This document shows, piece by piece, positions 1 through 42,652 of a stretch of DNA of 42,652 bases; positions within the stretch are counted from its first letter, which is position 1, and the number at the start of each line of letters is the position of its first letter. The position numbers and the translations under genes are program-made. Source of the stretch: a virus; IMG/VR virus record IMGVR_UViG_3300032011_000026, positions 1 through 42,652 of that record; one strand, given 5' to 3'. The notes beneath the pieces are model-generated. The model was not told the DNA's origin. It did not search any database and saw only the letters and a list, made by a program, of their open reading frames with translations.

Positions 1-2
1 AC

Positions 3-218
3 AATAAAAAGATAATTAAAGAAGCGACAGCTGAACTATTAAAATATGGGGTCTCTCGCAAGAAAGATAAGAGTTATACAGATTCTGATTATAAATCCAT
101 AATTAAAGATTTAGGTGGTATAGTTACTCTGGCTCCAAAAAGCAGTGCAGATAACATTAAGATGCTTAAAGATGAAATAGCAAAAGCTGAGAAAGCAAAC
201 AAGAAACTAGGTAAATAA
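3..218 (+). CDS. C-terminal end of an upstream gene, product unknown
   Basis: An open frame enters from the left edge and ends with TAA one base before the vRNAP start codon. The visible 71 residues are lysine-rich and end in a probable helix (KMLKDEIAKAEKANKKLGK). The spacing suggests translational coupling to the next gene, so it is probably a late structural or virion gene by position. No family is recognised, and the start lies outside the window. Confidence 0.7.
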   Translation, partial: NKKIIKEATAELLKYGVSRKKDKSYTDSDYKSIIKDLGGIVTLAPKSSADNIKMLKDEIAKAEKANKKLGK

Positions 219-219
219 A

Positions 220-3200
220 ATGGGCAGTATCGCTGATGACGTTGCAGCTGCCAAGGCTAGCTTTAGTCCTAACCTTGCTAGCGCTAAACAAGATGCAGCT
301 ATAACCATAGCTGAAGCAAAATCCTCTTTATTACAAGAATCTGTACCTAGTCCCCTATCTCAGCACCTTCAAAGACAGAGATTCTCCGATATTGCAATTA
401 AGGCACGTAAAGAGTTTCTTGAAAGTCTTCCTGACCCAAAAAGGGTTATTAAAACAGAGAATAATATCCAGTTTCTTGCTGACGGTACATTCAATCTAAT
501 TAGTGCTACAGGGGAAATTTTACGTAATATAAGTAAGAAAGAGCTTCCGGATCTATTACGTATTGAAGAAGGGCGACTTAAAGATCTAGAAAAGCAAGAA
601 CGGCTTGGGATGAAAGCAACCCCTTTGACTGGATTAGGCGCTGTTGGGGTTGATGTTACAGGAAAGATAATTGGTGGAGCAGCTGAAATAGGTTCAGACA
701 TTACTCAGATAGGAACTCCTGCCCAAACTCTTACCGAAGAAGTTGATAGGTATAATCAATCTTTTGCTCATGAACGGTCTAAGGCGACTATATCTGAGTC
801 GATGCGTTTAGATAAAGAACCTCCTCCTAATCTTATTTCTAAAGAAGAGCTAGCCAAATACCAAAAAGTAAAGAAAGCAATGAGAGAGGACGCTCCACTT
901 TCTGCTGCTGACACAGAATATGTAAATACATCTGAAAAATTTAATACTATTGCTGGATTAGAATCCAAAGTCCATAGATCTTCAAAAACATACGATAAAA
1001 TTGAAGAAATATCAAAGGATATACAATCTCATATCCCCACCAAACACGCAGATGATATAGCTGTATCTTTGGCATATAAACGAGTTGCTAAAGAAGAAGG
1101 AATTCCTGCGGCTTTATGGAGGACATTAACCCAAGATTGGCAACATTTAGTTCAACAAGGTTTTGAAAGTATTCCATATATGATTGCTTTTACAGCTGGG
1201 GGCCCTATAACCCAAGCTGGTGTTTTGTATACTTTAGCAGTATCTAAAGCTAGAGAAATTACGACTACTTTTATGAAAGAGCATGATCGGGATCCGGATA
1301 CTAATGAACGCATGCGTATTGAATTTTTTGCAGGTGCTTCTACTGTAGCTGAAAAATTTGGTGATATGGCTGCTGTTAGGGCTATACCATTTGCTAAATT
1401 TGGTAGAGCTACTGGTATATTAAAACAAATAACTGATACATCTTCAGACGCTGTTAAAAAAGCTATTAGTAAAACTAGCTTTACAAGTAAAGTAGGTAAA
1501 GGACTGGGTAATACTGCATTAGCTCTTGGTGGTGAAGGAGTATCAGGAGGTTTAACTGCAACTTTTGATCAATTAGCTGCAGCAGGTAAAATAACAGACC
1601 CAGCTCAAATAGGATTTGATGCACTAGCTGAGGCTGTAGGTACTGTCGGCGGTCTGGGAGGCATGGTTGCTGGTAAAGCTCTTTATAACACCGCTAAATT
1701 ACCTTTTACGCCCTCCAGAGAGGAACGAAGGATACAGGAGGAGTTAGCTTATTTAGATAAAGCAATAGCTTCTGAAAAGCCAATTAAAGTTAAAGACACT
1801 GGTCAAGGTCAACCAATTCAAGATGAAATAGACACATTAAACGAAGGTCTTGAAAATATTAAAGATCCAGAACAACGAAAGATAAAATTAGAACAAATTA
1901 GACAGAATCTTTCTAAAGCAGGAAAAGACGATTCTGAGGCAGAGGCCATACTTGAAGAATACATAGCAGGAGATACCAAAAGACGGGATGAACTTACTGC
2001 TGCTTTAGAAAAGGTTTTACCTAAAGAAGTATTTGAAAAACGAAAAGCTGCTATATTAGCTGAACAAAAAGAAAGACAAGAGTCTAAAGCTAAAAAGAAA
2101 CTCTTAAAAACTAAAGAGGGTAAAGAAGCACGTATAGCTGAGATTGATAAAGAAATAGAAGCAGTTAGAGCTAAAGAAGGATTCATTGATGCTGAAGCAA
2201 TAAGAAAATTAGAAGAGGAAAAACAAGGGTTAACTGAAGGATTAGATTCATTTGCTACTAAAATAAAACGAACATTTGTCGGGGACGTAGATCCTAGATT
2301 TGAGGACCCTCAAGAACCGGTAGACGATAGAACATACACTCCACTAGAAGATGCAGAATTCAATAAGTTAGTAAAATCTATAGATGTTGAGAAACTTACA
2401 GATCCTGCCACTGATCCTGCAGAATTAGATGAAGCTCTTAATAAAATAGCTGAGATTCATAAGTATAAAGAATTAACAGATTCCCAAGATCAAATATTAA
2501 GTAAAATTAAAGATGAGCTTGCTGAGGTAGATCCTAGATTTAAAGAGGGTCCTTTAACTAGTATTAAAGGGGTAGTTAATGCAACAGAGGAACAGTTAAA
2601 AAAACAACTTAGAATTGCTAAAAAGAATAAGAAAACTGAAGATATAAAACTTATTAATGCTGAGCTTAAAAGAAAAGTCAAACAAGCTGAACTTAAGAAG
2701 ATAGAGAATCAAAAAACAATGGGAGAAGTTCACTCTCAGGTAGTAGATGGTCCTGGGACTAGATGGAAAGGAATACATACATACTATGATGAAATAGTAA
2801 AGACGGTAGCTGAAATTAAAGACAAAGTAATAGCAGAAGACGCAGTTATTAACATAATACAAAGAATGAGTACCCATGTAGGTAATCTCAAAAGAAAACA
2901 GGAAGCATTTACTGCTGCTTATAATAAACCTACGTTAAAGAAAGGTATTCGTGTTGTAAGAGGAACAGCTGGCGAAGGACGAGTAATGAAGTACACAGAA
3001 GAAGTTATGTCTGTTAAAGCCTTTAGAGCTGCACGTAAAAAGAATGAGTATGTCACTGCTATTTTTAAAGAAAAGAAAAAAGGATTTGGGTACACATCAG
3101 AAGGATTAATTAAAAAAGTTGGGCTTGAAGTAGAATATGGTAACGAATTTCTAACTGTTGTTGAGGGATTTAGAGAGACCTCTTTTAGCCGAGCAGCAGC

Positions 3201-6200
3201 GGAGCTGGATGCGAGGCGTAAAGCATTAAAAGAAAAACAAGCAAAAGCTGCCAAAGTTAGATTTAAATTAAAAAAAGCTCTTATTCTTAACAAGAAGACT
3301 CAAGATAGTCTTGATGCATTATTTAAAACTAAATCTAATAAAGAACTGCAGAAGTACATAATTGAAAAAAGAGAAGAAATAAAACAACTTAAAAATATTA
3401 GTGAGAAAGCACAGGAAGAAGCAGTACTTGCATATGCAGTCTTAGCATTTAATGCGCGTACACCAGAGAAAAAGAAGAAGAAAGAGAAAGAGAGCAAGCC
3501 TAAACCAGGTACTGCTTTTTCTAATGAAAAAGTATGGCCAATAAAAAGACTTAAAAAGAGTATCGCTACATTACAAGGACAGATAGATAAGGCTACAAAT
3601 CCTAAAGCTATATGGCAAAAGAACATTGATAGTATGACTGCCGAACTTGAACGGCGCGGGGTTGATGTAAAAGGTGAAGCTTCCATTACTAAAAAGCTTT
3701 TACTTGAAGCTAAAAAAACATTTGATGCATTTACTGGCATAATTGAGGAATTAAATAATAAAAAAGTTGGGGTTATAGATAGTGATAAAACACAAGCTTT
3801 AGCTCAAGCAAGCTCGACAAGTTTAAATCCTACAATTGTATTAAATATTAAAGCCATTGTAGAAGATTTTCAAAATGACATGGCGTATCTCGATGGAAAA
3901 GGTGAAGGTATCCATGCAAATACTTCCAGACAAAAAGCAGAAGTATTTAAAAATGTTGATGTACCCGCATTTAAAAAATTCATTAGAGACAATGGCGGTA
4001 TAGCTGCATATATTAATTTTATTTATCAGCATGAAAAATCACATATCATTAATAAAGATGGTGCGAAATATCCAAAAAAGAAAGACGGAACAACAGATAT
4101 TATGCATGCAGATTCTATAGCTATTGAAAGATCTGCTAATGCATACGCATTTGAAAAAATAGGTTTTAAAGCAGCAGAAACTACCAAGTCAGAATCAAAA
4201 ACAAGATTTGGGAAAGTTACTTATTGGAAAGGAAAATGGACTGTAAAAGATATACAAAAGAATTCAAATAAGATTTTTATCTTTGGAGATAACTTATTAA
4301 AAAAAGGAAAATTAGGGCAAGCAATTATTAGAGAATTAATGAATGCTTTTGGTATTCCAACTAAGAAAGCGCCTTCTACTACTACAGACAGTTATTTTAC
4401 AGATGATGAGTTAGAAGATAACAAACTATATATTAACGCCGCATTTCTAAAAATTGAAACAGGTAAAGATATATTTTTACCTCAAGCAGGCTTAGGAACT
4501 GGACTGGCTAAATTAGCAGAAAAAGCGCCTGAAACATTAAAATACATACAGAGTATTCTTAGTTATATGGAGGAAAATTCAGAACTACCTCCATATGTAG
4601 AAAGAAAAGCTAAATTAGAGGTAATACAAAACTACGCGAAAAGAATGATTACAGAGTTCATTCCTAAAACCGCGAGGGAAAAACACTTAAAGAAAGAGCT
4701 ACTTAAAGCCAAAGTAGCTACACAATTTATTGGGGCAGGAAAACAACATTCATCCACAGATGTTTATAGAGAAATATACGACAGAATAGGACTAGCTAAT
4801 ACAGGTGAATACACGTCTAAAGATACTATTTTTATAGCATCTAATGGCAACCGCTATGGCAGAGTTATACCTGTTGGTACAAATGGAAAATTACGAGGAG
4901 TCTATACGAATGTAGATCTCGCAATAGAAGCAGGCGCCACTATTATTATGGATACGGCGGGTCATTTAGCTGACTCTAACTACAATGTAGGGGAAATGGA
5001 GTTAGCTGAATACTTAAAAAAGAAAGAATATGTGAGGCAGGGTAAAACAGGTGTTTGGAAAAAACAACCTGCTAAAGGAGAACAAGGAACTAAAACACTT
5101 ACTGAAGCTGATATAAAAATTTTAAGAGAACATAAATGGCAACCTTTTGACCCCGGACCGGATGAAGTTCCTACTGCTTTATTTAGTGACGCCGAAATTG
5201 AAAGTTACATAAAAGATCCTAGTCAAATCCAAAGAGACATAACATCTTTAACGCCATTAGCTTCACTTGAACCAGATTGGGAGAAACGAAGATTACAGAA
5301 GATAAAGAATGACACACTTGCAGTGGATATCGATAAAGCTAATGCCAAAATAGATGTATTAAAATCGCTATCTGTAATGAAGGAAGAGAAGACTCCGCCA
5401 ACTGAAGTTGAGCACTATAAAGGTTCTTCTAAAGAATTAGTATTTAGTACAATTAAAGAACTAATTGAAGGACTTAGTAAGTCATCTGCCAAAAAAGCTA
5501 AATGGATATCTACATGGTTTGGCCCCATAGCTTATGAGTATTCAGGAGGAAACGAAATAATTAATCATCCTGCACAGGAAATGCCTGAAAAATTTGCAAA
5601 GATTGCTAGGGGTTTAGAGGGAAAATTAGGGTACCCTGAAGGATACTTTAATAGTGCACTAATGAATGTATTTCCTAAAGAGGTAGGAATTGGTAAACAT
5701 GCCGATGACGAAGAAATTTATGGTGCAGATGATCAAGAACAAACTATAGGAGCAGTAGCTACTGTTAGTTTAGGTGGTACATCAGCAGTTAAAATAACGA
5801 GTAATGACGGGAAAAAACAGTGGAATCTTAAGATAGAAGACGGCGATGTATACATCATGCCTGGGGGAAACTTCCAAAGAAAGCATAAGCATCAGGTAGG
5901 TAAATCATCATCTCCGCGTATTAGCATGACATTTAGGCATGTGCCTAAAAATAGAATAACAGAACAACAAGATCCCATAGAACACCCGGATGCTAAAGTA
6001 TTAAATGCTGCTAAAAACGTAACACTCGGTAACGTTTTAGAGTTACTAAAATCCTTAACTCACAAACTAAAAGATAGTGATGAACGGATTCATGTTTCTG
6101 ATGAATATAAAAAAGCTTATGAAAATGTGCTTATAAAATTTACTACTTTAGTGGAGAAAAAAGTTGAAAAAGAATCAAATGCAAGTCTTATGTTCGGAAT

Positions 6201-9200
6201 TACTGAAATGGAAGAACAGAAAGCCCCAGAAGGTAATGAAAATTGGAACTACGAAGTACTACCAGCACTGGACGTTGTTCGAGTGGCATGGAGGGTTGTT
6301 TGGAAAGAACTTGCAAAAAGAAAAAAATTACAAGACAAAAAAACGAACTTTAAAGGACTTAAAGCAGAAGATATTATACCTGATGGCTTTATTGAATCAC
6401 TTAGCGAAGATTACGGTCCAACTAAAGAGGCACCTACAGAAGATAAAACACAATACGGTAAACTTACACCAGAAATAGTAAAAGGATTTAACTCCGCCCA
6501 AGACGCTGTTGAATGGTTAATTGATAATACCGACAATCCATTATATAGGAGATTTGCTCAACGAATTAAAGATAGCATTCCTAATATTCCTATTAGATTT
6601 ATTGATAAAGATTACATAACCGCGGAGGATGGTAGTAGAGCAAGAGGTGTAGCAACTCGTAGATATGAAGATCTAGAAGACGGTTTATTCACCACCAGCA
6701 CAGGTATCTCCTTAGCTAGATCAGGAGTAAACGAATCAACATTACTACACGAACTTTTTCATGTAGCTGTAGCAGTTCTTTTTTCAGGACCAATAACTCT
6801 TAAACAAAAAGCCGCTAAACAACAATTACTCGATATAGCTACACATTTAAAGACTGTTATCGATTCTAACGAGATTAAGGGGATGCAGTTAAACCCGGAT
6901 CAAATAACTCTGCTAGATCTTATGAGAGGTCTAGAGGTTCCCGGAGATGAAAAAACTAAAAGCAACGCTGCAGTAGAAGAATTAATAACATATGCTTTAA
7001 CTAACCAACAAGCTAGGGCGCTGATGATGTCGCTTCCTGCTCTTGAGACTGGATACAAGTCTTTATGGTCAGAATTTGTAATAGCTATTCGCAAATTAAT
7101 GGGAATGGAAGATACCGAAAAGTATCCTCCGACACTATTTGATCAGATAGTCGAAAGCACAGATATACTAATAGAAAAGCCTGAAGCCAAGAAAACTAAA
7201 CAAAAACCAATTAGCAGACATTTACCTAAGGAATCCCAAAGTAAACAGGCATTCTATGTTTTATACCCGGAAATTCTTACAAAAGATGGGATCTTAGCAG
7301 AGGATAGTGTACTAGCTAAGCATTTTGAAATATTAGAATCATTAGCTACTGCATTAGGATTAAAATCCCCTGCTTTTGCGTGGAATAAAGATAAACAATC
7401 CTACTCCTATGAGAGAAAAGATATTGAGGCGGCTTTAAAAGCATTACCAGACAATAAAGATTTTTTAGAAGCAAAAATTGAGACTAGACAACTTGAAACT
7501 ACTATTACTGAAGAACAATTAAAGAAAGCTAAAACAAAACAACATGCAAGTATAGGTAAGAAAAGCGAAAAAAGCATAGCTGAACGAATAGCTGAAAACC
7601 TAGAAAATGTCTTTGGCATTTTAGGCGTATACGTTAATAAGTTAATTACTATTCGTAAGATACGAGATAAAAAAGCTCTCAATGGTATTCATACTCTCCC
7701 AGATGCTGTATTTGAGGATACTCATGCGTTTAGCGGTCTTCCAATTACAGATGCATCAGGTAAAAAACAATATAAAACTTTAGAAAGAGCTCTTATCGCT
7801 TTAGGTGTATCAGAAGAAGGTGCTGCTGAACTAGTAGAAGAATATTCAAGATATGCTAGAAAGTACGAAGCTATACGTGTAGACGGTAGAGTTTTAGATA
7901 CAGAAGGTAATCCACAAGGCAATACCGCTATTAATAAGCCGTTATCTATACTTTATAGTGAAGATCAAAATGTAACAGAATTCCCGCCTCAAATAATATT
8001 TGGAATGATGTTAGGTACCGTTACTTGGCTTCAACAAAATCCAACTAATATTAGATTTAAAAGTGATCTTGGTAGAGAAATATTTTTGTATGGAGATCAT
8101 GCTCAGCTCTCTCCTAGTGAACGAGGCCAAGTGAAGAATGTCGGGCATTCTTACACGGAAGCGGTGTCTACTGTTGGTAATAATATTATCAGTATTTTAA
8201 AGATATCAGGAAAAGATCTGGATACGGATGTTTACTATAATAATTTAAGTATAGCTTTAGGACAGCTAGCCTTGCAGGTAGAACATGGACCTCAAGAACT
8301 CACTCTTACAGACAAAACCTCGTATACACAACCAACTGTAGAATTTGAAGGAGACGAATCTAGACTTCATATAGAAGGTAAATTATGGAACTTTAAGCCT
8401 GCCAAGAAAGAAGGGCGTATTTTTAATAACGCCGATAAGAAACCGTATAAACATATTAAACTTAACCTTAAAAAAACTAGTGATGGAAAAGAAACTCCTC
8501 TTAAACTTCCTAAAGCAACTGTTGATGCTAGTAAAGAGATATTAGCAGTTATAGACGCGGATGTAGATACAGAAGGAGGTAAGCCAGCTCAAAAACCATT
8601 TCCTAAGGTTGTTGACAATATAAAGAATTCTTTAGGTGGAGTAGCTAATGAAATTAAAGATGTACTTAGTGTCCTCCAGGGAAACGATGAAAAACAACAT
8701 GTTTCATGGACGGGGACACAGTCTTTAGATATAGCAGTTAAATTAGATGAAGCAGGCGAAAAAGACGCACTTTATAAGCTTGCTGGAGTAGAGCATGTCG
8801 ATGATACTTATCATATTGTACGCCGAGAATCTATTGAAGCCTCTAATGCAGACAAAACTAACGCAATTGATGGTCTTCTAGATGCATACAATCACGAAGA
8901 CGGCAATCTACTAAAGAAGTTTTATTTTAGATATAAGCTGCAAATTCAAAACCGCATTATGATGCAGTCTTCTGGAACTATTAATCCACAAGCCAGTGGA
9001 GTTGATAGATACTATGTAAGACCTACAAAAGCTTCTGTTAAATATACCGAAAAAGATCTATGGAAATTCAAGTTATCCGTTGTCGGTAACTTTGGGTTTG
9101 AAATAGATAAAAATGACCTGACATCTGCTTTAGATGCCTTTGATTATTTAATAGCCGATGGAGATGTTTTAGAAGCTGTAAGCGCAATACAAAATATAGA

Positions 9201-12200
9201 TGAAGCAGGTCAACCAGCTAAATTAGCAAAGCTTTTATTAATTATTAAAAATAAAGAAGTCCTAGGCGAAGCGGATCACCCGTCGTCCATATTGAATGGA
9301 TTAACAGGATTAGCTCAAGGACTAACAGTAGGTAGTAATGTTACAGAAGCCGGAGAATCAGTCAAAGCAACCAAACTGGGAATACTAAAAACGGACTTTG
9401 AATCAGATGTAGTTTTAGAAATTGATGGTATATCTAGTGGATTTGCTCAAAACGCTCTTCAGTTTCCTATGTATGGGAAAGAAGGAAACGAATTACGGCG
9501 GAATCAAACAGGTACATATATTGGTCCTACAGAATCATCTACTACTCATGATCCATACAAACAAGATATTTATCAGGATGTCGGAACTAAAGTTGAGGAA
9601 TACTCTGGAGTTGATACGGCTGAATCCTTTCATCTTGGTCAAAAGAACAAAAAACCTTTTAATCGTGATCAGTATATAGCTAGAAATAATTCATTAAATG
9701 AATTGTATCCTACGCTTAAAAATGGGGATATGCGTAAACTTATTAAATACCCATTTCTTATTTTTATGTATGGTGGCGGGCCTAAGAGCATCTCTGAAGG
9801 TATTGCAGGAGATATACTATCTGAATTGTATGTACAGCTAGATTTACATCAAAGACGCTACCACAAACTTAAAACTCAAAAAGCTAAGAATGCTTATCTA
9901 AAAGAAAAGGTATTACCATTTCTGGAACATTTAAGAGTAGTAGGAGCTATTGATAACGTCGCAATATTTAGAGGGGCATTTGTAAACCCGAAAAAAGTAA
10001 AAGAAGAGCTACTTAAGGATGCAGTAGCCATTTCTCGAATATCTATTTTATTACGCCCAAGATTACAACTAGGACTGGAAAGTATTCTATTAGGTACAAA
10101 AGACGCTAGAGATGCGGCAATACAAGCAGGAGAGGTGTTACATGCTGTGTTCATGGCTCATTTCGAAAAGGCTCAAGAAGAAGCACTGATTATTCGTAAT
10201 GAAAACGGAGAAGATACTGGGCAGAGAAGACCAAATTTAACTGAAAAAGAGATTAACGAACTTATTAGAAAAGAACTAATTAGTCTATTACCTCAATACA
10301 AGGGACCTTTACAGCAAACGGATCAGTCTTTTATAGATCTGACTAAACGACAATCCTCCGAATCTGATAGTACCAGTGAAATGGTCACTATTGAGTATAA
10401 GGATCCTAAAAATAAAAGAGGAATAGGCACAGCTAGTACTACGCCGAAGCGTATGACTTTTACGTCTCCTGGCGTTAGCGCACTAATTCGTATGATCATC
10501 AATATGGATGCGGCTATATTGACTAAAACTTTAGCAGCTCACCCACATGTACTCATGCTTCATGACGCTGTAATGGGGGATCCTAATACATTAGAAGCAG
10601 CCAATACTACATATGGCAAGTGGTACGTAAAGCTTAACAGAGAATATAGTGTACTAGATTCTATTACAAAACGAATGAACGCTGTTATTGCTAAAACAGA
10701 AGCCAAGGACATAGAGAACGGTAATAATAATCTAATGGAGGCTGTAGATAGCTGGCTAATAGATAAAGCATTCATAAATCAATATGCAAAATCAAGCGAT
10801 ATAAAATCTAGAGAAGTTATTGTTCAACGTATTAATGATGTAAATAAAACCGTCCAAATAGAACGAAAAAAAGTAGAGGAGGAAATCTCTGAACGAGGAG
10901 GGAGAGTTATTTCTAGTCAATTATATATGGCTAGAAAACCTATCTTTGAAGCTACGCAAATAATCTTAGATAAAGAAAAAAATCTCCGATTAAAAATATC
11001 TAATTTAGTAGATTTAGTTTTTAAAGATGTTCCTAAAGACGTTCGAAATACGCCTTCAGAATTTGAAAAAGAAGAGCAGGCTATTAGTGAAGCATTTAGG
11101 AAAGAGATTAAAAAAGCTAAAAAAGGTAAAGGACTTTTTTATTCTTCATTACCTGACCAAAAAAGAGATAATCCTATAACAAAGTTAGTAGGAGATATCA
11201 CAAAAGAGAATATATTATCTACTTTTGCAGATATGCAAGAGCATTCCGAGAATTACTATGAAAATGATCAGGATCAAACTAGACATGCAGAAACATTACT
11301 AAGAGTACTTACTAAATTAGCTGATGGGTTGAAAGATTCCTCAGCTATTCGATTTACTCAAGAAGAGATAGACGGAATTACTCAAGGAGAATTTGATCCG
11401 GTCAGTAAGAGAGTAAGAGTATCTTTAAGTAGACAGGGTCCTTTATCTACGAATGCACAGTCTCCTCAGGAAGTATATGTGCATGAACTCGTACACGCCA
11501 TAGTTACTGTTGCATTAGATAAAAATCCTTTGTTAAGACGTAGAATAGAAAAACTATACCGACAGACTAAACAGGATTTAGCTGCTAATGACGGATACAA
11601 GATATTTTTAAATGATCCTAAGAGCAAAGACGAACAAGCAAAGAGGACTGCAAAGGAACAGTACGAATTTTTATTTACCAATCCAAAGAACGAGAAACAC
11701 AAGTTAGGTGAATTTTTAGCTTACGCTGTAACAAACAGACAACTTGTAAATTATCTATCCGGTACTAAAACTAAAATACACTACAAGTACAGAAAAGAAG
11801 AGACTCTCTTTACTAGAGCAATAGATGTATTCGAGTATTTTGTAGAACTTGCTGTAGATACTGTACTAAGAGCGTTCAATAAAAGAGGAGGTTTTGGTGC
11901 TAAAGCTAATCATGAAATGTTGGCAGTTCTCGAGGCATTAATAAATATCCAAAGTAACAATAGAAATAGACTAGAGCGGTTGCAAGATAAGCTATACAAA
12001 AATTTAGGTGATTCTGATCAATTTTTAAGAAAATTTGGTGATGAACAGGCATTAGCAATAATAGAGAGTGAACCAGCTGGTTTCCTTAAGCGCGTAGGTA
12101 GAGTTGCTGTAGGTGCCGGTTATCTTGCTATTAGTAAAAACGCCCAGACTCTGAAGACTAGGCAAATAGTATATAACGCCATGGGTGATACTTTACGCCA

Positions 12201-14646
12201 TTTAGCATTAGAGGTAGGTGAAGGAATACTTGGCAAACGACTAATCCAACAATTATTGTTCTCTAAAGTAAACGTATCTAAAGCACGTCAAGAGGCCGAA
12301 AGGTTTACTATTAAATGGTTTAACGGGATCTGGAAGTCAGTAGATGCTAGCAAACCTAAAGGAATGTCTGTAGATTTAAGAGAAAATCTAACTAATGTAA
12401 TATTTAGAACTGATTTATCCAGTCTATTAAACATGGGTCTTTCTCATGCAGAGATAGCTAGTTTTATAGGTGACAGGAGCAAAATTGATGCAAGATTAAA
12501 ATACCTTGAAAAACAAATATTAAATAAAAGACCTGCTAAGAGAAAGTACATTAACCACGCGGTGGATTATGCTAAAGAGCTTGGTGAATACATGGCTAGT
12601 GGAGATGTTGGTTTAGAAGTGGCTCATATGAATGCATTCACCATCGCAAGAAAATATTTAGCTAAACCAGAAGCCGGTGATCTGGCACTAATAGAAGCAT
12701 ACGCTACATTAACAGCCTTAAAAGCGACCAGATACGATGAAACTGCTGCTGTTAAGGAACTTGTTGATGCAGAATTTGCTGTGGATGCTACGCAGAATGG
12801 GTTTATAGATTTATTAGATAGCCATATTGAATTTGTTGACCGATCAAGAAAAGGAAATTTTGGCGGTAATCCTACACAAATGGTTAAGGGCTATATCGTA
12901 GAGAGGATAGATAACCTAACGGATATGAAAGTAGGGCTGGAGACTCAACGAAAAGATATGGAAAACGAGGGCTACCCAGAGATGTATGGATTAGGAGACA
13001 TTCCAGGACTTAAACCTGGTCAAAGAATAAACGACAAAATATTTATCGGACGAAATGCGCCTCCTATTCCTTATGTTTCTGCCATTATGTCTACGACCAA
13101 TAAACGTAATATCGGTACTACTTTAACAGAGATTTTATCAGAGAGTCCTAATTACCAAAAATCTCCTGGCGTACCTGATATGGCAAAAATAAAACAAGCG
13201 ATTCGTGATATTCATAAAGAACAGGAAAAATTGGCTTCTCGACGTAAATTAAAATTCAATAACGAATTACGATTACGCCCTGTTCTAGATGAGAAAGAAA
13301 ATGTTACTGATTATCGAGTAATCATGAACCACGTAACTCGGAAACAGTTATTAAATCCAGATTTAGAAATACAAAATGTATTCGCACATATGCAATCATC
13401 TTATATTGATCGCGTAGCTACTATTAAGAATGATAAAAGAACCATCGAGCTATTAGTATACGAACAAAAAGAAAGGCTACCATCTCACCGTGATGAGTTC
13501 ATCGATTTCTTAGACCCTGCAAATGGATTTATTGATCGTTATTACAGGCTACCTAAAGAAGTTAGAATGTATATGGATAGATTTACTAAAGACGGTAAAT
13601 TTATGGTTAGGAAAGACGCCGTTAATAAAATATTTGGGTACCAAGCAAGAGACTTGAGAAATATACCTGGGCTTAACCATCCTAGTATGGTTCATATAAA
13701 AAGGTTTGCAGGACTATTTCACTATATTCTCAGACAAATTATTGGCTATGGAAAGGATCGTATAGTCATAGCTATGCCGCAGGTATGGTTATACAACGCA
13801 TATTCTAACATAGCACAGTTAATGATGAGGAACATTCCTCTACCTTATATAATTCATAAGACTATTGAGGGATTTCATGAATACCAAGCATATCGTAACG
13901 ATACAGAAGAACGTAGAGAGCTTAAAAATACTATTAATATTAAAAATTTAGATAAAAAAAATAGTCCAGAAGCTATACAAGTAGCAGCATTAACAGTACG
14001 TATAGAGGGTAACAAGATTCATGCTATGAGTGCTGCAGGGTTGAATTCGCTTATTGTGGAGGATCTGAATGATGCTTCATTGGATGGATATATCAATCGT
14101 GGACGGAGATATTTGAAAACAAACAAGTGGTATAATGCGTCAGATAGGTTATCTACTACAGGGCATTCTGTAGCGGCTAATATTTTTATGACTAGAAGTA
14201 CAGGACCCTATCAGGTTATGCGTCAGATCGTGCAAATGACGGACTTCTTGGGTAGGTATGTGATGATGCAGCATGCTATGGAAATACGTGGGCTAGATTT
14301 TAATACAGCTATGCATGAAGCATTAGACGCATTTGTATTATTTGATGAAGCATTAGCTCCTGCTTTAGAGTCTTTAGAATCTCTTGGTGCTACTGTATTT
14401 TTATCGTACTTTTTACGTAATCAAAGATCAGCACGTCAAGTAGCTATGAGAAATCCTACTGGAGTAGCTATATCTGGAGCATTTCAATATTCGACCGGTA
14501 TACCAACATTAGGAAATTTAGACAGTGCATTTATAGCTGGGGATATAATGCCTACTACGATGTATTTAGATGAGCTATTTGACGAGGCTAATAACCCAAC
14601 AGGAGCAGATCTGCTAAACCAGGCATTAGGGGACATATTTAGTTAG
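220..14646 (+). CDS. Giant N4-like virion RNA polymerase with AlkB, zincin and other accessory domains
   Basis: A 4808-residue protein; N4 vRNAP is about 3500. T7-family polymerase motifs are visible. A probable motif T has R2912 followed by INPQ. Motif A is DGISSG with D3069. Motif B is R3172-x3-K3176-x7-Y3184-G. Motif C is HDA with D3449. The gaps D to K (107) and Y to D (265) are close to those of N4 vRNAP (111 and 273) and unlike T7. Upstream are a lysine/glutamate-rich coiled region (to about 1200), HEKSH (1271-1275, possible third ligand E1303), an FGDN...GIPTK domain (from about 1350), an AlkB-type dioxygenase (about 1700-1910: H1827-A-D1829, H1889 or H1891, RISMTFR at 1900-1906) and HELFH (2177-2181). 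After the polymerase come HELVH (3755-3759) and a C-terminal part of about 900 residues, probably for packaging as in N4. Expected to be injected with DNA and to transcribe early genes from hairpin promoters. The accessory activities are inferred from motifs only. Its stop shares four bases with the convergent minus-strand gene. Confidence 0.93.
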   Translation: MGSIADDVAAAKASFSPNLASAKQDAAITIAEAKSSLLQESVPSPLSQHLQRQRFSDIAIKARKEFLESLPDPKRVIKTENNIQFLADGTFNLISATGEILRNISKKELPDLLRIEEGRLKDLEKQERLGMKATPLTGLGAVGVDVTGKIIGGAAEIGSDITQIGTPAQTLTEEVDRYNQSFAHERSKATISESMRLDKEPPPNLISKEELAKYQKVKKAMREDAPLSAADTEYVNTSEKFNTIAGLESKVHRSSKTYDKIEEISKDIQSHIPTKHADDIAVSLAYKRVAKEEGIPAALWRTLTQDWQHLVQQGFESIPYMIAFTAGGPITQAGVLYTLAVSKAREITTTFMKEHDRDPDTNERMRIEFFAGASTVAEKFGDMAAVRAIPFAKFGRATGILKQITDTSSDAVKKAISKTSFTSKVGKGLGNTALALGGEGVSGGLTATFDQLAAAGKITDPAQIGFDALAEAVGTVGGLGGMVAGKALYNTAKLPFTPSREERRIQEELAYLDKAIASEKPIKVKDTGQGQPIQDEIDTLNEGLENIKDPEQRKIKLEQIRQNLSKAGKDDSEAEAILEEYIAGDTKRRDELTAALEKVLPKEVFEKRKAAILAEQKERQESKAKKKLLKTKEGKEARIAEIDKEIEAVRAKEGFIDAEAIRKLEEEKQGLTEGLDSFATKIKRTFVGDVDPRFEDPQEPVDDRTYTPLEDAEFNKLVKSIDVEKLTDPATDPAELDEALNKIAEIHKYKELTDSQDQILSKIKDELAEVDPRFKEGPLTSIKGVVNATEEQLKKQLRIAKKNKKTEDIKLINAELKRKVKQAELKKIENQKTMGEVHSQVVDGPGTRWKGIHTYYDEIVKTVAEIKDKVIAEDAVINIIQRMSTHVGNLKRKQEAFTAAYNKPTLKKGIRVVRGTAGEGRVMKYTEEVMSVKAFRAARKKNEYVTAIFKEKKKGFGYTSEGLIKKVGLEVEYGNEFLTVVEGFRETSFSRAAAELDARRKALKEKQAKAAKVRFKLKKALILNKKTQDSLDALFKTKSNKELQKYIIEKREEIKQLKNISEKAQEEAVLAYAVLAFNARTPEKKKKKEKESKPKPGTAFSNEKVWPIKRLKKSIATLQGQIDKATNPKAIWQKNIDSMTAELERRGVDVKGEASITKKLLLEAKKTFDAFTGIIEELNNKKVGVIDSDKTQALAQASSTSLNPTIVLNIKAIVEDFQNDMAYLDGKGEGIHANTSRQKAEVFKNVDVPAFKKFIRDNGGIAAYINFIYQHEKSHIINKDGAKYPKKKDGTTDIMHADSIAIERSANAYAFEKIGFKAAETTKSESKTRFGKVTYWKGKWTVKDIQKNSNKIFIFGDNLLKKGKLGQAIIRELMNAFGIPTKKAPSTTTDSYFTDDELEDNKLYINAAFLKIETGKDIFLPQAGLGTGLAKLAEKAPETLKYIQSILSYMEENSELPPYVERKAKLEVIQNYAKRMITEFIPKTAREKHLKKELLKAKVATQFIGAGKQHSSTDVYREIYDRIGLANTGEYTSKDTIFIASNGNRYGRVIPVGTNGKLRGVYTNVDLAIEAGATIIMDTAGHLADSNYNVGEMELAEYLKKKEYVRQGKTGVWKKQPAKGEQGTKTLTEADIKILREHKWQPFDPGPDEVPTALFSDAEIESYIKDPSQIQRDITSLTPLASLEPDWEKRRLQKIKNDTLAVDIDKANAKIDVLKSLSVMKEEKTPPTEVEHYKGSSKELVFSTIKELIEGLSKSSAKKAKWISTWFGPIAYEYSGGNEIINHPAQEMPEKFAKIARGLEGKLGYPEGYFNSALMNVFPKEVGIGKHADDEEIYGADDQEQTIGAVATVSLGGTSAVKITSNDGKKQWNLKIEDGDVYIMPGGNFQRKHKHQVGKSSSPRISMTFRHVPKNRITEQQDPIEHPDAKVLNAAKNVTLGNVLELLKSLTHKLKDSDERIHVSDEYKKAYENVLIKFTTLVEKKVEKESNASLMFGITEMEEQKAPEGNENWNYEVLPALDVVRVAWRVVWKELAKRKKLQDKKTNFKGLKAEDIIPDGFIESLSEDYGPTKEAPTEDKTQYGKLTPEIVKGFNSAQDAVEWLIDNTDNPLYRRFAQRIKDSIPNIPIRFIDKDYITAEDGSRARGVATRRYEDLEDGLFTTSTGISLARSGVNESTLLHELFHVAVAVLFSGPITLKQKAAKQQLLDIATHLKTVIDSNEIKGMQLNPDQITLLDLMRGLEVPGDEKTKSNAAVEELITYALTNQQARALMMSLPALETGYKSLWSEFVIAIRKLMGMEDTEKYPPTLFDQIVESTDILIEKPEAKKTKQKPISRHLPKESQSKQAFYVLYPEILTKDGILAEDSVLAKHFEILESLATALGLKSPAFAWNKDKQSYSYERKDIEAALKALPDNKDFLEAKIETRQLETTITEEQLKKAKTKQHASIGKKSEKSIAERIAENLENVFGILGVYVNKLITIRKIRDKKALNGIHTLPDAVFEDTHAFSGLPITDASGKKQYKTLERALIALGVSEEGAAELVEEYSRYARKYEAIRVDGRVLDTEGNPQGNTAINKPLSILYSEDQNVTEFPPQIIFGMMLGTVTWLQQNPTNIRFKSDLGREIFLYGDHAQLSPSERGQVKNVGHSYTEAVSTVGNNIISILKISGKDLDTDVYYNNLSIALGQLALQVEHGPQELTLTDKTSYTQPTVEFEGDESRLHIEGKLWNFKPAKKEGRIFNNADKKPYKHIKLNLKKTSDGKETPLKLPKATVDASKEILAVIDADVDTEGGKPAQKPFPKVVDNIKNSLGGVANEIKDVLSVLQGNDEKQHVSWTGTQSLDIAVKLDEAGEKDALYKLAGVEHVDDTYHIVRRESIEASNADKTNAIDGLLDAYNHEDGNLLKKFYFRYKLQIQNRIMMQSSGTINPQASGVDRYYVRPTKASVKYTEKDLWKFKLSVVGNFGFEIDKNDLTSALDAFDYLIADGDVLEAVSAIQNIDEAGQPAKLAKLLLIIKNKEVLGEADHPSSILNGLTGLAQGLTVGSNVTEAGESVKATKLGILKTDFESDVVLEIDGISSGFAQNALQFPMYGKEGNELRRNQTGTYIGPTESSTTHDPYKQDIYQDVGTKVEEYSGVDTAESFHLGQKNKKPFNRDQYIARNNSLNELYPTLKNGDMRKLIKYPFLIFMYGGGPKSISEGIAGDILSELYVQLDLHQRRYHKLKTQKAKNAYLKEKVLPFLEHLRVVGAIDNVAIFRGAFVNPKKVKEELLKDAVAISRISILLRPRLQLGLESILLGTKDARDAAIQAGEVLHAVFMAHFEKAQEEALIIRNENGEDTGQRRPNLTEKEINELIRKELISLLPQYKGPLQQTDQSFIDLTKRQSSESDSTSEMVTIEYKDPKNKRGIGTASTTPKRMTFTSPGVSALIRMIINMDAAILTKTLAAHPHVLMLHDAVMGDPNTLEAANTTYGKWYVKLNREYSVLDSITKRMNAVIAKTEAKDIENGNNNLMEAVDSWLIDKAFINQYAKSSDIKSREVIVQRINDVNKTVQIERKKVEEEISERGGRVISSQLYMARKPIFEATQIILDKEKNLRLKISNLVDLVFKDVPKDVRNTPSEFEKEEQAISEAFRKEIKKAKKGKGLFYSSLPDQKRDNPITKLVGDITKENILSTFADMQEHSENYYENDQDQTRHAETLLRVLTKLADGLKDSSAIRFTQEEIDGITQGEFDPVSKRVRVSLSRQGPLSTNAQSPQEVYVHELVHAIVTVALDKNPLLRRRIEKLYRQTKQDLAANDGYKIFLNDPKSKDEQAKRTAKEQYEFLFTNPKNEKHKLGEFLAYAVTNRQLVNYLSGTKTKIHYKYRKEETLFTRAIDVFEYFVELAVDTVLRAFNKRGGFGAKANHEMLAVLEALINIQSNNRNRLERLQDKLYKNLGDSDQFLRKFGDEQALAIIESEPAGFLKRVGRVAVGAGYLAISKNAQTLKTRQIVYNAMGDTLRHLALEVGEGILGKRLIQQLLFSKVNVSKARQEAERFTIKWFNGIWKSVDASKPKGMSVDLRENLTNVIFRTDLSSLLNMGLSHAEIASFIGDRSKIDARLKYLEKQILNKRPAKRKYINHAVDYAKELGEYMASGDVGLEVAHMNAFTIARKYLAKPEAGDLALIEAYATLTALKATRYDETAAVKELVDAEFAVDATQNGFIDLLDSHIEFVDRSRKGNFGGNPTQMVKGYIVERIDNLTDMKVGLETQRKDMENEGYPEMYGLGDIPGLKPGQRINDKIFIGRNAPPIPYVSAIMSTTNKRNIGTTLTEILSESPNYQKSPGVPDMAKIKQAIRDIHKEQEKLASRRKLKFNNELRLRPVLDEKENVTDYRVIMNHVTRKQLLNPDLEIQNVFAHMQSSYIDRVATIKNDKRTIELLVYEQKERLPSHRDEFIDFLDPANGFIDRYYRLPKEVRMYMDRFTKDGKFMVRKDAVNKIFGYQARDLRNIPGLNHPSMVHIKRFAGLFHYILRQIIGYGKDRIVIAMPQVWLYNAYSNIAQLMMRNIPLPYIIHKTIEGFHEYQAYRNDTEERRELKNTINIKNLDKKNSPEAIQVAALTVRIEGNKIHAMSAAGLNSLIVEDLNDASLDGYINRGRRYLKTNKWYNASDRLSTTGHSVAANIFMTRSTGPYQVMRQIVQMTDFLGRYVMMQHAMEIRGLDFNTAMHEALDAFVLFDEALAPALESLESLGATVFLSYFLRNQRSARQVAMRNPTGVAISGAFQYSTGIPTLGNLDSAFIAGDIMPTTMYLDELFDEANNPTGADLLNQALGDIFS

Positions 14647-14870
14647 AGATTTTCTGTATCATTGTATACCCCTAACTTATAAATAAAAAATAGAATACCA
14701 CCAACTATTAATATAAGTATTAGCGGTAATAAAAGAATAGACCCCAATAGTACAACTAAGATCCCTCCCAAAGTTAATCCTGCATAGATTAAACTTCGCG
14801 CATTTACCCATACTGATTTTAGATGATCTTTCATTGTTGGTTTTTTTGGATTTAAGTAAGTTGGTCTCAT
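14643..14870 (-). CDS. Small membrane protein, unknown function
   Basis: A 75-residue protein with a basic N-terminus (about 28 residues) followed by a long hydrophobic stretch from about 29 to 67, enough for two closely spaced membrane segments (LIYAGLTLGGILVVLLGSIL, then LPLILILIVGGILFFI). It is the last gene of the minus-strand block. Its stop overlaps the vRNAP stop in the bases TTAG. No family is recognised. A holin-like or inner-membrane role would be a guess from topology alone. Confidence 0.75.
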   Translation of the reverse strand: MRPTYLNPKKPTMKDHLKSVWVNARSLIYAGLTLGGILVVLLGSILLLPLILILIVGGILFFIYKLGVYNDTENL

Positions 14871-14873
14871 AAT

Positions 14874-15380
14874 TTATTCTCGGAATAAAGAGTCAATATG
14901 TTTTAGATCTTGTGTTTCAGGAATAGTAGCTTCTATAGTACCAGGTATTCTGTCTTCTTTTCTTATAACTTCTACTTCTGTAGGGTCTTCTGGGTAAGCT
15001 CCAGATAATAATTTTTCTTCTTTTTCTTTAGCAAGTTCTTTTTCTGCTGCAGCCATACCTTCAGCAGCTATCTTATCTATACGATCTTTTTTAATAGCGG
15101 CTTCTTTGACTTCATTTTCAGTAGTTGTGTCTATGTGGATAGCAGCTTTAGCTTCTCCTTTTTCTTCAGGAGTTAATCTACGTCCTTTTTCTTGTTCTAG
15201 TTTGTGTAAAGCCATTTCTTCTGGAGTACGCCTTCTATTATTTCTACGCCCATACTCCCATTTAGATCTACTGTTCTTCATTATAGCTTCTGTCCATACT
15301 TTAGGTGTTTCTTCTGATTGTTGTTTCTTAAGTGCTTCTTTCACTATAGATTCAACATCTATATCTATTTCTATCTTCAT
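14874..15380 (-). CDS. Charged protein of unknown function
   Basis: 168 residues, rich in Glu, Lys and Arg, with a basic patch (SKWEYGRRNNRRR, about residues 34-46) and two RRxTPEE segments (about 44-52 and 71-78) that look like an internal repeat. Predicted largely helical with a low-complexity acidic tail. The start overlaps the end of the RuvC-like gene by four bases (ATGA), so it is probably translationally coupled to it. No family is recognised; the basic patch could contact nucleic acid, which is speculative. Confidence 0.75.
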   Translation of the reverse strand: MKIEIDIDVESIVKEALKKQQSEETPKVWTEAIMKNSRSKWEYGRRNNRRRTPEEMALHKLEQEKGRRLTPEEKGEAKAAIHIDTTTENEVKEAAIKKDRIDKIAAEGMAAAEKELAKEKEEKLLSGAYPEDPTEVEVIRKEDRIPGTIEATIPETQDLKHIDSLFRE

Positions 15381-15868
15381 ACTTTCTCCTTATTATGAAA
15401 CCCGTAATAGGCAATCATTAAAGCATCTGATCTCCCATCAAGTAAGCCTCCTTTTTTACCATGTAGTTCGGCTTGTGGATACAAGTGCTGAGCTATGTTA
15501 GCTACTTGTCGTTTAATAGCTTTACCTTTAGCAGTTACACCTATGTATTTCTGCCATACTTTAGGAGCAACCATATCAGGAGTAACTCCTGTTAACATTT
15601 CACTAATAGTAAGTACAATTCCTAAATTTCTGCCAAATCCGAAATTAGATTTAGCTGACATACCATACATAGAATGTATATCTTCCACCCATATTTTAAC
15701 AATAGCCTCTTCTTCATATTCTATATTTTTATAACGAGATGTTAACCAGCTGCTAATTTCAAAAATACTATGTTTTTTTAAATCCAGTAGAGCAATGCTG
15801 TCTGGATTCAAAGAATCCAGTACAGCAATTGCTCCATTAGACCCTGGATCAATACCTATTGTGAACAT
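15377..15868 (-). CDS. RuvC-like Holliday junction resolvase
   Basis: 163 residues, close to the usual size of RuvC. The RNase H-fold acidic residues are visible: D7 in TIGIDPGSNGAIAVLD, E62 in IWVEDIHSM, and D144 and D148 in LLDGRSDALMIA. Enzymes of this family cut four-way DNA junctions, which in phages resolves recombination intermediates and branched DNA before packaging. It sits directly after the SSB gene (its first base is the last base of that gene) and is coupled to the charged protein after it, within the replication and recombination block. Confidence 0.9.
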   Translation of the reverse strand: MFTIGIDPGSNGAIAVLDSLNPDSIALLDLKKHSIFEISSWLTSRYKNIEYEEEAIVKIWVEDIHSMYGMSAKSNFGFGRNLGIVLTISEMLTGVTPDMVAPKVWQKYIGVTAKGKAIKRQVANIAQHLYPQAELHGKKGGLLDGRSDALMIAYYGFHNKEKV

Positions 15869-16614
15869 TAAATAGGAGGTTCTTTGTCAAATAATGATCC
15901 TGTAGTTTCTTCTGCGGGTGTACTACCCATAATAGAAGCTGCAGAGTTATTACCGTTACCTCTAGTGGATTTATCAATAACTGCACCAGTATTCTTATTG
16001 GCCCACTTATTGAACATCACAGCTGCCTCTTTTTTAGTAATTTCTTCAGCAGTTTTGCCTTCGACATTACCAAAGAATTTACACTGGTTTACAGTACGAA
16101 CCTCACCGGTAGGTAGATATTCACCTTTAGCATTCGGCATAGTTCTGTCTTCAATAACTTGATGAACAGCTACTTTGACAGGTTTACCAACTAGCCCCAT
16201 TACTACTGGACGTTCTGCAGGTGCCTCCTGTTTTTTCTCAGGATTCCAAACTTTGACAGTCTTCTTTTCTAAAGATTTCATACATGTATCTAAATCTTCG
16301 CCTGTAACAGCTATACACATAGATTCTGCAATTTGGTATCCAGGAAGAGGACGTTTCTTACCTTCTTTAGTTACATAGTAAGTTTTATGGCCCTTAGCTT
16401 TACCAGATTTGATACAGAAATTCTCTCGAAGTTCTGCCATGTTACCGCCATTCTTTGTTAGAATAACGTTAAAAAATTGTGCTTCTGATTTTGTCTGGTT
16501 TAGATACACCATTTTAACGGTAGCATCATATACACCAGATTCCCATGCAAATCCACCGCCCGCTCTTTCAATGGACTGTGTTTCTACATCTTTAGGAAGT
16601 TCCCATTCACCCAT
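15868..16614 (-). CDS. Single-stranded DNA-binding protein, N4 gp45-like
   Basis: 248 residues, similar in length to N4 SSB. The body is probably an OB fold (about residues 15-190). The C-terminus is flexible, with a run of Gly, Asn and Ser followed by an acidic/hydrophobic tip (LFDKEPPI), which resembles the interaction tail of SSB proteins. In N4 the SSB also activates late transcription by host RNA polymerase; that role is not visible here. The order primase, ATPase, SSB matches N4 gp43-gp44-gp45. The identification rests on context, tail and length rather than a diagnostic motif. Confidence 0.75.
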   Translation of the reverse strand: MGEWELPKDVETQSIERAGGGFAWESGVYDATVKMVYLNQTKSEAQFFNVILTKNGGNMAELRENFCIKSGKAKGHKTYYVTKEGKKRPLPGYQIAESMCIAVTGEDLDTCMKSLEKKTVKVWNPEKKQEAPAERPVVMGLVGKPVKVAVHQVIEDRTMPNAKGEYLPTGEVRTVNQCKFFGNVEGKTAEEITKKEAAVMFNKWANKNTGAVIDKSTRGNGNNSAASIMGSTPAEETTGSLFDKEPPI

Positions 16615-16660
16615 AAGTTATGTCCTTTCTTATTTGAGTATTAAAATACACGGCTTTTAA

Positions 16661-16903
16661 CTAGCCATTACTATTAGCTTGAGTTTTCTGTTTTTCAAGA
16701 TAATCATCTAATAATTTCATAAATTCTTTAACAGAACAGCCAGGTTTTCGCTTTAGAGTTTCTGCGGCAATTTCCTGTACTATTCCAAAGCCCATTTCCG
16801 TAGCAACATGTACCATCTTGTTTATTTGGGCAATTCTTGCATCATCTATAGCAATGTCATCACGTTTGTCATCTATAATTTTATCATTACCTTCGTGACT
16901 CAT
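16661..16903 (-). CDS. Small protein of unknown function
   Basis: 80 residues, mainly helical in appearance, with an acidic N-terminus (DKIIDDKRDDIAIDDARI) and a C-terminal KLLDDYLEKQKTQ segment. The ATG follows GAGAAAGGAGAATT, a good ribosome-binding site. It starts within four bases of the end of the preceding short, probably frameshifted reading frame. No family is recognised. Confidence 0.7.
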   Translation of the reverse strand: MSHEGNDKIIDDKRDDIAIDDARIAQINKMVHVATEMGFGIVQEIAAETLKRKPGCSVKEFMKLLDDYLEKQKTQANSNG

Positions 16904-17057
16904 AATTCTCCTTTCTCTTTATTTCTTTTAGTAATAATAAATTCTTTATCCAATTCTTCTATAATTGTTTGTAGTTTTTCGAGATGAGTCGTGCCTTTAT
17001 CCGTTTTCTATATCGCCAGATAATAATCTTATCAACTATTTCTTCCCAGTATTTCAT
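16900..17057 (-). pseudogene. Short reading frame split by a -1 shift at an A run
   Basis: From ATG 17057, after AAAGGTTCAGTCA, one frame reads MKYWEEIVDKIIIWRYRK and then runs to a stop at 16959. A -1 shift at the AGAAAAC run (about 17004) moves into a frame reading TDKGTTHLEKLQTIIEELD and ending in a TGA that overlaps the next gene's ATG. The joined product would be about 52 residues with a natural ATGA coupling. The sequence shows the two half-frames; whether this is programmed frameshifting, a real mutation or a base-count error cannot be decided from this window. Confidence 0.45.
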
Positions 17058-17075
17058 TGACTGAACCTTTTAGGT

Positions 17076-17107
17076 TAAAAAATAAAATGCCTCTCCCGAA
17101 GGAGAGG
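17076..17107 (-). terminator. Intrinsic terminator with TTCG loop
   Basis: On the minus strand a perfect 7-bp stem CCTCTCC/GGAGAGG is closed by a TTCG loop and followed by the T-rich run CATTTTATTTTTT. It lies between the ATPase gene and the short frame at 17057, so it would reduce transcription into the SSB and RuvC genes. Confidence 0.8.
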
Positions 17108-17210
17108 ACTAGTATTTTATAACTCTTCAGTTAGGACAGGTCTCCCTATAAGGAGGAGGAGTTCCTTATAAAGAAGGCATATTACAACCCTATCGTGCAT
17201 ATTGTATCAC
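17108..17210 (-). promoter_or_regulatory. Intergenic hairpin with a T7-promoter-like TATAGGGAGA
   Basis: The minus strand contains the inverted repeat TATAAGGA/TCCTTATA (about 17147-17170) running into TATAGGGAGA (17150 down to 17141). The last 14 bases differ from the T7 class III promoter core at two positions. A transcript starting there would meet the TTCG terminator after about 35 bases. The resemblance could be chance, and the phage polymerase specificity is unknown. Confidence 0.3.
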
Positions 17211-17936
17211 TTATTTGTAATATTCATGAAGTCGGTTAATAACGTTTTGCAAGTTGTTATCGATATAAGTTTCGTTTCTAGGCCACATATCCATGGGACT
17301 ACGAATCCTCTCGTTAACAGTTTCTTTAGTTAATCGAGTTTGAAATACATGTTTAAATCCGTTATCTATGTCGTCTGGGGTAGCTTTAAATAGTGGGGAC
17401 TTAGCTATTTTATCCTCTAATTTACTCATAGCTACTTTTTTAGTAGATATAACACAAGTAAAGAAACTTTCGATACCTTGATTCATCAAGGATCCTTTAA
17501 CTTTAACCAAAGTCTCATTTACCATTTCAGCTTCGTTAAGAACGTCGGTAGTGTGAGCTAAAAATACTACATTTTTGGTAGATTTAGCCACTATCTGAGA
17601 CATTAGTAATTTCATATATTGCGCGTATTGTCCCCATGCTTGCATTGTATTTGTTGAATTCAGTACTTTTGTACTTTCATACATATCCATTAAATAGGTA
17701 AGACTATCAATAACTATAGTATGTATGTCTTTCATTTTTTCAGCTTTGTCAAAAGCTTCATAAACTTGATTTGGATCAACGACAGTGTATTCTTTAAATT
17801 TACTTTTGAATGGTAATTTCTTCCCATTTTCACAATTTAAATACATAACTCCTTCAGGCTTATCCATATTCATTAAACTGGCACTTTTACCTGAACTGGA
17901 TTTACCTGAAACTAGTACTAAATGATTATTATTCAT
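17211..17936 (-). CDS. RecA-fold ATPase, Sak4-like (N4 gp44 position)
   Basis: 241 residues. The P-loop is at the N-terminus (VSGKSSSGKSAS, residues 9-20) and a Walker B-like strand is HTIVIDSLTYLMD (about residues 76-88). A later strand ends in FLAHTTD, where RecA-like proteins carry a polar sensor. This layout fits short phage RecA/Sak4-type ATPases used in single-strand annealing and recombination. It overlaps the primase-helicase gene by four bases and lies upstream of the SSB gene, its likely partner. The exact subfamily is inferred. Confidence 0.8.
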   Translation of the reverse strand: MNNNHLVLVSGKSSSGKSASLMNMDKPEGVMYLNCENGKKLPFKSKFKEYTVVDPNQVYEAFDKAEKMKDIHTIVIDSLTYLMDMYESTKVLNSTNTMQAWGQYAQYMKLLMSQIVAKSTKNVVFLAHTTDVLNEAEMVNETLVKVKGSLMNQGIESFFTCVISTKKVAMSKLEDKIAKSPLFKATPDDIDNGFKHVFQTRLTKETVNERIRSPMDMWPRNETYIDNNLQNVINRLHEYYK

Positions 17937-20095
17937 GCATCTTCCTTTCTTTTTTGGAATTCTTTACTAATTGATTTAATTGTACTATTCCTGAATTGTT
18001 CTTCTGGTAAAGGTACTTCTAAAGAGTTATTAAACGTCTCTAGCTTTTCTACTATTTCACCTAATGGATAGTTTCCATCTATCAATACCATACCGTACCT
18101 GTACAAATGATTAGCTCTATTACCTTTAGATGTATGTGTCCTAAACCATCGTTCGATATTACCGAAGCCAGTAGCACTAATATGTGCTTTTGTCTCGTCA
18201 GATCGTTTAGTTTCTGGAATAAACATAGTAGCGTCAATGACATTCCCTTTATTATATTCATACTTTCCAGGGTGAGTAGCCCACTTTCTAGCTATATCCT
18301 TGGCACCTTCATCTACTGGAAAGGGTAACCATTCGAATACATTCATCATAAATCTAGAGTATTCTCCGGTGGTTAATTTAATTCTATGAGATAGAGGCAA
18401 AATAAGCCTAAATCTATTAATTTCTGGAGTATGTCGTTTAGTTGTAGACATAAGAAACGTGTAATCTTCTAATAACACCTTAACTGTGGACATATTGATA
18501 TCCCCATCACAATCAAGAATAAGCAAATCAAACCCAGGGATTACATTCTCATTTTTACGATGCCCATTAATAAATCCATGAGCCGTATAGTGATATCCAT
18601 CTGCAGTAGTTAACTTATGTAACAAATCAAATGGAGGGTTATCTGTTTGATAATGATACGCTATGTCCTTACTAATGCCGACAGTTAGATGGGTAAGATC
18701 TGTTTCTGCCAAAGTTTCCCCATTAAAAAATTCAATTTCGTCTAACATCCGCTTTTTGATAATAATGTTGTTTCTGTACCCAAAAGACATAGCTAAAGTC
18801 ATTAAATCCTTTCGCTGGCCTTCTGAGCCTTTGTAGAATGGTAGTTCTTCCATTAACTCATGTTGAGTCACGTCGTTATCACAATCGGCCAAATAATGAG
18901 CTAAACGCTCATACGGACCTTGTTTACGCATTAATTGATGAAAGGCTTCTCCTGAGTCCTCAACAACGCTAATAGCGTAATTCAGGTGATCCTGTGTTAC
19001 TTTTGTTGAATTATCCGCAAATGCATAAGCACCCGCTAATTTAATAGCTTTGTAGTATCTATGTATCATTTCTGCTTTGTGAAGACTCATATGGTCTTTC
19101 ATATCGTCAGCTAGTTCCTCGCATTTTAACTGGTACTCAATTAAATGAATATGGTCATCTTCCGATACTTGCAGTATTGGATTGAAGGATCTTTTAGCAA
19201 AGTTAGTAAATTCCTGCTGAATTGCTAACATGTCTTTGGCCAAATTAGGGTCAACCATCTGCTGGTAACGTTCTTGTGCAGATGCATACTTAGTTCGATG
19301 ACTATCTGTCGTATACCCGAATAGTAATCTACGAGCATATCCAGTTTCGAGAAATTGTTTAAATTCCTCTTCTATTTTTCCACCATCTAGTAGTTTGGTC
19401 GGAGTGCCAAACATCATTAGATTAGTAGGAGTATTCCCTGGTAGTTCTTCTGATCTAATGTTTTCTTGTGTATTTTTTATAAGTTTTTGTTTTACAAGGC
19501 CTACGTCGTAAAGTTCAAGAAATACATTTAACACATCAGCATTTGCAGACATATTTGATCCGACTTCATCTAGTTCCAGATTCATGGAACCTGCAGAAGC
19601 TAATAGTAATTTTTCACGCATTTGTTTAACAGCTGGAGAAGTCCCACTGTCAAAACTAAAAGCTAATTCTCCTAAACGATCAAAATGTTTTTGAAATTCC
19701 CCATGTTGAAATTCAGTTTCTTCATCTAATGTTAATGTGGTTTGCCCAATATTAACTCTCCATGCAGCTCTGTCTTGAGCTAAATTTTGGATACTTTGCT
19801 CAGCTTTCTTGGGAAATACATTATTTAAAAATTCTTTTTTAAAATACGCTATAAATTCTCGTTCTAGAATATTAGTAGAGTGCCCCTTACCTGTTCCTGA
19901 TACCATCAGATTTAATACATAAGTATTAACCGGGATTACGTCTCTATCGTTTGTTTGAATATTGCACCGCATCATAGATGCTACTTTCGATAAATAGTAC
20001 GCAGTTAGAATTCTAAAAAAATGTCGATTATCATTGTTAACTTTACGAACAAGGATATCGACTATTCTTTCAGAAAACGGGTGGTATTTCTTCAT
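17933..20095 (-). CDS. Primase-helicase fusion (P-loop ATPase plus AEP primase-like domain), N4 gp43-like
   Basis: 720 residues. The N-terminal half has a P-loop (SGTGKGHST, residues 66-74) and Walker B (LELDEVGS, D176-E177), with an arginine-rich segment at GYARRLLFGY (about 252-261), consistent with a DUF3987-like helicase core. The C-terminal half has an archaeo-eukaryotic primase signature: LILDCDGDI (D528, D530, D532) then STTKRHTPEINRFRLILPL (550-568). AEP enzymes place catalytic acids on such a DxD strand and a His/Arg-rich strand follows. It probably primes and unwinds DNA at the phage fork. It is the N4 gp43 equivalent by position. Confidence 0.85.
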   Translation of the reverse strand: MKKYHPFSERIVDILVRKVNNDNRHFFRILTAYYLSKVASMMRCNIQTNDRDVIPVNTYVLNLMVSGTGKGHSTNILEREFIAYFKKEFLNNVFPKKAEQSIQNLAQDRAAWRVNIGQTTLTLDEETEFQHGEFQKHFDRLGELAFSFDSGTSPAVKQMREKLLLASAGSMNLELDEVGSNMSANADVLNVFLELYDVGLVKQKLIKNTQENIRSEELPGNTPTNLMMFGTPTKLLDGGKIEEEFKQFLETGYARRLLFGYTTDSHRTKYASAQERYQQMVDPNLAKDMLAIQQEFTNFAKRSFNPILQVSEDDHIHLIEYQLKCEELADDMKDHMSLHKAEMIHRYYKAIKLAGAYAFADNSTKVTQDHLNYAISVVEDSGEAFHQLMRKQGPYERLAHYLADCDNDVTQHELMEELPFYKGSEGQRKDLMTLAMSFGYRNNIIIKKRMLDEIEFFNGETLAETDLTHLTVGISKDIAYHYQTDNPPFDLLHKLTTADGYHYTAHGFINGHRKNENVIPGFDLLILDCDGDINMSTVKVLLEDYTFLMSTTKRHTPEINRFRLILPLSHRIKLTTGEYSRFMMNVFEWLPFPVDEGAKDIARKWATHPGKYEYNKGNVIDATMFIPETKRSDETKAHISATGFGNIERWFRTHTSKGNRANHLYRYGMVLIDGNYPLGEIVEKLETFNNSLEVPLPEEQFRNSTIKSISKEFQKRKEDA

Positions 20096-20098
20096 ATA

Positions 20099-20383
20099 TT
20101 ATTTACCTTTCTTTTTTTCAATACATTGATGTGCAATTGTGAGATAGTTTCTTCCATCTTTATAGTTGTCTTCAATATTTGGATTCCATGCAGATCTTAC
20201 AATCTTTAATAAAGCCATTTTTAGTGCGTATAGATGTACAAGATCTGTATTAGGAGATTCTTTAGCGTATCTATTAAGGGTTTCACACATAATTGTCCAC
20301 GTTTCAAAGCAACGCTTAGCTGGGCCATATTTATTAGCTCTATCTTTAAGTATTTCTTCATCGTTCATCTCATCATCTGTCAT
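20099..20383 (-). CDS. DUF6378-like small protein
   Basis: 94 residues from ATG 20383, chosen because GAGGAAATTGTAAT precedes it; a longer frame to 20419 would need TTG without a ribosome-binding site. The sequence has the pattern RANKYGPAKRCFETW...YALKMALLKIVRSAWNP...DNYKDGRNYLTIAHQ, which fits a phage family I know as DUF6378, fairly common beside nucleotide and replication genes. Function unknown. The stop of the preceding membrane-protein gene lies two bases upstream. Confidence 0.75.
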   Translation of the reverse strand: MTDDEMNDEEILKDRANKYGPAKRCFETWTIMCETLNRYAKESPNTDLVHLYALKMALLKIVRSAWNPNIEDNYKDGRNYLTIAHQCIEKKKGK

Positions 20384-20384
20384 A

Positions 20385-20597
20385 TTACAATTTCCTCGGT
20401 GATATATATCTGCTTGCAATCCACAAACCAGCGTAAAATATAGTCATAGCTACAACGCCATAAATTGCAAATATTCCTAACATGTCATACCAGTTCGGTA
20501 AGTTAGAAACAGAATATGTAGTTGATTGTGTTCCTTGTCTTATGTTTAACAGGAGAGTTAACTTATCACTACTATCACAAGAGTTAAGTTCCTCCAT
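20385..20597 (-). CDS. Single-pass membrane protein, unknown function
   Basis: 70 residues from ATG 20597, preceded by AAGAAGGGAGTTCAG; an upstream TTG (20624) would overlap the previous gene more deeply and lacks a good site. A short acidic N-terminal region (MEELNSCDSSDK) is followed by a polar stretch and one membrane segment (about residues 39-60: IFAIYGVVAMTIFYAGLWIA), then a basic end (SRYISPRKL), suggesting N-out/C-in topology. No family recognised. Confidence 0.65.
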   Translation of the reverse strand: MEELNSCDSSDKLTLLLNIRQGTQSTTYSVSNLPNWYDMLGIFAIYGVVAMTIFYAGLWIASRYISPRKL

Positions 20598-20742
20598 CTG
20601 AACTCCCTTCTTTGAGATCCCCAACGAAGTCTAAAGCTACTTCAAGTAATATTGAATCTTCTTTATCGTCTATAGAACCATTTTTGATTTCTTCTAGTAT
20701 TTGTTCTATGTACTGTAGTTTTTTCTGTTTATTTAGAGCCAT
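20584..20742 (-). CDS. Small acidic protein, 52 residues
   Basis: ATG 20742 is preceded by the very strong GAGGAGGAGGAAG and lies inside the end of the upstream gene. The product begins MALNKQKKLQYIEQILEEIK and ends LKEGSSDGGT. Its end overlaps the start of the membrane-protein gene by 14 bases, so three consecutive genes form a coupled chain. Predicted as a short helical protein; no family recognised. Confidence 0.65.
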   Translation of the reverse strand: MALNKQKKLQYIEQILEEIKNGSIDDKEDSILLEVALDFVGDLKEGSSDGGT

Positions 20743-21187
20743 CTTCCTCCTCCTCTACTTCAATATTTTCAGTAACTAGTTTGATGTAACCATCGGTGGG
20801 TACTACATCTACAATACCTTTCTGACTAGCTTGACCTAGAGTAGAAATCCATACTGGAGCATTAATCTGCATAACATAGTCTTTATAGAATTCACCAAAA
20901 TGATCCGCAGTTATAAATGATTTCCCTACAGAGTCTTCGCATTCCTTAAGAAATTCAGCAACGGTAATTGGTTCTTCAACTGGTTCAAATGCTAGATCAG
21001 TATGATACCCAAAATAACTATGAGATCTACCTGGGTAATGCTTATCAGTTATTTTTACAAGTAATCCAACGCGTTCTCTCTGTAACGCTTTTATTAGACT
21101 ACTTAGAGACATTTGATACTGACCATGTTGTTTAAATTTAGGTATAAATTTTTTTATCTCATCCATTAATTTTTTTTCGTTTGCCAT
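20729..21187 (-). CDS. Protein of unknown function
   Basis: 152 residues with a basic, helical N-terminus (about 1-40, LSSLIKALQRERVG), a mixed middle (HYPGRSHSYFGYHTDLAF, about 50-67) and a strongly acidic C-terminus (EVEEEEDG). Its ATG overlaps the end of the zinc-finger gene by 29 bases. No family recognised; the acidic tail could mimic DNA or mediate a protein contact, which is conjecture. Confidence 0.7.
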   Translation of the reverse strand: MANEKKLMDEIKKFIPKFKQHGQYQMSLSSLIKALQRERVGLLVKITDKHYPGRSHSYFGYHTDLAFEPVEEPITVAEFLKECEDSVGKSFITADHFGEFYKDYVMQINAPVWISTLGQASQKGIVDVVPTDGYIKLVTENIEVEEEEDGSK

Positions 21188-21596
21188 GTTTTTTCTCCTT
21201 AAGTTTTTGTATTCGTATTTTTTCTCCTTTAGCTCTATTTGTTTTAAAACATTCTTCTAACCCACATGTTTTTTTATTATGATGTCTGGTTTCTATCTTT
21301 ACACCACATTCTGGGCATTTAAATTTACGAAGAGAATTTGGGTAAGTTCTTCTTTTAATACGTTCTCGCCCGCATTTATCTGATCCGCACGTAATTTGAT
21401 TAGTTCTACCTTCTACTTCTTTCTTACAAATTACACATACAACCAATATTCCATTAGCTCTTTTAGATTTTTGTCCCCAAGGTGTTTTTCCAATACTATC
21501 GGATATTTGTGCGTATTTAGAGTCGTATAATTTTTGTGCATTAATAACTTTAAGTAGTTTTCCTTTTGGACTAAATACTTTTATATCATGAAGCAT
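21159..21596 (-). CDS. Double zinc-ribbon protein
   Basis: 145 residues with two four-Cys groups: CVICKK...CGSDKC (about residues 54-75) and CPECG...CGLEEC (about 94-116). The rest is strongly basic, ending KEKKHGKRKKING. The layout suggests a small nucleic-acid-binding protein. It follows the tRNA gene by 17 bases and overlaps the next gene. Phages often carry such Zn-ribbon proteins near replication genes; partner and role are unknown. Confidence 0.75.
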   Translation of the reverse strand: MLHDIKVFSPKGKLLKVINAQKLYDSKYAQISDSIGKTPWGQKSKRANGILVVCVICKKEVEGRTNQITCGSDKCGRERIKRRTYPNSLRKFKCPECGVKIETRHHNKKTCGLEECFKTNRAKGEKIRIQKLKEKKHGKRKKING

Positions 21597-21613
21597 TTTT
21601 TTCCCTTTAGTTG

Positions 21614-21688
21614 TGTCCTTGGATGGAATCGAACCATCGCCCCACCGTTCTAACGAAGCAGTTGCTCTACCAACTGAGCTACAAGGAC
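21614..21688 (-). tRNA. tRNA, anticodon probably GUU (Asn), atypical anticodon arm
   Basis: A 75-base cloverleaf on the minus strand: acceptor GTCCTTG/CAAGGAC, D arm GCTC-AGTTGGTA-GAGC, T arm GATGG-TTCGATT-CCATC and A as discriminator. No CCA is encoded. The anticodon arm is two bases longer than standard. Pairing CTGCT with AACGG (one C-A mismatch, one G-T) leaves the loop TCGTTAG with GTT in the anticodon position, but base 33 would then be C rather than T. A register with ACTGC/ACGGT gives a nine-base loop. The anticodon is therefore uncertain. Confidence 0.85.
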
Positions 21689-21918
21689 TAGTTATTATTA
21701 ATTCCTAAATTATCTCTTATTTTTTTAAGACTTTCTTCTGGAAGGTGACCTGATTTAGGTTCTAGCTTATCAGGACATTCAAAATAATCTTTAAATATTT
21801 CTTTGAATATTCTTTCAACCATCTCTTTATAACTATTAGTATCATAATGTTTAATCATTATTTCACCAATTACTTCCTGACATCTAAGAATATCTTGTTG
21901 TAATTTTGCCATATTCAT
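21688..21918 (-). CDS. Small protein of unknown function
   Basis: 76 residues (or 74 from the second ATG, 21912) after AAAAGGAGGCAGT. Helical, acidic, with KEIFKDYFECPDKLEPKSG in the middle. It lies between the structured intergenic region and the tRNA; its stop is next to the first tRNA base. No family recognised. Confidence 0.65.
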   Translation of the reverse strand: MNMAKLQQDILRCQEVIGEIMIKHYDTNSYKEMVERIFKEIFKDYFECPDKLEPKSGHLPEESLKKIRDNLGINNN

Positions 21919-21939
21919 ACTGCCTCCTTTTAAATGAAT

Positions 21940-22340
21940 GGCGTGGCAATGAGCTACGCTGTTGTATCGTTACCACTTTAATGACCCATAAAACTAGTAT
22001 TAGCTCTTGGCCAACCATATCTACACTAAGCGGTCACTATGCAAACCGCGCGTAGAACCTCTGCCAAATCTGCCCAAGTCTTAGGGCTCTTGGCAGTCGG
22101 TTAATTAGTAGAGGAGTAGCAATGCATACTATATGATAGCAACTGTGCTCCAGCCTATAGGATCAAAAGTATACATTGCTCAACAATCTTAAGATTTAAC
22201 CGCCTCCACTTCTAGCTTCGCAGGCCATAAACCCTTTACTTCCAGAGAATCAGTTTTACAGGGTACGGAGCGACCGCAACTCCCAACTCCTACGGGTTAA
22301 GCTTCTAAGGCTCCTCGTTAAGACTATTGTTCCTCTCCCC
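21940..22340 (-). ncRNA. Candidate large structured RNA in a 424-bp gene-free stretch
   Basis: No credible gene lies between 21919 and 22342. Nested complementary segments fill it. They are 22118-22129 with 22169-22180 (12 bp; the one imperfect pair is G-U only in a minus-strand RNA), 22098-22104 with 22196-22202 enclosing that helix, 22061-22067 with 22090-22096 with an inner GCCC/GGGC, 22021-22024 with 22052-22055 enclosing GCGGT/ACCGC, 22231-22235 with 22260-22264, and GGAG/CTCC near 22267-22283. The position next to a tRNA in a phage recalls ornate RNAs such as GOLLD and ROOL, but membership is not established. Confidence 0.55.
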
Positions 22341-22342
22341 AG

Positions 22343-23353
22343 TTACACAGCCAATCTACCGGCTGTTAATAAGTTTGCAGCTTGATGACATATCTCTTCA
22401 GCTGAACAGTAATTACATCTCCTGACGGGTCCTTGGACATGTTTAATTGTTCCTACGTTTCCATCACTAGCTTGTTTTTTTAGTGCTTCATCCATAGTTG
22501 GAAAATTACCAGAGGATCTTTTAGTTTTCTCTGGATTTTTATAGTACTTATATACGCTTTCATGCTCTTTAACCCAAAGTTCTTCGTTAGTACATTCTGG
22601 TAATTCTGACTGTGATAAATCACAAATAGATTTAAATTGTTCGAGTCTGTCTATTATCCATTTTTCAGTTTCTTCAATACTCCATAATGGATACCTTCTA
22701 CTTGCAACTTTTATAGCTGGATATGTTTCTTTGTAATGAGGTTTTGGTGAATGTTTTCTAAGCCCGTTTCTACCCCAATCTGTAAAGATATAGTGAATAT
22801 GCACGTGGTCACTAGTGATTTTTTCTGGATTTAACCATTTGTAGATACTACCTTGTTTAATATAGTCATTTATGCTACTGCCATTAATAAATGACCACAC
22901 ACTTGCAGATTTATAATCATTAACCTCGCCATCTAAAATTAAATCATACGCACCTGTAATAATAAAATCATTAATTTTTTTCTCTGTTCGTTGTTCGATA
23001 TATACGGGAGTCTCTCCTGGCATTGGATTTTCAGGATTGAGGCGTAATTTATCTATAACGCTATCCGCTGCTCCAAATAGTTCTAATGCCTTTACTACAT
23101 TATTTCTGTCTGTCCAAGCTTCTTCACAAGCTGAATGTATAGCAGACCCCATACGAAGAGCTATTAATTCTGAGACATCCACAGTTTTTGATTTTTCAGG
23201 ATTTTGTCTTATTAATGTAAGCTCGCGTAGAGGTCTTATGAGTTTAGTAGCACTAATTACATTAGGCCTATCATCATAGCCATATTTGTCACGCATTAAA
23301 AATACAGCTAGTGGTAGCGGTATTTCATGTTTATTTGTGTATTTAAATGCCAT
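22343..23353 (-). CDS. PD-(D/E)XK (RecB/Cas4-like) exonuclease
   Basis: 336 residues. The nuclease core is seen as GAYDLILDGEVNDYKSAS, with D137 and the D146-Y-K148 pair in the usual order, and an upstream helix with H73 (GSAIHSACEE) that matches the His motif of RecB-type nucleases. A late Cys cluster (RRCNYCSAEEICHQA, about residues 313-327) may hold metal, as in Cas4/AddB-like proteins, although only three Cys are obvious. Probably processes DNA ends in replication or recombination. The start has the GGGAGATAGCTAA context seen at several genes in this window. Confidence 0.82.
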   Translation of the reverse strand: MAFKYTNKHEIPLPLAVFLMRDKYGYDDRPNVISATKLIRPLRELTLIRQNPEKSKTVDVSELIALRMGSAIHSACEEAWTDRNNVVKALELFGAADSVIDKLRLNPENPMPGETPVYIEQRTEKKINDFIITGAYDLILDGEVNDYKSASVWSFINGSSINDYIKQGSIYKWLNPEKITSDHVHIHYIFTDWGRNGLRKHSPKPHYKETYPAIKVASRRYPLWSIEETEKWIIDRLEQFKSICDLSQSELPECTNEELWVKEHESVYKYYKNPEKTKRSSGNFPTMDEALKKQASDGNVGTIKHVQGPVRRCNYCSAEEICHQAANLLTAGRLAV

Positions 23354-23357
23354 TTAG

Positions 23358-23660
23358 CTATCTCCCTTCGTTTAATAAATGTTCAGTTTTAGCAATTTTG
23401 ATATCATAAATGCCGTCAGGTCTAACAGTTAATCGTACTAAATGAGCGTATTTTTCGTCTAGCTCAAATGGATTGTTTTCGTGGTACATAACGCACTCTT
23501 CATGAGGCACTTTATACCATCTATGCAACCAATGAGCTTCTATGTCACCACTACCTATGCATAAATATTTTTTCTTAGGTAATTCTTGTTCGGCCCATTC
23601 CTCTTCTTCATTTGGTGCTGGTTCCCAACCATCTGGGAGCATACTTTTAATGTACCCCAT
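23358..23660 (-). CDS. Protein of unknown function
   Basis: 100 residues, acidic and Trp/His-rich (EEEEWAEQELPKKKY, then HWLHRWYKVPHEECVMYHEN). Five bases separate it from the nuclease gene and eight from the helicase gene, so it is part of the same transcript. No family recognised. Confidence 0.7.
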   Translation of the reverse strand: MGYIKSMLPDGWEPAPNEEEEWAEQELPKKKYLCIGSGDIEAHWLHRWYKVPHEECVMYHENNPFELDEKYAHLVRLTVRPDGIYDIKIAKTEHLLNEGR

Positions 23661-23668
23661 TACTCCTC

Positions 23669-25000
23669 CTAACTGTTTATATACACGTTCTCACTGGCTC
23701 TAGTTAAAGCAACATAAAATAGTCGTGCTCTAGTAGCTATGTCACGACATTTATCTATATTTATTTTATCTATAAATACAGCAGGAAATGTCCCTCCTTG
23801 AGCTTTGTGAGTTGTGCCGGCGAATGGTGGGCGTAAATCGGCTAGAGAGTTTTTTATTGCATAAAACTCTACCCAACCTTGTTTGGATTTACTTTTAATA
23901 GCTTCTTGTTTGTGTCCTTCAAGAATTGCGTCAGTTATACCTTTACTCTTTGGAGAAAATATTTTCTTTCTTTTTGCTCCAGTGTATTTATCAGATTCAC
24001 CTTGTACTGTTACATAGTATCCAGGAATACCGTACTGAATTCCTTCTATGTAATCAATGACGTGCACTACTTCATTATTGGTTAATATAGTTCTGTCAGA
24101 TTGCATAACAGCACTATTGGAAATTAATCTTTCTCCTGTATAAAAAGGTTCAATTGTATCTTCCAAAAAGAAAGCAGATTTACGCACCATGCTATTGTAA
24201 TTAATAGCGGATTCATTTGTATAAGTACATAATGGTATATCTACCGGATCTCCAGCAGAATAATTCATGTATCTTTTTACAAATTTAGCGACGAAATCTG
24301 TATGAGAGAGAACATGAATACCTCTACCGTTAGCATTTAAAGCAGTTTTAATTGACGGTTCTATATTACGAATGCCTTGAACATATTCACGAAATTCGTC
24401 TGCCTTATCGAGAATAGGGTTATCCCCGGCTTGTCTATGAACAGTTGTAAGTTTATAGGTAGCCAATGAACCATCAAATATGCTACAAATATCTGTTGGC
24501 GGTGGAAGTTGAAGTGGATCCCCTACGAATAGTAATTTTAAAGCTTTATCTTTAACAATATCTACGATAGCTGTTAAGAATTGATTTCCAATCATAGAAG
24601 CTTCATCAATAATTACTGCAGATCCGTATTGAATATCACACTTTCCTGTTTGTTTGATGAGTTCTTTTCCTGTTTTAGTAACAGTAGGGCGTAGTTTAAA
24701 TAACGCATGTCCTGTCTGCACATCTTTAACAGCATTAAAGCGATAACCACCGTTATTTAAACTTGTTGTGATATCTTCTAATACGTTAGCTGCTCTGTGA
24801 GTAGTTGCACATAATTCAATAGGAATTAAAGGAGAGTAAGTACTCATTCTATTAATGATTTCTCCTACTACAGTAGTTTTACCAGTACCAGCTGATCCGG
24901 TAAGAACGGTTATCATGTGACTTTTTGGGTTAGAATTAGCTAACTTGTCACAAATCCCATCTATCGCGTCAAGCTGATCCTGCGAGAATTGGAAAAACAT
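23669..25000 (-). CDS. Dda/RecD-like SF1 DNA helicase
   Basis: 443 residues, similar to T4 Dda. Helicase motifs in order: I, TVLTGSAGTGKTT (about 31-43, K41); II, AVIIDEASMIG (about 128-138); III, LFVGDPLQLPPP; V, GTTHKAQGGTFP; VI, LFYVALTRASENVYI near the end. Enzymes of this type unwind DNA 5' to 3' and act in replication initiation and restart; the N4 counterpart is gp37. The ATG lies inside the end of the DNA polymerase gene (32-base overlap), linking their synthesis. Confidence 0.92.
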   Translation of the reverse strand: MFFQFSQDQLDAIDGICDKLANSNPKSHMITVLTGSAGTGKTTVVGEIINRMSTYSPLIPIELCATTHRAANVLEDITTSLNNGGYRFNAVKDVQTGHALFKLRPTVTKTGKELIKQTGKCDIQYGSAVIIDEASMIGNQFLTAIVDIVKDKALKLLFVGDPLQLPPPTDICSIFDGSLATYKLTTVHRQAGDNPILDKADEFREYVQGIRNIEPSIKTALNANGRGIHVLSHTDFVAKFVKRYMNYSAGDPVDIPLCTYTNESAINYNSMVRKSAFFLEDTIEPFYTGERLISNSAVMQSDRTILTNNEVVHVIDYIEGIQYGIPGYYVTVQGESDKYTGAKRKKIFSPKSKGITDAILEGHKQEAIKSKSKQGWVEFYAIKNSLADLRPPFAGTTHKAQGGTFPAVFIDKINIDKCRDIATRARLFYVALTRASENVYINS

Positions 25001-27425
25001 TTATGATCTCCTCTAATGTTGCATTGTTATGTAATTGGGTTAGTTTATCCCAAGATTTACCTACTTCGAGTGAAGCTCTCATTGGAACGCTTGTAGATTT
25101 TATTTTGGCGTCATCATTCCACTCCATCTCTTTAATAAGTACATCGTTTAAAAATTTTATACATTCCGGGTTGTTTTTTACTAAAAAATACCCAGCATCA
25201 TGGATCATGTTACATGGAAGAATATCTTCGCTATATCCAGCTTCTTCAATCCGTGCATTAGTAGCATTCATAGCTCTGTTAAGTAGCATACCCCATGATT
25301 GAGTTATCGCATTATTAGCACTACGAGCTTCTTTATCTGCTTCATGTGGTGTTCTGGAATTACCTAGAACACATTGCGAGATTATCGGAGTTCTTAGTTT
25401 TAAGCCGAATGCACATTCCACATATCCATATTTCTCCATAAATTGTTTATTTTTTTCGTTAAATTCTCCTGATACTTTATAGAGCTCATGAAATGCTTTC
25501 TCGATTTTAATAGCTTGATCCATCGAGAATCCCGTGCGTTTATGGAGTGTATAAGCTGTACCCATATACTGTAGAGCAAAGGTGGGCCCTTTAGATCTAC
25601 GTCTTAGTTCTGGATACTTATCTTGAATAGAATTAACGCTGTCTACATCCGTTGGGTCTATATCAGGCATTTGATCTGCAAAATATGTTTGAGCTCTTAG
25701 TGAATGCCCGTCATATCCATCTGTGTAAACTTTAATTCTGTTGGGATCTTTACTCAGGATAGCTCCTATACGTTCTTCTAAAGCTGAGAAATCTGCACCT
25801 GCGAATAACCACCCATCTGGTGCAACTATACAACTTTTAACTAATTTGCCCATTGGTCCATGAGCTGGAAGATTTGTTAGATTTGGGGAATTACTAGCCA
25901 ATCTTCCTGACTGTGTTCCTCCAAGCTTTAGATTTCCATGAAGAAAATCTTTCTCCTGCATAAATGCTTTAATAAAGGTACCGCTAATCTTAGTTACTTC
26001 AGATAATTCTTTTATGAATTTAAGAAGATCTAATACATCCTCATCTTCAGTGTGGTTCTTTAAGTCTTGTAGGACGTCTCCTCCAGTAGCTGGAGCTCCT
26101 GATTTTGTTTTATCTATAACAGGTAGTTTTAACGTTTCGAATAATAGTTTGCCTAATTGTGGATGACTACTTGGATTAAATTTTACATCTAGAAAATCAT
26201 CAATCGGTTTGACTAGTTTTTTTAATTTAGCATTAGCCTTTACACAGGTATCGCTTTGTAGCTGAATATTAAATGAACATACACAATCGTTTTCTTGTAT
26301 TTGCTCTCTCAGTACTTTCTCTTTAGCTGTTAGGATATGATATACCTCTTGTATTCGATCTGTATCTAGCGGTAAACCCACTAGCATCATTTTAATTAAT
26401 GTATATAAGCTAGGCTGAAATATTTCTAGATAAGGACGGGATAAAGTTTCTTCATAATACTTTTCCCATATATAGAAAGTAGCTAAGGTATCTATTAAGT
26501 TATACCTTAGGATTTCTATTTTGGTGTATTTGGTTATATCCTGAATTTCAATAGCGTAGTTACCTACATACTCTAAGGCGACTTCTTTTAGTTTAAGAGA
26601 TACCTTCGTAGTAGCATTCTTAGCTAAATACGCTAGGATCATAGTGTCATCGAAATTTTTGAAATAACGCAAACCTTTCATCATACCCGCATAGTCAGTA
26701 GCGTGTTCCATCCATAAGCTTCGAATAAGGAGTTTTGCGTCAAATAATCCATTGTGAAATAACAATTTACCTTTATATGTTTCTAGAAATTCTTTGAGAT
26801 AATAAGTCCCGTTGATAGATATATCAATTGCTACTCCGTTATGTTTATCCCACGCAAAAGCAATGGAAATTATCTCATCCTCGATATTTAATCCAGTAGT
26901 TTCTATATCTACAGCTAGTATTGGATACTTATATAAGCTATCTAAAATTTCTCTATCAGATCCGTACCTAAGTCCGTATTCCGCAGAATTGATTAATACA
27001 GCCGTTCCTGTACCAGCAATAGCTCTAATACCCAATTCTATTAATTGGGAATTTTCGGGCTGTTGAAATAAGCTTTTATAGCTAGGAACATACACACAAG
27101 TAAAGTGAGTATATCCCGGGTAACTCCCCTTAACAGTGGATCCATATTTATCAGATATTTTTGCTATTTTAGTGATGAACTTAAAATAATTACTATCTGC
27201 TATAATTAACTTAGACGCACTTTCTGGAATTTTACCAATCAGCTTATCCAAGTAGGCCTTAGCAGTTTTAGCTAGTATCTTAGTTGGGGTATTGTAAAGA
27301 AGAGGTAATACGAGTACAGAGCTCTGTAAAATTCCCTCATTTGTTAATGGTTTTAAATAATAGTTAGTAATTTCTGCTGATCCCATAGCTGTGTCTTTAC
27401 ACAGCAGTACTGTAGTGATCGACAT
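24969..27425 (-). CDS. Family A DNA polymerase with 3'-5' exonuclease, N4 gp39-like
   Basis: 818 residues from ATG 27425, chosen because GGAG lies nine bases upstream; an ATG at 27455 has no such site. The exonuclease domain begins at VDIETTGL (D about 173). Polymerase motif A is DFSALEER (D about 545), motif B is RRRSKGPTFALQY (R about 608, K about 612) and motif C is MIHDAGYF (H742-D743-A744). Motif C has Ala where E. coli Pol I and T7 have Glu. The polymerase replicates the phage DNA with the neighbouring helicase, primase and SSB. The start overlaps the VWA gene by 29 bases. Confidence 0.94.
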   Translation of the reverse strand: MSITTVLLCKDTAMGSAEITNYYLKPLTNEGILQSSVLVLPLLYNTPTKILAKTAKAYLDKLIGKIPESASKLIIADSNYFKFITKIAKISDKYGSTVKGSYPGYTHFTCVYVPSYKSLFQQPENSQLIELGIRAIAGTGTAVLINSAEYGLRYGSDREILDSLYKYPILAVDIETTGLNIEDEIISIAFAWDKHNGVAIDISINGTYYLKEFLETYKGKLLFHNGLFDAKLLIRSLWMEHATDYAGMMKGLRYFKNFDDTMILAYLAKNATTKVSLKLKEVALEYVGNYAIEIQDITKYTKIEILRYNLIDTLATFYIWEKYYEETLSRPYLEIFQPSLYTLIKMMLVGLPLDTDRIQEVYHILTAKEKVLREQIQENDCVCSFNIQLQSDTCVKANAKLKKLVKPIDDFLDVKFNPSSHPQLGKLLFETLKLPVIDKTKSGAPATGGDVLQDLKNHTEDEDVLDLLKFIKELSEVTKISGTFIKAFMQEKDFLHGNLKLGGTQSGRLASNSPNLTNLPAHGPMGKLVKSCIVAPDGWLFAGADFSALEERIGAILSKDPNRIKVYTDGYDGHSLRAQTYFADQMPDIDPTDVDSVNSIQDKYPELRRRSKGPTFALQYMGTAYTLHKRTGFSMDQAIKIEKAFHELYKVSGEFNEKNKQFMEKYGYVECAFGLKLRTPIISQCVLGNSRTPHEADKEARSANNAITQSWGMLLNRAMNATNARIEEAGYSEDILPCNMIHDAGYFLVKNNPECIKFLNDVLIKEMEWNDDAKIKSTSVPMRASLEVGKSWDKLTQLHNNATLEEIINVFPILAGSA

Positions 27426-28524
27426 AAACAGTTTCTCCAATAGTTGCCGGTTCATGATCAGAATTGCATATCCATAAAACAGGATAGTTTACTGGATCCA
27501 ACTCTTCTTCGCCCCATAAATCAGTAAAATATATAAGTGCTTGAGTAGGGTGTTCTTTTACGTAATCTAATACGGGTATAAATGACGTACCTCCTCCTCC
27601 AGCAAATTCTAAAGCTAAAATATCAGTAGTTTGGTCAATTTCATGTACTTGATGAATAACTGAATCACAATCAATAATTGTCATGGATTCAGGATTAAAT
27701 GTTTGTTGAACACCTTTAATTTCACTAAGCATTTCTTGTAGTTTTTTATCGTCTATACTGCCACTAGTGTCTATAGCGAATGTCAAATGCCCAAGGCCGT
27801 AACTATGTAAGCTGGGCATATAGGTATTCCCTGAATATCTACGGTTCTTCCTCGCCCACGAGTACTCTTCGCGTACTCGCTGGTCGAGAAATCTATTTAA
27901 TATAACTTGCCAGGGTAATTTAGGATTTAATAATTCATCAATTATTCGCAGGATTTCGTCTGGAATGTCTCCAACGGCGTTACCTCCTGACATTTGTGCT
28001 TGAGTTCGCGCTCTAACAATAATATTAGTTACCGCAGAATCTCGAGCAAGACCATCTTCCCGGTTTCCTTCTTCTTCATGAAGATCGAGCATTAAACTTC
28101 CAGTATCGAAGTCTTTTTTCTCTTTGATTAGATCGTCATAAACGCTATCAGTAGACCACCCGTCGCCATATTTTGGGTCAAGTAATCCCCCAGTAGGTAT
28201 TTCAAATCCTGCTTTGGTAAGCATATGATTAATCACATAATCACCCGCACAATTCCAAATAATAGGATCTCTATCTCCTTTACGTGCTAGATGTTGAAAT
28301 GCTACGTGCCAGCATTCATGGGCTATTAGTCCAGCAAATTGAGTAACAGTTTGGTTTTTTAAAAATTCTGGATTATAGCGGATGGTAGTTTTACTAACGT
28401 CTGCTGTTTTAGTTTTGTCAGTAATAACATGACGTAAACTCAAAGCAATAGTAGATATAAACGCTGACCTAGTCATCAGCTCAACTTTTGCTTTAAGTAA
28501 TTTTCCTTCTAAGTTAGTTTCCAT
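27397..28524 (-). CDS. HExxH plus VWA-like protein, N4 gp25-like
   Basis: 375 residues with two parts. The N-terminal part has IAHECWHVAFQH (H69-E70-x2-H73), a metallopeptidase-like motif typical of the DUF2201 family. The C-terminal part is a VWA fold with the metal-binding DTSGS (D252, S254, S256), followed by acidic strands. The MoxR-type ATPase two genes away is its usual partner: MoxR-VWA pairs act as chaperones or metal-insertion machines, and N4 carries them as gp24 and gp25, where their role is not well understood. Its start has the GGAGATAGC context. Confidence 0.88.
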   Translation of the reverse strand: METNLEGKLLKAKVELMTRSAFISTIALSLRHVITDKTKTADVSKTTIRYNPEFLKNQTVTQFAGLIAHECWHVAFQHLARKGDRDPIIWNCAGDYVINHMLTKAGFEIPTGGLLDPKYGDGWSTDSVYDDLIKEKKDFDTGSLMLDLHEEEGNREDGLARDSAVTNIIVRARTQAQMSGGNAVGDIPDEILRIIDELLNPKLPWQVILNRFLDQRVREEYSWARKNRRYSGNTYMPSLHSYGLGHLTFAIDTSGSIDDKKLQEMLSEIKGVQQTFNPESMTIIDCDSVIHQVHEIDQTTDILALEFAGGGGTSFIPVLDYVKEHPTQALIYFTDLWGEEELDPVNYPVLWICNSDHEPATIGETVYVDHYSTAV

Positions 28525-28535
28525 GCTATCTCCTT

Positions 28536-28763
28536 TTAATGGTGGTAACGTTGGTCTCTTACTTGAGTAAAGCGATTATCAGAATCTTTAGTATTAAACC
28601 CACGTATTTCTCCCATGCAATGACCAGATAGCTGAACAGCATTTAATGGACGAGTTCCTGTACTAGACCATTGACAAGGCTCAGTTGGAGGATTCTCTAA
28701 CTTGATAAACAACTCCCCTCCCCATACAAATTTCCTACCAGTTAGTAGATTCTTAAATTTCAT
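28536..28763 (-). CDS. Small protein of unknown function
   Basis: 75 residues, probably mostly beta (KFVWGGELFIKLENPPTEPC, then LSGHCMGEIRGFN). Tightly placed between the VWA and ligase genes (11 and 9 bases). No family recognised. Confidence 0.7.
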   Translation of the reverse strand: MKFKNLLTGRKFVWGGELFIKLENPPTEPCQWSSTGTRPLNAVQLSGHCMGEIRGFNTKDSDNRFTQVRDQRYHH

Positions 28764-28772
28764 TATTATCTC

Positions 28773-29693
28773 CTAAGAAATATCATCGTCATCCCGCATA
28801 CCTATATACACAGGATGTCTTGGTGCATCTTTTATACCAATATTAAAGTACTTGTATTTAATAGCTTGGCCTATTAAACCATCTTTATATTTCCATAACT
28901 GGTCTCTTGTGGCATCGTCAAAACCTGAGCCAATATTAAATTGGATTCCGGTGGTTTTGTCTTTACACACAAGAGCTCCTAATGTTCCTTTAGGAATTTT
29001 GTTTTCCTTATGAGAAGATCGTTGACTTCTTCCAAGTTCGTTAACTTTCTTCTCGTTATTATTTTTCATTTGCTCTTCCATACCAAGTATCGTAGCTTCA
29101 GAATCTTCAAAGCGTTTTACTTTTATTAGTCCACCTTCTTTTGCTGTGGATCTGCCATGTTTATACGCACCATTAGGATCACGAAGAATTACCCCTTCGT
29201 ATCCTTGACCTAAACAGCGTTGTTCATACGCTTGTAATTCTTTCATATTAAAAATACTTACCGTTGGGAGAATTCTAATATTGGGGTGTATTCCTGTTGG
29301 ATCAATGTGATATATCTCGTGCTGCCTACCTATATAAGGGTAAGGATAGATAAAGGTATCAAATACCCAGAATGTAAAATCAGGCTTACCTGTTGCTCGC
29401 ATTACATTACCAGCAGTGATGCGATAAACGTCATCAGCTGTAGGATCGCCTGAAATTATTTCTCCGTCTAACCCGTCAAACATGTCATTACCTAAAATGG
29501 ATTGAATAAATTCATTACGTATAGGTTTTAAAGACCTGGATAGTGCTATTCCATCTTGAATCATGCATCGTATGCCATCCAATTTAGGAGAAGCATACAT
29601 TTCTGATTTACTCTCAAATAGTTTTTCTATCTGTTCATCTGTAGCTTTACCAGCTAGCATAGGTTTTAGTTTTTGTAAAACACGAGTTGTCAT
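28773..29693 (-). CDS. ATP-dependent DNA ligase
   Basis: 306 residues, the size of T7-like ligases. The adenylation motif is SPKLDGIRC with the nucleophile K37; later motifs are FDGLDGEIISG (III), WVFDTF (IIIa), YEGVILRD (IV) and LIKVKRF (V). The remaining approximately 100 residues form an OB-like domain (GTLGALVC...FNIGSGF). It seals nicks during replication and recombination. It overlaps the preceding short gene by four bases (ATGA). Confidence 0.93.
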   Translation of the reverse strand: MTTRVLQKLKPMLAGKATDEQIEKLFESKSEMYASPKLDGIRCMIQDGIALSRSLKPIRNEFIQSILGNDMFDGLDGEIISGDPTADDVYRITAGNVMRATGKPDFTFWVFDTFIYPYPYIGRQHEIYHIDPTGIHPNIRILPTVSIFNMKELQAYEQRCLGQGYEGVILRDPNGAYKHGRSTAKEGGLIKVKRFEDSEATILGMEEQMKNNNEKKVNELGRSQRSSHKENKIPKGTLGALVCKDKTTGIQFNIGSGFDDATRDQLWKYKDGLIGQAIKYKYFNIGIKDAPRHPVYIGMRDDDDIS

Positions 29694-29845
29694 AGGTCCT
29701 CCTTTTTAGATGGAACTTCTAATTCGTCTAACCAAAATTTGACATGTACAAAGCTGCCTTGCATTGAAGAAATAGTACATTTAAATGGGCAACCTTTTAA
29801 CCATGATAAAAATTTTTCAATTATGTTTACTTGATTTAATGACAT
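29690..29845 (-). CDS. Small protein, 51 residues
   Basis: ATG 29845 follows GGAGGAAGT. The product starts MSLNQVNIIEKFLSWLKGC and ends LEVPSKKEDL. Its TGA overlaps the ligase ATG, and AAAAAGGAGGACCT at its end serves the ligase. Tight coupling on both sides supports it being real. No family recognised. Confidence 0.6.
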   Translation of the reverse strand: MSLNQVNIIEKFLSWLKGCPFKCTISSMQGSFVHVKFWLDELEVPSKKEDL

Positions 29846-29854
29846 ACTTCCTCC

Positions 29855-30880
29855 TTAGTTTCCAAACAATATACTAGCGTTTTTAGTTTGCCAGTCTTGA
29901 ATAATCGGGTGTCCTTTTAATGCGGGAGTTCTCTTATAAATATCCTTAAGGGTAACTACTTGCATTTCTGTTGGTAATCGATTAATAGCAATAATCATTT
30001 TATCCATATTATCTGGGGTACTATTGTGAGATAACATTGTTGTTACTGCGAATTGCTCACTCGGTTCTTTAGGTATTTTCCATCCAGATTTAGGATTTTT
30101 AAGTATTTGTTCAATAGTAGGTAGGTTCTGGTAAATTTCAGAATAAGTTGCTAGCTCTACTGCAGCACCTTCACCTACAGTACCGGCTAACCGTACCTTG
30201 GTAATATGATTTACAGTTGCTTTATTTTTAATTACCTTAGACGCAAATTCCCATGTACGAGGACATGGAAAAGTTAATTCATTTGTTGATGGATCAAATT
30301 TATGTAAAATTTCTGGTTTAAATTTAATTAAAGAAATAATACGATGATCTATTTCATGAGAGTTTGCCCAATCAATCCATACTTTGTGATCAACACGCAT
30401 ACGATAATGGTTTAATCTTGATGTAGTTGCTGTGCTCTGGGTATTTACAATCGCTCTATCTGTAGTTAGATTTCCCGCTGCGGCAATTAAACATCTGTCA
30501 TGTAATTTATGTTTGTATACTTCACGATCTAAAATTAATTTGTACGCTGCCGCCTCCGTTTGCTTATTTCCTGAATTAAATTCATCTAGAAATAGCAACC
30601 ATCCTTCGTATCCTTCAGGAATGGCATCTCCTTCAATAGGAAAGTATTCTGGGATATGAAAAGTCATTCGCCCATTAACTACTCCTGGGTAACCTTGCAT
30701 ATCTACAGGTTCACACTGGGATACTCGAAAATCAATTACCTTCAAGTTAAATTTATCAGCAATAGTACGAATAATATCAGATTTTCCCATTCCTGGACTA
30801 GATGCAACCATTGGAGTGAGACCTGCTTTAAGATCTTCAATTAAAGCTTCTTGCAATTCGACTGCATTTACTTCAAACAT
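29855..30880 (-). CDS. MoxR-type AAA+ ATPase, N4 gp24-like
   Basis: 341 residues. Walker A is SSPGMGKSD (about residues 27-35) and Walker B is WLLFLDEFN (D99-E100), followed by a sensor 1 strand LIAAAGN and an RTWEFAS segment toward the C-terminal lid. This is the MoxR/CbbQ class, which works with VWA proteins such as the one at 27397-28524. In N4 the pair gp24/gp25 lies in the same position relative to the RNA polymerase. Target unknown. The ATG is preceded by AAAAAGGAGAGATAGCAT. Confidence 0.9.
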   Translation of the reverse strand: MFEVNAVELQEALIEDLKAGLTPMVASSPGMGKSDIIRTIADKFNLKVIDFRVSQCEPVDMQGYPGVVNGRMTFHIPEYFPIEGDAIPEGYEGWLLFLDEFNSGNKQTEAAAYKLILDREVYKHKLHDRCLIAAAGNLTTDRAIVNTQSTATTSRLNHYRMRVDHKVWIDWANSHEIDHRIISLIKFKPEILHKFDPSTNELTFPCPRTWEFASKVIKNKATVNHITKVRLAGTVGEGAAVELATYSEIYQNLPTIEQILKNPKSGWKIPKEPSEQFAVTTMLSHNSTPDNMDKMIIAINRLPTEMQVVTLKDIYKRTPALKGHPIIQDWQTKNASILFGN

Positions 30881-30896
30881 ATGCTATCTCTCCTTT

Positions 30897-31034
30897 TTAT
30901 ATGACGGGAAAGCCTAGGAATAATAATAGTTCTAGCAGGTCTTCTAAATCACTAGCGTTTTCTACTAAATCAGGATCTATATCTTCCACGGCTTGATAAA
31001 GTTCTTCTATATTTATTTCAGTGTTTGCGAGCAT
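30897..31034 (-). CDS. Small acidic protein, 45 residues
   Basis: Reads MLANTEINIEELYQAVEDID and ends in LFLGFPVI. GGAGG lies thirteen bases before the ATG, farther than usual. Strongly acidic and helical. It fills the gap between two certain genes without overlap. No family recognised. Confidence 0.5.
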   Translation of the reverse strand: MLANTEINIEELYQAVEDIDPDLVENASDLEDLLELLLFLGFPVI

Positions 31035-31039
31035 ATTGA

Positions 31040-31648
31040 TTAATTATCCTCCAATAAATTAGTGGTTAATCGTACTTTAAGAAAGTCAGGTACGTCAGGA
31101 TTCACTACTTTAGGTTTAGCTTTTCTGGGAGCTCTAACTGGCTCAGATGGTAAATATTTATGAAATACCTCTGGCCAAACTTTTTTTAATAGCAATGATC
31201 CTTTATTTTTTTCAGTTGTTTCTGTTAAATAGTCTTCCATCGCATCTCTTTCTTTTTTAAGAGCTAAGATGTCTTCACATAATTTATTAGCAGTAGTTTC
31301 TAATCTGTCATGCACAGGAGATTCTGATGCGTAGAGATAATTGCTTGAACCGTTTACATCAACTGGATTTATTATGGGATCATCTGCTGAATACCTCCAT
31401 ACTTCTTTTAATTCCGTATATTCAGAATTTGGGGATGTATAGCTTATATTTACTTGGTAGTCTTTATGACGAGTAATCATTTCTGGAGGAAGTTGAGCTA
31501 TTAGAGGTGCATATTTTTCCAACCAAAGGTCTCTATTTTGTTTAGCTAGTGCTTCTTTACGTTCTGCTAGTATTTTCTCTTTTGTCCCATATAAATCAGT
31601 TAGTATTTTATGTTTCATGTTACTTATTTCAGAATACGAAAGCCTCAT
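31040..31648 (-). CDS. Protein of unknown function
   Basis: 202 residues. The N-terminal part (1-45) is a charged helix (KILAERKEALAKQNRDLWLE); a second likely coiled segment is at about 122-160 (RLETTANKLCEDILALKKER); the C-terminus is Pro/Lys-rich (APRKAKPKVVNPDVPD). It overlaps the next upstream gene by four bases. No family recognised; it may be a structural or accessory partner of the MoxR/VWA pair, but only by position. Confidence 0.7.
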   Translation of the reverse strand: MRLSYSEISNMKHKILTDLYGTKEKILAERKEALAKQNRDLWLEKYAPLIAQLPPEMITRHKDYQVNISYTSPNSEYTELKEVWRYSADDPIINPVDVNGSSNYLYASESPVHDRLETTANKLCEDILALKKERDAMEDYLTETTEKNKGSLLLKKVWPEVFHKYLPSEPVRAPRKAKPKVVNPDVPDFLKVRLTTNLLEDN

Positions 31649-31842
31649 TTTGAATCCTCCAGTAAATTTTCTAATCTGTATTTATCGATTTGTCTGCGTA
31701 CTTCGCAGATCGAGCTATCGTGCATATTAGCTAGGTACTTCAGAGAATCAGCAAGTGATTGATTATGATATCTGCACTTATTACCCATCCTCCAATGCTG
31801 ACAAGCTCGTAATTCACAATAGTTTACTACAAAATTCGACAT
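31645..31842 (-). CDS. Small cysteine-containing protein
   Basis: 65 residues, with ELRACQHWRMGNKCRYHNQS near the N-terminus and a charged helical C-terminal half (EVRRQIDKYRLENLLEDSK). It is the first gene after the RNA polymerase terminator. No family recognised. Confidence 0.65.
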   Translation of the reverse strand: MSNFVVNYCELRACQHWRMGNKCRYHNQSLADSLKYLANMHDSSICEVRRQIDKYRLENLLEDSK

Positions 31843-31903
31843 TAAACAGCTCCTAAATTTAAGTACTATTAAGTGTTTTAGGCACTATAATATTAAGTAT
31901 GAA

Positions 31904-32002
31904 AGGTAAGCCATGGAATACCTGACAGGTAATTAAGCTAGATGGATTTGGTCTCTTTCAATAGCGTGACTAAACACACCGAGACTGCTCCATGGCCTAC
32001 CT
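31904..32002 (-). ncRNA. Candidate three-way-junction RNA
   Basis: Two ends pair in a 14-bp helix: 31904-31917 with 31989-32002. The only non-Watson-Crick pair is A-C on the plus strand but G-U in a minus-strand RNA, which favours a minus-strand transcript. Inside are a perfect hairpin TACCT-GAC-AGGTA (31919-31931) and a longer arm closed by GTCTC/GAGAC (31951-31955 with 31981-31985). It begins directly after the T run of the RNA polymerase terminator. No known RNA family is recognised. Confidence 0.5.
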
Positions 32003-32036
32003 AAAAAAAAATGACCTCCCCAATTAAGGGAAGGCC
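32003..32036 (-). terminator. Intrinsic terminator after the RNA polymerase gene
   Basis: Minus strand: GGCCTTCCC-TTAATT-GGGGAGGTC, a nine-pair stem with two G-T pairs, followed by ATTTTTTTT. It lies 75 bases after the RNA polymerase stop and ends its transcript. Confidence 0.8.
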
Positions 32037-32110
32037 ATACGTTAATAGTGGCTTTAGCTTGCACAATTCGTTACTTAGTCTATTCGCTAAATAGATACCA
32101 CTGAGGAGTA

Positions 32111-33856
32111 TTATGACAACATATAACTGCTGTTCTTAATATCACAATTTAAGTCATCACTGAATTTAGTTAACACTAAAGTGTTGTTTCCAGTAATTTG
32201 TCGTAATATATCCTGAAGAATATCACTTTTGGCTATTTCAGCCATAATTCTCCTATAAGTCGATGTCACTTTTGATAAGTGATTAGGATTAAACACGAAA
32301 CAATCATGAACATGACTTAGTTGGAAATCACAACGTCTAATCATTTCTCTAGCCACATAGCCATCAATTGAATGAATAACATTAGGACAAAGAGACCTAT
32401 AATTGTCAGATTTAGTCTGATGGAGCCACCTCAAAGGAATATCCCCTAATTCTGGATCTGAGTATACGCCGTTAGTACCCTCTACAACGGGTATATACAC
32501 CGTATGATTATCAGGCATTACCCACGTATGGTGATCAGCATTAGGATTCCAACACTTGTTAATAACATCCATTACGTCTTCTGCTCCTGGGAGCAATCCA
32601 GTAATGACATTGTAAAATACACCTAGCTCTATTTGTGAAAGTAAAGCTTTCGGCGTAGCTCTAGAATTATAAAAATGAGTCATAACAACCTCCTTAACTA
32701 TCTTTCTAGATATAGGCTTAGGCAACTGCGCGTTCATTAAATCAGCTATTTCCGTATACAAATCGTATCTAATAGCTGGATCCATCATATTAACAAATCT
32801 AGCAGTTTTCTTACACCCAGATACAGCTGCCATTACCTGAATGCCTGAGGACGTCGCATCTAGACTCATTACATACCCTGTAGGTTTACATTCTTCTGTA
32901 TCTTTCAGGGCTCTAACGGCTTTACGTCCAAGAATAGGCTCATCCCAGATAACATCATCGAAATTTTCTCGATTAGCCCAGTCATAACGTTCTTTCCAAG
33001 TCAGTTTATTCTTACCTGCATGATTAGCTATCGCTATACGTAGGTTTGGAAGTCCTTGGCAAGTAATTAATTCTTTATTATGCAATGATAACAAAGCTTT
33101 ACCGTATTCATTACTCTGAAGATTTAAATCATAACCGGAAGAATAACTTCTTCCTCTAGAATCATATCTCCAGACAAAATGAAACGGTATACCGATATAC
33201 TCACCAATAACCCTTAAAAACTTCTTTTTATTCATAGCTCTATTTGTATCTCTTTCGAGTTTAAAGGTAATGGGATCTATCTCCCATGGAATAGACTGAA
33301 GTTTATTAACAACATCATAGGCTAAAGGCTTATCATGTTTAGTAAATCTACTGCCAAGTACTAGATGTTTGGTTTCAAATAACCATCCTCCACCATGATT
33401 ATTAGTCCATGGTACGGGTAGTGTTTTCATAGGAGGTAAATACTGTAACTTGGCTAGTTTTCTTTTGGTTCTTTTGTCCAATTGAAAACTAGGATGTACA
33501 TACCACTCACCATCTATTGTTAAGAAAGTGTATATGCCAACATCTTTACACTCTTTAACCAATAGAATTCCCCATTCGAATGCTCGTGCGGAGTTTTCAA
33601 TACCTGCAATATGCCCTAACTGCGTAGCAATAGCTTGGATAGGTTTAGCAACCTTATCCTTAAGAAGGATAGAAAACATTTTAATGTAAATTTCTTTATT
33701 AGATTTCTTGCCCCTGTTAAGGTCTGTAATGGTTTCTAATATATTTAGTTCCATTTGGAACGGAAGCTGTCCCTGAATTGCTTCTAATACAATTTCATCT
33801 GTAATTCTCGTAGACCATGAAGTTTCCAGAGCATATTGCTCTATCGTTGTATTCAT
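32111..33856 (-). CDS. Single-subunit T7-type RNA polymerase in one ORF (RNAPII equivalent)
   Basis: 581 residues against 883 in T7. Motifs: D232-x2-G-R236 (YDSRGRSY), motif A LDATSSGI (D333), motif B R384-x3-K388-x7-Y396 (Asn follows Y instead of Gly), PNVIHSIDG (about 491-499) and motif C HVHDCF (D518). All catalytic parts are present in one chain, whereas N4 splits this enzyme into RNAP1 and RNAP2. It probably transcribes middle genes. The N-terminal region is much shorter than in T7, so it may need a helper to melt DNA, as N4 RNAPII needs gp2; no such gene is recognised here. A terminator lies only 28 bases before its ATG. Confidence 0.92.
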   Translation of the reverse strand: MNTTIEQYALETSWSTRITDEIVLEAIQGQLPFQMELNILETITDLNRGKKSNKEIYIKMFSILLKDKVAKPIQAIATQLGHIAGIENSARAFEWGILLVKECKDVGIYTFLTIDGEWYVHPSFQLDKRTKRKLAKLQYLPPMKTLPVPWTNNHGGGWLFETKHLVLGSRFTKHDKPLAYDVVNKLQSIPWEIDPITFKLERDTNRAMNKKKFLRVIGEYIGIPFHFVWRYDSRGRSYSSGYDLNLQSNEYGKALLSLHNKELITCQGLPNLRIAIANHAGKNKLTWKERYDWANRENFDDVIWDEPILGRKAVRALKDTEECKPTGYVMSLDATSSGIQVMAAVSGCKKTARFVNMMDPAIRYDLYTEIADLMNAQLPKPISRKIVKEVVMTHFYNSRATPKALLSQIELGVFYNVITGLLPGAEDVMDVINKCWNPNADHHTWVMPDNHTVYIPVVEGTNGVYSDPELGDIPLRWLHQTKSDNYRSLCPNVIHSIDGYVAREMIRRCDFQLSHVHDCFVFNPNHLSKVTSTYRRIMAEIAKSDILQDILRQITGNNTLVLTKFSDDLNCDIKNSSYMLS

Positions 33857-33884
33857 AGTATGTGCCTCCTCGCATTAACATGAA

Positions 33885-33926
33885 TAAAAAACGCCCCTAA
33901 AGATCCTGAACTTATCTTTAGGAGCG
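33885..33926 (-). terminator. Intrinsic terminator just upstream of the RNA polymerase gene
   Basis: Minus strand stem CGCTCCTAAAGAT/ATCTTTAGGGGCG (13 pairs with one wobble) with a nine-base loop, then TTTTTT ATT. It lies between the 30-residue membrane gene and the RNA polymerase, leaving no room for a separate hairpin promoter before the latter. Confidence 0.85.
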
Positions 33927-33958
33927 TAGTATTGAGTACCGTTGAATCTGTCTAAAGC

Positions 33959-34051
33959 TTATTTTGCCCAAGCAACTATAAGATGTCCTCCGAAATAAAG
34001 AATTGCAAAACAAATAGTTACCCATCCAAATGTTTCTAGATGTGTTTTCAT
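33959..34051 (-). CDS. 30-residue membrane peptide
   Basis: ATG 34051 is preceded by AAGGAGGAGGAATAAA, a very strong site. Almost the whole product is one membrane segment (WVTICFAILYFGGHLIVAW). It could modify the host membrane early in infection; no homologue is recognised. It is followed directly by the terminator at 33885-33926. Confidence 0.6.
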   Translation of the reverse strand: MKTHLETFGWVTICFAILYFGGHLIVAWAK

Positions 34052-34068
34052 TTTATTCCTCCTCCTTG

Positions 34069-34236
34069 TTAGTAATCAACTGCATCATAATACTCATCTG
34101 CACATTCTGGGTCTTCTAATCTTTTAATAATATTTTCTATTATTCTGGTTTCATGTCCTTTATGCATTTCAATCTTTTTATGTAATAGTTGTTTAAGTAA
34201 TTCTATCTCCTCTGCACTTAATAAAACATGATACAT
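34069..34236 (-). CDS. Small helical protein, 55 residues
   Basis: ATG 34236 after CTAGGAGACAGAC. Begins MYHVLLSAEEIELLKQLLHK and ends CADEYYDAVDY. Amphipathic helix in the first half and an acidic, tyrosine-rich tail. No family recognised. Confidence 0.6.
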   Translation of the reverse strand: MYHVLLSAEEIELLKQLLHKKIEMHKGHETRIIENIIKRLEDPECADEYYDAVDY

Positions 34237-34256
34237 GTCTGTCTCCTAGGAATGAG

Positions 34257-34463
34257 TCACATGTTTTCTTTCTGAGGTGTTGCCCATGCAAATTCTAAAT
34301 CTTCTCCCATTACTTCTGTTATAAATAATTCAGCTTCTCTTTTTGAATCAAATATATAAGGAGCAAAATTACCATCTTCATCTTTATCTTGAGCGATTGC
34401 TGTATGTGCCATCGCTCCCATTTCTTCACATTCCATACAAGTACTTGCGATTACCCATTTCAT
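34257..34463 (-). CDS. Small protein of unknown function
   Basis: 68 residues with a CMEC pair near the N-terminus and a C-terminal half (YIFDSKREAELFITEVMGED) that resembles small phage alpha/beta proteins with an SxxEAxxF helix. It overlaps the gene upstream by four bases. No family recognised. Confidence 0.65.
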   Translation of the reverse strand: MKWVIASTCMECEEMGAMAHTAIAQDKDEDGNFAPYIFDSKREAELFITEVMGEDLEFAWATPQKENM

Positions 34464-34675
34464 TTTCCTCCTCTTGTTTCATGTGAAACAATTTTTAGGT
34501 TATTTAAATTTTTAACTAATATACAACCAAAGCTAGATTTTATAGGCACATCCAAAGTTAAAGCCCGTTGTACTTCTTGAGTACAAGACTTTTTACTTCC
34601 GTATGTGCCTATAATTTCTATATTTGAAACGTGATAGGGCCCAGCTCCAAATATAATCATTAGTAGTACCCACAT
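34460..34675 (-). CDS. Small, probably exported or membrane-anchored protein
   Basis: 71 residues beginning MWVLLMIIFGAGPYHVS, a short hydrophobic start that could be a signal or membrane anchor, followed by two Cys (SCTQ, FGCIL) that could form a disulphide. Overlaps its neighbours on both sides, by four bases downstream and one base upstream. No family recognised. Confidence 0.65.
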   Translation of the reverse strand: MWVLLMIIFGAGPYHVSNIEIIGTYGSKKSCTQEVQRALTLDVPIKSSFGCILVKNLNNLKIVSHETRGGK

Positions 34676-35046
34676 TATTTATCTCCTAGATCATGCTTAT
34701 CCATTCCTTCCTGTATTCTTATAATCCTATCATTCTTTGCGTCTAAAGACATATTTAATGAATCGTTGAGTTCCACTTCTTCTTGCGCCATCTTGTCTAG
34801 CTCTTGTTGATCATTATCTTGTTGTTCCCTCATCCATTCATGTAATTCTTGCTTTTCTGTCTGAACTTCTGCACACATAAGATACATAACTCTATCTTTT
34901 ACAAAATCCAGACAATCTTCTAAAGCTGGTCTAGTGTAAGTATCTGAATAATTTGGAGCTTTATATTTAATTCTAAAATACATATCAACCACGACTTTTA
35001 ATATACTATCTAAATCGTTACAATCCCACTTAGCCTTAAATTTCAT
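34675..35046 (-). CDS. Acidic helical protein of unknown function
   Basis: 123 residues. A globular N-terminal part (1-60) is followed by a long charged helical region (about 61-115, QTEKQELHEWMREQQDNDQQ) that is a likely coiled coil. First base of its stop overlap is shared with the next gene. No family recognised. Confidence 0.7.
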   Translation of the reverse strand: MKFKAKWDCNDLDSILKVVVDMYFRIKYKAPNYSDTYTRPALEDCLDFVKDRVMYLMCAEVQTEKQELHEWMREQQDNDQQELDKMAQEEVELNDSLNMSLDAKNDRIIRIQEGMDKHDLGDK

Positions 35047-35067
35047 GATTACCCTCCTTTGTTAAGG

Positions 35068-35232
35068 TTACTTAATAGAATTATAAGTAACTGCCACAGT
35101 ATCAATATACTTCTTAGCTGTCCCAATAATTGCTTTTCTTCTAGCTGATTCGCTACTGGTAGCTCTAACAGTATCTATCTTTACAAATGCTGGTCTTTTA
35201 CCTGTAACTTCATAGACAACGTAGCTATCCAT
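35068..35232 (-). CDS. Small basic protein, 54 residues
   Basis: Start placed at ATG 35232 because TTGGAGGAAGT precedes it; an ATG at 35262 has no site. Begins MDSYVVYEVTGKRPAFVKID and contains SSESARRKAI. Looks like a small beta-helix-beta protein; no family recognised. Confidence 0.6.
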   Translation of the reverse strand: MDSYVVYEVTGKRPAFVKIDTVRATSSESARRKAIIGTAKKYIDTVAVTYNSIK

Positions 35233-35252
35233 ACTTCCTCCAATTTGTTTGA

Positions 35253-35423
35253 TTAGTTCCATTGTGCTTGTTCTTTTCTAGCTTCGTCCCTAAAGCCTTC
35301 TTGAAGAGCATGCACAATAATCTTTAAGCATATCTCGCAAGGAATCTGACTAGGCTGACAAGGTATCCCTTTATCGTGTGTTTCGTTATATTTCTTTTGC
35401 TCTTCTTCTGATAATTGATACAT
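35253..35423 (-). CDS. Small protein with CxxC-like cysteines, 56 residues
   Basis: ATG 35423 after AAAAGGAGAAAAAATA. Begins MYQLSEEEQKKYNETHDKGI; the centre has PCQPSQIPCEIC, three Cys that may bind metal. It ends ten bases inside the alternative start of the next gene. No family recognised. Confidence 0.6.
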   Translation of the reverse strand: MYQLSEEEQKKYNETHDKGIPCQPSQIPCEICLKIIVHALQEGFRDEARKEQAQWN

Positions 35424-35466
35424 TATTTTTTCTCCTTTTGTTTATTTTTCTTTCCATCTTAATAAT

Positions 35467-35505
35467 AAAAGGGGCTACAGACACCTCATAAGTGTCTGCA
35501 ACCCC
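35467..35505 (-). terminator. Intrinsic terminator
   Basis: Minus strand stem GGGGTTGCAGACAC/GTGTCTGTAGCCCC with a seven-base loop, followed by TTTTATTATT. It directly follows the stop of the 137-residue gene at 35520. Confidence 0.85.
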
Positions 35506-35519
35506 GAATACTAATAGAT

Positions 35520-35933
35520 TTACTCAGACCACGAATCTATTAGCTCATCCGCACTAATAGCACGAACAATAGGTTCAGTCTTCCAAGCTTCGAGGAGCAT
35601 ATCCCCGTGCTCTTCAAGCCAGAGTTCAACTCTCTTATCTCCAGCTGTTACGAAACCATTAAATTTGATCTCGCCGTCATAAGACTTGTTCTTCTTAGGA
35701 TCAGTCTTCTTCATAACCTTCAAAGAACGACCTTCACCTTCTGTATCTGCCAAATACATCGCAGGACTATTCCCGAGAGATTTAACAGACTTTTCAGTAA
35801 TCTTGGGATTACCCGCAAGATACTCCGCTACCTCAAAATAACAACCCGTAGAACCGATCAAATATCGTTCTTTAGGGGTCTTCTTTTCAGGCGTTTCTTC
35901 TACAACAGGCTCTTTATTGTCCAATAAAGGCAT
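35520..35933 (-). CDS. Early protein with a MYLxDTEG motif (paralogue A)
   Basis: 137 residues. The N-terminus is charged and probably disordered (EPVVEETPEKKTPKER). The body shares NSPAMYLADTEGEGRSLKVM (about residues 53-72), then a FNGFVTAGDK strand and a DMLLEAWK helix, with the protein at 36292-36702, so the two are paralogues. It has its own hairpin promoter 72 bases upstream, the site TAGGAGGTGCAAT, and a terminator, forming a single-gene unit. Function unknown; early position suggests host takeover. Confidence 0.75.
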   Translation of the reverse strand: MPLLDNKEPVVEETPEKKTPKERYLIGSTGCYFEVAEYLAGNPKITEKSVKSLGNSPAMYLADTEGEGRSLKVMKKTDPKKNKSYDGEIKFNGFVTAGDKRVELWLEEHGDMLLEAWKTEPIVRAISADELIDSWSE

Positions 35934-36001
35934 ATTGCACCTCCTATCGATAGGATTAAAGAATTAAGGTATCACCATGACACCTTTTTAGGGCTTTGAA
36001 A

Positions 36002-36021
36002 CCCCGTAAGGGCTTCAGCCC
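36002..36021 (-). promoter_or_regulatory. Candidate vRNAP hairpin promoter Pe
   Basis: The template (plus) strand reads CCCC-GTAA-GGGC-TTCA-GCCC. The hairpin GGGC/GCCC is followed toward the gene by four bases and then CC, so a transcript would start with GG at 36005, 72 bases before the ATG at 35933. Confidence 0.65.
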
Positions 36022-36065
36022 GTTCTGTAGTTTATCTTTCTACCCTCTATTTAATGATTTAAACG

Positions 36066-36188
36066 TGATTGCTTGCAATCATCACCTTTATCTTTTACTC
36101 CAATGCTTTAAATCGATAGCAATGGTCATGCCTTGCGCCTCTTCTTTATGCAAGGACATGCCATTGCGATAAATGCGTAAGCATTTAT
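36066..36188 (-). other. Gene-free stretch with three successive hairpins
   Basis: The gap from 35934 to 36291 has no gene. Besides the promoter it holds TGATTGC/GCAATCA (36066-36081), a long imperfect hairpin GCAATGG...CCATTGC with inner CATG and CTTGC/GCAAG parts (36119-36167), and ATAAATGC-GTAA-GCATTTAT (36169-36188). In minus-strand RNA they would be in the tail of the 36292-36702 transcript or part of a small RNA. A further hairpin GTGCC-TCC-GGCAC is at 36227-36239. Confidence 0.5.
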
Positions 36189-36255
36189 TCTATGCTTTAT
36201 TTTTTTAATATAAATAGTCAAGCGCAGTGCCTCCGGCACGAGCTTGTATACCTTT

Positions 36256-36284
36256 AAAAAACGAACAAGGGCACGAATGTGCCC
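36256..36284 (-). terminator. Terminator hairpin with ATTC loop
   Basis: Minus strand GGGCAC-ATTC-GTGCCC, then TTGTTCGTTTTTT. It follows the stop of the 136-residue gene by eight bases. The loop and the flanking GCCA are the same as in the terminator at 38591-38625, while one stem pair differs compatibly. Confidence 0.7.
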
Positions 36285-36291
36285 TGGCTCT

Positions 36292-36702
36292 TTAATATTT
36301 AAACGTTTGAGTTATAAGATCTTTACCTTCTATTCTTGTGTATTTAAACGAAACGCCGTCTTTAACAGACGCGAGAACGTCTTTAGCGTGTTCATCTACG
36401 GTTAATTTTATAGAATAGTCGTCATAAGAAACAAAACCTCTAAAGAATATGTCATCACCGTCTCGCTCCATTACTTTAATACTACGTCCTTCGGTATCGC
36501 TAAGATACATATCAGGACTATTAAATATTTCTATAATACGTTCAGGAGTAATTGGCTCCCTTTTGACTGCGTGTTGTAACACGCCGTTTTCATTAATCAC
36601 TTTGACTGGTTTCCCGTCTTTATCTTTCACTAGTATTGCGTAGTGATCATGATTAGCGATGAATTCATAGTCAGAAGTGCCTAACTGATAATATTTACGC
36701 AT
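36292..36702 (-). CDS. Early protein with a MYLxDTEG motif (paralogue B)
   Basis: 136 residues, paralogous to the protein at 35520-35933: both start with a YxxGxxxYxF segment, share NSPDMYLSDTEGRSIKVM (about residues 67-84) and a following FRGFVS strand, and end in an EHAKDVL-type helix. It differs in its N-terminal 60 residues. Start has AAAGGATAGCT before ATG. Followed by a terminator. Function unknown. Confidence 0.75.
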   Translation of the reverse strand: MRKYYQLGTSDYEFIANHDHYAILVKDKDGKPVKVINENGVLQHAVKREPITPERIIEIFNSPDMYLSDTEGRSIKVMERDGDDIFFRGFVSYDDYSIKLTVDEHAKDVLASVKDGVSFKYTRIEGKDLITQTFKY

Positions 36703-36727
36703 AGCTATCCTTTCTTAAGAAAATAGG

Positions 36728-37003
36728 TTAATGATTATCTGCGTCATAATCGATCCAATCACCTCTAGCTTGTTCTTTTGTTAAACCACCTCCTGTGTTA
36801 AGTAATTCCCATAGGTTAGCATTCTTACGCTTAAGATCTGCTATTTCTAGCTTTAGCTTCTTGTTAGATTCAACAAACACGTTTCTTAAACGTCTTGCTG
36901 ATCTTAGCTGAGCTTCAAGATCAGCTTTAGCAGTAATTAATGCTTCTGTAGCTTTAATTAATTCTGCTTCTTGATTTTTAACGTTTAATCTCATTTCAGG
37001 CAC
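36728..37003 (-). CDS. Coiled-coil early protein
   Basis: 91 residues from GTG 37003, chosen because ATGGAGGAGATATT precedes it at normal spacing. Residues about 10-65 form a heptad-rich helix (LIKATEALITAKADLEAQL, then KLKLEIADLKRKNANL). The gene follows hairpin promoter Pd and a leader with a strong terminator-like hairpin, so it may be attenuated. No family recognised. Confidence 0.7.
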   Translation of the reverse strand: MPEMRLNVKNQEAELIKATEALITAKADLEAQLRSARRLRNVFVESNKKLKLEIADLKRKNANLWELLNTGGGLTKEQARGDWIDYDADNH

Positions 37004-37030
37004 AATATCTCCTCCATGTTTATGATTAAT

Positions 37031-37099
37031 AAAAAGAGGTTGGCGCGCGTTCTTATCGTTCGGTTCCTTTACGAGGAACTGTGCGCGCTTAACCCAACC
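37031..37099 (-). terminator. Strong leader terminator or attenuator
   Basis: Minus strand: GGTTGG and GCGCGC pair with GCGCGC and CCAACC around an inner GTTCCT/AGGAAC hairpin, followed by TCTTTTTATT. It begins three bases after the predicted start of promoter Pd and ends before the ribosome-binding site of the gene at 37003. It may also end transcripts of the DUF4326 gene. Confidence 0.75.
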
Positions 37100-37118
37100 T
37101 CCTTTAGAGCTTCAGCTC
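37099..37118 (-). promoter_or_regulatory. Candidate vRNAP hairpin promoter Pd (variant stem)
   Basis: Template strand reads TCC-TTTA-GAGC-TTCA-GCTC. The second stem pair is A-T rather than G-C, a compensated change that keeps the hairpin. Predicted start GG at 37102. Confidence 0.65.
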
Positions 37119-37125
37119 CTTTTTA

Positions 37126-37440
37126 TTAAGTTAATTGTTGGCAATACATGCATTCACATGCGTCTGTATGATCAATAAGTGAAGTCATATCAGCATACTT
37201 CTTTAGCACGTCACCATGGCATGCCTTCGGTTTACAAAAGCATCCTAATCGTTTATCTTTTAATTCATGTAGATCTTGCATAAGTTCTTTATTATTAACT
37301 AAGTACTCTTCAAACTTAGCAATGTTCTCTTCCCGCGTACCTTTACTAAATGGGTTACCCCATTTACCACTCTGTTTCTTACCACTGCGCCCAATATAAA
37401 CGTCATAAGGTTTCTTATATAGATTAACAACAGTAGTCAT
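37126..37440 (-). CDS. DUF4326 family protein
   Basis: 104 residues. Matches the DUF4326 pattern: VVNLYKKPYDVYIGRSGKK, then KWGNPFSKG, then an ELKDKRLGCFCKPKACHGDV segment, where the Cys/His residues could bind metal or a nucleotide. This family is widespread in phages and its biochemical role is, as far as I know, undetermined. Hairpin promoter Pc lies 34 bases upstream; the start has GGATATAGCT before ATG. Confidence 0.85.
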   Translation of the reverse strand: MTTVVNLYKKPYDVYIGRSGKKQSGKWGNPFSKGTREENIAKFEEYLVNNKELMQDLHELKDKRLGCFCKPKACHGDVLKKYADMTSLIDHTDACECMYCQQLT

Positions 37441-37470
37441 AGCTATATCCTTTCTTTGCAGTTAATAAAG

Positions 37471-37490
37471 CTCCTAAGGGGCTTCAGCCC
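37471..37490 (-). promoter_or_regulatory. Candidate vRNAP hairpin promoter Pc
   Basis: Template strand reads CTCC-TAAG-GGGC-TTCA-GCCC; the stem can extend by two more pairs. Predicted start GG at 37474, 34 bases before the DUF4326 ATG. Confidence 0.7.
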
Positions 37491-37503
37491 CTAGGCGCTC
37501 CTT

Positions 37504-37701
37504 TCATTTAGAGCAGTTGTTGTAGAGTTCACACAACTTGCCGTATGGATAGTTGTTAGCCATTTCCCATGCATTAACATAGTTGGCTAACATGAACATA
37601 CCAATAACTGTTAAGACAAAGAGCGTAGTACCTCCAATTGCACTGATTAAACGGACGTATTTGCAATAACTGGCGTATCTTTCTGCGGTATTCTTAGTCA
37701 T
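37504..37701 (-). CDS. Small membrane protein, unknown function
   Basis: 65 residues with a single membrane segment (about 18-40, LISAIGGTTLFVLTVIGMFM), a basic N-terminus and a C-terminal part with two Cys (KLCELYNNC) that would be periplasmic if the positive-inside rule holds. It overlaps the upstream gene by eight bases. No family recognised. Confidence 0.7.
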   Translation of the reverse strand: MTKNTAERYASYCKYVRLISAIGGTTLFVLTVIGMFMLANYVNAWEMANNYPYGKLCELYNNCSK

Positions 37702-37990
37702 TATCTTCCCTTTCTAAGACTGGTGGTGGCCAGTCTCCATGATGTTTGTAGTATCTAAATATTTTAGTTAATTTATGGCACTTTCTAATGTAATCCTGTG
37801 CCCGTGTAACGTAGTCATTATGACGTTTCATTTCTCCTGTTAATTTTTCTGACATAGCAAGAATTCCTTCGTGAACCATATCTATACAGAAATCAGGAGA
37901 ACGTTCTTGATTAGGTAAATCTCTGTAGACAGATTCAAGAAGACACTCTAAATTCCCAGTTAATGGTTTGCTGTATTCTTTTAAGATCAT
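37694..37990 (-). CDS. Early protein of unknown function
   Basis: 98 residues, mainly helical, with a basic middle (DYIRKCHKLTKIFRYYKHHG, about 66-85) and an acidic end. The ATG is preceded by AAGGAGATAGCT, the clearest example of the recurring start context. No separate hairpin promoter precedes it; a terminator does. No family recognised. Confidence 0.7.
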   Translation of the reverse strand: MILKEYSKPLTGNLECLLESVYRDLPNQERSPDFCIDMVHEGILAMSEKLTGEMKRHNDYVTRAQDYIRKCHKLTKIFRYYKHHGDWPPPVLEREDND

Positions 37991-38018
37991 AGCTATCTCC
38001 TTATCTATGGTTAATTAA

Positions 38019-38051
38019 ATACCTACACGACCTAAAGGCCGTGTAGGTATA
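38019..38051 (-). terminator. Hairpin, probable terminator
   Basis: Minus strand ATACCTACACG pairs with CGTGTAGGTAT around an inner CC/GG pair and a short loop; ATTTAATTAA follows. The T run is weak, so termination efficiency is uncertain. It follows the stop at 38055. Confidence 0.65.
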
Positions 38052-38054
38052 GGA

Positions 38055-38429
38055 TTAGAACTCGATGTAATCACCCAAGATGTGACGCTCCCCAGTTATT
38101 TGCGCATACTTAGGTTGCTTCGCCATATGATCAGCCATGAGCTTGGCGTGATCCTCCTTACCTCCCTCATACAGGAATGCATCGCGCTCTGCATTAAGGT
38201 CACACCCCACGGACAACCATTCCCCGTGAGCATCAGACTCAGCACAAATCTCACACTCCACTCGAAGAAGCTCGAGTTGTTGGGTTAGGGGTTTACTCAA
38301 CAACTCAAGATCCTGACCGCAGGGCTCTCGGTCGTTAAGTGCACAACGATCAGCTCGCTTGTGCAAGTTGATCAAAGCCCTGAGTACATCTTCTTCTGTA
38401 ACTGGTTTAGGTGCGTATTGATCACTCAT
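38055..38429 (-). CDS. Early protein of unknown function
   Basis: 124 residues, helical and rich in Glu, Asp and Leu. The middle has CEICAESDAH (about 60-69), which with C44 could form a metal site. Codon choice is more GC-rich than neighbouring genes, which may indicate a separate origin. Promoter Pb lies 38 bases upstream and TTAAGGAGACTATCT precedes the ATG. No family recognised. Confidence 0.7.
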   Translation of the reverse strand: MSDQYAPKPVTEEDVLRALINLHKRADRCALNDREPCGQDLELLSKPLTQQLELLRVECEICAESDAHGEWLSVGCDLNAERDAFLYEGGKEDHAKLMADHMAKQPKYAQITGERHILGDYIEF

Positions 38430-38463
38430 AGATAGTCTCCTTAAGGAAGAGTTATGGGATTAT

Positions 38464-38483
38464 TCCCTTATGGGCTTCAGCCC
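38464..38483 (-). promoter_or_regulatory. Candidate vRNAP hairpin promoter Pb
   Basis: Template strand reads CCC-TTAT-GGGC-TTCA-GCCC. Predicted start GG at 38467, 38 bases before the ATG at 38429. Confidence 0.7.
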
Positions 38484-38590
38484 ATTAGGATCCTTAGTAT
38501 GGTTAAGTATGAATAGAAGTAGGTTTAGGGGTAAGGAATGAAAAGGATAAATCTTTCTTTAGCTATCTTACAGTGTATTATCTTGTGTGT

Positions 38591-38625
38591 AAAAAAGAAG
38601 GGGAAGCGAGGGCGCGAATGCGCCC
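38591..38625 (-). terminator. Terminator hairpin with ATTC loop
   Basis: Minus strand GGGCGC-ATTC-GCGCCC, then a T-rich tail ending TTCTTTTTTAC. It follows the stop of the 86-residue gene by 15 bases. Between it and promoter Pb (38484-38590) I see no gene or other element. Confidence 0.7.
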
Positions 38626-38639
38626 TGGCCCCCGAGAGG

Positions 38640-38900
38640 TTAGCTGTTGAGGAGAGATTGTCGAGGACGGTAGATGTAGGAATGCTCGTCCTTGGTAAAC
38701 TTATGCCCTTTAAGTTCCTTAGCGATAGCACGACGGTCGAGGACGTGCTGGACACGTTGACCTTCGCCAGCGACGCCGAGTTCGTCGCGAGCGATGTCGA
38801 CGATCTCTTCAGTACCTTCCGATGACTTGACGACTAATCGTACGATAGACTGTAGAGCGAGGTTGATACCGTGAAACATGTAACCCATTGTTTTAAACAT
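38640..38900 (-). CDS. First leftward early protein, unknown function
   Basis: 86 residues: a hydrophobic/helical N-terminus (MGYMFHGINLALQSIVRLVV), then a charged helical part (EEIVDIARDELG) and a basic C-terminal half ending HSYIYRPRQSLLNS. GC-richer than its surroundings. It is the gene nearest the divergent control region, 33 bases from the start of promoter Pa, with AAGGAGTTCTGCCA before the ATG, so it should be among the first proteins made. No family recognised. Confidence 0.75.
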   Translation of the reverse strand: MFKTMGYMFHGINLALQSIVRLVVKSSEGTEEIVDIARDELGVAGEGQRVQHVLDRRAIAKELKGHKFTKDEHSYIYRPRQSLLNS

Positions 38901-38929
38901 TGGCAGAACTCCTTATAAGGTTAATAATA

Positions 38930-38949
38930 TGCCTTTAGGGCTTCAGCCC
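38930..38949 (-). promoter_or_regulatory. Candidate vRNAP hairpin promoter Pa
   Basis: Template strand reads GCC-TTTA-GGGC-TTCA-GCCC. Predicted start GG at 38933, 33 bases before the ATG at 38900. It is the most upstream of the five leftward copies. Confidence 0.7.
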
Positions 38950-38974
38950 TGTGTAAAGATCGTTTTTGAATTTA

Positions 38975-39006
38975 GGGGGCGGGGGTAGTTGAGCACTACC
39001 GCCCCC
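38975..39006. other. GC-rich hairpin in the divergent control region
   Basis: GGGGGCGG and TAGT pair with ACTA and CCGCCCCC, with three extra G residues bulged on one side. No T run follows on either strand. It lies between the leftward and rightward promoters. The remaining sequence from 39007 to 39115 is AT-rich with a TTAATATATTATATTAA palindrome and no gene. Confidence 0.6.
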
Positions 39007-39115
39007 AAGTAGTAAGTAATGCACTCGTACCTAAAAATAAAAAATTGCCAATGGCTTTAAGACCATCTTGTAGGCTAGCCCTGCTCTTAATATATTATAT
39101 TAATATAAGGACGAC

Positions 39116-39135
39116 GGACTGAAGCCCCGTAGGGG
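39116..39135 (+). promoter_or_regulatory. Candidate rightward vRNAP hairpin promoter Pf
   Basis: The sense strand reads GGAC-TGAA-GCCC-CGTA-GGGG. This is the same element in the opposite direction, with one stem mismatch. Predicted start GG at 39132, giving a leader of about 195 bases before the first rightward gene. An alternative hairpin, GCCCC-GTA-GGGGC inside GGACT/AGTCC, overlaps it. Confidence 0.5.
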
Positions 39136-39205
39136 CGAGAAGTCCGGCGGACGCTTCTTATTCTTATAGGGGAGTTAGACCTTTAGATATAAGTAGTTAC
39201 AAATA

Positions 39206-39263
39206 GTTTAATCTCTAATGTGAGATTAAACAGGGGTGTTAAATCTCTAATGTGAGATTAAAC
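39206..39263. promoter_or_regulatory. Two tandem operator-like inverted repeats
   Basis: Two copies, 39206-39231 and 39238-39263, of GTTTAATCTC-TAATGT-GAGATTAAAC; the second differs only near its left end (GTTAAATCTC). Centres are 32 bp apart, about three helical turns. They lie in the leader of the rightward operon, in front of two winged-helix genes, and look like sites for a dimeric DNA-binding protein. As RNA they would form two 9-10 bp hairpins. Confidence 0.7.
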
Positions 39264-39325
39264 TGAAGTTAAGTGTTGCATTATGTCGTTTTTGAGGTAG
39301 TATTACTTTAAGTTTAGTTAACTAA

Positions 39326-39562
39326 ATGGGGAGTGAATATTCTATTATGAATACTAAAAGGCAGAATAACTTTAAGCACAGAAACTTTGTGTACGTAATA
39401 GAAAAGAAGATGAATGGGAAATGGGGGTTGGAGTGGGACTTTGGGTGTTTTCTTACTTATGAGGTAGCGGATGTGTCTATGAAGGAATTTGAGAGATATA
39501 ATAAAAACCCTAAGGACTACCGACTGACTATGTATATAAGTGAAAAGCCGGCTGACGCATAA
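39326..39562 (+). CDS. Small basic protein of unknown function
   Basis: 78 residues (71 from ATG 39347, which has GGGGAGT about 12 bases upstream; neither start has ideal spacing). Contains FVYVIEKKMNGKWGLEWDFG and EVADVSMKEFERYNK, an alpha/beta layout seen in small phage accessory proteins. First gene of the rightward operon. No family recognised. Confidence 0.65.
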   Translation: MGSEYSIMNTKRQNNFKHRNFVYVIEKKMNGKWGLEWDFGCFLTYEVADVSMKEFERYNKNPKDYRLTMYISEKPADA

Positions 39563-39578
39563 ATTAAAAGGAGGAGGA

Positions 39579-39920
39579 ATGTTTAATAAATTTCAATTGG
39601 GCACGGCGCCCGCGACACTTTTAGCGAACAATAGGATGTCAAGCGATGCGGCTTTGGTATTACTGAAAATAATGTATAAAATTAATAGAGTGAATATGGT
39701 AATAGGGACCCCTAAGACTATCTGTGAAAAGACGGGGATGACGCTGCATGATTTTCATCGTGGGTTGAGGGCCCTGAAGAAGTCTGATTTTATTAGGAAA
39801 TATACCAAGAAAGAGTATATGCTTAATCCAGATGTTATGTTTAACGGGAACGACAAGCAGTACTTTATAGTTAAGCACATGTGGGATACACAGACAAGTA
39901 GAGGACTTCGAAATGAGTAA
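39579..39920 (+). CDS. Winged-helix protein, RepL-like
   Basis: 113 residues from ATG 39579, chosen for the AAAAGGAGGAGGA site. The body reads as a winged helix: ALVLLKIMYKI, a recognition region TPKTICEKTGMTLHDFHRGL, and a wing-like KYTKKEYMLNPDVMFNGN, where the YMLNP-x5-G segment resembles RepL replication and regulator proteins. It could bind the tandem inverted repeats upstream and regulate this operon, an inference from neighbourhood. Its end overlaps the next gene by eight bases. Confidence 0.75.
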   Translation: MFNKFQLGTAPATLLANNRMSSDAALVLLKIMYKINRVNMVIGTPKTICEKTGMTLHDFHRGLRALKKSDFIRKYTKKEYMLNPDVMFNGNDKQYFIVKHMWDTQTSRGLRNE

Positions 39921-40227
39921 ATACGTTAATTTAGAAACAGCAGGTGAGTGGGCCTTATCCAGGACAGCGTTTGCTTTGTTGCTGCCGTTAACGTTATTAT
40001 CTAATAAAAACAACGAGATAGACAAAAAGGATTTTATAGAATCCGTCAGCTGGATTAAGGATTATAGGACTTGGAAAAAATATTGGACGGAATTAGTGGA
40101 TAAAAGCGTTTTAATACGTGTAGATAAAAATACATGGATGGTGTGTCCGCACATGTGCTACACGGATGGAATATCACATAACGCATTAATCAACAAATGG
40201 AACGAGGTCCGTAATGCAACTAACTAA
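39913..40227 (+). CDS. Second winged-helix protein, RepL-like
   Basis: 104 residues. Same fold pattern as its neighbour: SRTAFALLLPLTLLSNKNNE, a helix-turn-helix region around FIESVSWIKDYRTWKKYW, then LIRVDKNTWMVCPHMCY and LINKWNEVR at the end. The two are probably ancient duplicates and might act as a heterodimer. It overlaps both neighbours, by eight bases upstream and 14 downstream, so the operon is translationally coupled. Confidence 0.7.
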   Translation: MSKYVNLETAGEWALSRTAFALLLPLTLLSNKNNEIDKKDFIESVSWIKDYRTWKKYWTELVDKSVLIRVDKNTWMVCPHMCYTDGISHNALINKWNEVRNATN

Positions 40228-40999
40228 TTTAAAAGATGTCGATACTGATCTAGAAACAACAGATCATTTAACTAAAGAGCAATTGTCCGGTGCAGTACCC
40301 GATAAACGTTTTCGGAGACACATAACTGACGAAGTTGTTGCAATTATTAATTCGGAACCTGATTCTGAGCTAAGGAGAGTGTTTCGGGATAATACATTGA
40401 CTTATTCTTCGGTATTAGCGACGGGTAAACACTCTTTAGCTGCTTATGTGAACGCTATTAAGTTTGTGTCTCTTAGATTAATGGGAGATAAGGCTTCTAT
40501 TGCTTATAGCAAGGTATTTCCCGACAGGTACCAGAATTTAATAGATAAAGGCGCTTCGGCTTCTTATATAGCTAGTTTTGCTGATAATTACAGTAAAAAT
40601 GCATTAATTACTAAAATTATGGAACAGACTATGGTGCCTACGCATATACTGAATGCAGGCGTCTACCAGGAAGCTATTAATACACAAGCAGAACTAATGC
40701 GTACAGCTAAATCAGAACTAGTGAGGCAGAAGGCAGCTGAGTCACTGATCAGTAATTTAACAGCTCCTGCAGCGGCTAAAGTAGAAATAGATATTAACTA
40801 CAATAACGATGTAGTAGAGGATCTACGCGCAACTACTAAAGCACTTGCGCAACAGCAGCTTAAAATGATTCTAAATGGACAATCTAGTGCTAAAGAGGTA
40901 GCACATAGTGAAATCCTAGCTCGGAAGGTGAATGCGCCACCACCCCCACCCGTCACTGAAACAACTTATGAAGTAATCGAGGAGGAAAATGCTAGTTAA
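40214..40999 (+). CDS. Putative small terminase subunit
   Basis: 261 residues. Called by position directly before the large subunit, with an 11-base overlap. The protein is helical throughout: a possible DNA-binding N-terminal half (VFRDNTLTYSSVLATGKHS) and a coiled region about 140-235 (ELMRTAKSELVRQKAAESL, ALAQQQLKMILNG), followed by a proline run (APPPPPV) and an acidic end. That order fits a small terminase that forms a ring and contacts the large subunit through its tail. No diagnostic motif is visible. Confidence 0.6.
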   Translation: MQLTNLKDVDTDLETTDHLTKEQLSGAVPDKRFRRHITDEVVAIINSEPDSELRRVFRDNTLTYSSVLATGKHSLAAYVNAIKFVSLRLMGDKASIAYSKVFPDRYQNLIDKGASASYIASFADNYSKNALITKIMEQTMVPTHILNAGVYQEAINTQAELMRTAKSELVRQKAAESLISNLTAPAAAKVEIDINYNNDVVEDLRATTKALAQQQLKMILNGQSSAKEVAHSEILARKVNAPPPPPVTETTYEVIEEENAS

Positions 41000-42587
41000 G
41001 AAAACAGTAGATGAGTGGCTTAACGATATTAATTACGATGACGACCCTACTTATGTTCCTAGTGAATTCGCTTTGGAGTTTGTCTCTTTTATCAAATTAG
41101 TTAATGGTGAAAAAGGAGAAGAGAACAAAACTCCTGTAATTCACTACCAAATGCTTGATAAAATTGCGGGTAAAAACCAAAACACTGCCAATATGTGCGC
41201 GCGGGGACTAGCTAAAACGACTATTTTTGCTGAATATTTGTTTTTATATCTGGCTGTGTACGGATCAATTCCAGGATTTGGGGTCGTAGATTACGCGTTG
41301 TATCTCTCAGATAGTATAGAGAATGGTGTGAAAAAAATGCGTCTTCGTGTAGAAAGACGCTGTGAAAATAGTGAATTTTTAAAAAAATATATTACAGAAA
41401 CACGATTTACTGATATCAGATGGTATTTTAAAAATGCAGAGGGTAAAGAGTTTGTTGTTACCGGTCATGGTGCTAAGACAGGCGTTCGTGGTACTGTTGA
41501 ATTAAATACGAGACCTCATCTTGCTGTACTTGATGATTTACTAGGAGATGAAGATGCGAGATCTGCGACTATTATTGAAAATGTGGAGAATACTGTCTAT
41601 TCGGCAATTGATTATGCATTACATCCCAATAAGAGGAAAGTTATTTGGTCTGGAACTCCGTTTAATGCTAAGGACCCTTTATACAAAGCAATTGAATCGG
41701 GCGTCTGGCACGTTAATGTGTATCCGGTTTGCGAGACATTTCCGTGCTCTCGTGAGGAGTTTAAGGGCGCTTGGGAAGATAGGTTTAGCTACGAGTATGT
41801 GAATAATCAATACCTTAAAGCTAAAGGAGCTGGACAACTGGACTCGTTTAACCAGGAGTTAATGCTACGTATTACATCCGAAGAAGACAGGCTAATCCAA
41901 GATTCAGATCTAATCTGGTACAAACGAAGTACGTTACTTAAAAATAAGGGAGCCTATAATTTTTACATCACTACTGATTTTGCTACTAGTGATAGAGAAC
42001 ATGCTGATTTTAATGTAATTAACGTATGGGCATACAATAATAACGGGGATTGGCTTTGGGTAGACGGGTTTTGTAAGAGAACCCTTATGAATAACACTAT
42101 TGACAATTTGTTTCGTTTAGTTCAGGAATATAGTCCTCAAGAAGTAGGAATTGAAACAACTGGGCAACAGGGAGGTTTTATTAGCTGGATTCAAAATGAA
42201 ATGGGTCAACGTAATATTTATTTTACTTTGTCTACAGGAAAAAATAGTAATACAATAGGAATCAGGCCTACTAAAGATAAGATGAGTAGGTTTCAGCAGA
42301 ATGCAGTTCCTTTGTTTAAATCTAAAAAGATTTGGTTACCTGAGGAATTAAAAGATAGTGAGGAACTTGTAGAGTTGCTTTTTGAGTTATCTTTAGCTAC
42401 TCTAAAGGGGTTTAAAAGTAAACACGATGATCAAATAGATACAGTTAGTATGTTAGCAGAACTAAATGCGTGGAAGCCAAGTGAAGTGGCTACCCAAGAA
42501 GATGATAAAGACGAACTGAGGGATTCGGTTATGTGGGGTGATGATGGCAGTACTAAGAAAGCAGGAGACAGTTCTTATTTTGTTTAA
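40989..42587 (+). CDS. Terminase large subunit, N4 gp68-like
   Basis: 532 residues. ATPase: NMCARGLAKTTIFAEY is a Walker A variant (about residues 70-85), PHLAVLDDLLGDED is Walker B (about 176-189), and IWSGTPFNAKD is the coupling motif. Nuclease: TDFATSDREHADFNVINVW carries the first acidic residue, GIETTGQQG the second, and KSKHDDQIDTVSML the third, as in RNase H-like packaging nucleases. It cuts and translocates DNA into the procapsid. A late function, yet its operon has a candidate early hairpin promoter in front. Confidence 0.93.
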   Translation: MLVKKTVDEWLNDINYDDDPTYVPSEFALEFVSFIKLVNGEKGEENKTPVIHYQMLDKIAGKNQNTANMCARGLAKTTIFAEYLFLYLAVYGSIPGFGVVDYALYLSDSIENGVKKMRLRVERRCENSEFLKKYITETRFTDIRWYFKNAEGKEFVVTGHGAKTGVRGTVELNTRPHLAVLDDLLGDEDARSATIIENVENTVYSAIDYALHPNKRKVIWSGTPFNAKDPLYKAIESGVWHVNVYPVCETFPCSREEFKGAWEDRFSYEYVNNQYLKAKGAGQLDSFNQELMLRITSEEDRLIQDSDLIWYKRSTLLKNKGAYNFYITTDFATSDREHADFNVINVWAYNNNGDWLWVDGFCKRTLMNNTIDNLFRLVQEYSPQEVGIETTGQQGGFISWIQNEMGQRNIYFTLSTGKNSNTIGIRPTKDKMSRFQQNAVPLFKSKKIWLPEELKDSEELVELLFELSLATLKGFKSKHDDQIDTVSMLAELNAWKPSEVATQEDDKDELRDSVMWGDDGSTKKAGDSSYFV

Positions 42588-42599
42588 TAATTAATCTCA

Positions 42600-42626
42600 C
42601 TCAACTCGTTTTATGAGCGAGTTGAG
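42600..42626 (+). terminator. Inverted repeat after the terminase gene
   Basis: CTCAACTCG pairs with CGAGTTGAG around a nine-base loop, 13 bases after the terminase stop. No T run follows (CTCCTCCC), so it is either a weak terminator or a structure near a genome end. The window stops 26 bases later. Confidence 0.5.
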
Positions 42627-42652
42627 CTCCTCCCGGGTAGGTGAGAGGACTC

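Follow-up and report, generated by a model that had tools for sequence, protein, structure and literature searches.

The N4-type polymerase gene and its surroundings

The DNA analysed here, called the window, is an IMG/VR record: a linear metagenome contig of 42,652 bases. Near its start lies one very long gene, whose features in window coordinates are as follows.

220..14646, + strand: giant N4-type virion RNA polymerase (vRNAP) ORF, 4808 aa, one open frame with an ATG start
220..3663, + strand: N-terminal region, residues 1-1148, with homologues in several clade members
3664..4167, + strand: first zincin-like cassette, residues 1149-1316, HEKSH at 1271
4198..4623, + strand: DUF7831 cassette, residues 1327-1468 (Pfam PF25176, E 5.5e-32, over 1337-1445)
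4624..5079, + strand: conserved "CR" domain, residues 1469-1620, defined by its own family alignment
5077..5988, + strand: AlkB cassette, residues 1620-1923, with the predicted domain at 1768-1906 (Pfam PF13532, E 5.7e-13)
6547..7209, + strand: second predicted zincin, residues 2110-2330, HELFH at 2177
8887..10644, + strand: polymerase core, residues 2890-3475, with R2912, D3069, K3176, Y3184 and D3449
10645..14643, + strand: C-terminal region with the third predicted zincin, residues 3476-4808, HELVH at 3755

Judged by its sequence, the ORF is an N4-type vRNAP, because it matched the PHROG 2206 profile of virion RNA polymerases (E 5.7e-180, best stretch 3672-4475) and kept the catalytic residues. 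A phmmer search of the PDB with the whole protein gave no match at E <= 0.1. In an alignment of seven sequences (the window protein, N4 gp50 and five other vRNAPs), R2912, D3069, R3172, K3176 and D3449 were invariant, and the position of Y3184 held Y in six of the seven and F in LIT1. The whole-length MAFFT alignment was unreliable before the core and was used for the core only. The original prediction had given D3069, K3176, Y3184 and D3449 an N4-like spacing. The positions proved correct, and the intervals of 107, 8 and 265 residues are near those of 111, 8 and 273 between the N4 equivalents D1556, K1667, Y1675 and D1948. It had also put the protein at more than 1000 residues longer than N4 vRNAP; the excess is 1308 (4808 against 3500 residues). 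The other vRNAPs measured 3398 (LIT1), 3068 (BUCT194), 3240 (Vibrio phage phi 1), 3062 (MS02) and 3264 (pYD6-A).

Ten further ORFs of the window were scanned, and all but one had a match. The PHROGs matches were N4-like: SSB, Sak4, primase (E 2.3e-276), exonuclease, Dda-like helicase, DNA polymerase, N4-like RNA polymerase and large terminase. The set from SSB to RNA polymerase lies downstream of the vRNAP and is convergent with it, and the terminase stands at the far end. The placement of the vRNAP gene relative to the SSB, Sak4, primase, exonuclease and DNA polymerase genes is shared with N4. The region upstream of the vRNAP lies beyond the window; in a near relative (locus L008) four ORFs on the same strand precede the vRNAP, and PHROGs gave no function for them.

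Some other features of these contigs were also observed. A single 581-aa ORF at 32111-33856 (- strand) matched phrog_2166 (N4-like RNA polymerase) with residues 3-212 and phrog_2051 (RNA polymerase) with residues 268-512. Two RNA polymerase subunits may be fused in it, since the RNA polymerase of phage pSb-1 is annotated as two genes. The sole tRNA of the window is a tRNA-Asn (gtt) at 21613-21688 (- strand). A 3563-aa vRNAP, 41% identical to that of the window over the core, was found at 4898-15589 of L123, a contig of a Hyphomicrobiales MAG. This contig is the only hint of a host, and it may be a phage contig that was binned there.

A clade of long vRNAPs

A scan with the core alignment yielded 80 loci. 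In an 82-row tree, built in quick mode and with long branches flagged, the window fell in an uncultured clade of 22 rows (SH-aLRT 100, stem 1.3). None of the six reference phage rows was in this clade. Among its distinct complete ORFs, 13 of 17 exceeded 3820 aa, the upper length of reference vRNAPs given in the relevant part of PMC10654107, against 3 of 45 outside the clade; L015 and L029 in this set are near-identical. The longest chain of the clade, that of L018, has 5959 residues.

The Pfam scan covered the pre-core pieces of 13 clade relatives and, for L013, L015, L018 and L020, the post-core pieces as well; it also took in the ORFs upstream of the L017 and L024 vRNAPs and two pre-core pieces from outside the clade, those of L051 and L055. 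Several kinds of domain were above the cut-offs: AlkB in L010, a YAcAr SLOG domain in L017, an SLT transglycosylase in L018, L020 and L021, LysM in L022 and L027, and an SF1 helicase, which follows the core in L018 and L020 and sits on the upstream ORF in L017. The helicase was also found after the core in L021 and L026 by phmmer. L018 carries DUF7831 and CR after its core. The pre-core pieces of six of the 13 relatives (L013, L015, L016, L026, L031 and L032) had no Pfam match above the cut-off, so that no recognised domain accounts for a large part of the added length.

Zincin-like segments

The window protein has HExxH motifs at 1271, 2177 and 3755. This number exceeds chance: 0.11 were expected from composition, and none of 1000 shuffles reached three. 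Their support differs. The first segment aligned locally with L017 (Z 8.6) and L078 (Z 10.2) and showed no likeness to L018 (Z 0.6), and its structure model had a pLDDT of about 40-70. Of the three zincin assignments, this one, tentatively read from local alignments, is the weakest.

The second segment matched the N4-type peptidase, which stands after the core in N4, in a profile comparison (98.5%, E 2.9e-15), and was less close to the third zincin of its own chain (78.9% over 26 columns). The H, E and H of its motif and a downstream E were invariant in the family alignment. Its model placed strands at 142-183 before the HExxH helix, which is the order of zincins, with a mean pLDDT of 59 over the whole model, and its best VIA fold matches were zincins (Z up to 6.2, 141 residues aligned, rmsd 4.2). 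We predict a zincin-like fold for it with moderate confidence. For both structure models, Foldseek found no match in the PDB at E <= 0.001.

The family of the third segment matched the N4-type peptidase family at 97.4%, and an HExxH after the core (after motif A) was present in 68 of 69 vRNAPs, counted after duplicates and 3'-open rows had been dropped. On this motif and profile evidence the third zincin is ordinary for the vRNAP family. As a separate observation, the vRNAP of Vibrio phage phi 1 (L003) has two HExxH after its core, at residues 1942 and 2177, and the segment of the first weakly matched the second zincin of the window by phmmer.

AlkB, DUF7831 and CR

On the whole window protein, Pfam reported two domains above its curated cut-offs, DUF7831 and AlkB. 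The AlkB segment had a profile match to ALKBH3 (8jnr, E 0.0087), in which the HxD, the distal H and the C-terminal arginines were aligned. It is 83% identical to the copy in L010, and these two were the only vRNAPs found with AlkB in our pattern-limited scans. The original prediction had proposed several unrelated enzyme-like domains on both sides of the core. This stood for the pre-core part, where AlkB, DUF7831 and two HExxH motifs (1271 and 2177) lie. On the other side we found only the family-typical zincin at 3755.

The DUF7831 of the window is 62% identical to that of L018. FGDN, GQA and TK are invariant across 20 DUF7831 sequences, and this part of the structure model had a pLDDT of mostly 93-97. 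Together with the second zincin, at moderate confidence, it bears out that folded domains are predicted outside the core. The DUF7831 model matched the human C6orf130 macro domain (2lgr) weakly (VIA Z 4.8, 102 residues aligned, rmsd 3.8). This fold match was the only sign of a macro domain identity, and a profile comparison with one macro domain gave 0.1%. The macro domain search with PF01661 hit one of 15 records, the Hyphomicrobiales MAG, and nothing in the window. The reading of CR as a SLOG domain was not supported and was dropped: the comparison with the YAcAr SLOG region of L017 gave 0.2%, and the CR profile had no match in the PDB. Comparison of DUF7831 and CR as one family was also negative.

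Scans by short peptide patterns, which miss distant copies, found DUF7831 at 34 loci, in short and very long ORFs, and CR at 19 loci, many of them in long ORFs. Giant phage proteins (L091, L101, L126, L130, L140 and others) share DUF7831 and/or CR with the window protein, and the two adjoin in the giant non-vRNAP proteins of L130, L140 and L141. Unlike the window protein, the non-vRNAP long ORFs of the CR set showed no vRNAP core; many of the giant ORFs are cut by locus ends. The long DUF7831 ORF of L101 also has DUF4326 and, below the cut-off, DprA-like and M78-like matches, and that of L091 has a DprA-like match (PHROGs). In a fold search of viral models, DUF7831 proteins occurred in giant viruses and other phages, with long ones in the uncultured phages cr272_1, cr130_1 and cr131_1. 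At L099, the ORF at 2834-6073 contains DUF7831 and also matches family B DNA polymerase and exonuclease; ORFs of L100 and L119 were judged to be of the same kind by their position and length. Because of the neighbouring domains and the weak fold match, DUF7831 with CR might act on a nucleotide-type substrate, a weak suggestion given that the macro and SLOG sequence tests were negative.

Presence, absence and exchange of cassettes

When residues 1-2400 of the window protein were used as the query, a single relative was found, L008, which lies on the same contig as L009. Its vRNAP has 4182 residues and a core 92% identical to that of the window. Missing from it are window residues 1149-1316, 1327-1468 and 1620-1923, each an in-frame block on its own (168, 142 and 304 residues); they correspond to the zincin-like, DUF7831 and AlkB cassettes. 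Smaller gaps measured 5, 6 and 13, and the rest of the alignment was mostly 77-99% identical per 100 residues. CR is kept in L008 and is only about two thirds identical. The extra length of the window vRNAP lies mainly before the core, in the zincin-like segment, DUF7831, CR, AlkB and the second zincin.

We compared synonymous distances, with intervals from 1000 codon bootstraps. Between the window and L008, dS was 0.46 [0.30-0.67] in CR against 0.18 [0.14-0.23] in the core. Between the window and L010, it was 0.27 [0.16-0.41] in AlkB against 0.93 [0.76-1.15] in the core. Judged by these distances, which are unlike those of the backbone, AlkB and CR have been exchanged between lineages and have a history of their own. 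The dS to L010 was also low in residues 2330-2560 (0.52 [0.37-0.73]), and the limits of an exchanged tract may therefore differ from those of a domain; dS was not low in the second zincin (1.07 [0.74-1.65]).

The dN/dS ratio was 0.36 [0.19-0.66] for AlkB, 0.37 [0.22-0.60] for DUF7831 and 0.32-0.47 for CR, with upper bounds below 0.8 for all three. These domains are under purifying selection. The stretch 1926-2110, compared with L008, was near neutral (0.89 [0.51-1.74]).

Chains split into adjacent genes

Nine loci, picked mostly for a short vRNAP ORF, were inspected for upstream ORFs. At six of them (L010, L017, L024, L041, L077 and L078) the chain looks split before the core and an adjacent upstream ORF holds the missing part, and at L046, L050 and L033 this inspection found no split. 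In L010 the split falls between CR and AlkB and the ORFs overlap by 11 bases. The N-terminal region stands on a separate adjacent ORF in L017, which is split after the helicase, and in L024, which is split directly at stop and start. In L041 and L077 the upstream ORF bears the N-terminal part. Two contigs end within the upstream ORF, so that only the CR part is visible in L010 and only the zincin-like segment in L078.

It is possible that splits seen in a single case arose through sequencing errors. The split of L024 recurs in L025, from another metagenome, which differs at 3 of 21,842 positions. The vRNAP of pSb-1 has also been reported as split, and in the passage concerned the authors of PMC10654107 suspect miscalling or read-through; pSb-1 is not counted among the six. 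With six split relatives, one chain is not universal.

Discussion

Polyvalent proteins combine disparate domains and a zincin in one chain (Iyer 2017, PMC5512222), as the window protein does. With AlkB, DUF7831, zincins and an RNA polymerase all predicted in it, this chain would carry several unrelated activities. This agrees with the original view of a vRNAP grown into a polyvalent protein, which is also backed by the relatives that bear different cassettes. The idea has a precedent: the available text of Iyer 2017 (PMC5512222) already files N4-like vRNAPs as polyvalent and lists zincin, ART, lysozyme and PBECR among their domains; whether such proteins process themselves or act in the host is discussed there as well. 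AlkB, 2-oxoglutarate, SLOG and macrodomain have no occurrence in the main text of that paper, and in the open literature we found no paper that treats DUF7831 together with a virion RNA polymerase. N4 gp50 (Schitoviridae) shares the catalytic residues and the post-core zincin with the window protein. It differs in being shorter and in that AlkB, DUF7831, CR and zincin-type segments stand before the core in the window; a relative of N4's own peptidase is pre-core here, and the peptidase itself is post-core in N4. Cassette exchange between near relatives and gene splits occur in the window clade and were not found in the available text of Iyer 2017 (PMC5512222). New here are a near relative without three cassettes, each its own in-frame block; the exchange of AlkB and CR; an uncultured clade whose polymerase chains reach 5959 residues and in some members bear SF1 helicase, lytic transglycosylase (SLT) or LysM; and six loci where the pre-core chain appears to be divided between neighbouring genes.

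We consider it fairly probable that the window encodes an N4-type vRNAP enlarged by exchangeable cassettes, mainly between its N-terminal region and the core. By likeness to N4, whose vRNAP uses its N-terminal 998 aa for injection and is packaged unprocessed according to the available text of Iyer 2017 (PMC5512222), the N-terminal region would be the injection part. The chain would most likely be packaged in the virion and enter the cell with the DNA under this region, and the core, with its motifs intact, would transcribe the early genes. If packaging and injection hold, the carried domains would be active ahead of all phage gene expression. The substrate of AlkB would be alkylated or methylated nucleic acid, and DUF7831 with CR might act on its suggested nucleotide-type substrate. 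The zincins would probably cut the chain and free the carried parts, as Iyer 2017 (PMC5512222) proposed for such proteins. Injection of the whole chain and a role against host defences, both raised in the original prediction, are inferred, as is cleavage.

For AlkB, repair of DNA on entry or of early RNA is as plausible a role as opposing host defences. A housekeeping cargo of this kind, with AlkB and its companion domains serving to repair the entering phage DNA and the early RNA or to make them ready (for example an alkylated single-stranded template), is a serious but somewhat doubtful alternative. The AlkB iron site and C-terminal arginines align with those of ALKBH3, and the helicase and transglycosylase cassettes of the relatives would fit entry and template handling. 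However, the occurrence of AlkB in just two vRNAPs, in pattern-limited scans, is more in keeping with a niche role than with a general requirement, and the passage on AlkB in a jumbo-phage review (PMC7824862), which treats it apart from vRNAPs, argues that sporadic phage AlkB resets methyl marks rather than repairs. A polyprotein, cut by its zincins in the particle or on assembly so that several separate proteins are delivered, also has a real, though less than even, chance of being the case. Two conserved zincins and a zincin-like segment in one chain are consistent with it, relatives already have the chain as two separately encoded polypeptides, and self-processing has been proposed in the available text of Iyer 2017 (PMC5512222); but, by the same source, N4 vRNAP is packaged unprocessed despite its peptidase.

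The added domains are unlikely to be passengers or structural filler that is inactive in the cell. Near-neutral stretches such as 1926-2110 and the length without a recognised domain would suit filler, whereas the dN/dS bounds of AlkB, DUF7831 and CR and the invariant positions of DUF7831 argue against it. Still less credible, and in our view very improbable, is that assembly joined co-occurring strains into a chimeric 4808-residue frame. As a linear metagenome contig with a mosaic cassette region, the window would allow it, but no stop interrupts the 14.4 kb of the frame at any block edge or between them, the dS of AlkB from L010 speaks against a direct join with the L010 contig, and the long complete ORFs of the clade come from contigs of different metagenomes.

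The picture of an N4-type vRNAP with exchangeable cassettes may be carried further, to a reading that we regard as quite possible without putting it at an even chance. The pre-core stretch would be a loading bay, with a second bay after the core, where domains are swapped faster than the backbone evolves; the N-terminal part could work as a separate protein, and the vRNAP would be a general delivery vehicle whose injection part can act in trans. The six apparent natural splits make it testable whether the N-terminal injection part must share a chain with the polymerase. Natural pairs with and without an insertion show where a vRNAP accepts new domains, which extends the idea of polyvalent vRNAPs. 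A carried AlkB would be at work on nucleic acid ahead of all phage transcription, and the swapped domains suggest a protein that can take on varied cargo and deliver it into bacteria.

Follow-up and report, generated by a model that had tools for sequence, protein, structure and literature searches.

The DNA analyzed here, hereafter the window, is a virus record of 42,652 bases (IMGVR_UViG_3300032011_000026), probably a fragment, and all coordinates below are on its plus strand. The open reading frame at 220..14646 runs for 4808 amino acids with no internal stop and encodes a multidomain (putatively polyvalent) virion RNA polymerase (vRNAP) of the N4 type. In PHROGs, the full-length protein hits phrog_2206, "virion RNA polymerase", with an E-value of 5.7e-180, and this family matches all 18 of the 18 Schitoviridae-type isolate genomes, in open frames of 3030-4117 aa. 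The RNA polymerase core (8968..10605), which carries the motifs EIDGISSG, R-x3-K...YGGG, and LHDA, matched 20 phage records in tblastn at 22-24% identity (16 of the 20 at 80% query coverage or more), and most of these records are annotated as N4-like vRNAP. When a profile of the window and five related contigs was aligned by hhalign to two isolate vRNAPs, the probability was 97.9% and the E-value 2.8e-12, with the EIDG and R...K...YGGG motifs in register; contigs L012, L013, and L015, which are devoid of the anchor motif, were left out of this profile. The Pfam models of vRNAPs had no match in the window protein (a relative, L007, reached 26 bits against PF21867, just under the cut-off of 27), and phmmer found no match between the RNA polymerase region and PDB sequences. 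The silence of the Pfam models raised the question of whether the frame encodes a vRNAP at all, but phrog_2206, tblastn, and hhalign rule out the contrary, and the vRNAP setting given in the initial annotation is thus borne out. The neighboring genes form a Schitoviridae set: SSB, Sak4-like, primase, exonuclease, helicase, DNA polymerase, N4-like RNA polymerase, and terminase. The primase matches 470 phage records, with Sinorhizobium phage ort11 in the top row (46.8%).

This single frame combines the RNA polymerase, a putative AlkB-type dioxygenase, a DUF7831 domain, and three HExxH motifs. DUF7831, a second cargo domain, covers residues 1337-1445 (4228..4554; PF25176, E 5.5e-32). It matches 98 phage records, many of them of phages of Caulobacter and Rhizobium, and those that are annotated read "hypothetical protein"; a search for it in 13 environmental records gave no match, a result that is uninformative since the controls were equally silent. 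Residues 1467-1599 (4618..5016) form an unnamed domain containing the string ATQFIG, common to L001, L004, and L008, for which there was no Pfam match and which is similar to proteins from four records of Vibrio phages. The HExxH motifs are HEKSH at residue 1271 (4030..4044), upstream of DUF7831, HELFH at residue 2177 (6748..6762), downstream of the AlkB-type domain, and HELVH at residue 3755 (11482..11496), in the conserved C-terminal region (residues 3661-4808, 11200..14643) that the window shares with contig L021. An isolate vRNAP of the N4 type has its only HExxH at the place of HELVH. HEKSH and HELFH are putative zincin motifs; they bracket the region of DUF7831 and AlkB and might cut this cargo free.

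The AlkB-type Fe(II)/2-oxoglutarate dioxygenase domain, predicted at about residues 1730-1909 and confirmed at the level of sequence profiles and a structural model, had been proposed in the initial annotation from short strings. All of these strings occur at the stated places, with PIAYEYSGG beginning at residue 1769, GKHADDE at 1825 (with H1827 and D1829), RKHKHQV at 1887, and RISMTFR at 1900. The interval given there, 5480-5938, does cover residues 1754-1907, yet base 5480 is out of frame and the block shared with a related contig is larger (about 5398-5958, see below). The Pfam family 2OG-FeII_Oxy_2 (PF13532) matches residues 1768-1906 (5521..5937) with an E-value of 5.7e-13 and 50 bits, for a cut-off of 31.2, and PHROG 21963, "alkylated DNA repair", matches residues 1744-1907 (E 2.6e-9). 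When 18 further AlkB proteins, excluding the window, L001, and L021, were combined into a profile, the domain of the window scored 88.2 bits and the best of 1000 shuffled sequences 5.4 bits. Since the 18 members were gathered by their likeness to the query, the independent test consists of the Pfam and PHROG matches. Taken with the shuffle control, these two rule out a chance match to the motifs. An assembly artefact is also unlikely, as the domain is present in three separate records (the window, L001, and L021), each time in a protein of the vRNAP locus. The domain is no direct equivalog of AlkB, because it scores far under the cut-offs of the NCBIfam AlkB models (29.7 of 231.05 bits for TIGR00568 and 23.9 of 267 bits for NF011930/PRK15401).

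To assess the conservation of the domain, we used an alignment of 21 relatives, all chosen by similarity, of which 14 are viral (including the window) and seven come from cellular genomes. Among the 14 AlkB loci that were collected, L020 duplicates L001, and L028 is not part of the alignments. There are 14 invariant columns in the alignment, including Y1772, Y1774, N1816, H1827, D1829, and Q1886, and H1891, R1900, T1904, and R1906 are likewise identical in all 21 sequences. H1827-A-D1829 (5698..5706) would provide the first two iron ligands and H1891 (5890..5892) the third, distal one. The late histidine had been left as either 1889 or 1891; H1889 varies among the 21 relatives and is ruled out as a ligand, which leaves H1891. 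Within RISMTFR (5917..5937), R1900 and R1906 are predicted to contact 2-oxoglutarate, a role that we assume from AlkB structures, and we take N1816 (5665..5667) to be the counterpart of the asparagine of AlkB that contacts the same cosubstrate. H1827, D1829, H1891, and the two arginines of RISMTFR, all in strings singled out from the letters only, coincide with invariant residues of the family. The motif of E. coli AlkB quoted for comparison, RYNLTFR, differs in its middle asparagine, which is a serine in the window. A profile of the 21 relatives searched against PDB sequences retrieved ALKBH3 (2.2e-47), ALKBH2 (about 7e-41), and E. coli AlkB (about 7e-11), whereas the best hit of the AlkB region as a single sequence in phmmer had an E-value of only 0.15.

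The structure predicted from the 21-sequence alignment has a pLDDT of 89.7 and a pTM of 0.86 and contains the strands of the double-stranded beta-helix, the feature whose absence had been named beforehand as refuting the assignment. The model obtained from two sequences only had a pLDDT of 39.6 and no usable fold, so the confident model depended on the alignment of ALKBH2/3-like relatives. The best structural match in PDB is ALKBH3 (8jnk_E), with a Z of 21.1 and an rmsd of 2.0 over 164 residues at 25% identity, followed by ABH2 (Z 20.4) and E. coli AlkB (Z 17.1). Foldseek also places the AlkB-family demethylases ALKBH3 and ALKBH2 nearest. Identity to the solved structures of the family is low, about 15-26%. 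The m6A erasers ALKBH5 and FTO also align with a Z of about 16, and the fold therefore does not give the substrate. Among the named entries that rank highest in a viral structure library, most are AlkB domains from replicase polyproteins of RNA viruses (best E 8.8e-14), and the first AlkB of a tailed phage comes at rank 33. With PF13532, PHROG 21963, and the invariant cofactor residues, the predicted fold upholds the claim of an AlkB-type domain.

How common is this domain in vRNAPs? We found one match to PF13532 among 13 environmental vRNAP records, in L001. Two of these records, L006 and L014, start downstream of the position of AlkB, which lowers the effective count to one in 11, and L008/L009 and L015/L016 look like near-duplicates. 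The window and L021 were chosen because they bear AlkB and stand outside this rate. None of the 18 isolate Schitoviridae-type genomes had a match to PF13532, while the positive control, SCTP-2, was matched. When the AlkB domain was searched by tblastn in 50,697 phage records, there were two matches, both in genomes larger than 400 kb. Pattern scans brought no new true member, and of the five stretches returned by a degenerate motif scan, those on the L001 and L021 contigs are real and three fall in unrelated frames. The known cases are thus three (the window, L001, and L021), all in vRNAP-locus proteins. The initial annotation had called for a survey of other vRNAPs, and its outcome is a domain that is rare and modular (0/18 isolates, 1/11 environmental contigs). 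As most related vRNAPs are devoid of AlkB, the domain is not required for early transcription in general.

Comparisons with individual relatives reveal how the domain comes and goes. The vRNAP of L004 (IMGVR_UViG_3300005593_000011; 4185 aa) aligns with that of the window in two large blocks that are 86% and 90% identical and in a short block, over the ATQFIG-containing domain, that is 62% identical. It lacks residues 1624-1923 of the window (5089..5988), bar three residues, and AlkB with them; it also lacks residues 1149-1468, bar ten, i.e., DUF7831 and the HEKSH motif. In L001 (IMGVR_UViG_3300028612_001033), AlkB is 84% identical to that of the window and the RNA polymerase core 68%. The AlkB block common to both is 561 bp long (5398..5958) and, along the diagonal of nucleotide identity, has abrupt edges on both sides: it starts about two bases past the start codon in L001 (window 5398), ends near 5958, and is flanked by unrelated sequence on either side. 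Between the two records, dS is 0.28 in AlkB (bootstrap 0.18-0.43), versus 0.87 in the RNA polymerase part (0.70-1.09) and 1.03 in the C-terminus (0.88-1.22), and the 180-codon stretch of lowest dS in the frame shared with L001 falls on AlkB. The dN/dS of the domain is 0.32 (bootstrap 0.17-0.58), which indicates purifying selection. In the first 600 bases of L001 (L001:1-600) the vRNAP is split: the upstream frame overlaps by 11 bases with the one that follows, which opens at AlkB with its own ATG. The gene could be truly divided, its parts being translationally coupled, or the sequencing could have introduced a frameshift. AlkB is still fused to the RNA polymerase part in L001.

In the third record, L021 (IMGVR_UViG_3300031629_000032), the AlkB domain is 57-60% identical to that of the window. 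In its frame (3-5819), which is cut off by the contig end upstream of AlkB, a RecD-like helicase (PF13604) stands between AlkB and the C-terminal region of the vRNAP (24.6% identity); the contig is again Schitoviridae-like, and the protein sits at its vRNAP locus. The adjacency of AlkB and a helicase recalls ALKBH3, which works with the helicase ASCC3 that supplies it with single-stranded DNA, according to PMC7608686; those are separate human proteins, and we mention the parallel as an analogy only. Because it is absent from L004, mosaic in L001, and re-housed beside a helicase in L021, the AlkB domain is, as far as sequence comparison can tell, a modular and exchangeable cargo of vRNAPs.

AlkB domains, vRNAPs, vRNAPs bearing cargo, and AlkB domains in the replicases of plant RNA viruses are all already known. 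The vRNAP of N4 is described in PMC5512222 (Iyer et al. 2017) as a packaged and injected multidomain protein with a zincin, and cargo domains of vRNAPs such as ART, lysozyme, and PBECR are described there as well. The protein of the window resembles these polyvalent vRNAPs in being a giant protein with an RNA polymerase, a putative HExxH zincin, and added enzymatic domains, and in its position and predicted role as a carrier; the terms "alkb", "dioxygenase", and "demethyl" are absent from the main text of that paper. In the literature on vRNAPs, Schitoviridae, polyvalent proteins, and N4-like phages, with few subscription journals covered, we found no description of a fusion between AlkB and a vRNAP. 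The domain shares with ALKBH3, ALKBH2, and E. coli AlkB the predicted fold, the HxD...H triad, the RxxxTxR tail, the asparagine for 2-oxoglutarate, and the YxY, and differs from them in sequence (about 17-26% identity) and in being embedded in a viral RNA polymerase. Like the AlkB domains of plant RNA virus replicases, as portrayed in PMC544882, it sits inside a large polymerase polyprotein, is patchily distributed, and was apparently acquired late; unlike those viruses, which have RNA-dependent replicases, the window belongs to a tailed DNA phage with a DNA-dependent RNA polymerase in the virion. The stand-alone AlkB proteins of large phages (PMC7824862), with gp317 of Salicola phage SCTP-2 as an example, belong to the same superfamily and also occur in tailed phages, but each is encoded by a small gene of its own outside virion polymerases, and their identity to the domain of the window is 24-34%.

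The AlkB domain is best read, from its sequence context, as an exchangeable cargo of a "polyvalent" injected protein. On balance, we consider it probable that it is a complete and selected cargo of the vRNAP that is injected and clears methyl lesions from incoming phage DNA. Of this reading, the predicted fold, the cofactor residues, the fusion, the pattern of presence and absence, and the mosaic edges are what the analysis shows directly. Repair of entering DNA, like the removal of a host mark discussed below, had been suggested in the initial annotation. As for the remainder of the vRNAP, packaging in the virion would bring the domain into the cell together with the phage DNA, and it would find iron, oxygen, and 2-oxoglutarate in the host. 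AlkB and ALKBH3 act on lesions of the m1A and m3C type, best in single-stranded nucleic acid. The injected domain may oxidatively remove such methyl lesions from phage DNA that is single-stranded or unwound, and perhaps demethylate early RNA too, which would keep the tethered polymerase, and then the replisome, from blocking. The extra HExxH (zincin-like) motifs may cut AlkB free. A more specific version, which we put forward tentatively and hold to be possible rather than probable, is that lesions on the newly entered and partly single-stranded genome are cleared during the first transcription by an AlkB domain that is physically tethered to the injected polymerase (and in L021 adjoins a helicase), as a cassette traded among Schitoviridae.

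Other readings give the domain another substrate. It might strip methyl marks placed by the host (e.g., m6A) on DNA or RNA, which would aid the phage against methyl-dependent defense or reset the host DNA, and we regard such an eraser as rather unlikely. PMC7824862 proposes the same for the sporadic AlkB-like proteins of jumbo phages, a patchy and recently exchanged presence suits the cargo of an arms race, and the model aligns with the m6A erasers ALKBH5 and FTO (Z about 16). However, two repair enzymes, ALKBH3 and ALKBH2, match best, and in PHROGs there were no methyltransferase families among 20 further ORFs of the window, a set drawn from a fragment and with many small ORFs outside it. We deem it improbable that the domain repairs RNA instead, acting on early transcripts or host tRNA as the counterparts in plant RNA virus replicases would suggest. 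The ranking in the viral structure library, with replicase AlkB domains ahead of any from tailed phages, speaks for it, and so does the conclusion of Bratlie and Drablos 2005 (PMC544882) that the replicase domains protect viral RNA. Yet plant viruses may make up much of the library and the rank of a fold does not set the substrate, the genome of a tailed phage is DNA, and a repaired transcript would presumably gain little over a new one.

The delivery and the activity of the domain can also be questioned. It could work only in the producing cell, or be cleaved off before packaging, and never be injected, to which we give a shade less credence than to RNA repair. The extra HExxH motifs on both sides of the cargo fit such a scenario, as does the ATG of the AlkB frame in L001, which overlaps the previous stop and places a gene edge at the frame boundary; it is at odds with the fusion of AlkB to the RNA polymerase part in that same record, with the single frame that holds all parts in the window, and with the packaging of the N4 vRNAP in unprocessed form that PMC5512222 reports. 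Even less credible, and in our opinion very unlikely, is a dioxygenase fold with no activity on nucleic acids, i.e., a hydroxylase of proteins or small molecules or a decaying passenger. The low identity to characterized enzymes and the narrow distribution would be in line with it, but the conservation of all cofactor residues throughout the 21 relatives, a dN/dS of 0.32, and nearest folds that are nucleic-acid demethylases argue against it.

Should the domain be active, it would be a demethylase of DNA or RNA that is predicted to arrive with the virion at genome entry, ahead of phage gene expression. This would suggest that methylation damage, or methyl-based defense, acts on incoming genomes strongly enough to select for a pre-loaded enzyme. 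If repair during the first transcription were true, the virion would deliver a transcription-coupled machine for direct-reversal repair, in which AlkB is one of several swappable cargo cassettes. Near-identical vRNAPs with and without AlkB provide a clean natural experiment and show how cargo comes into and drops out of giant virion polymerases. That RNA viruses have AlkB in their replicases as well points to a convergent fusion of AlkB to viral polymerase proteins.

Other relatives differ in their cargo and size. Close to its N-terminus, the related vRNAP at L007:1786-14892 has a transglycosylase (SLT) domain; it has no match to AlkB or DUF7831. In the environmental clade of L004 to L016, vRNAPs are unusually long, at about 4200-4700 aa where complete, compared with the frames of 3030-4117 aa in the 18 isolates.

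Follow-up and report, generated by a model that had tools for sequence, protein, structure and literature searches.

The slot between the exonuclease and primase genes in an uncultivated clade of N4-like phages is a hot spot for the gain, loss and reordering of folded RNA modules. We show this by comparing a virus contig with related loci; the sequence comparisons give good support to the RNA families and to their shuffling. The RNAs belong to several families that are absent from Rfam. In the window (the whole 42,652-base virus contig analyzed here), the slot holds an array of three independently folding modules, A, C and D, read from the minus strand. The features concerned are as follows.

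17933-20095, minus strand: primase gene (phrog_2135, E 2.3e-276), the downstream border of the hot-spot region
21613-21688, minus strand: tRNA-Asn (GTT), from tRNA prediction and Rfam
21688-21918, minus strand: 76-aa ORF from the ORF list, downstream of the array
21937-22017, minus strand: module D, ~81 nt, stopping just short of the ribosome site of the 76-aa ORF
22018-22102, minus strand: module C, ~85 nt, made of hairpins C1 (22061-22102) and C2 (22019-22060); also in L084 (there upstream of A), L138 and L133, with C1 alone in L139
22108-22336, minus strand: module A, 229 nt, a three-way-junction RNA (P1, P2 and a P3 arm) around a nearly invariant 150-nt core, defined by covariance model and covariation
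22116-22180, minus strand: P3 arm of module A, helix 22118-22129 / 22169-22180 with its loop, optional in relatives
22180-22330, minus strand: core of module A as modeled (R1), used for identities to relatives and for the covariance model
22213-22227, minus strand: covarying core hairpin with loop CUGCGAA, three of its four pairs changed on both sides
22343-23353, minus strand: exonuclease gene (phrog_2139, E 1.4e-111), the upstream border of the slot
31892-32004, minus strand: module J, after the RNA polymerase gene and outside the array, with a second copy in the L138 array (670-774)

The virus is an N4-like phage by gene content. A PHROG profile scan detected a 4808-aa ORF for an N4-type virion RNA polymerase (phrog_2206), which counts with phrog_2135, phrog_2166 and phrog_2051 among the N4-like marker matches. 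The scan also detected genes for an N4-like RNA polymerase, terminase, ssDNA-binding protein, DNA polymerase, helicase, exonuclease, ligase and primase. The giant virion RNA polymerase, the N4-type RNA polymerase and the N4-type primase by which such phages are recognized are all encoded in the window. The 4808 aa of the virion RNA polymerase ORF (220-14646, plus strand) compare with a length of 3406 for the matching PHROG model, and its residues 1744-1907 resemble an alkylated-DNA-repair protein (phrog_21963).

The array is an insertion relative to the one isolate inspected. The primase matches 470 phage records, all at <60% identity, the first listed being Sinorhizobium phage ort11 (46.8%). 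This N4-like phage (Schitoviridae) shares the exonuclease-primase gene order with the window; however, its primase gene is overlapped by a gp42-like gene that occupies the exonuclease position, with nothing between, whereas the window has an array, small ORFs and a tRNA inserted there. Judging from this single isolate, these elements were either gained in the uncultivated clade or lost elsewhere. A PHROG search with the 76-aa ORF returned no match. Downstream of the slot, the position of the tRNA gene is nearly constant but its anticodon differs (Asn, Gln, Tyr and unclear ones) among the window, L002-L014, L083, L088, L090 and L097.

The gap between the exonuclease stop codon (22343) and the start of the 76-aa ORF (21918) contains no ORF of at least 60 aa (21919-22342), and its GC content is 43-48% versus mostly 26-38% around it. 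A first-pass annotation of the sequence had described a gene-free stretch filled with helices here, and this is borne out: the stretch is GC-rich and its minus strand folds well (-132.9 kcal/mol, z -2.65, 2 of 100 shuffles as good), compared with -102.5 kcal/mol for the plus strand (z -1.67, 3 of 100 shuffles as good). For the whole gap, 60 shuffles gave z -2.54 (minus) and -1.00 (plus). Folding by itself is thus only moderately beyond chance, and it is the comparison of relatives that settles the presence of a structured RNA. The annotated long-range helix, whose single non-Watson-Crick pair becomes G-U on the minus strand, was confirmed; its arms (22118-22130 and 22168-22180) are 13 nt long, 92% complementary and 37 nt apart. 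The same annotation placed the RNA beside a phage tRNA. The tRNA-Asn is indeed nearby, but the 76-aa ORF intervenes.

Module A is a conserved RNA with compensating changes in its helices. Querying with the exonuclease brought in 80 loci, one of which, L014 (same contig as L083), carries a homologue of the gap; the module A members themselves came from pattern scans of viral contigs with core stretches and from profile searches. Module A occurs in 12 records: the window, L083, L084, L086, L088, L089, L090, L093, L094, L095, L096 and L097. These hold 10 distinct core sequences, since L088 is identical to L090 and L086 to L089; L097 is truncated at the 5' end. Applied to 23 sources, a covariance model built on the 151-nt core finds those 12 and none in the 11 other loci, and detects a single copy each in 11 of 17 whole records. 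Core identity to the window is 96.7% in L096, 94.7% in L083, 94.0% in L088 and 91.4% in L094, falling to 68-69% in L086 and L093.

The covariation among relatives that the first-pass annotation had named as a check is present in the core, and the outcome that it had named as refuting, uncompensated loss of the helices, is not what the relatives show there. When the 10 distinct rows are fitted to the model, 96.7% of cells pair and 13 of 31 pairs change on both sides, giving a covariation score of 0.264 versus 0.140 in shuffled alignments (0 of 500 as high). Pairing falls to 27-45% once the partners are offset by 1-3 columns. Covariation is plainest in the hairpin with loop YUGCGAA, whose stem appears as GGC/GCU, GGC/GCC, GAC/GUC, AGC/GCU and UGC/GCA. 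The helix 22287-22293 / 22263-22270 hardly varies and is therefore unproven, and single-sequence folds of the core disagree between members. The P3 arm diverges in sequence and keeps most of its pairing in all six rows computed (the L097 row was left out). By eye, P3 is absent from L095, where P1 and P2 are fused into one long helix, and is replaced in L086 by merely a small hairpin. The P2 alignment of L086, L089 and L093 is that fitted to the covariance model; the hand alignments omit L089 and L090, the duplicates of L086 and L088. We do not claim that the 7-nt loops CUUAGAA and CUGCGAA, which we considered as T-loops, dock a tRNA elbow: L094 has CAUAGAA, which weakens the first, and CUGCGAA may be a GNRA-type loop.

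The other modules form families of their own. Profile searches matched module D in 15 loci (14 distinct), B in eight and C in five (one being half of C; this half copy, in L139, was left out of the rows counted), while short matches to B in L130 and L131 (E 0.01-0.02) were dropped. Module F was found through its constant internal loop in 17 loci, 13 of them distinct. In F, 98.6% of cells are paired and 14 of 23 pairs change on both sides, with 51 cells so changed versus 14.0 after shuffling; the search also required at least five flanking pairs, so that the innermost P1 pairs are partly selected for. In D, 99.3% of cells are paired and 4 of the 10 predicted pairs change on both sides, a count reached by 3 of 500 shuffles. 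Patterns in the invariant parts served to find every F locus and some of the D loci, so the invariance of D and F is partly built in. The two copies of module J have closing stems of differing sequence. In module B, complementary invariant segments, matched by eye and without variation, suggest a pseudoknot. Further folded-looking stretches (E, G, H, X and X') each occur in one kind of contig only. Pattern matches with no profile match (L082, L085, L087, L091, L092 and L107-L120; best L108, E 0.059) were discarded. L007 and L008 carry at 4986-5079, between the exonuclease and an HNH-like ORF, another covarying module with a conserved interior and closing stems that differ yet pair.

Wobble pairs identify the functional strand. 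The ratio of G-U to A-C cells on the sense strand is 27:4 in A, 29:1 in F and 7:1 in D, which marks the strand transcribed with the neighboring genes as the functional one. Together with the compensating changes in relatives, this upholds the earlier claim of a structured RNA on the minus strand. Compensatory changes across relatives on one strand, the general mark of a structured noncoding RNA, are present.

Module content varies extensively at the exonuclease-primase slot. The orders, 5' to 3', are:

Window: A-C-D
L083 and L097: A-B-D
L096: A-E-B-D
L084: C-A-B-F
L088/L090: A-D
L133: X-B-C-D
L139: half-C-B-D
L138: F-C-J-D
L136: X'-D-F
L134: D-F
L135: D
L002-L013: F

We find that module content does not follow descent: the nearest relatives by exonuclease, L002 (73.9%) and L003 (69.7%), are without module A, whereas the more distant L088 (56.2%) and L083 (54.1%) carry it at 94-95% nucleotide identity. 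Modules also occur away from the slot. Module A lies beside a different gene set in L086, L089 and L093 (PolA-type polymerase, Sak4-like and CobT-like, as scanned in L086), and outside the slot in L094 (same contig as L139) and L095. In L129, and in L132 by the same flanking sequence, module B sits where a Holliday-junction resolvase gene ends; module D follows a Sak4-like gene in L129. Neither D nor F is tied to one downstream gene (L140, L129, L134 and L136). All loci read have their modules in gene sense. An ORF that we take from its motifs to be HNH-like precedes the array in L096 and L136, and by eye it is apparently cut short relative to longer versions in L002-L013.

This separability bears on the first-pass proposal of one ornate RNA of about 400 nt. 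The helices fall into three separate modules, and since the parts occur separately and in other orders, a single 400-nt RNA is unsupported. Circular permutation of one RNA, suggested by L084, was dropped once the modules were seen to be separable.

Searches of databases returned no convincing match to a known family. At the gathering threshold, the Rfam covariance-model search proposed by the first-pass annotation matched only the tRNA in the whole window, and only tRNAs in 13 related loci; at E up to 10 around the gap, the matches were all weak, to eukaryotic or viral families and far under their gathering scores. No model of a known self-cleaving ribozyme or intron in Rfam matched. The suggestion of a class outside Rfam thus holds. 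Among GenBank phages, two matches (32 nt and 22 nt, each E 0.5) were taken as chance, and two other arrays used as queries gave no match. Plasmids yielded no match to the array, and bacterial and archaeal genomes yielded nine pattern matches, none of which the profile accepts as a member (best E 0.08 and 0.11). We found no description of a modular phage RNA system in the literature, which is weak evidence of absence as most subscription papers were not covered.

Three known kinds of phage element invite comparison. GOLLD and ROOL are large structured phage-encoded RNAs of unknown function, often near tRNA islands; one ROOL has 659 nt, many GOLLD members exceed 800 nt, GOLLD has a conserved 3' region, and Rfam holds GOLLD, ROOL and OLE (PMC12286853). 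The first-pass annotation likened the window RNA to these, and the array is likewise a phage-encoded structured RNA near a tRNA. It could accordingly be pictured as a single large RNA, folding whole and multimeric, like the homo-oligomeric nanocages that characterize GOLLD and ROOL, with D as a constant 3' part, recalling that of GOLLD, and the rest as a variable 5' part. However, Rfam searches of the window and its relatives gave neither family, and there is no other match in sequence or structure. A occurs without D (L094, L095 and L086), D occurs without A (L135 and L140), and the array, as the annotation had remarked, is shorter than typical members at ~400 nt. By these tests the array is not GOLLD or ROOL, and a large RNA of their kind is very unlikely. 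Sharp borders and shuffling, together with the HNH-like ORFs in the same slot, could instead point to DNA-level mobile or recombination elements, MITE-like or PeSL-like, whose folding is incidental. In T4-type phages, PeSL cassettes combine an early promoter with a stem-loop terminator and, as intergenic stem-loop elements, are linked with shuffling between phage genomes (Arbiol 2010 and Comeau 2014, as cited in PMC4503421). The window modules differ in their size (80-230 nt) and covarying complex structure, and show no PeSL-type promoter or terminator motif. Stems that change sequence yet keep pairing, as terminal repeats need not, G-U pairs on one strand, and one copy of module A per matching record (11 of 11) further make this the most improbable reading. 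Another possibility is that module A processes the transcript as a self-cleaving or splicing ribozyme of a new kind; it has a large invariant core inside variable helices and an optional arm, and occurs across phage types. Theta ribozymes (HDV-like) of gut phages are structured RNAs associated with phage tRNAs, being adjacent to them with a cleavage site at the tRNA 3' end (PMC10879173). The window RNA, in contrast, lies upstream of its tRNA with an ORF between. Module A is located between genes and not within one, and no Rfam family matches, ribozymes included; we consider a ribozyme highly unlikely.

The more serious alternative is that the modules act in cis, remaining in the polycistronic mRNA and controlling stability, processing or translation of the surrounding genes, as intercistronic insulators or as binding sites for phage or host proteins. 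The modules are always in gene sense in the loci read, the array directly adjoins a stop codon on one side and a ribosome site on the other, and in most arrays D or F directly precedes the same small ORF, as expected of a cis element; this last observation stands against action in trans. No sigma-70-like promoters and no terminators were found in 21500-22800 (phage-type promoters lie outside that scan), so that a separate transcript is not indicated. On the other hand, the same module precedes unrelated ORFs (L140 and L129), and the same ORF is preceded by different modules. Cis-acting mRNA elements are also usually smaller than module A, with its 150 nearly invariant nt. We regard control in cis as plausible, if somewhat improbable.

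We favor accessory RNAs that act in trans, a predicted function that we hold to be evenly poised between right and wrong. The modules would be transcribed with the operon on a longer transcript, like the tRNA in the same gene run. As accessory RNA genes, they would fold and then be cut free or protected in place, and would act on a host or phage protein or RNA. The acting parts would be the invariant ones, namely the core of module A and the constant internal loops. Our leading guess at the purpose is counter-defence or host take-over, since turnover of the array resembles that of an accessory-gene island; no target can be read from the sequence. Tentatively, the slot may be a phage island of folded RNAs, in which cassettes are swapped and reordered like anti-defence protein genes, each yielding a trans-acting RNA. 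Module A would then represent a large functional RNA of a new class, common to different phage types and serving as a protein-binding scaffold, a decoy or a ribozyme.

Large structured RNAs of phages, GOLLD and ROOL among them, continue to puzzle. What is surprising here is not the size of the RNA; it is that its parts are traded between phages as small, separable, covarying domains that have been recombined repeatedly, so that each can be tested alone. If trans action is correct, phages carry accessory RNA islands besides accessory protein islands; if cis action is correct, they carry a set of interchangeable parts for controlling mRNA. In both cases, family models can now be built from at least three new alignments (A, D and F).

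Other folded elements lie outside the slot. The strongest-folding intergenic gap in the window is 35934-36291 (minus strand), with several hairpins (z -7.38 minus, -5.13 plus). A second intergenic element with GC-rich stems lies at 37003-37130 (minus strand; z -3.11 minus and -4.90 plus for 37004-37125), with no copy among the relative loci compared. The sequence GGCTGAAGCC occurs four times at the early-gene end, always on the minus strand (36011-36020, 37480-37489, 38473-38482 and 38939-38948), versus 0.06 expected. We guess that the repeated small hairpins with this sequence are perhaps promoter hairpins of the virion RNA polymerase.

Follow-up and report, generated by a model that had tools for sequence, protein, structure and literature searches.

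Structure-dependent DNA promoters are, to our knowledge, understood in detail only from phage N4. The N4 promoters have a three-base loop with a central purine at −11, and transcription starts about 10 nt from the loop (PMC4496689). Early promoters of LIT1/LUZ7/PEV2 and of CB1-like phages have been described by sequence inspection, and have 3-nt loops (PMC3715699, PMC6027278). DNA loops of the d(GNA) type with a C-G closing pair are stable (PMC5815330). Phages of the Schitoviridae have three RNA polymerase genes, RNAP1, RNAP2 and vRNAP (PMC7650795), and the motif ExDGxxxG serves to recognise N4 vRNAPs (PMC10654107).

Polymerases and early genes of the window

The window, by which we mean the whole stretch of DNA analysed, is a 42.7-kb linear record from an N4-type marine phage. 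Related long contigs measure 73.5–75.5 kb, and Schitoviridae genomes 59–80 kb. A megablast search with 25 kb against phage isolates returned no match. The + strand encodes a giant virion RNA polymerase (vRNAP) of 4808 aa at positions 220–14646 (PHROG 2206, E=5.7e-180). Its catalytic core, at about residues 2590–3560 (window ~7786–11007), matched a profile made from the mini-vRNAP regions of N4 and seven other isolates with E=3.2e-50. It retains the catalytic Asp, the HD motif and, in motif B, the Arg/Lys/Tyr residues, and the ExDGxxxG motif is present as EIDGISSG. The core gave no phmmer match to PDB sequences. An AlphaFold model, itself weak (mean pLDDT 61, pTM 0.38), had N4 mini-vRNAP–promoter complexes as its five best PDB matches (E=4.6e-10), followed by T7 RNA polymerase. 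No counterparts of the N4 contact residues K114, R119, W129, D901 and R904 were matched in the window's clade, where the alignment is unsure at these positions. Several isolates that use GNA loops likewise lack these residues.

An N4-RNAPII-like polymerase is also encoded, with RNAP1 and RNAP2 fused in one ORF at 32111–33856; both activities seem to be retained. The window thus departs from the three separate polymerase genes of the Schitoviridae, but it does have the giant vRNAP with ExDGxxxG.

The early block lies on the minus strand (35520–38900). Five of its genes, at 35520–35933, 36728–37003, 37126–37440, 38055–38429 and 38640–38900, stand behind hairpins, with intervening ORFs at 36292–36702, 37504–37701 and 37694–37990. 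As the early-block genes run leftward, the + strand is their template. Gene 37126–37440 is DUF4326/NrdA.1-like, and Escherichia phage Pollock has a homologue (55% identity) with a GAA-loop hairpin ahead of it. The early region has no more sigma-70-like sites than expected by chance, and an Rfam search of this region gave chance-level matches only.

Hairpins upstream of the early genes

Between 36.0 and 39.0 kb, the + strand of the window contains four exact GGGCTTCAGCCC hairpins (GGGC-TTCA-GCCC) and one compensated GAGCTTCAGCTC hairpin (GAGC-TTCA-GCTC), all five perfectly paired. They are confined to positions upstream of early genes, and the window contains no others. Directly 5′ of each on the + strand are CC and a 4-nt spacer, so that the distance between CC and the loop is exactly 8 nt. 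The preliminary description had reported CC after four bases, and this is exact for all five, with differing spacers. The loop is TTCA in 5/5 copies, each of which reads GC-TTCA-GC, with a C:G closing pair and G at −8.

Predicted promoter hairpin 1 (38932–38949 including CC; hairpin 38938–38949) has the spacer TTTA and a stem of 5 bp with the next A-T pair. Its target is the leftward gene 38640–38900, with a predicted leader of about 32 nt, and it is kept in the relatives L047 and L003 with an altered spacer. Predicted promoter hairpin 2 (38466–38483; hairpin 38472–38483) has the spacer TTAT and precedes gene 38055–38429, with a leader of about 37 nt. Predicted promoter hairpin 3 (37473–37490; hairpin 37479–37490) has the spacer TAAG and a 6-bp stem, and precedes gene 37126–37440 with a leader of about 33 nt. 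Predicted promoter hairpin 4 (37101–37118; hairpin 37107–37118), with the spacer TTTA, is the copy with the compensated stem. It lies 98 nt before gene 36728–37003, and its leader immediately enters a terminator-like hairpin ahead of that gene. Predicted promoter hairpin 5 (36004–36021; hairpin 36010–36021) has the spacer GTAA and precedes gene 35520–35933, with a leader of about 71 nt.

These distances agree with the 33–99 bases before early-gene starts given for five copies in the preliminary description. The exchange of a G-C stem pair for A-T with retention of the hairpin, also noted there, is real and lies at 37107 (GAGC/GCTC). The hairpins exist, but the positions first given for them are too far upstream by a few bases, falling on the CC or next to it. 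The offset had been equated with that of N4 P2. Counted from the base of the stem this is right, at 4 nt for a 4-bp stem; counted from the loop it is not, as CC is 8 nt away here and 9 nt away in N4 P1–P3.

With up to three mismatches allowed, CC-N4-GGGCTTCAGCCC matched 9 times in the window, some of these being the same sites counted on the opposite strand, compared with 0.62 ± 0.78 matches in dinucleotide shuffles. Nine matches were equalled in 0/100 shuffles.

A sixth, reversed copy had been claimed at 39116. The minus strand at 39116–39133 carries CC-TACG followed by GGGC-TTCA-GTCC (39116–39127), which has a G.T mismatch in the stem, and the DNA prefers the alternative fold GCCCC-TAC-GGGGC. 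When the locus was aligned with L047 and L003, the outer arms were found to covary (GGACT/AGTCC to GGGCT/AGCCC) and to enclose an inner GCCCC-GWA-GGGGC hairpin. To judge from the alignment, this copy is probably part of a different, larger conserved structure at 39110–39160. It was dropped as a promoter on account of its imperfect stem, its other preferred fold and the different structure kept in L047, which leaves five copies instead of six.

Isolates, relatives and covariation

Applied to N4, the hairpin scan recovered P1 (GAA), P2 and P3 (both GGA), in each of which 9 nt separate CC from the loop. Across 12 isolates of different genera, GNA triloops with a stem of at least 5 bp and CC at 8–11 nt were counted 28 times on the template strand and once on the opposite one, and G/T-NN-A tetraloops 3 times on each strand. 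GTAA hairpin candidates were found before early genes of the Rhizobium phages RHph_Y2_6 (126, 3577) and RHph_X2_28B (3047). Tetraloops may therefore not be confined to the window's clade, and our initial view that isolates are without them is weakened.

The relatives comprised 80 IMG/VR loci related by terminase, and 58 early regions were scanned after near-duplicates had been removed. Of the hairpins with GNA, GNNA or TNNA loops, 33 of 99 on the template strand had CC at a distance of exactly 8 nt from the loop, compared with 4 of 93 on the opposite strand (Fisher p ~1e-7, the related phages being partly dependent). Other loops in the same regions showed no strand bias.

The uncultured relatives share the CC-N8-loop layout, on the same strand relative to the genes and with compensatory stems, and one loop type tends to prevail per genome. 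The TTCA loop of the window is also that of L003 and L047. TTTA was found in L062, L064, L039, L071 and G003, GCAA in L060, GTAA in L067, GTCA in L070, A(C/T)CA in G002, AAG in L013 and L034, and both GATA and GGTA in G001. GTA is the loop in L052, L032 and L014, and GGA in L053, L055 and G017, as well as in L007 and L041 with a T-A or T.G closing pair; these N4-like GGA/GTA triloops of sister phages have the same offset as the tetraloops of the window. Since L055 mixes GGA with GTA, and G001 mixes GATA with GGTA, the inner loop bases are partly tolerated. When the whole collection was scanned for CC-N4-GGGCTTCAGCCC, the L047 contig alone had several matches among those listed, and other contigs in that list had single, apparently chance matches.

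Finding the same element before early genes of related genomes had been proposed as a check, and it succeeded in most relatives tested. No hairpin family was detected in some relatives with long early regions (L011, L015, L018/L023, L029, L050 and G037); the rule may not extend to the whole clade, or the search may have been too strict. A promoter search in G004/G008, G014, G037 and G040 yielded nothing convincing.

Thirty-three tetraloop sites from 11 genomes could be aligned without gaps. Three features never vary among the 33: a C that lies ten bases 5′ of the loop, the C:G pair that closes the loop and the A that ends it. CC is present in 31, the remaining two having CG and CT, and the G at −8 is not invariant. 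Every row forms all four inner pairs, 62 cells show compensation on both sides, and the covariation score is 0.722, compared with 0.141 in shuffles and at most 0.242 with the partners slid. Because the sites were selected as hairpins, the pairing is partly built in, and CC was part of the search for most of them; this selection did not enter the measurement of the strand bias or of the narrow range of loops. By the N4 ruler, the invariant C would be +1 and is the predicted start. The CG and CT sites, which lose the other base, favour this assignment.

Loop switching and the probable reader of the hairpins

Two pairs of relatives with identical or near-identical terminases, on contigs that stop short of the vRNAP gene, differ in loop type. 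The terminases of L070 and L071 are identical, but the loops are GTCA and TTTA respectively. From the late genes to the first promoter the two sequences are almost the same, and past the second promoter they have an identical leader and gene start. At each of the two promoters seen the loops nevertheless differ, while the inner stem bases, CGC/GCG, are shared. L060 (GCAA) and L062 (TTTA) behave in the same way. Change in a single trans-acting reader would be expected to alter the loops of separate sites in concert, and this reader is presumably vRNAP. Exchange of early gene cassettes including their promoters also contributes, since some of the early genes that lie between the two promoters are not the same.

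Each phage probably has a loop type matched to its polymerase and changing at several promoters together, which suggests that it co-evolves with vRNAP. No link was drawn between vRNAP residues and loop type, as too few contigs carry both. We tentatively suggest, at somewhat short of even odds, that vRNAP and hairpins form a fast-changing lock and key, in which near-identical phages switch all early promoters together, from triloop to tetraloop or from one tetraloop to another, and the polymerase of each virion reads its own genome only. If so, the consequence would be orthogonality or exclusion between co-infecting relatives.

Joint switching in near-identical phages would also be expected of immunity operators, and short, repeated, genome-specific palindromes near early genes could be sites for a phage repressor or another early regulator, changing as in heteroimmunity. 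A duplex operator would, however, conserve its stem sequence, whereas the stem bases here are free but compensated and it is the closing pair and loop A that are invariant. Duplex DNA also offers no reason for a C or CC to keep a fixed distance of 8 nt from a loop that is asymmetric, on one strand with respect to the genes, or for sister phages to have N4-like triloops at this offset, and we regard operators as quite improbable.

We give even less credence to a role as RNA elements or as intrinsic terminators for the upstream gene. The hairpins are G+C-rich and lie between genes, one site was called terminator-like on the minus strand, and a T run comes after the 37107 copy on the + strand. 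But four of the five were not called on the transcribed strand, the one that was has a weak tail, separate terminator-like hairpins exist besides the five, and the fixed CC after a variable spacer stays unexplained. Each hairpin moreover precedes its predicted start, and so would lie outside its own transcript. Promoters for the N4-RNAPII-like polymerase encoded in the same genome, instead of vRNAP, are just as doubtful, because the N4 hairpin promoters precede early genes and are read by vRNAP (PMC4496689), and because one site in the relatives directly precedes the RNAPII gene itself, as N4 P3 precedes RNAP1.

We therefore read the five + strand hairpins as promoters of the N4 vRNAP type, with a probability of about 0.88. 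In the window, this reading follows from copies found before early genes only, from the recovery of N4 P1–P3 by the same scan and from the vRNAP encoded alongside, which has intact catalytic motifs and N4 mini-vRNAP as its best fold match. It is supported by the strand bias in relatives, the covariation across 33 sites, the triloops of sister phages, loop switching and the lack of a sigma-70 excess. Counting against vRNAP are a loop without the −11 purine that N4 needs, the unmatched contact residues and the failure to detect the family in some relatives. That the family is read by the co-encoded vRNAP, as first proposed, is the best explanation in view of the relatives and loop switching, with direct recognition by this vRNAP being inferred.

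The promoters would work as follows. Negative supercoiling, introduced by host gyrase as in N4, where hairpin-dependent transcription by vRNAP requires gyrase and SSB, would cause the short inverted repeat to extrude. The vRNAP injected with the genome would bind the template-strand hairpin, with its 4–6-bp stem, C:G closing pair and TTCA loop, and would begin the RNA some 10 nt away from the loop, at the C/CC, to give short leaders into each early gene.

Comparison with known hairpin promoters

The element had been called a distinct promoter class. It is distinct as a tetraloop variant but not as a separate kind, since sister phages use GGA/GTA at the same offset. It is on a continuum with the N4 promoters but does not conform to the strict N4 loop definition. 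We found no description of tetraloop vRNAP promoters or of loop-type switching in the open-licence literature. Many natural loop types on one fixed ruler provide a series for studying how a single-subunit polymerase reads a DNA loop. The clade allows one to ask how a polymerase–promoter pair shifts specificity without losing function, and raises the question of why promoter specificity changes at such speed between phages that are nearly identical. A possible use is as orthogonal systems for transcribing single-stranded templates, and a C about 10 nt from a C:G-closed loop ending in A may serve as a rule for early promoters in uncultured N4-like phages.

The window elements resemble N4 P1–P3 in being template-strand hairpins before early genes, with a C:G closing pair, a terminal loop A, a variable spacer, a predicted start at a C some 10 nt from the loop and an N4-type vRNAP in the same genome. 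They differ in their four-base TTCA loop, which has no purine at −11, compared with GGA/GAA in N4; in their stem of 4–6 bp; in the distance of CC from the loop, 8 nt against 9 nt; and in number, with five copies in the early block against three. LIT1/LUZ7/PEV2 and the CB1-like phages also carry hairpins before early genes together with a vRNAP, but tetraloops and loop-type switching are absent from their descriptions (PMC3715699, PMC6027278). Unlike the stable d(GNA) loops, TTCA and TTTA do not start with G, so that no G.A contact can form across the loop; a T-A contact may take its place. The C:G closing pair and terminal loop A of d(GNA) loops are nevertheless found in 33/33 tetraloop sites, and the sister phages use GNA itself.

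Tetraloop hairpins in cultured phages and early-gene features

Hairpins with a four-base loop, as opposed to the three-base GNA loops of N4, were also found in two cultured phages, at 126 and 3577 in Rhizobium phage RHph_Y2_6 and at 3047 and 3711 in Rhizobium phage RHph_X2_28B. Their loops are GTAA, with one TTCA, and they lie 26–61 nt upstream of early genes. These cultured phages carry candidate tetraloop promoters that are open to testing.

In the window, the predicted leader of the promoter hairpin at 37101..37118 (+) at once forms a long hairpin followed by UUUUU (37020–37102, minus strand; z = -3.3). This would be a structured RNA of short length or else a terminator belonging to the preceding gene. 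The early genes 35520–35933 and 36292–36702 are paralogous to each other, with 36% identity across 85 aa, and no PHROG match was found for either.

Inverted repeats and palindromes at 39110–39265

Nested inverted repeats, clustered and conserved, occupy 39110–39160, with the early gene block on one side and the late gene block on the other. One arm of this cluster covaries in the related uncultured phage L047, and its GGACGCTTCTTATTC-like tail recurs in further uncultured relatives (L060/L062 and G002). The cluster is perhaps a terminator or a genome-end signal. A tandem pair of near-identical palindromes, GTTTAATCTC-TAATGT-GAGATTAAAC, is present at 39206–39265. The pair is kept in L047, and its place is taken in L060/L062 by another palindrome, AATGTGGTATACCACATT. 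These palindromes are operator- or promoter-like, and they switch type as well.

The two RNA polymerases

The virion RNA polymerase (220–14646, plus strand) is 4808 aa long, exceeding the range of 2842–3820 aa in reference N4-like phages (PMC10654107); in relatives the open frame reaches up to 5963 aa. Ahead of the polymerase core lie DUF7831 (residues 1337–1445) and an AlkB-like 2OG-Fe(II) oxygenase domain (residues 1768–1906).

A 581-aa single chain is encoded at 32111–33856 (minus strand). Residues 3–212 match an RNAP1-type PHROG and residues 268–512 an RNAP2-type PHROG, and the two halves align with ort11 RNAP1 and ort11 RNAP2. Judged from these alignments, the protein appears to be a one-chain form of RNAPII, which in N4 is a heterodimer of RNAP1 and RNAP2.
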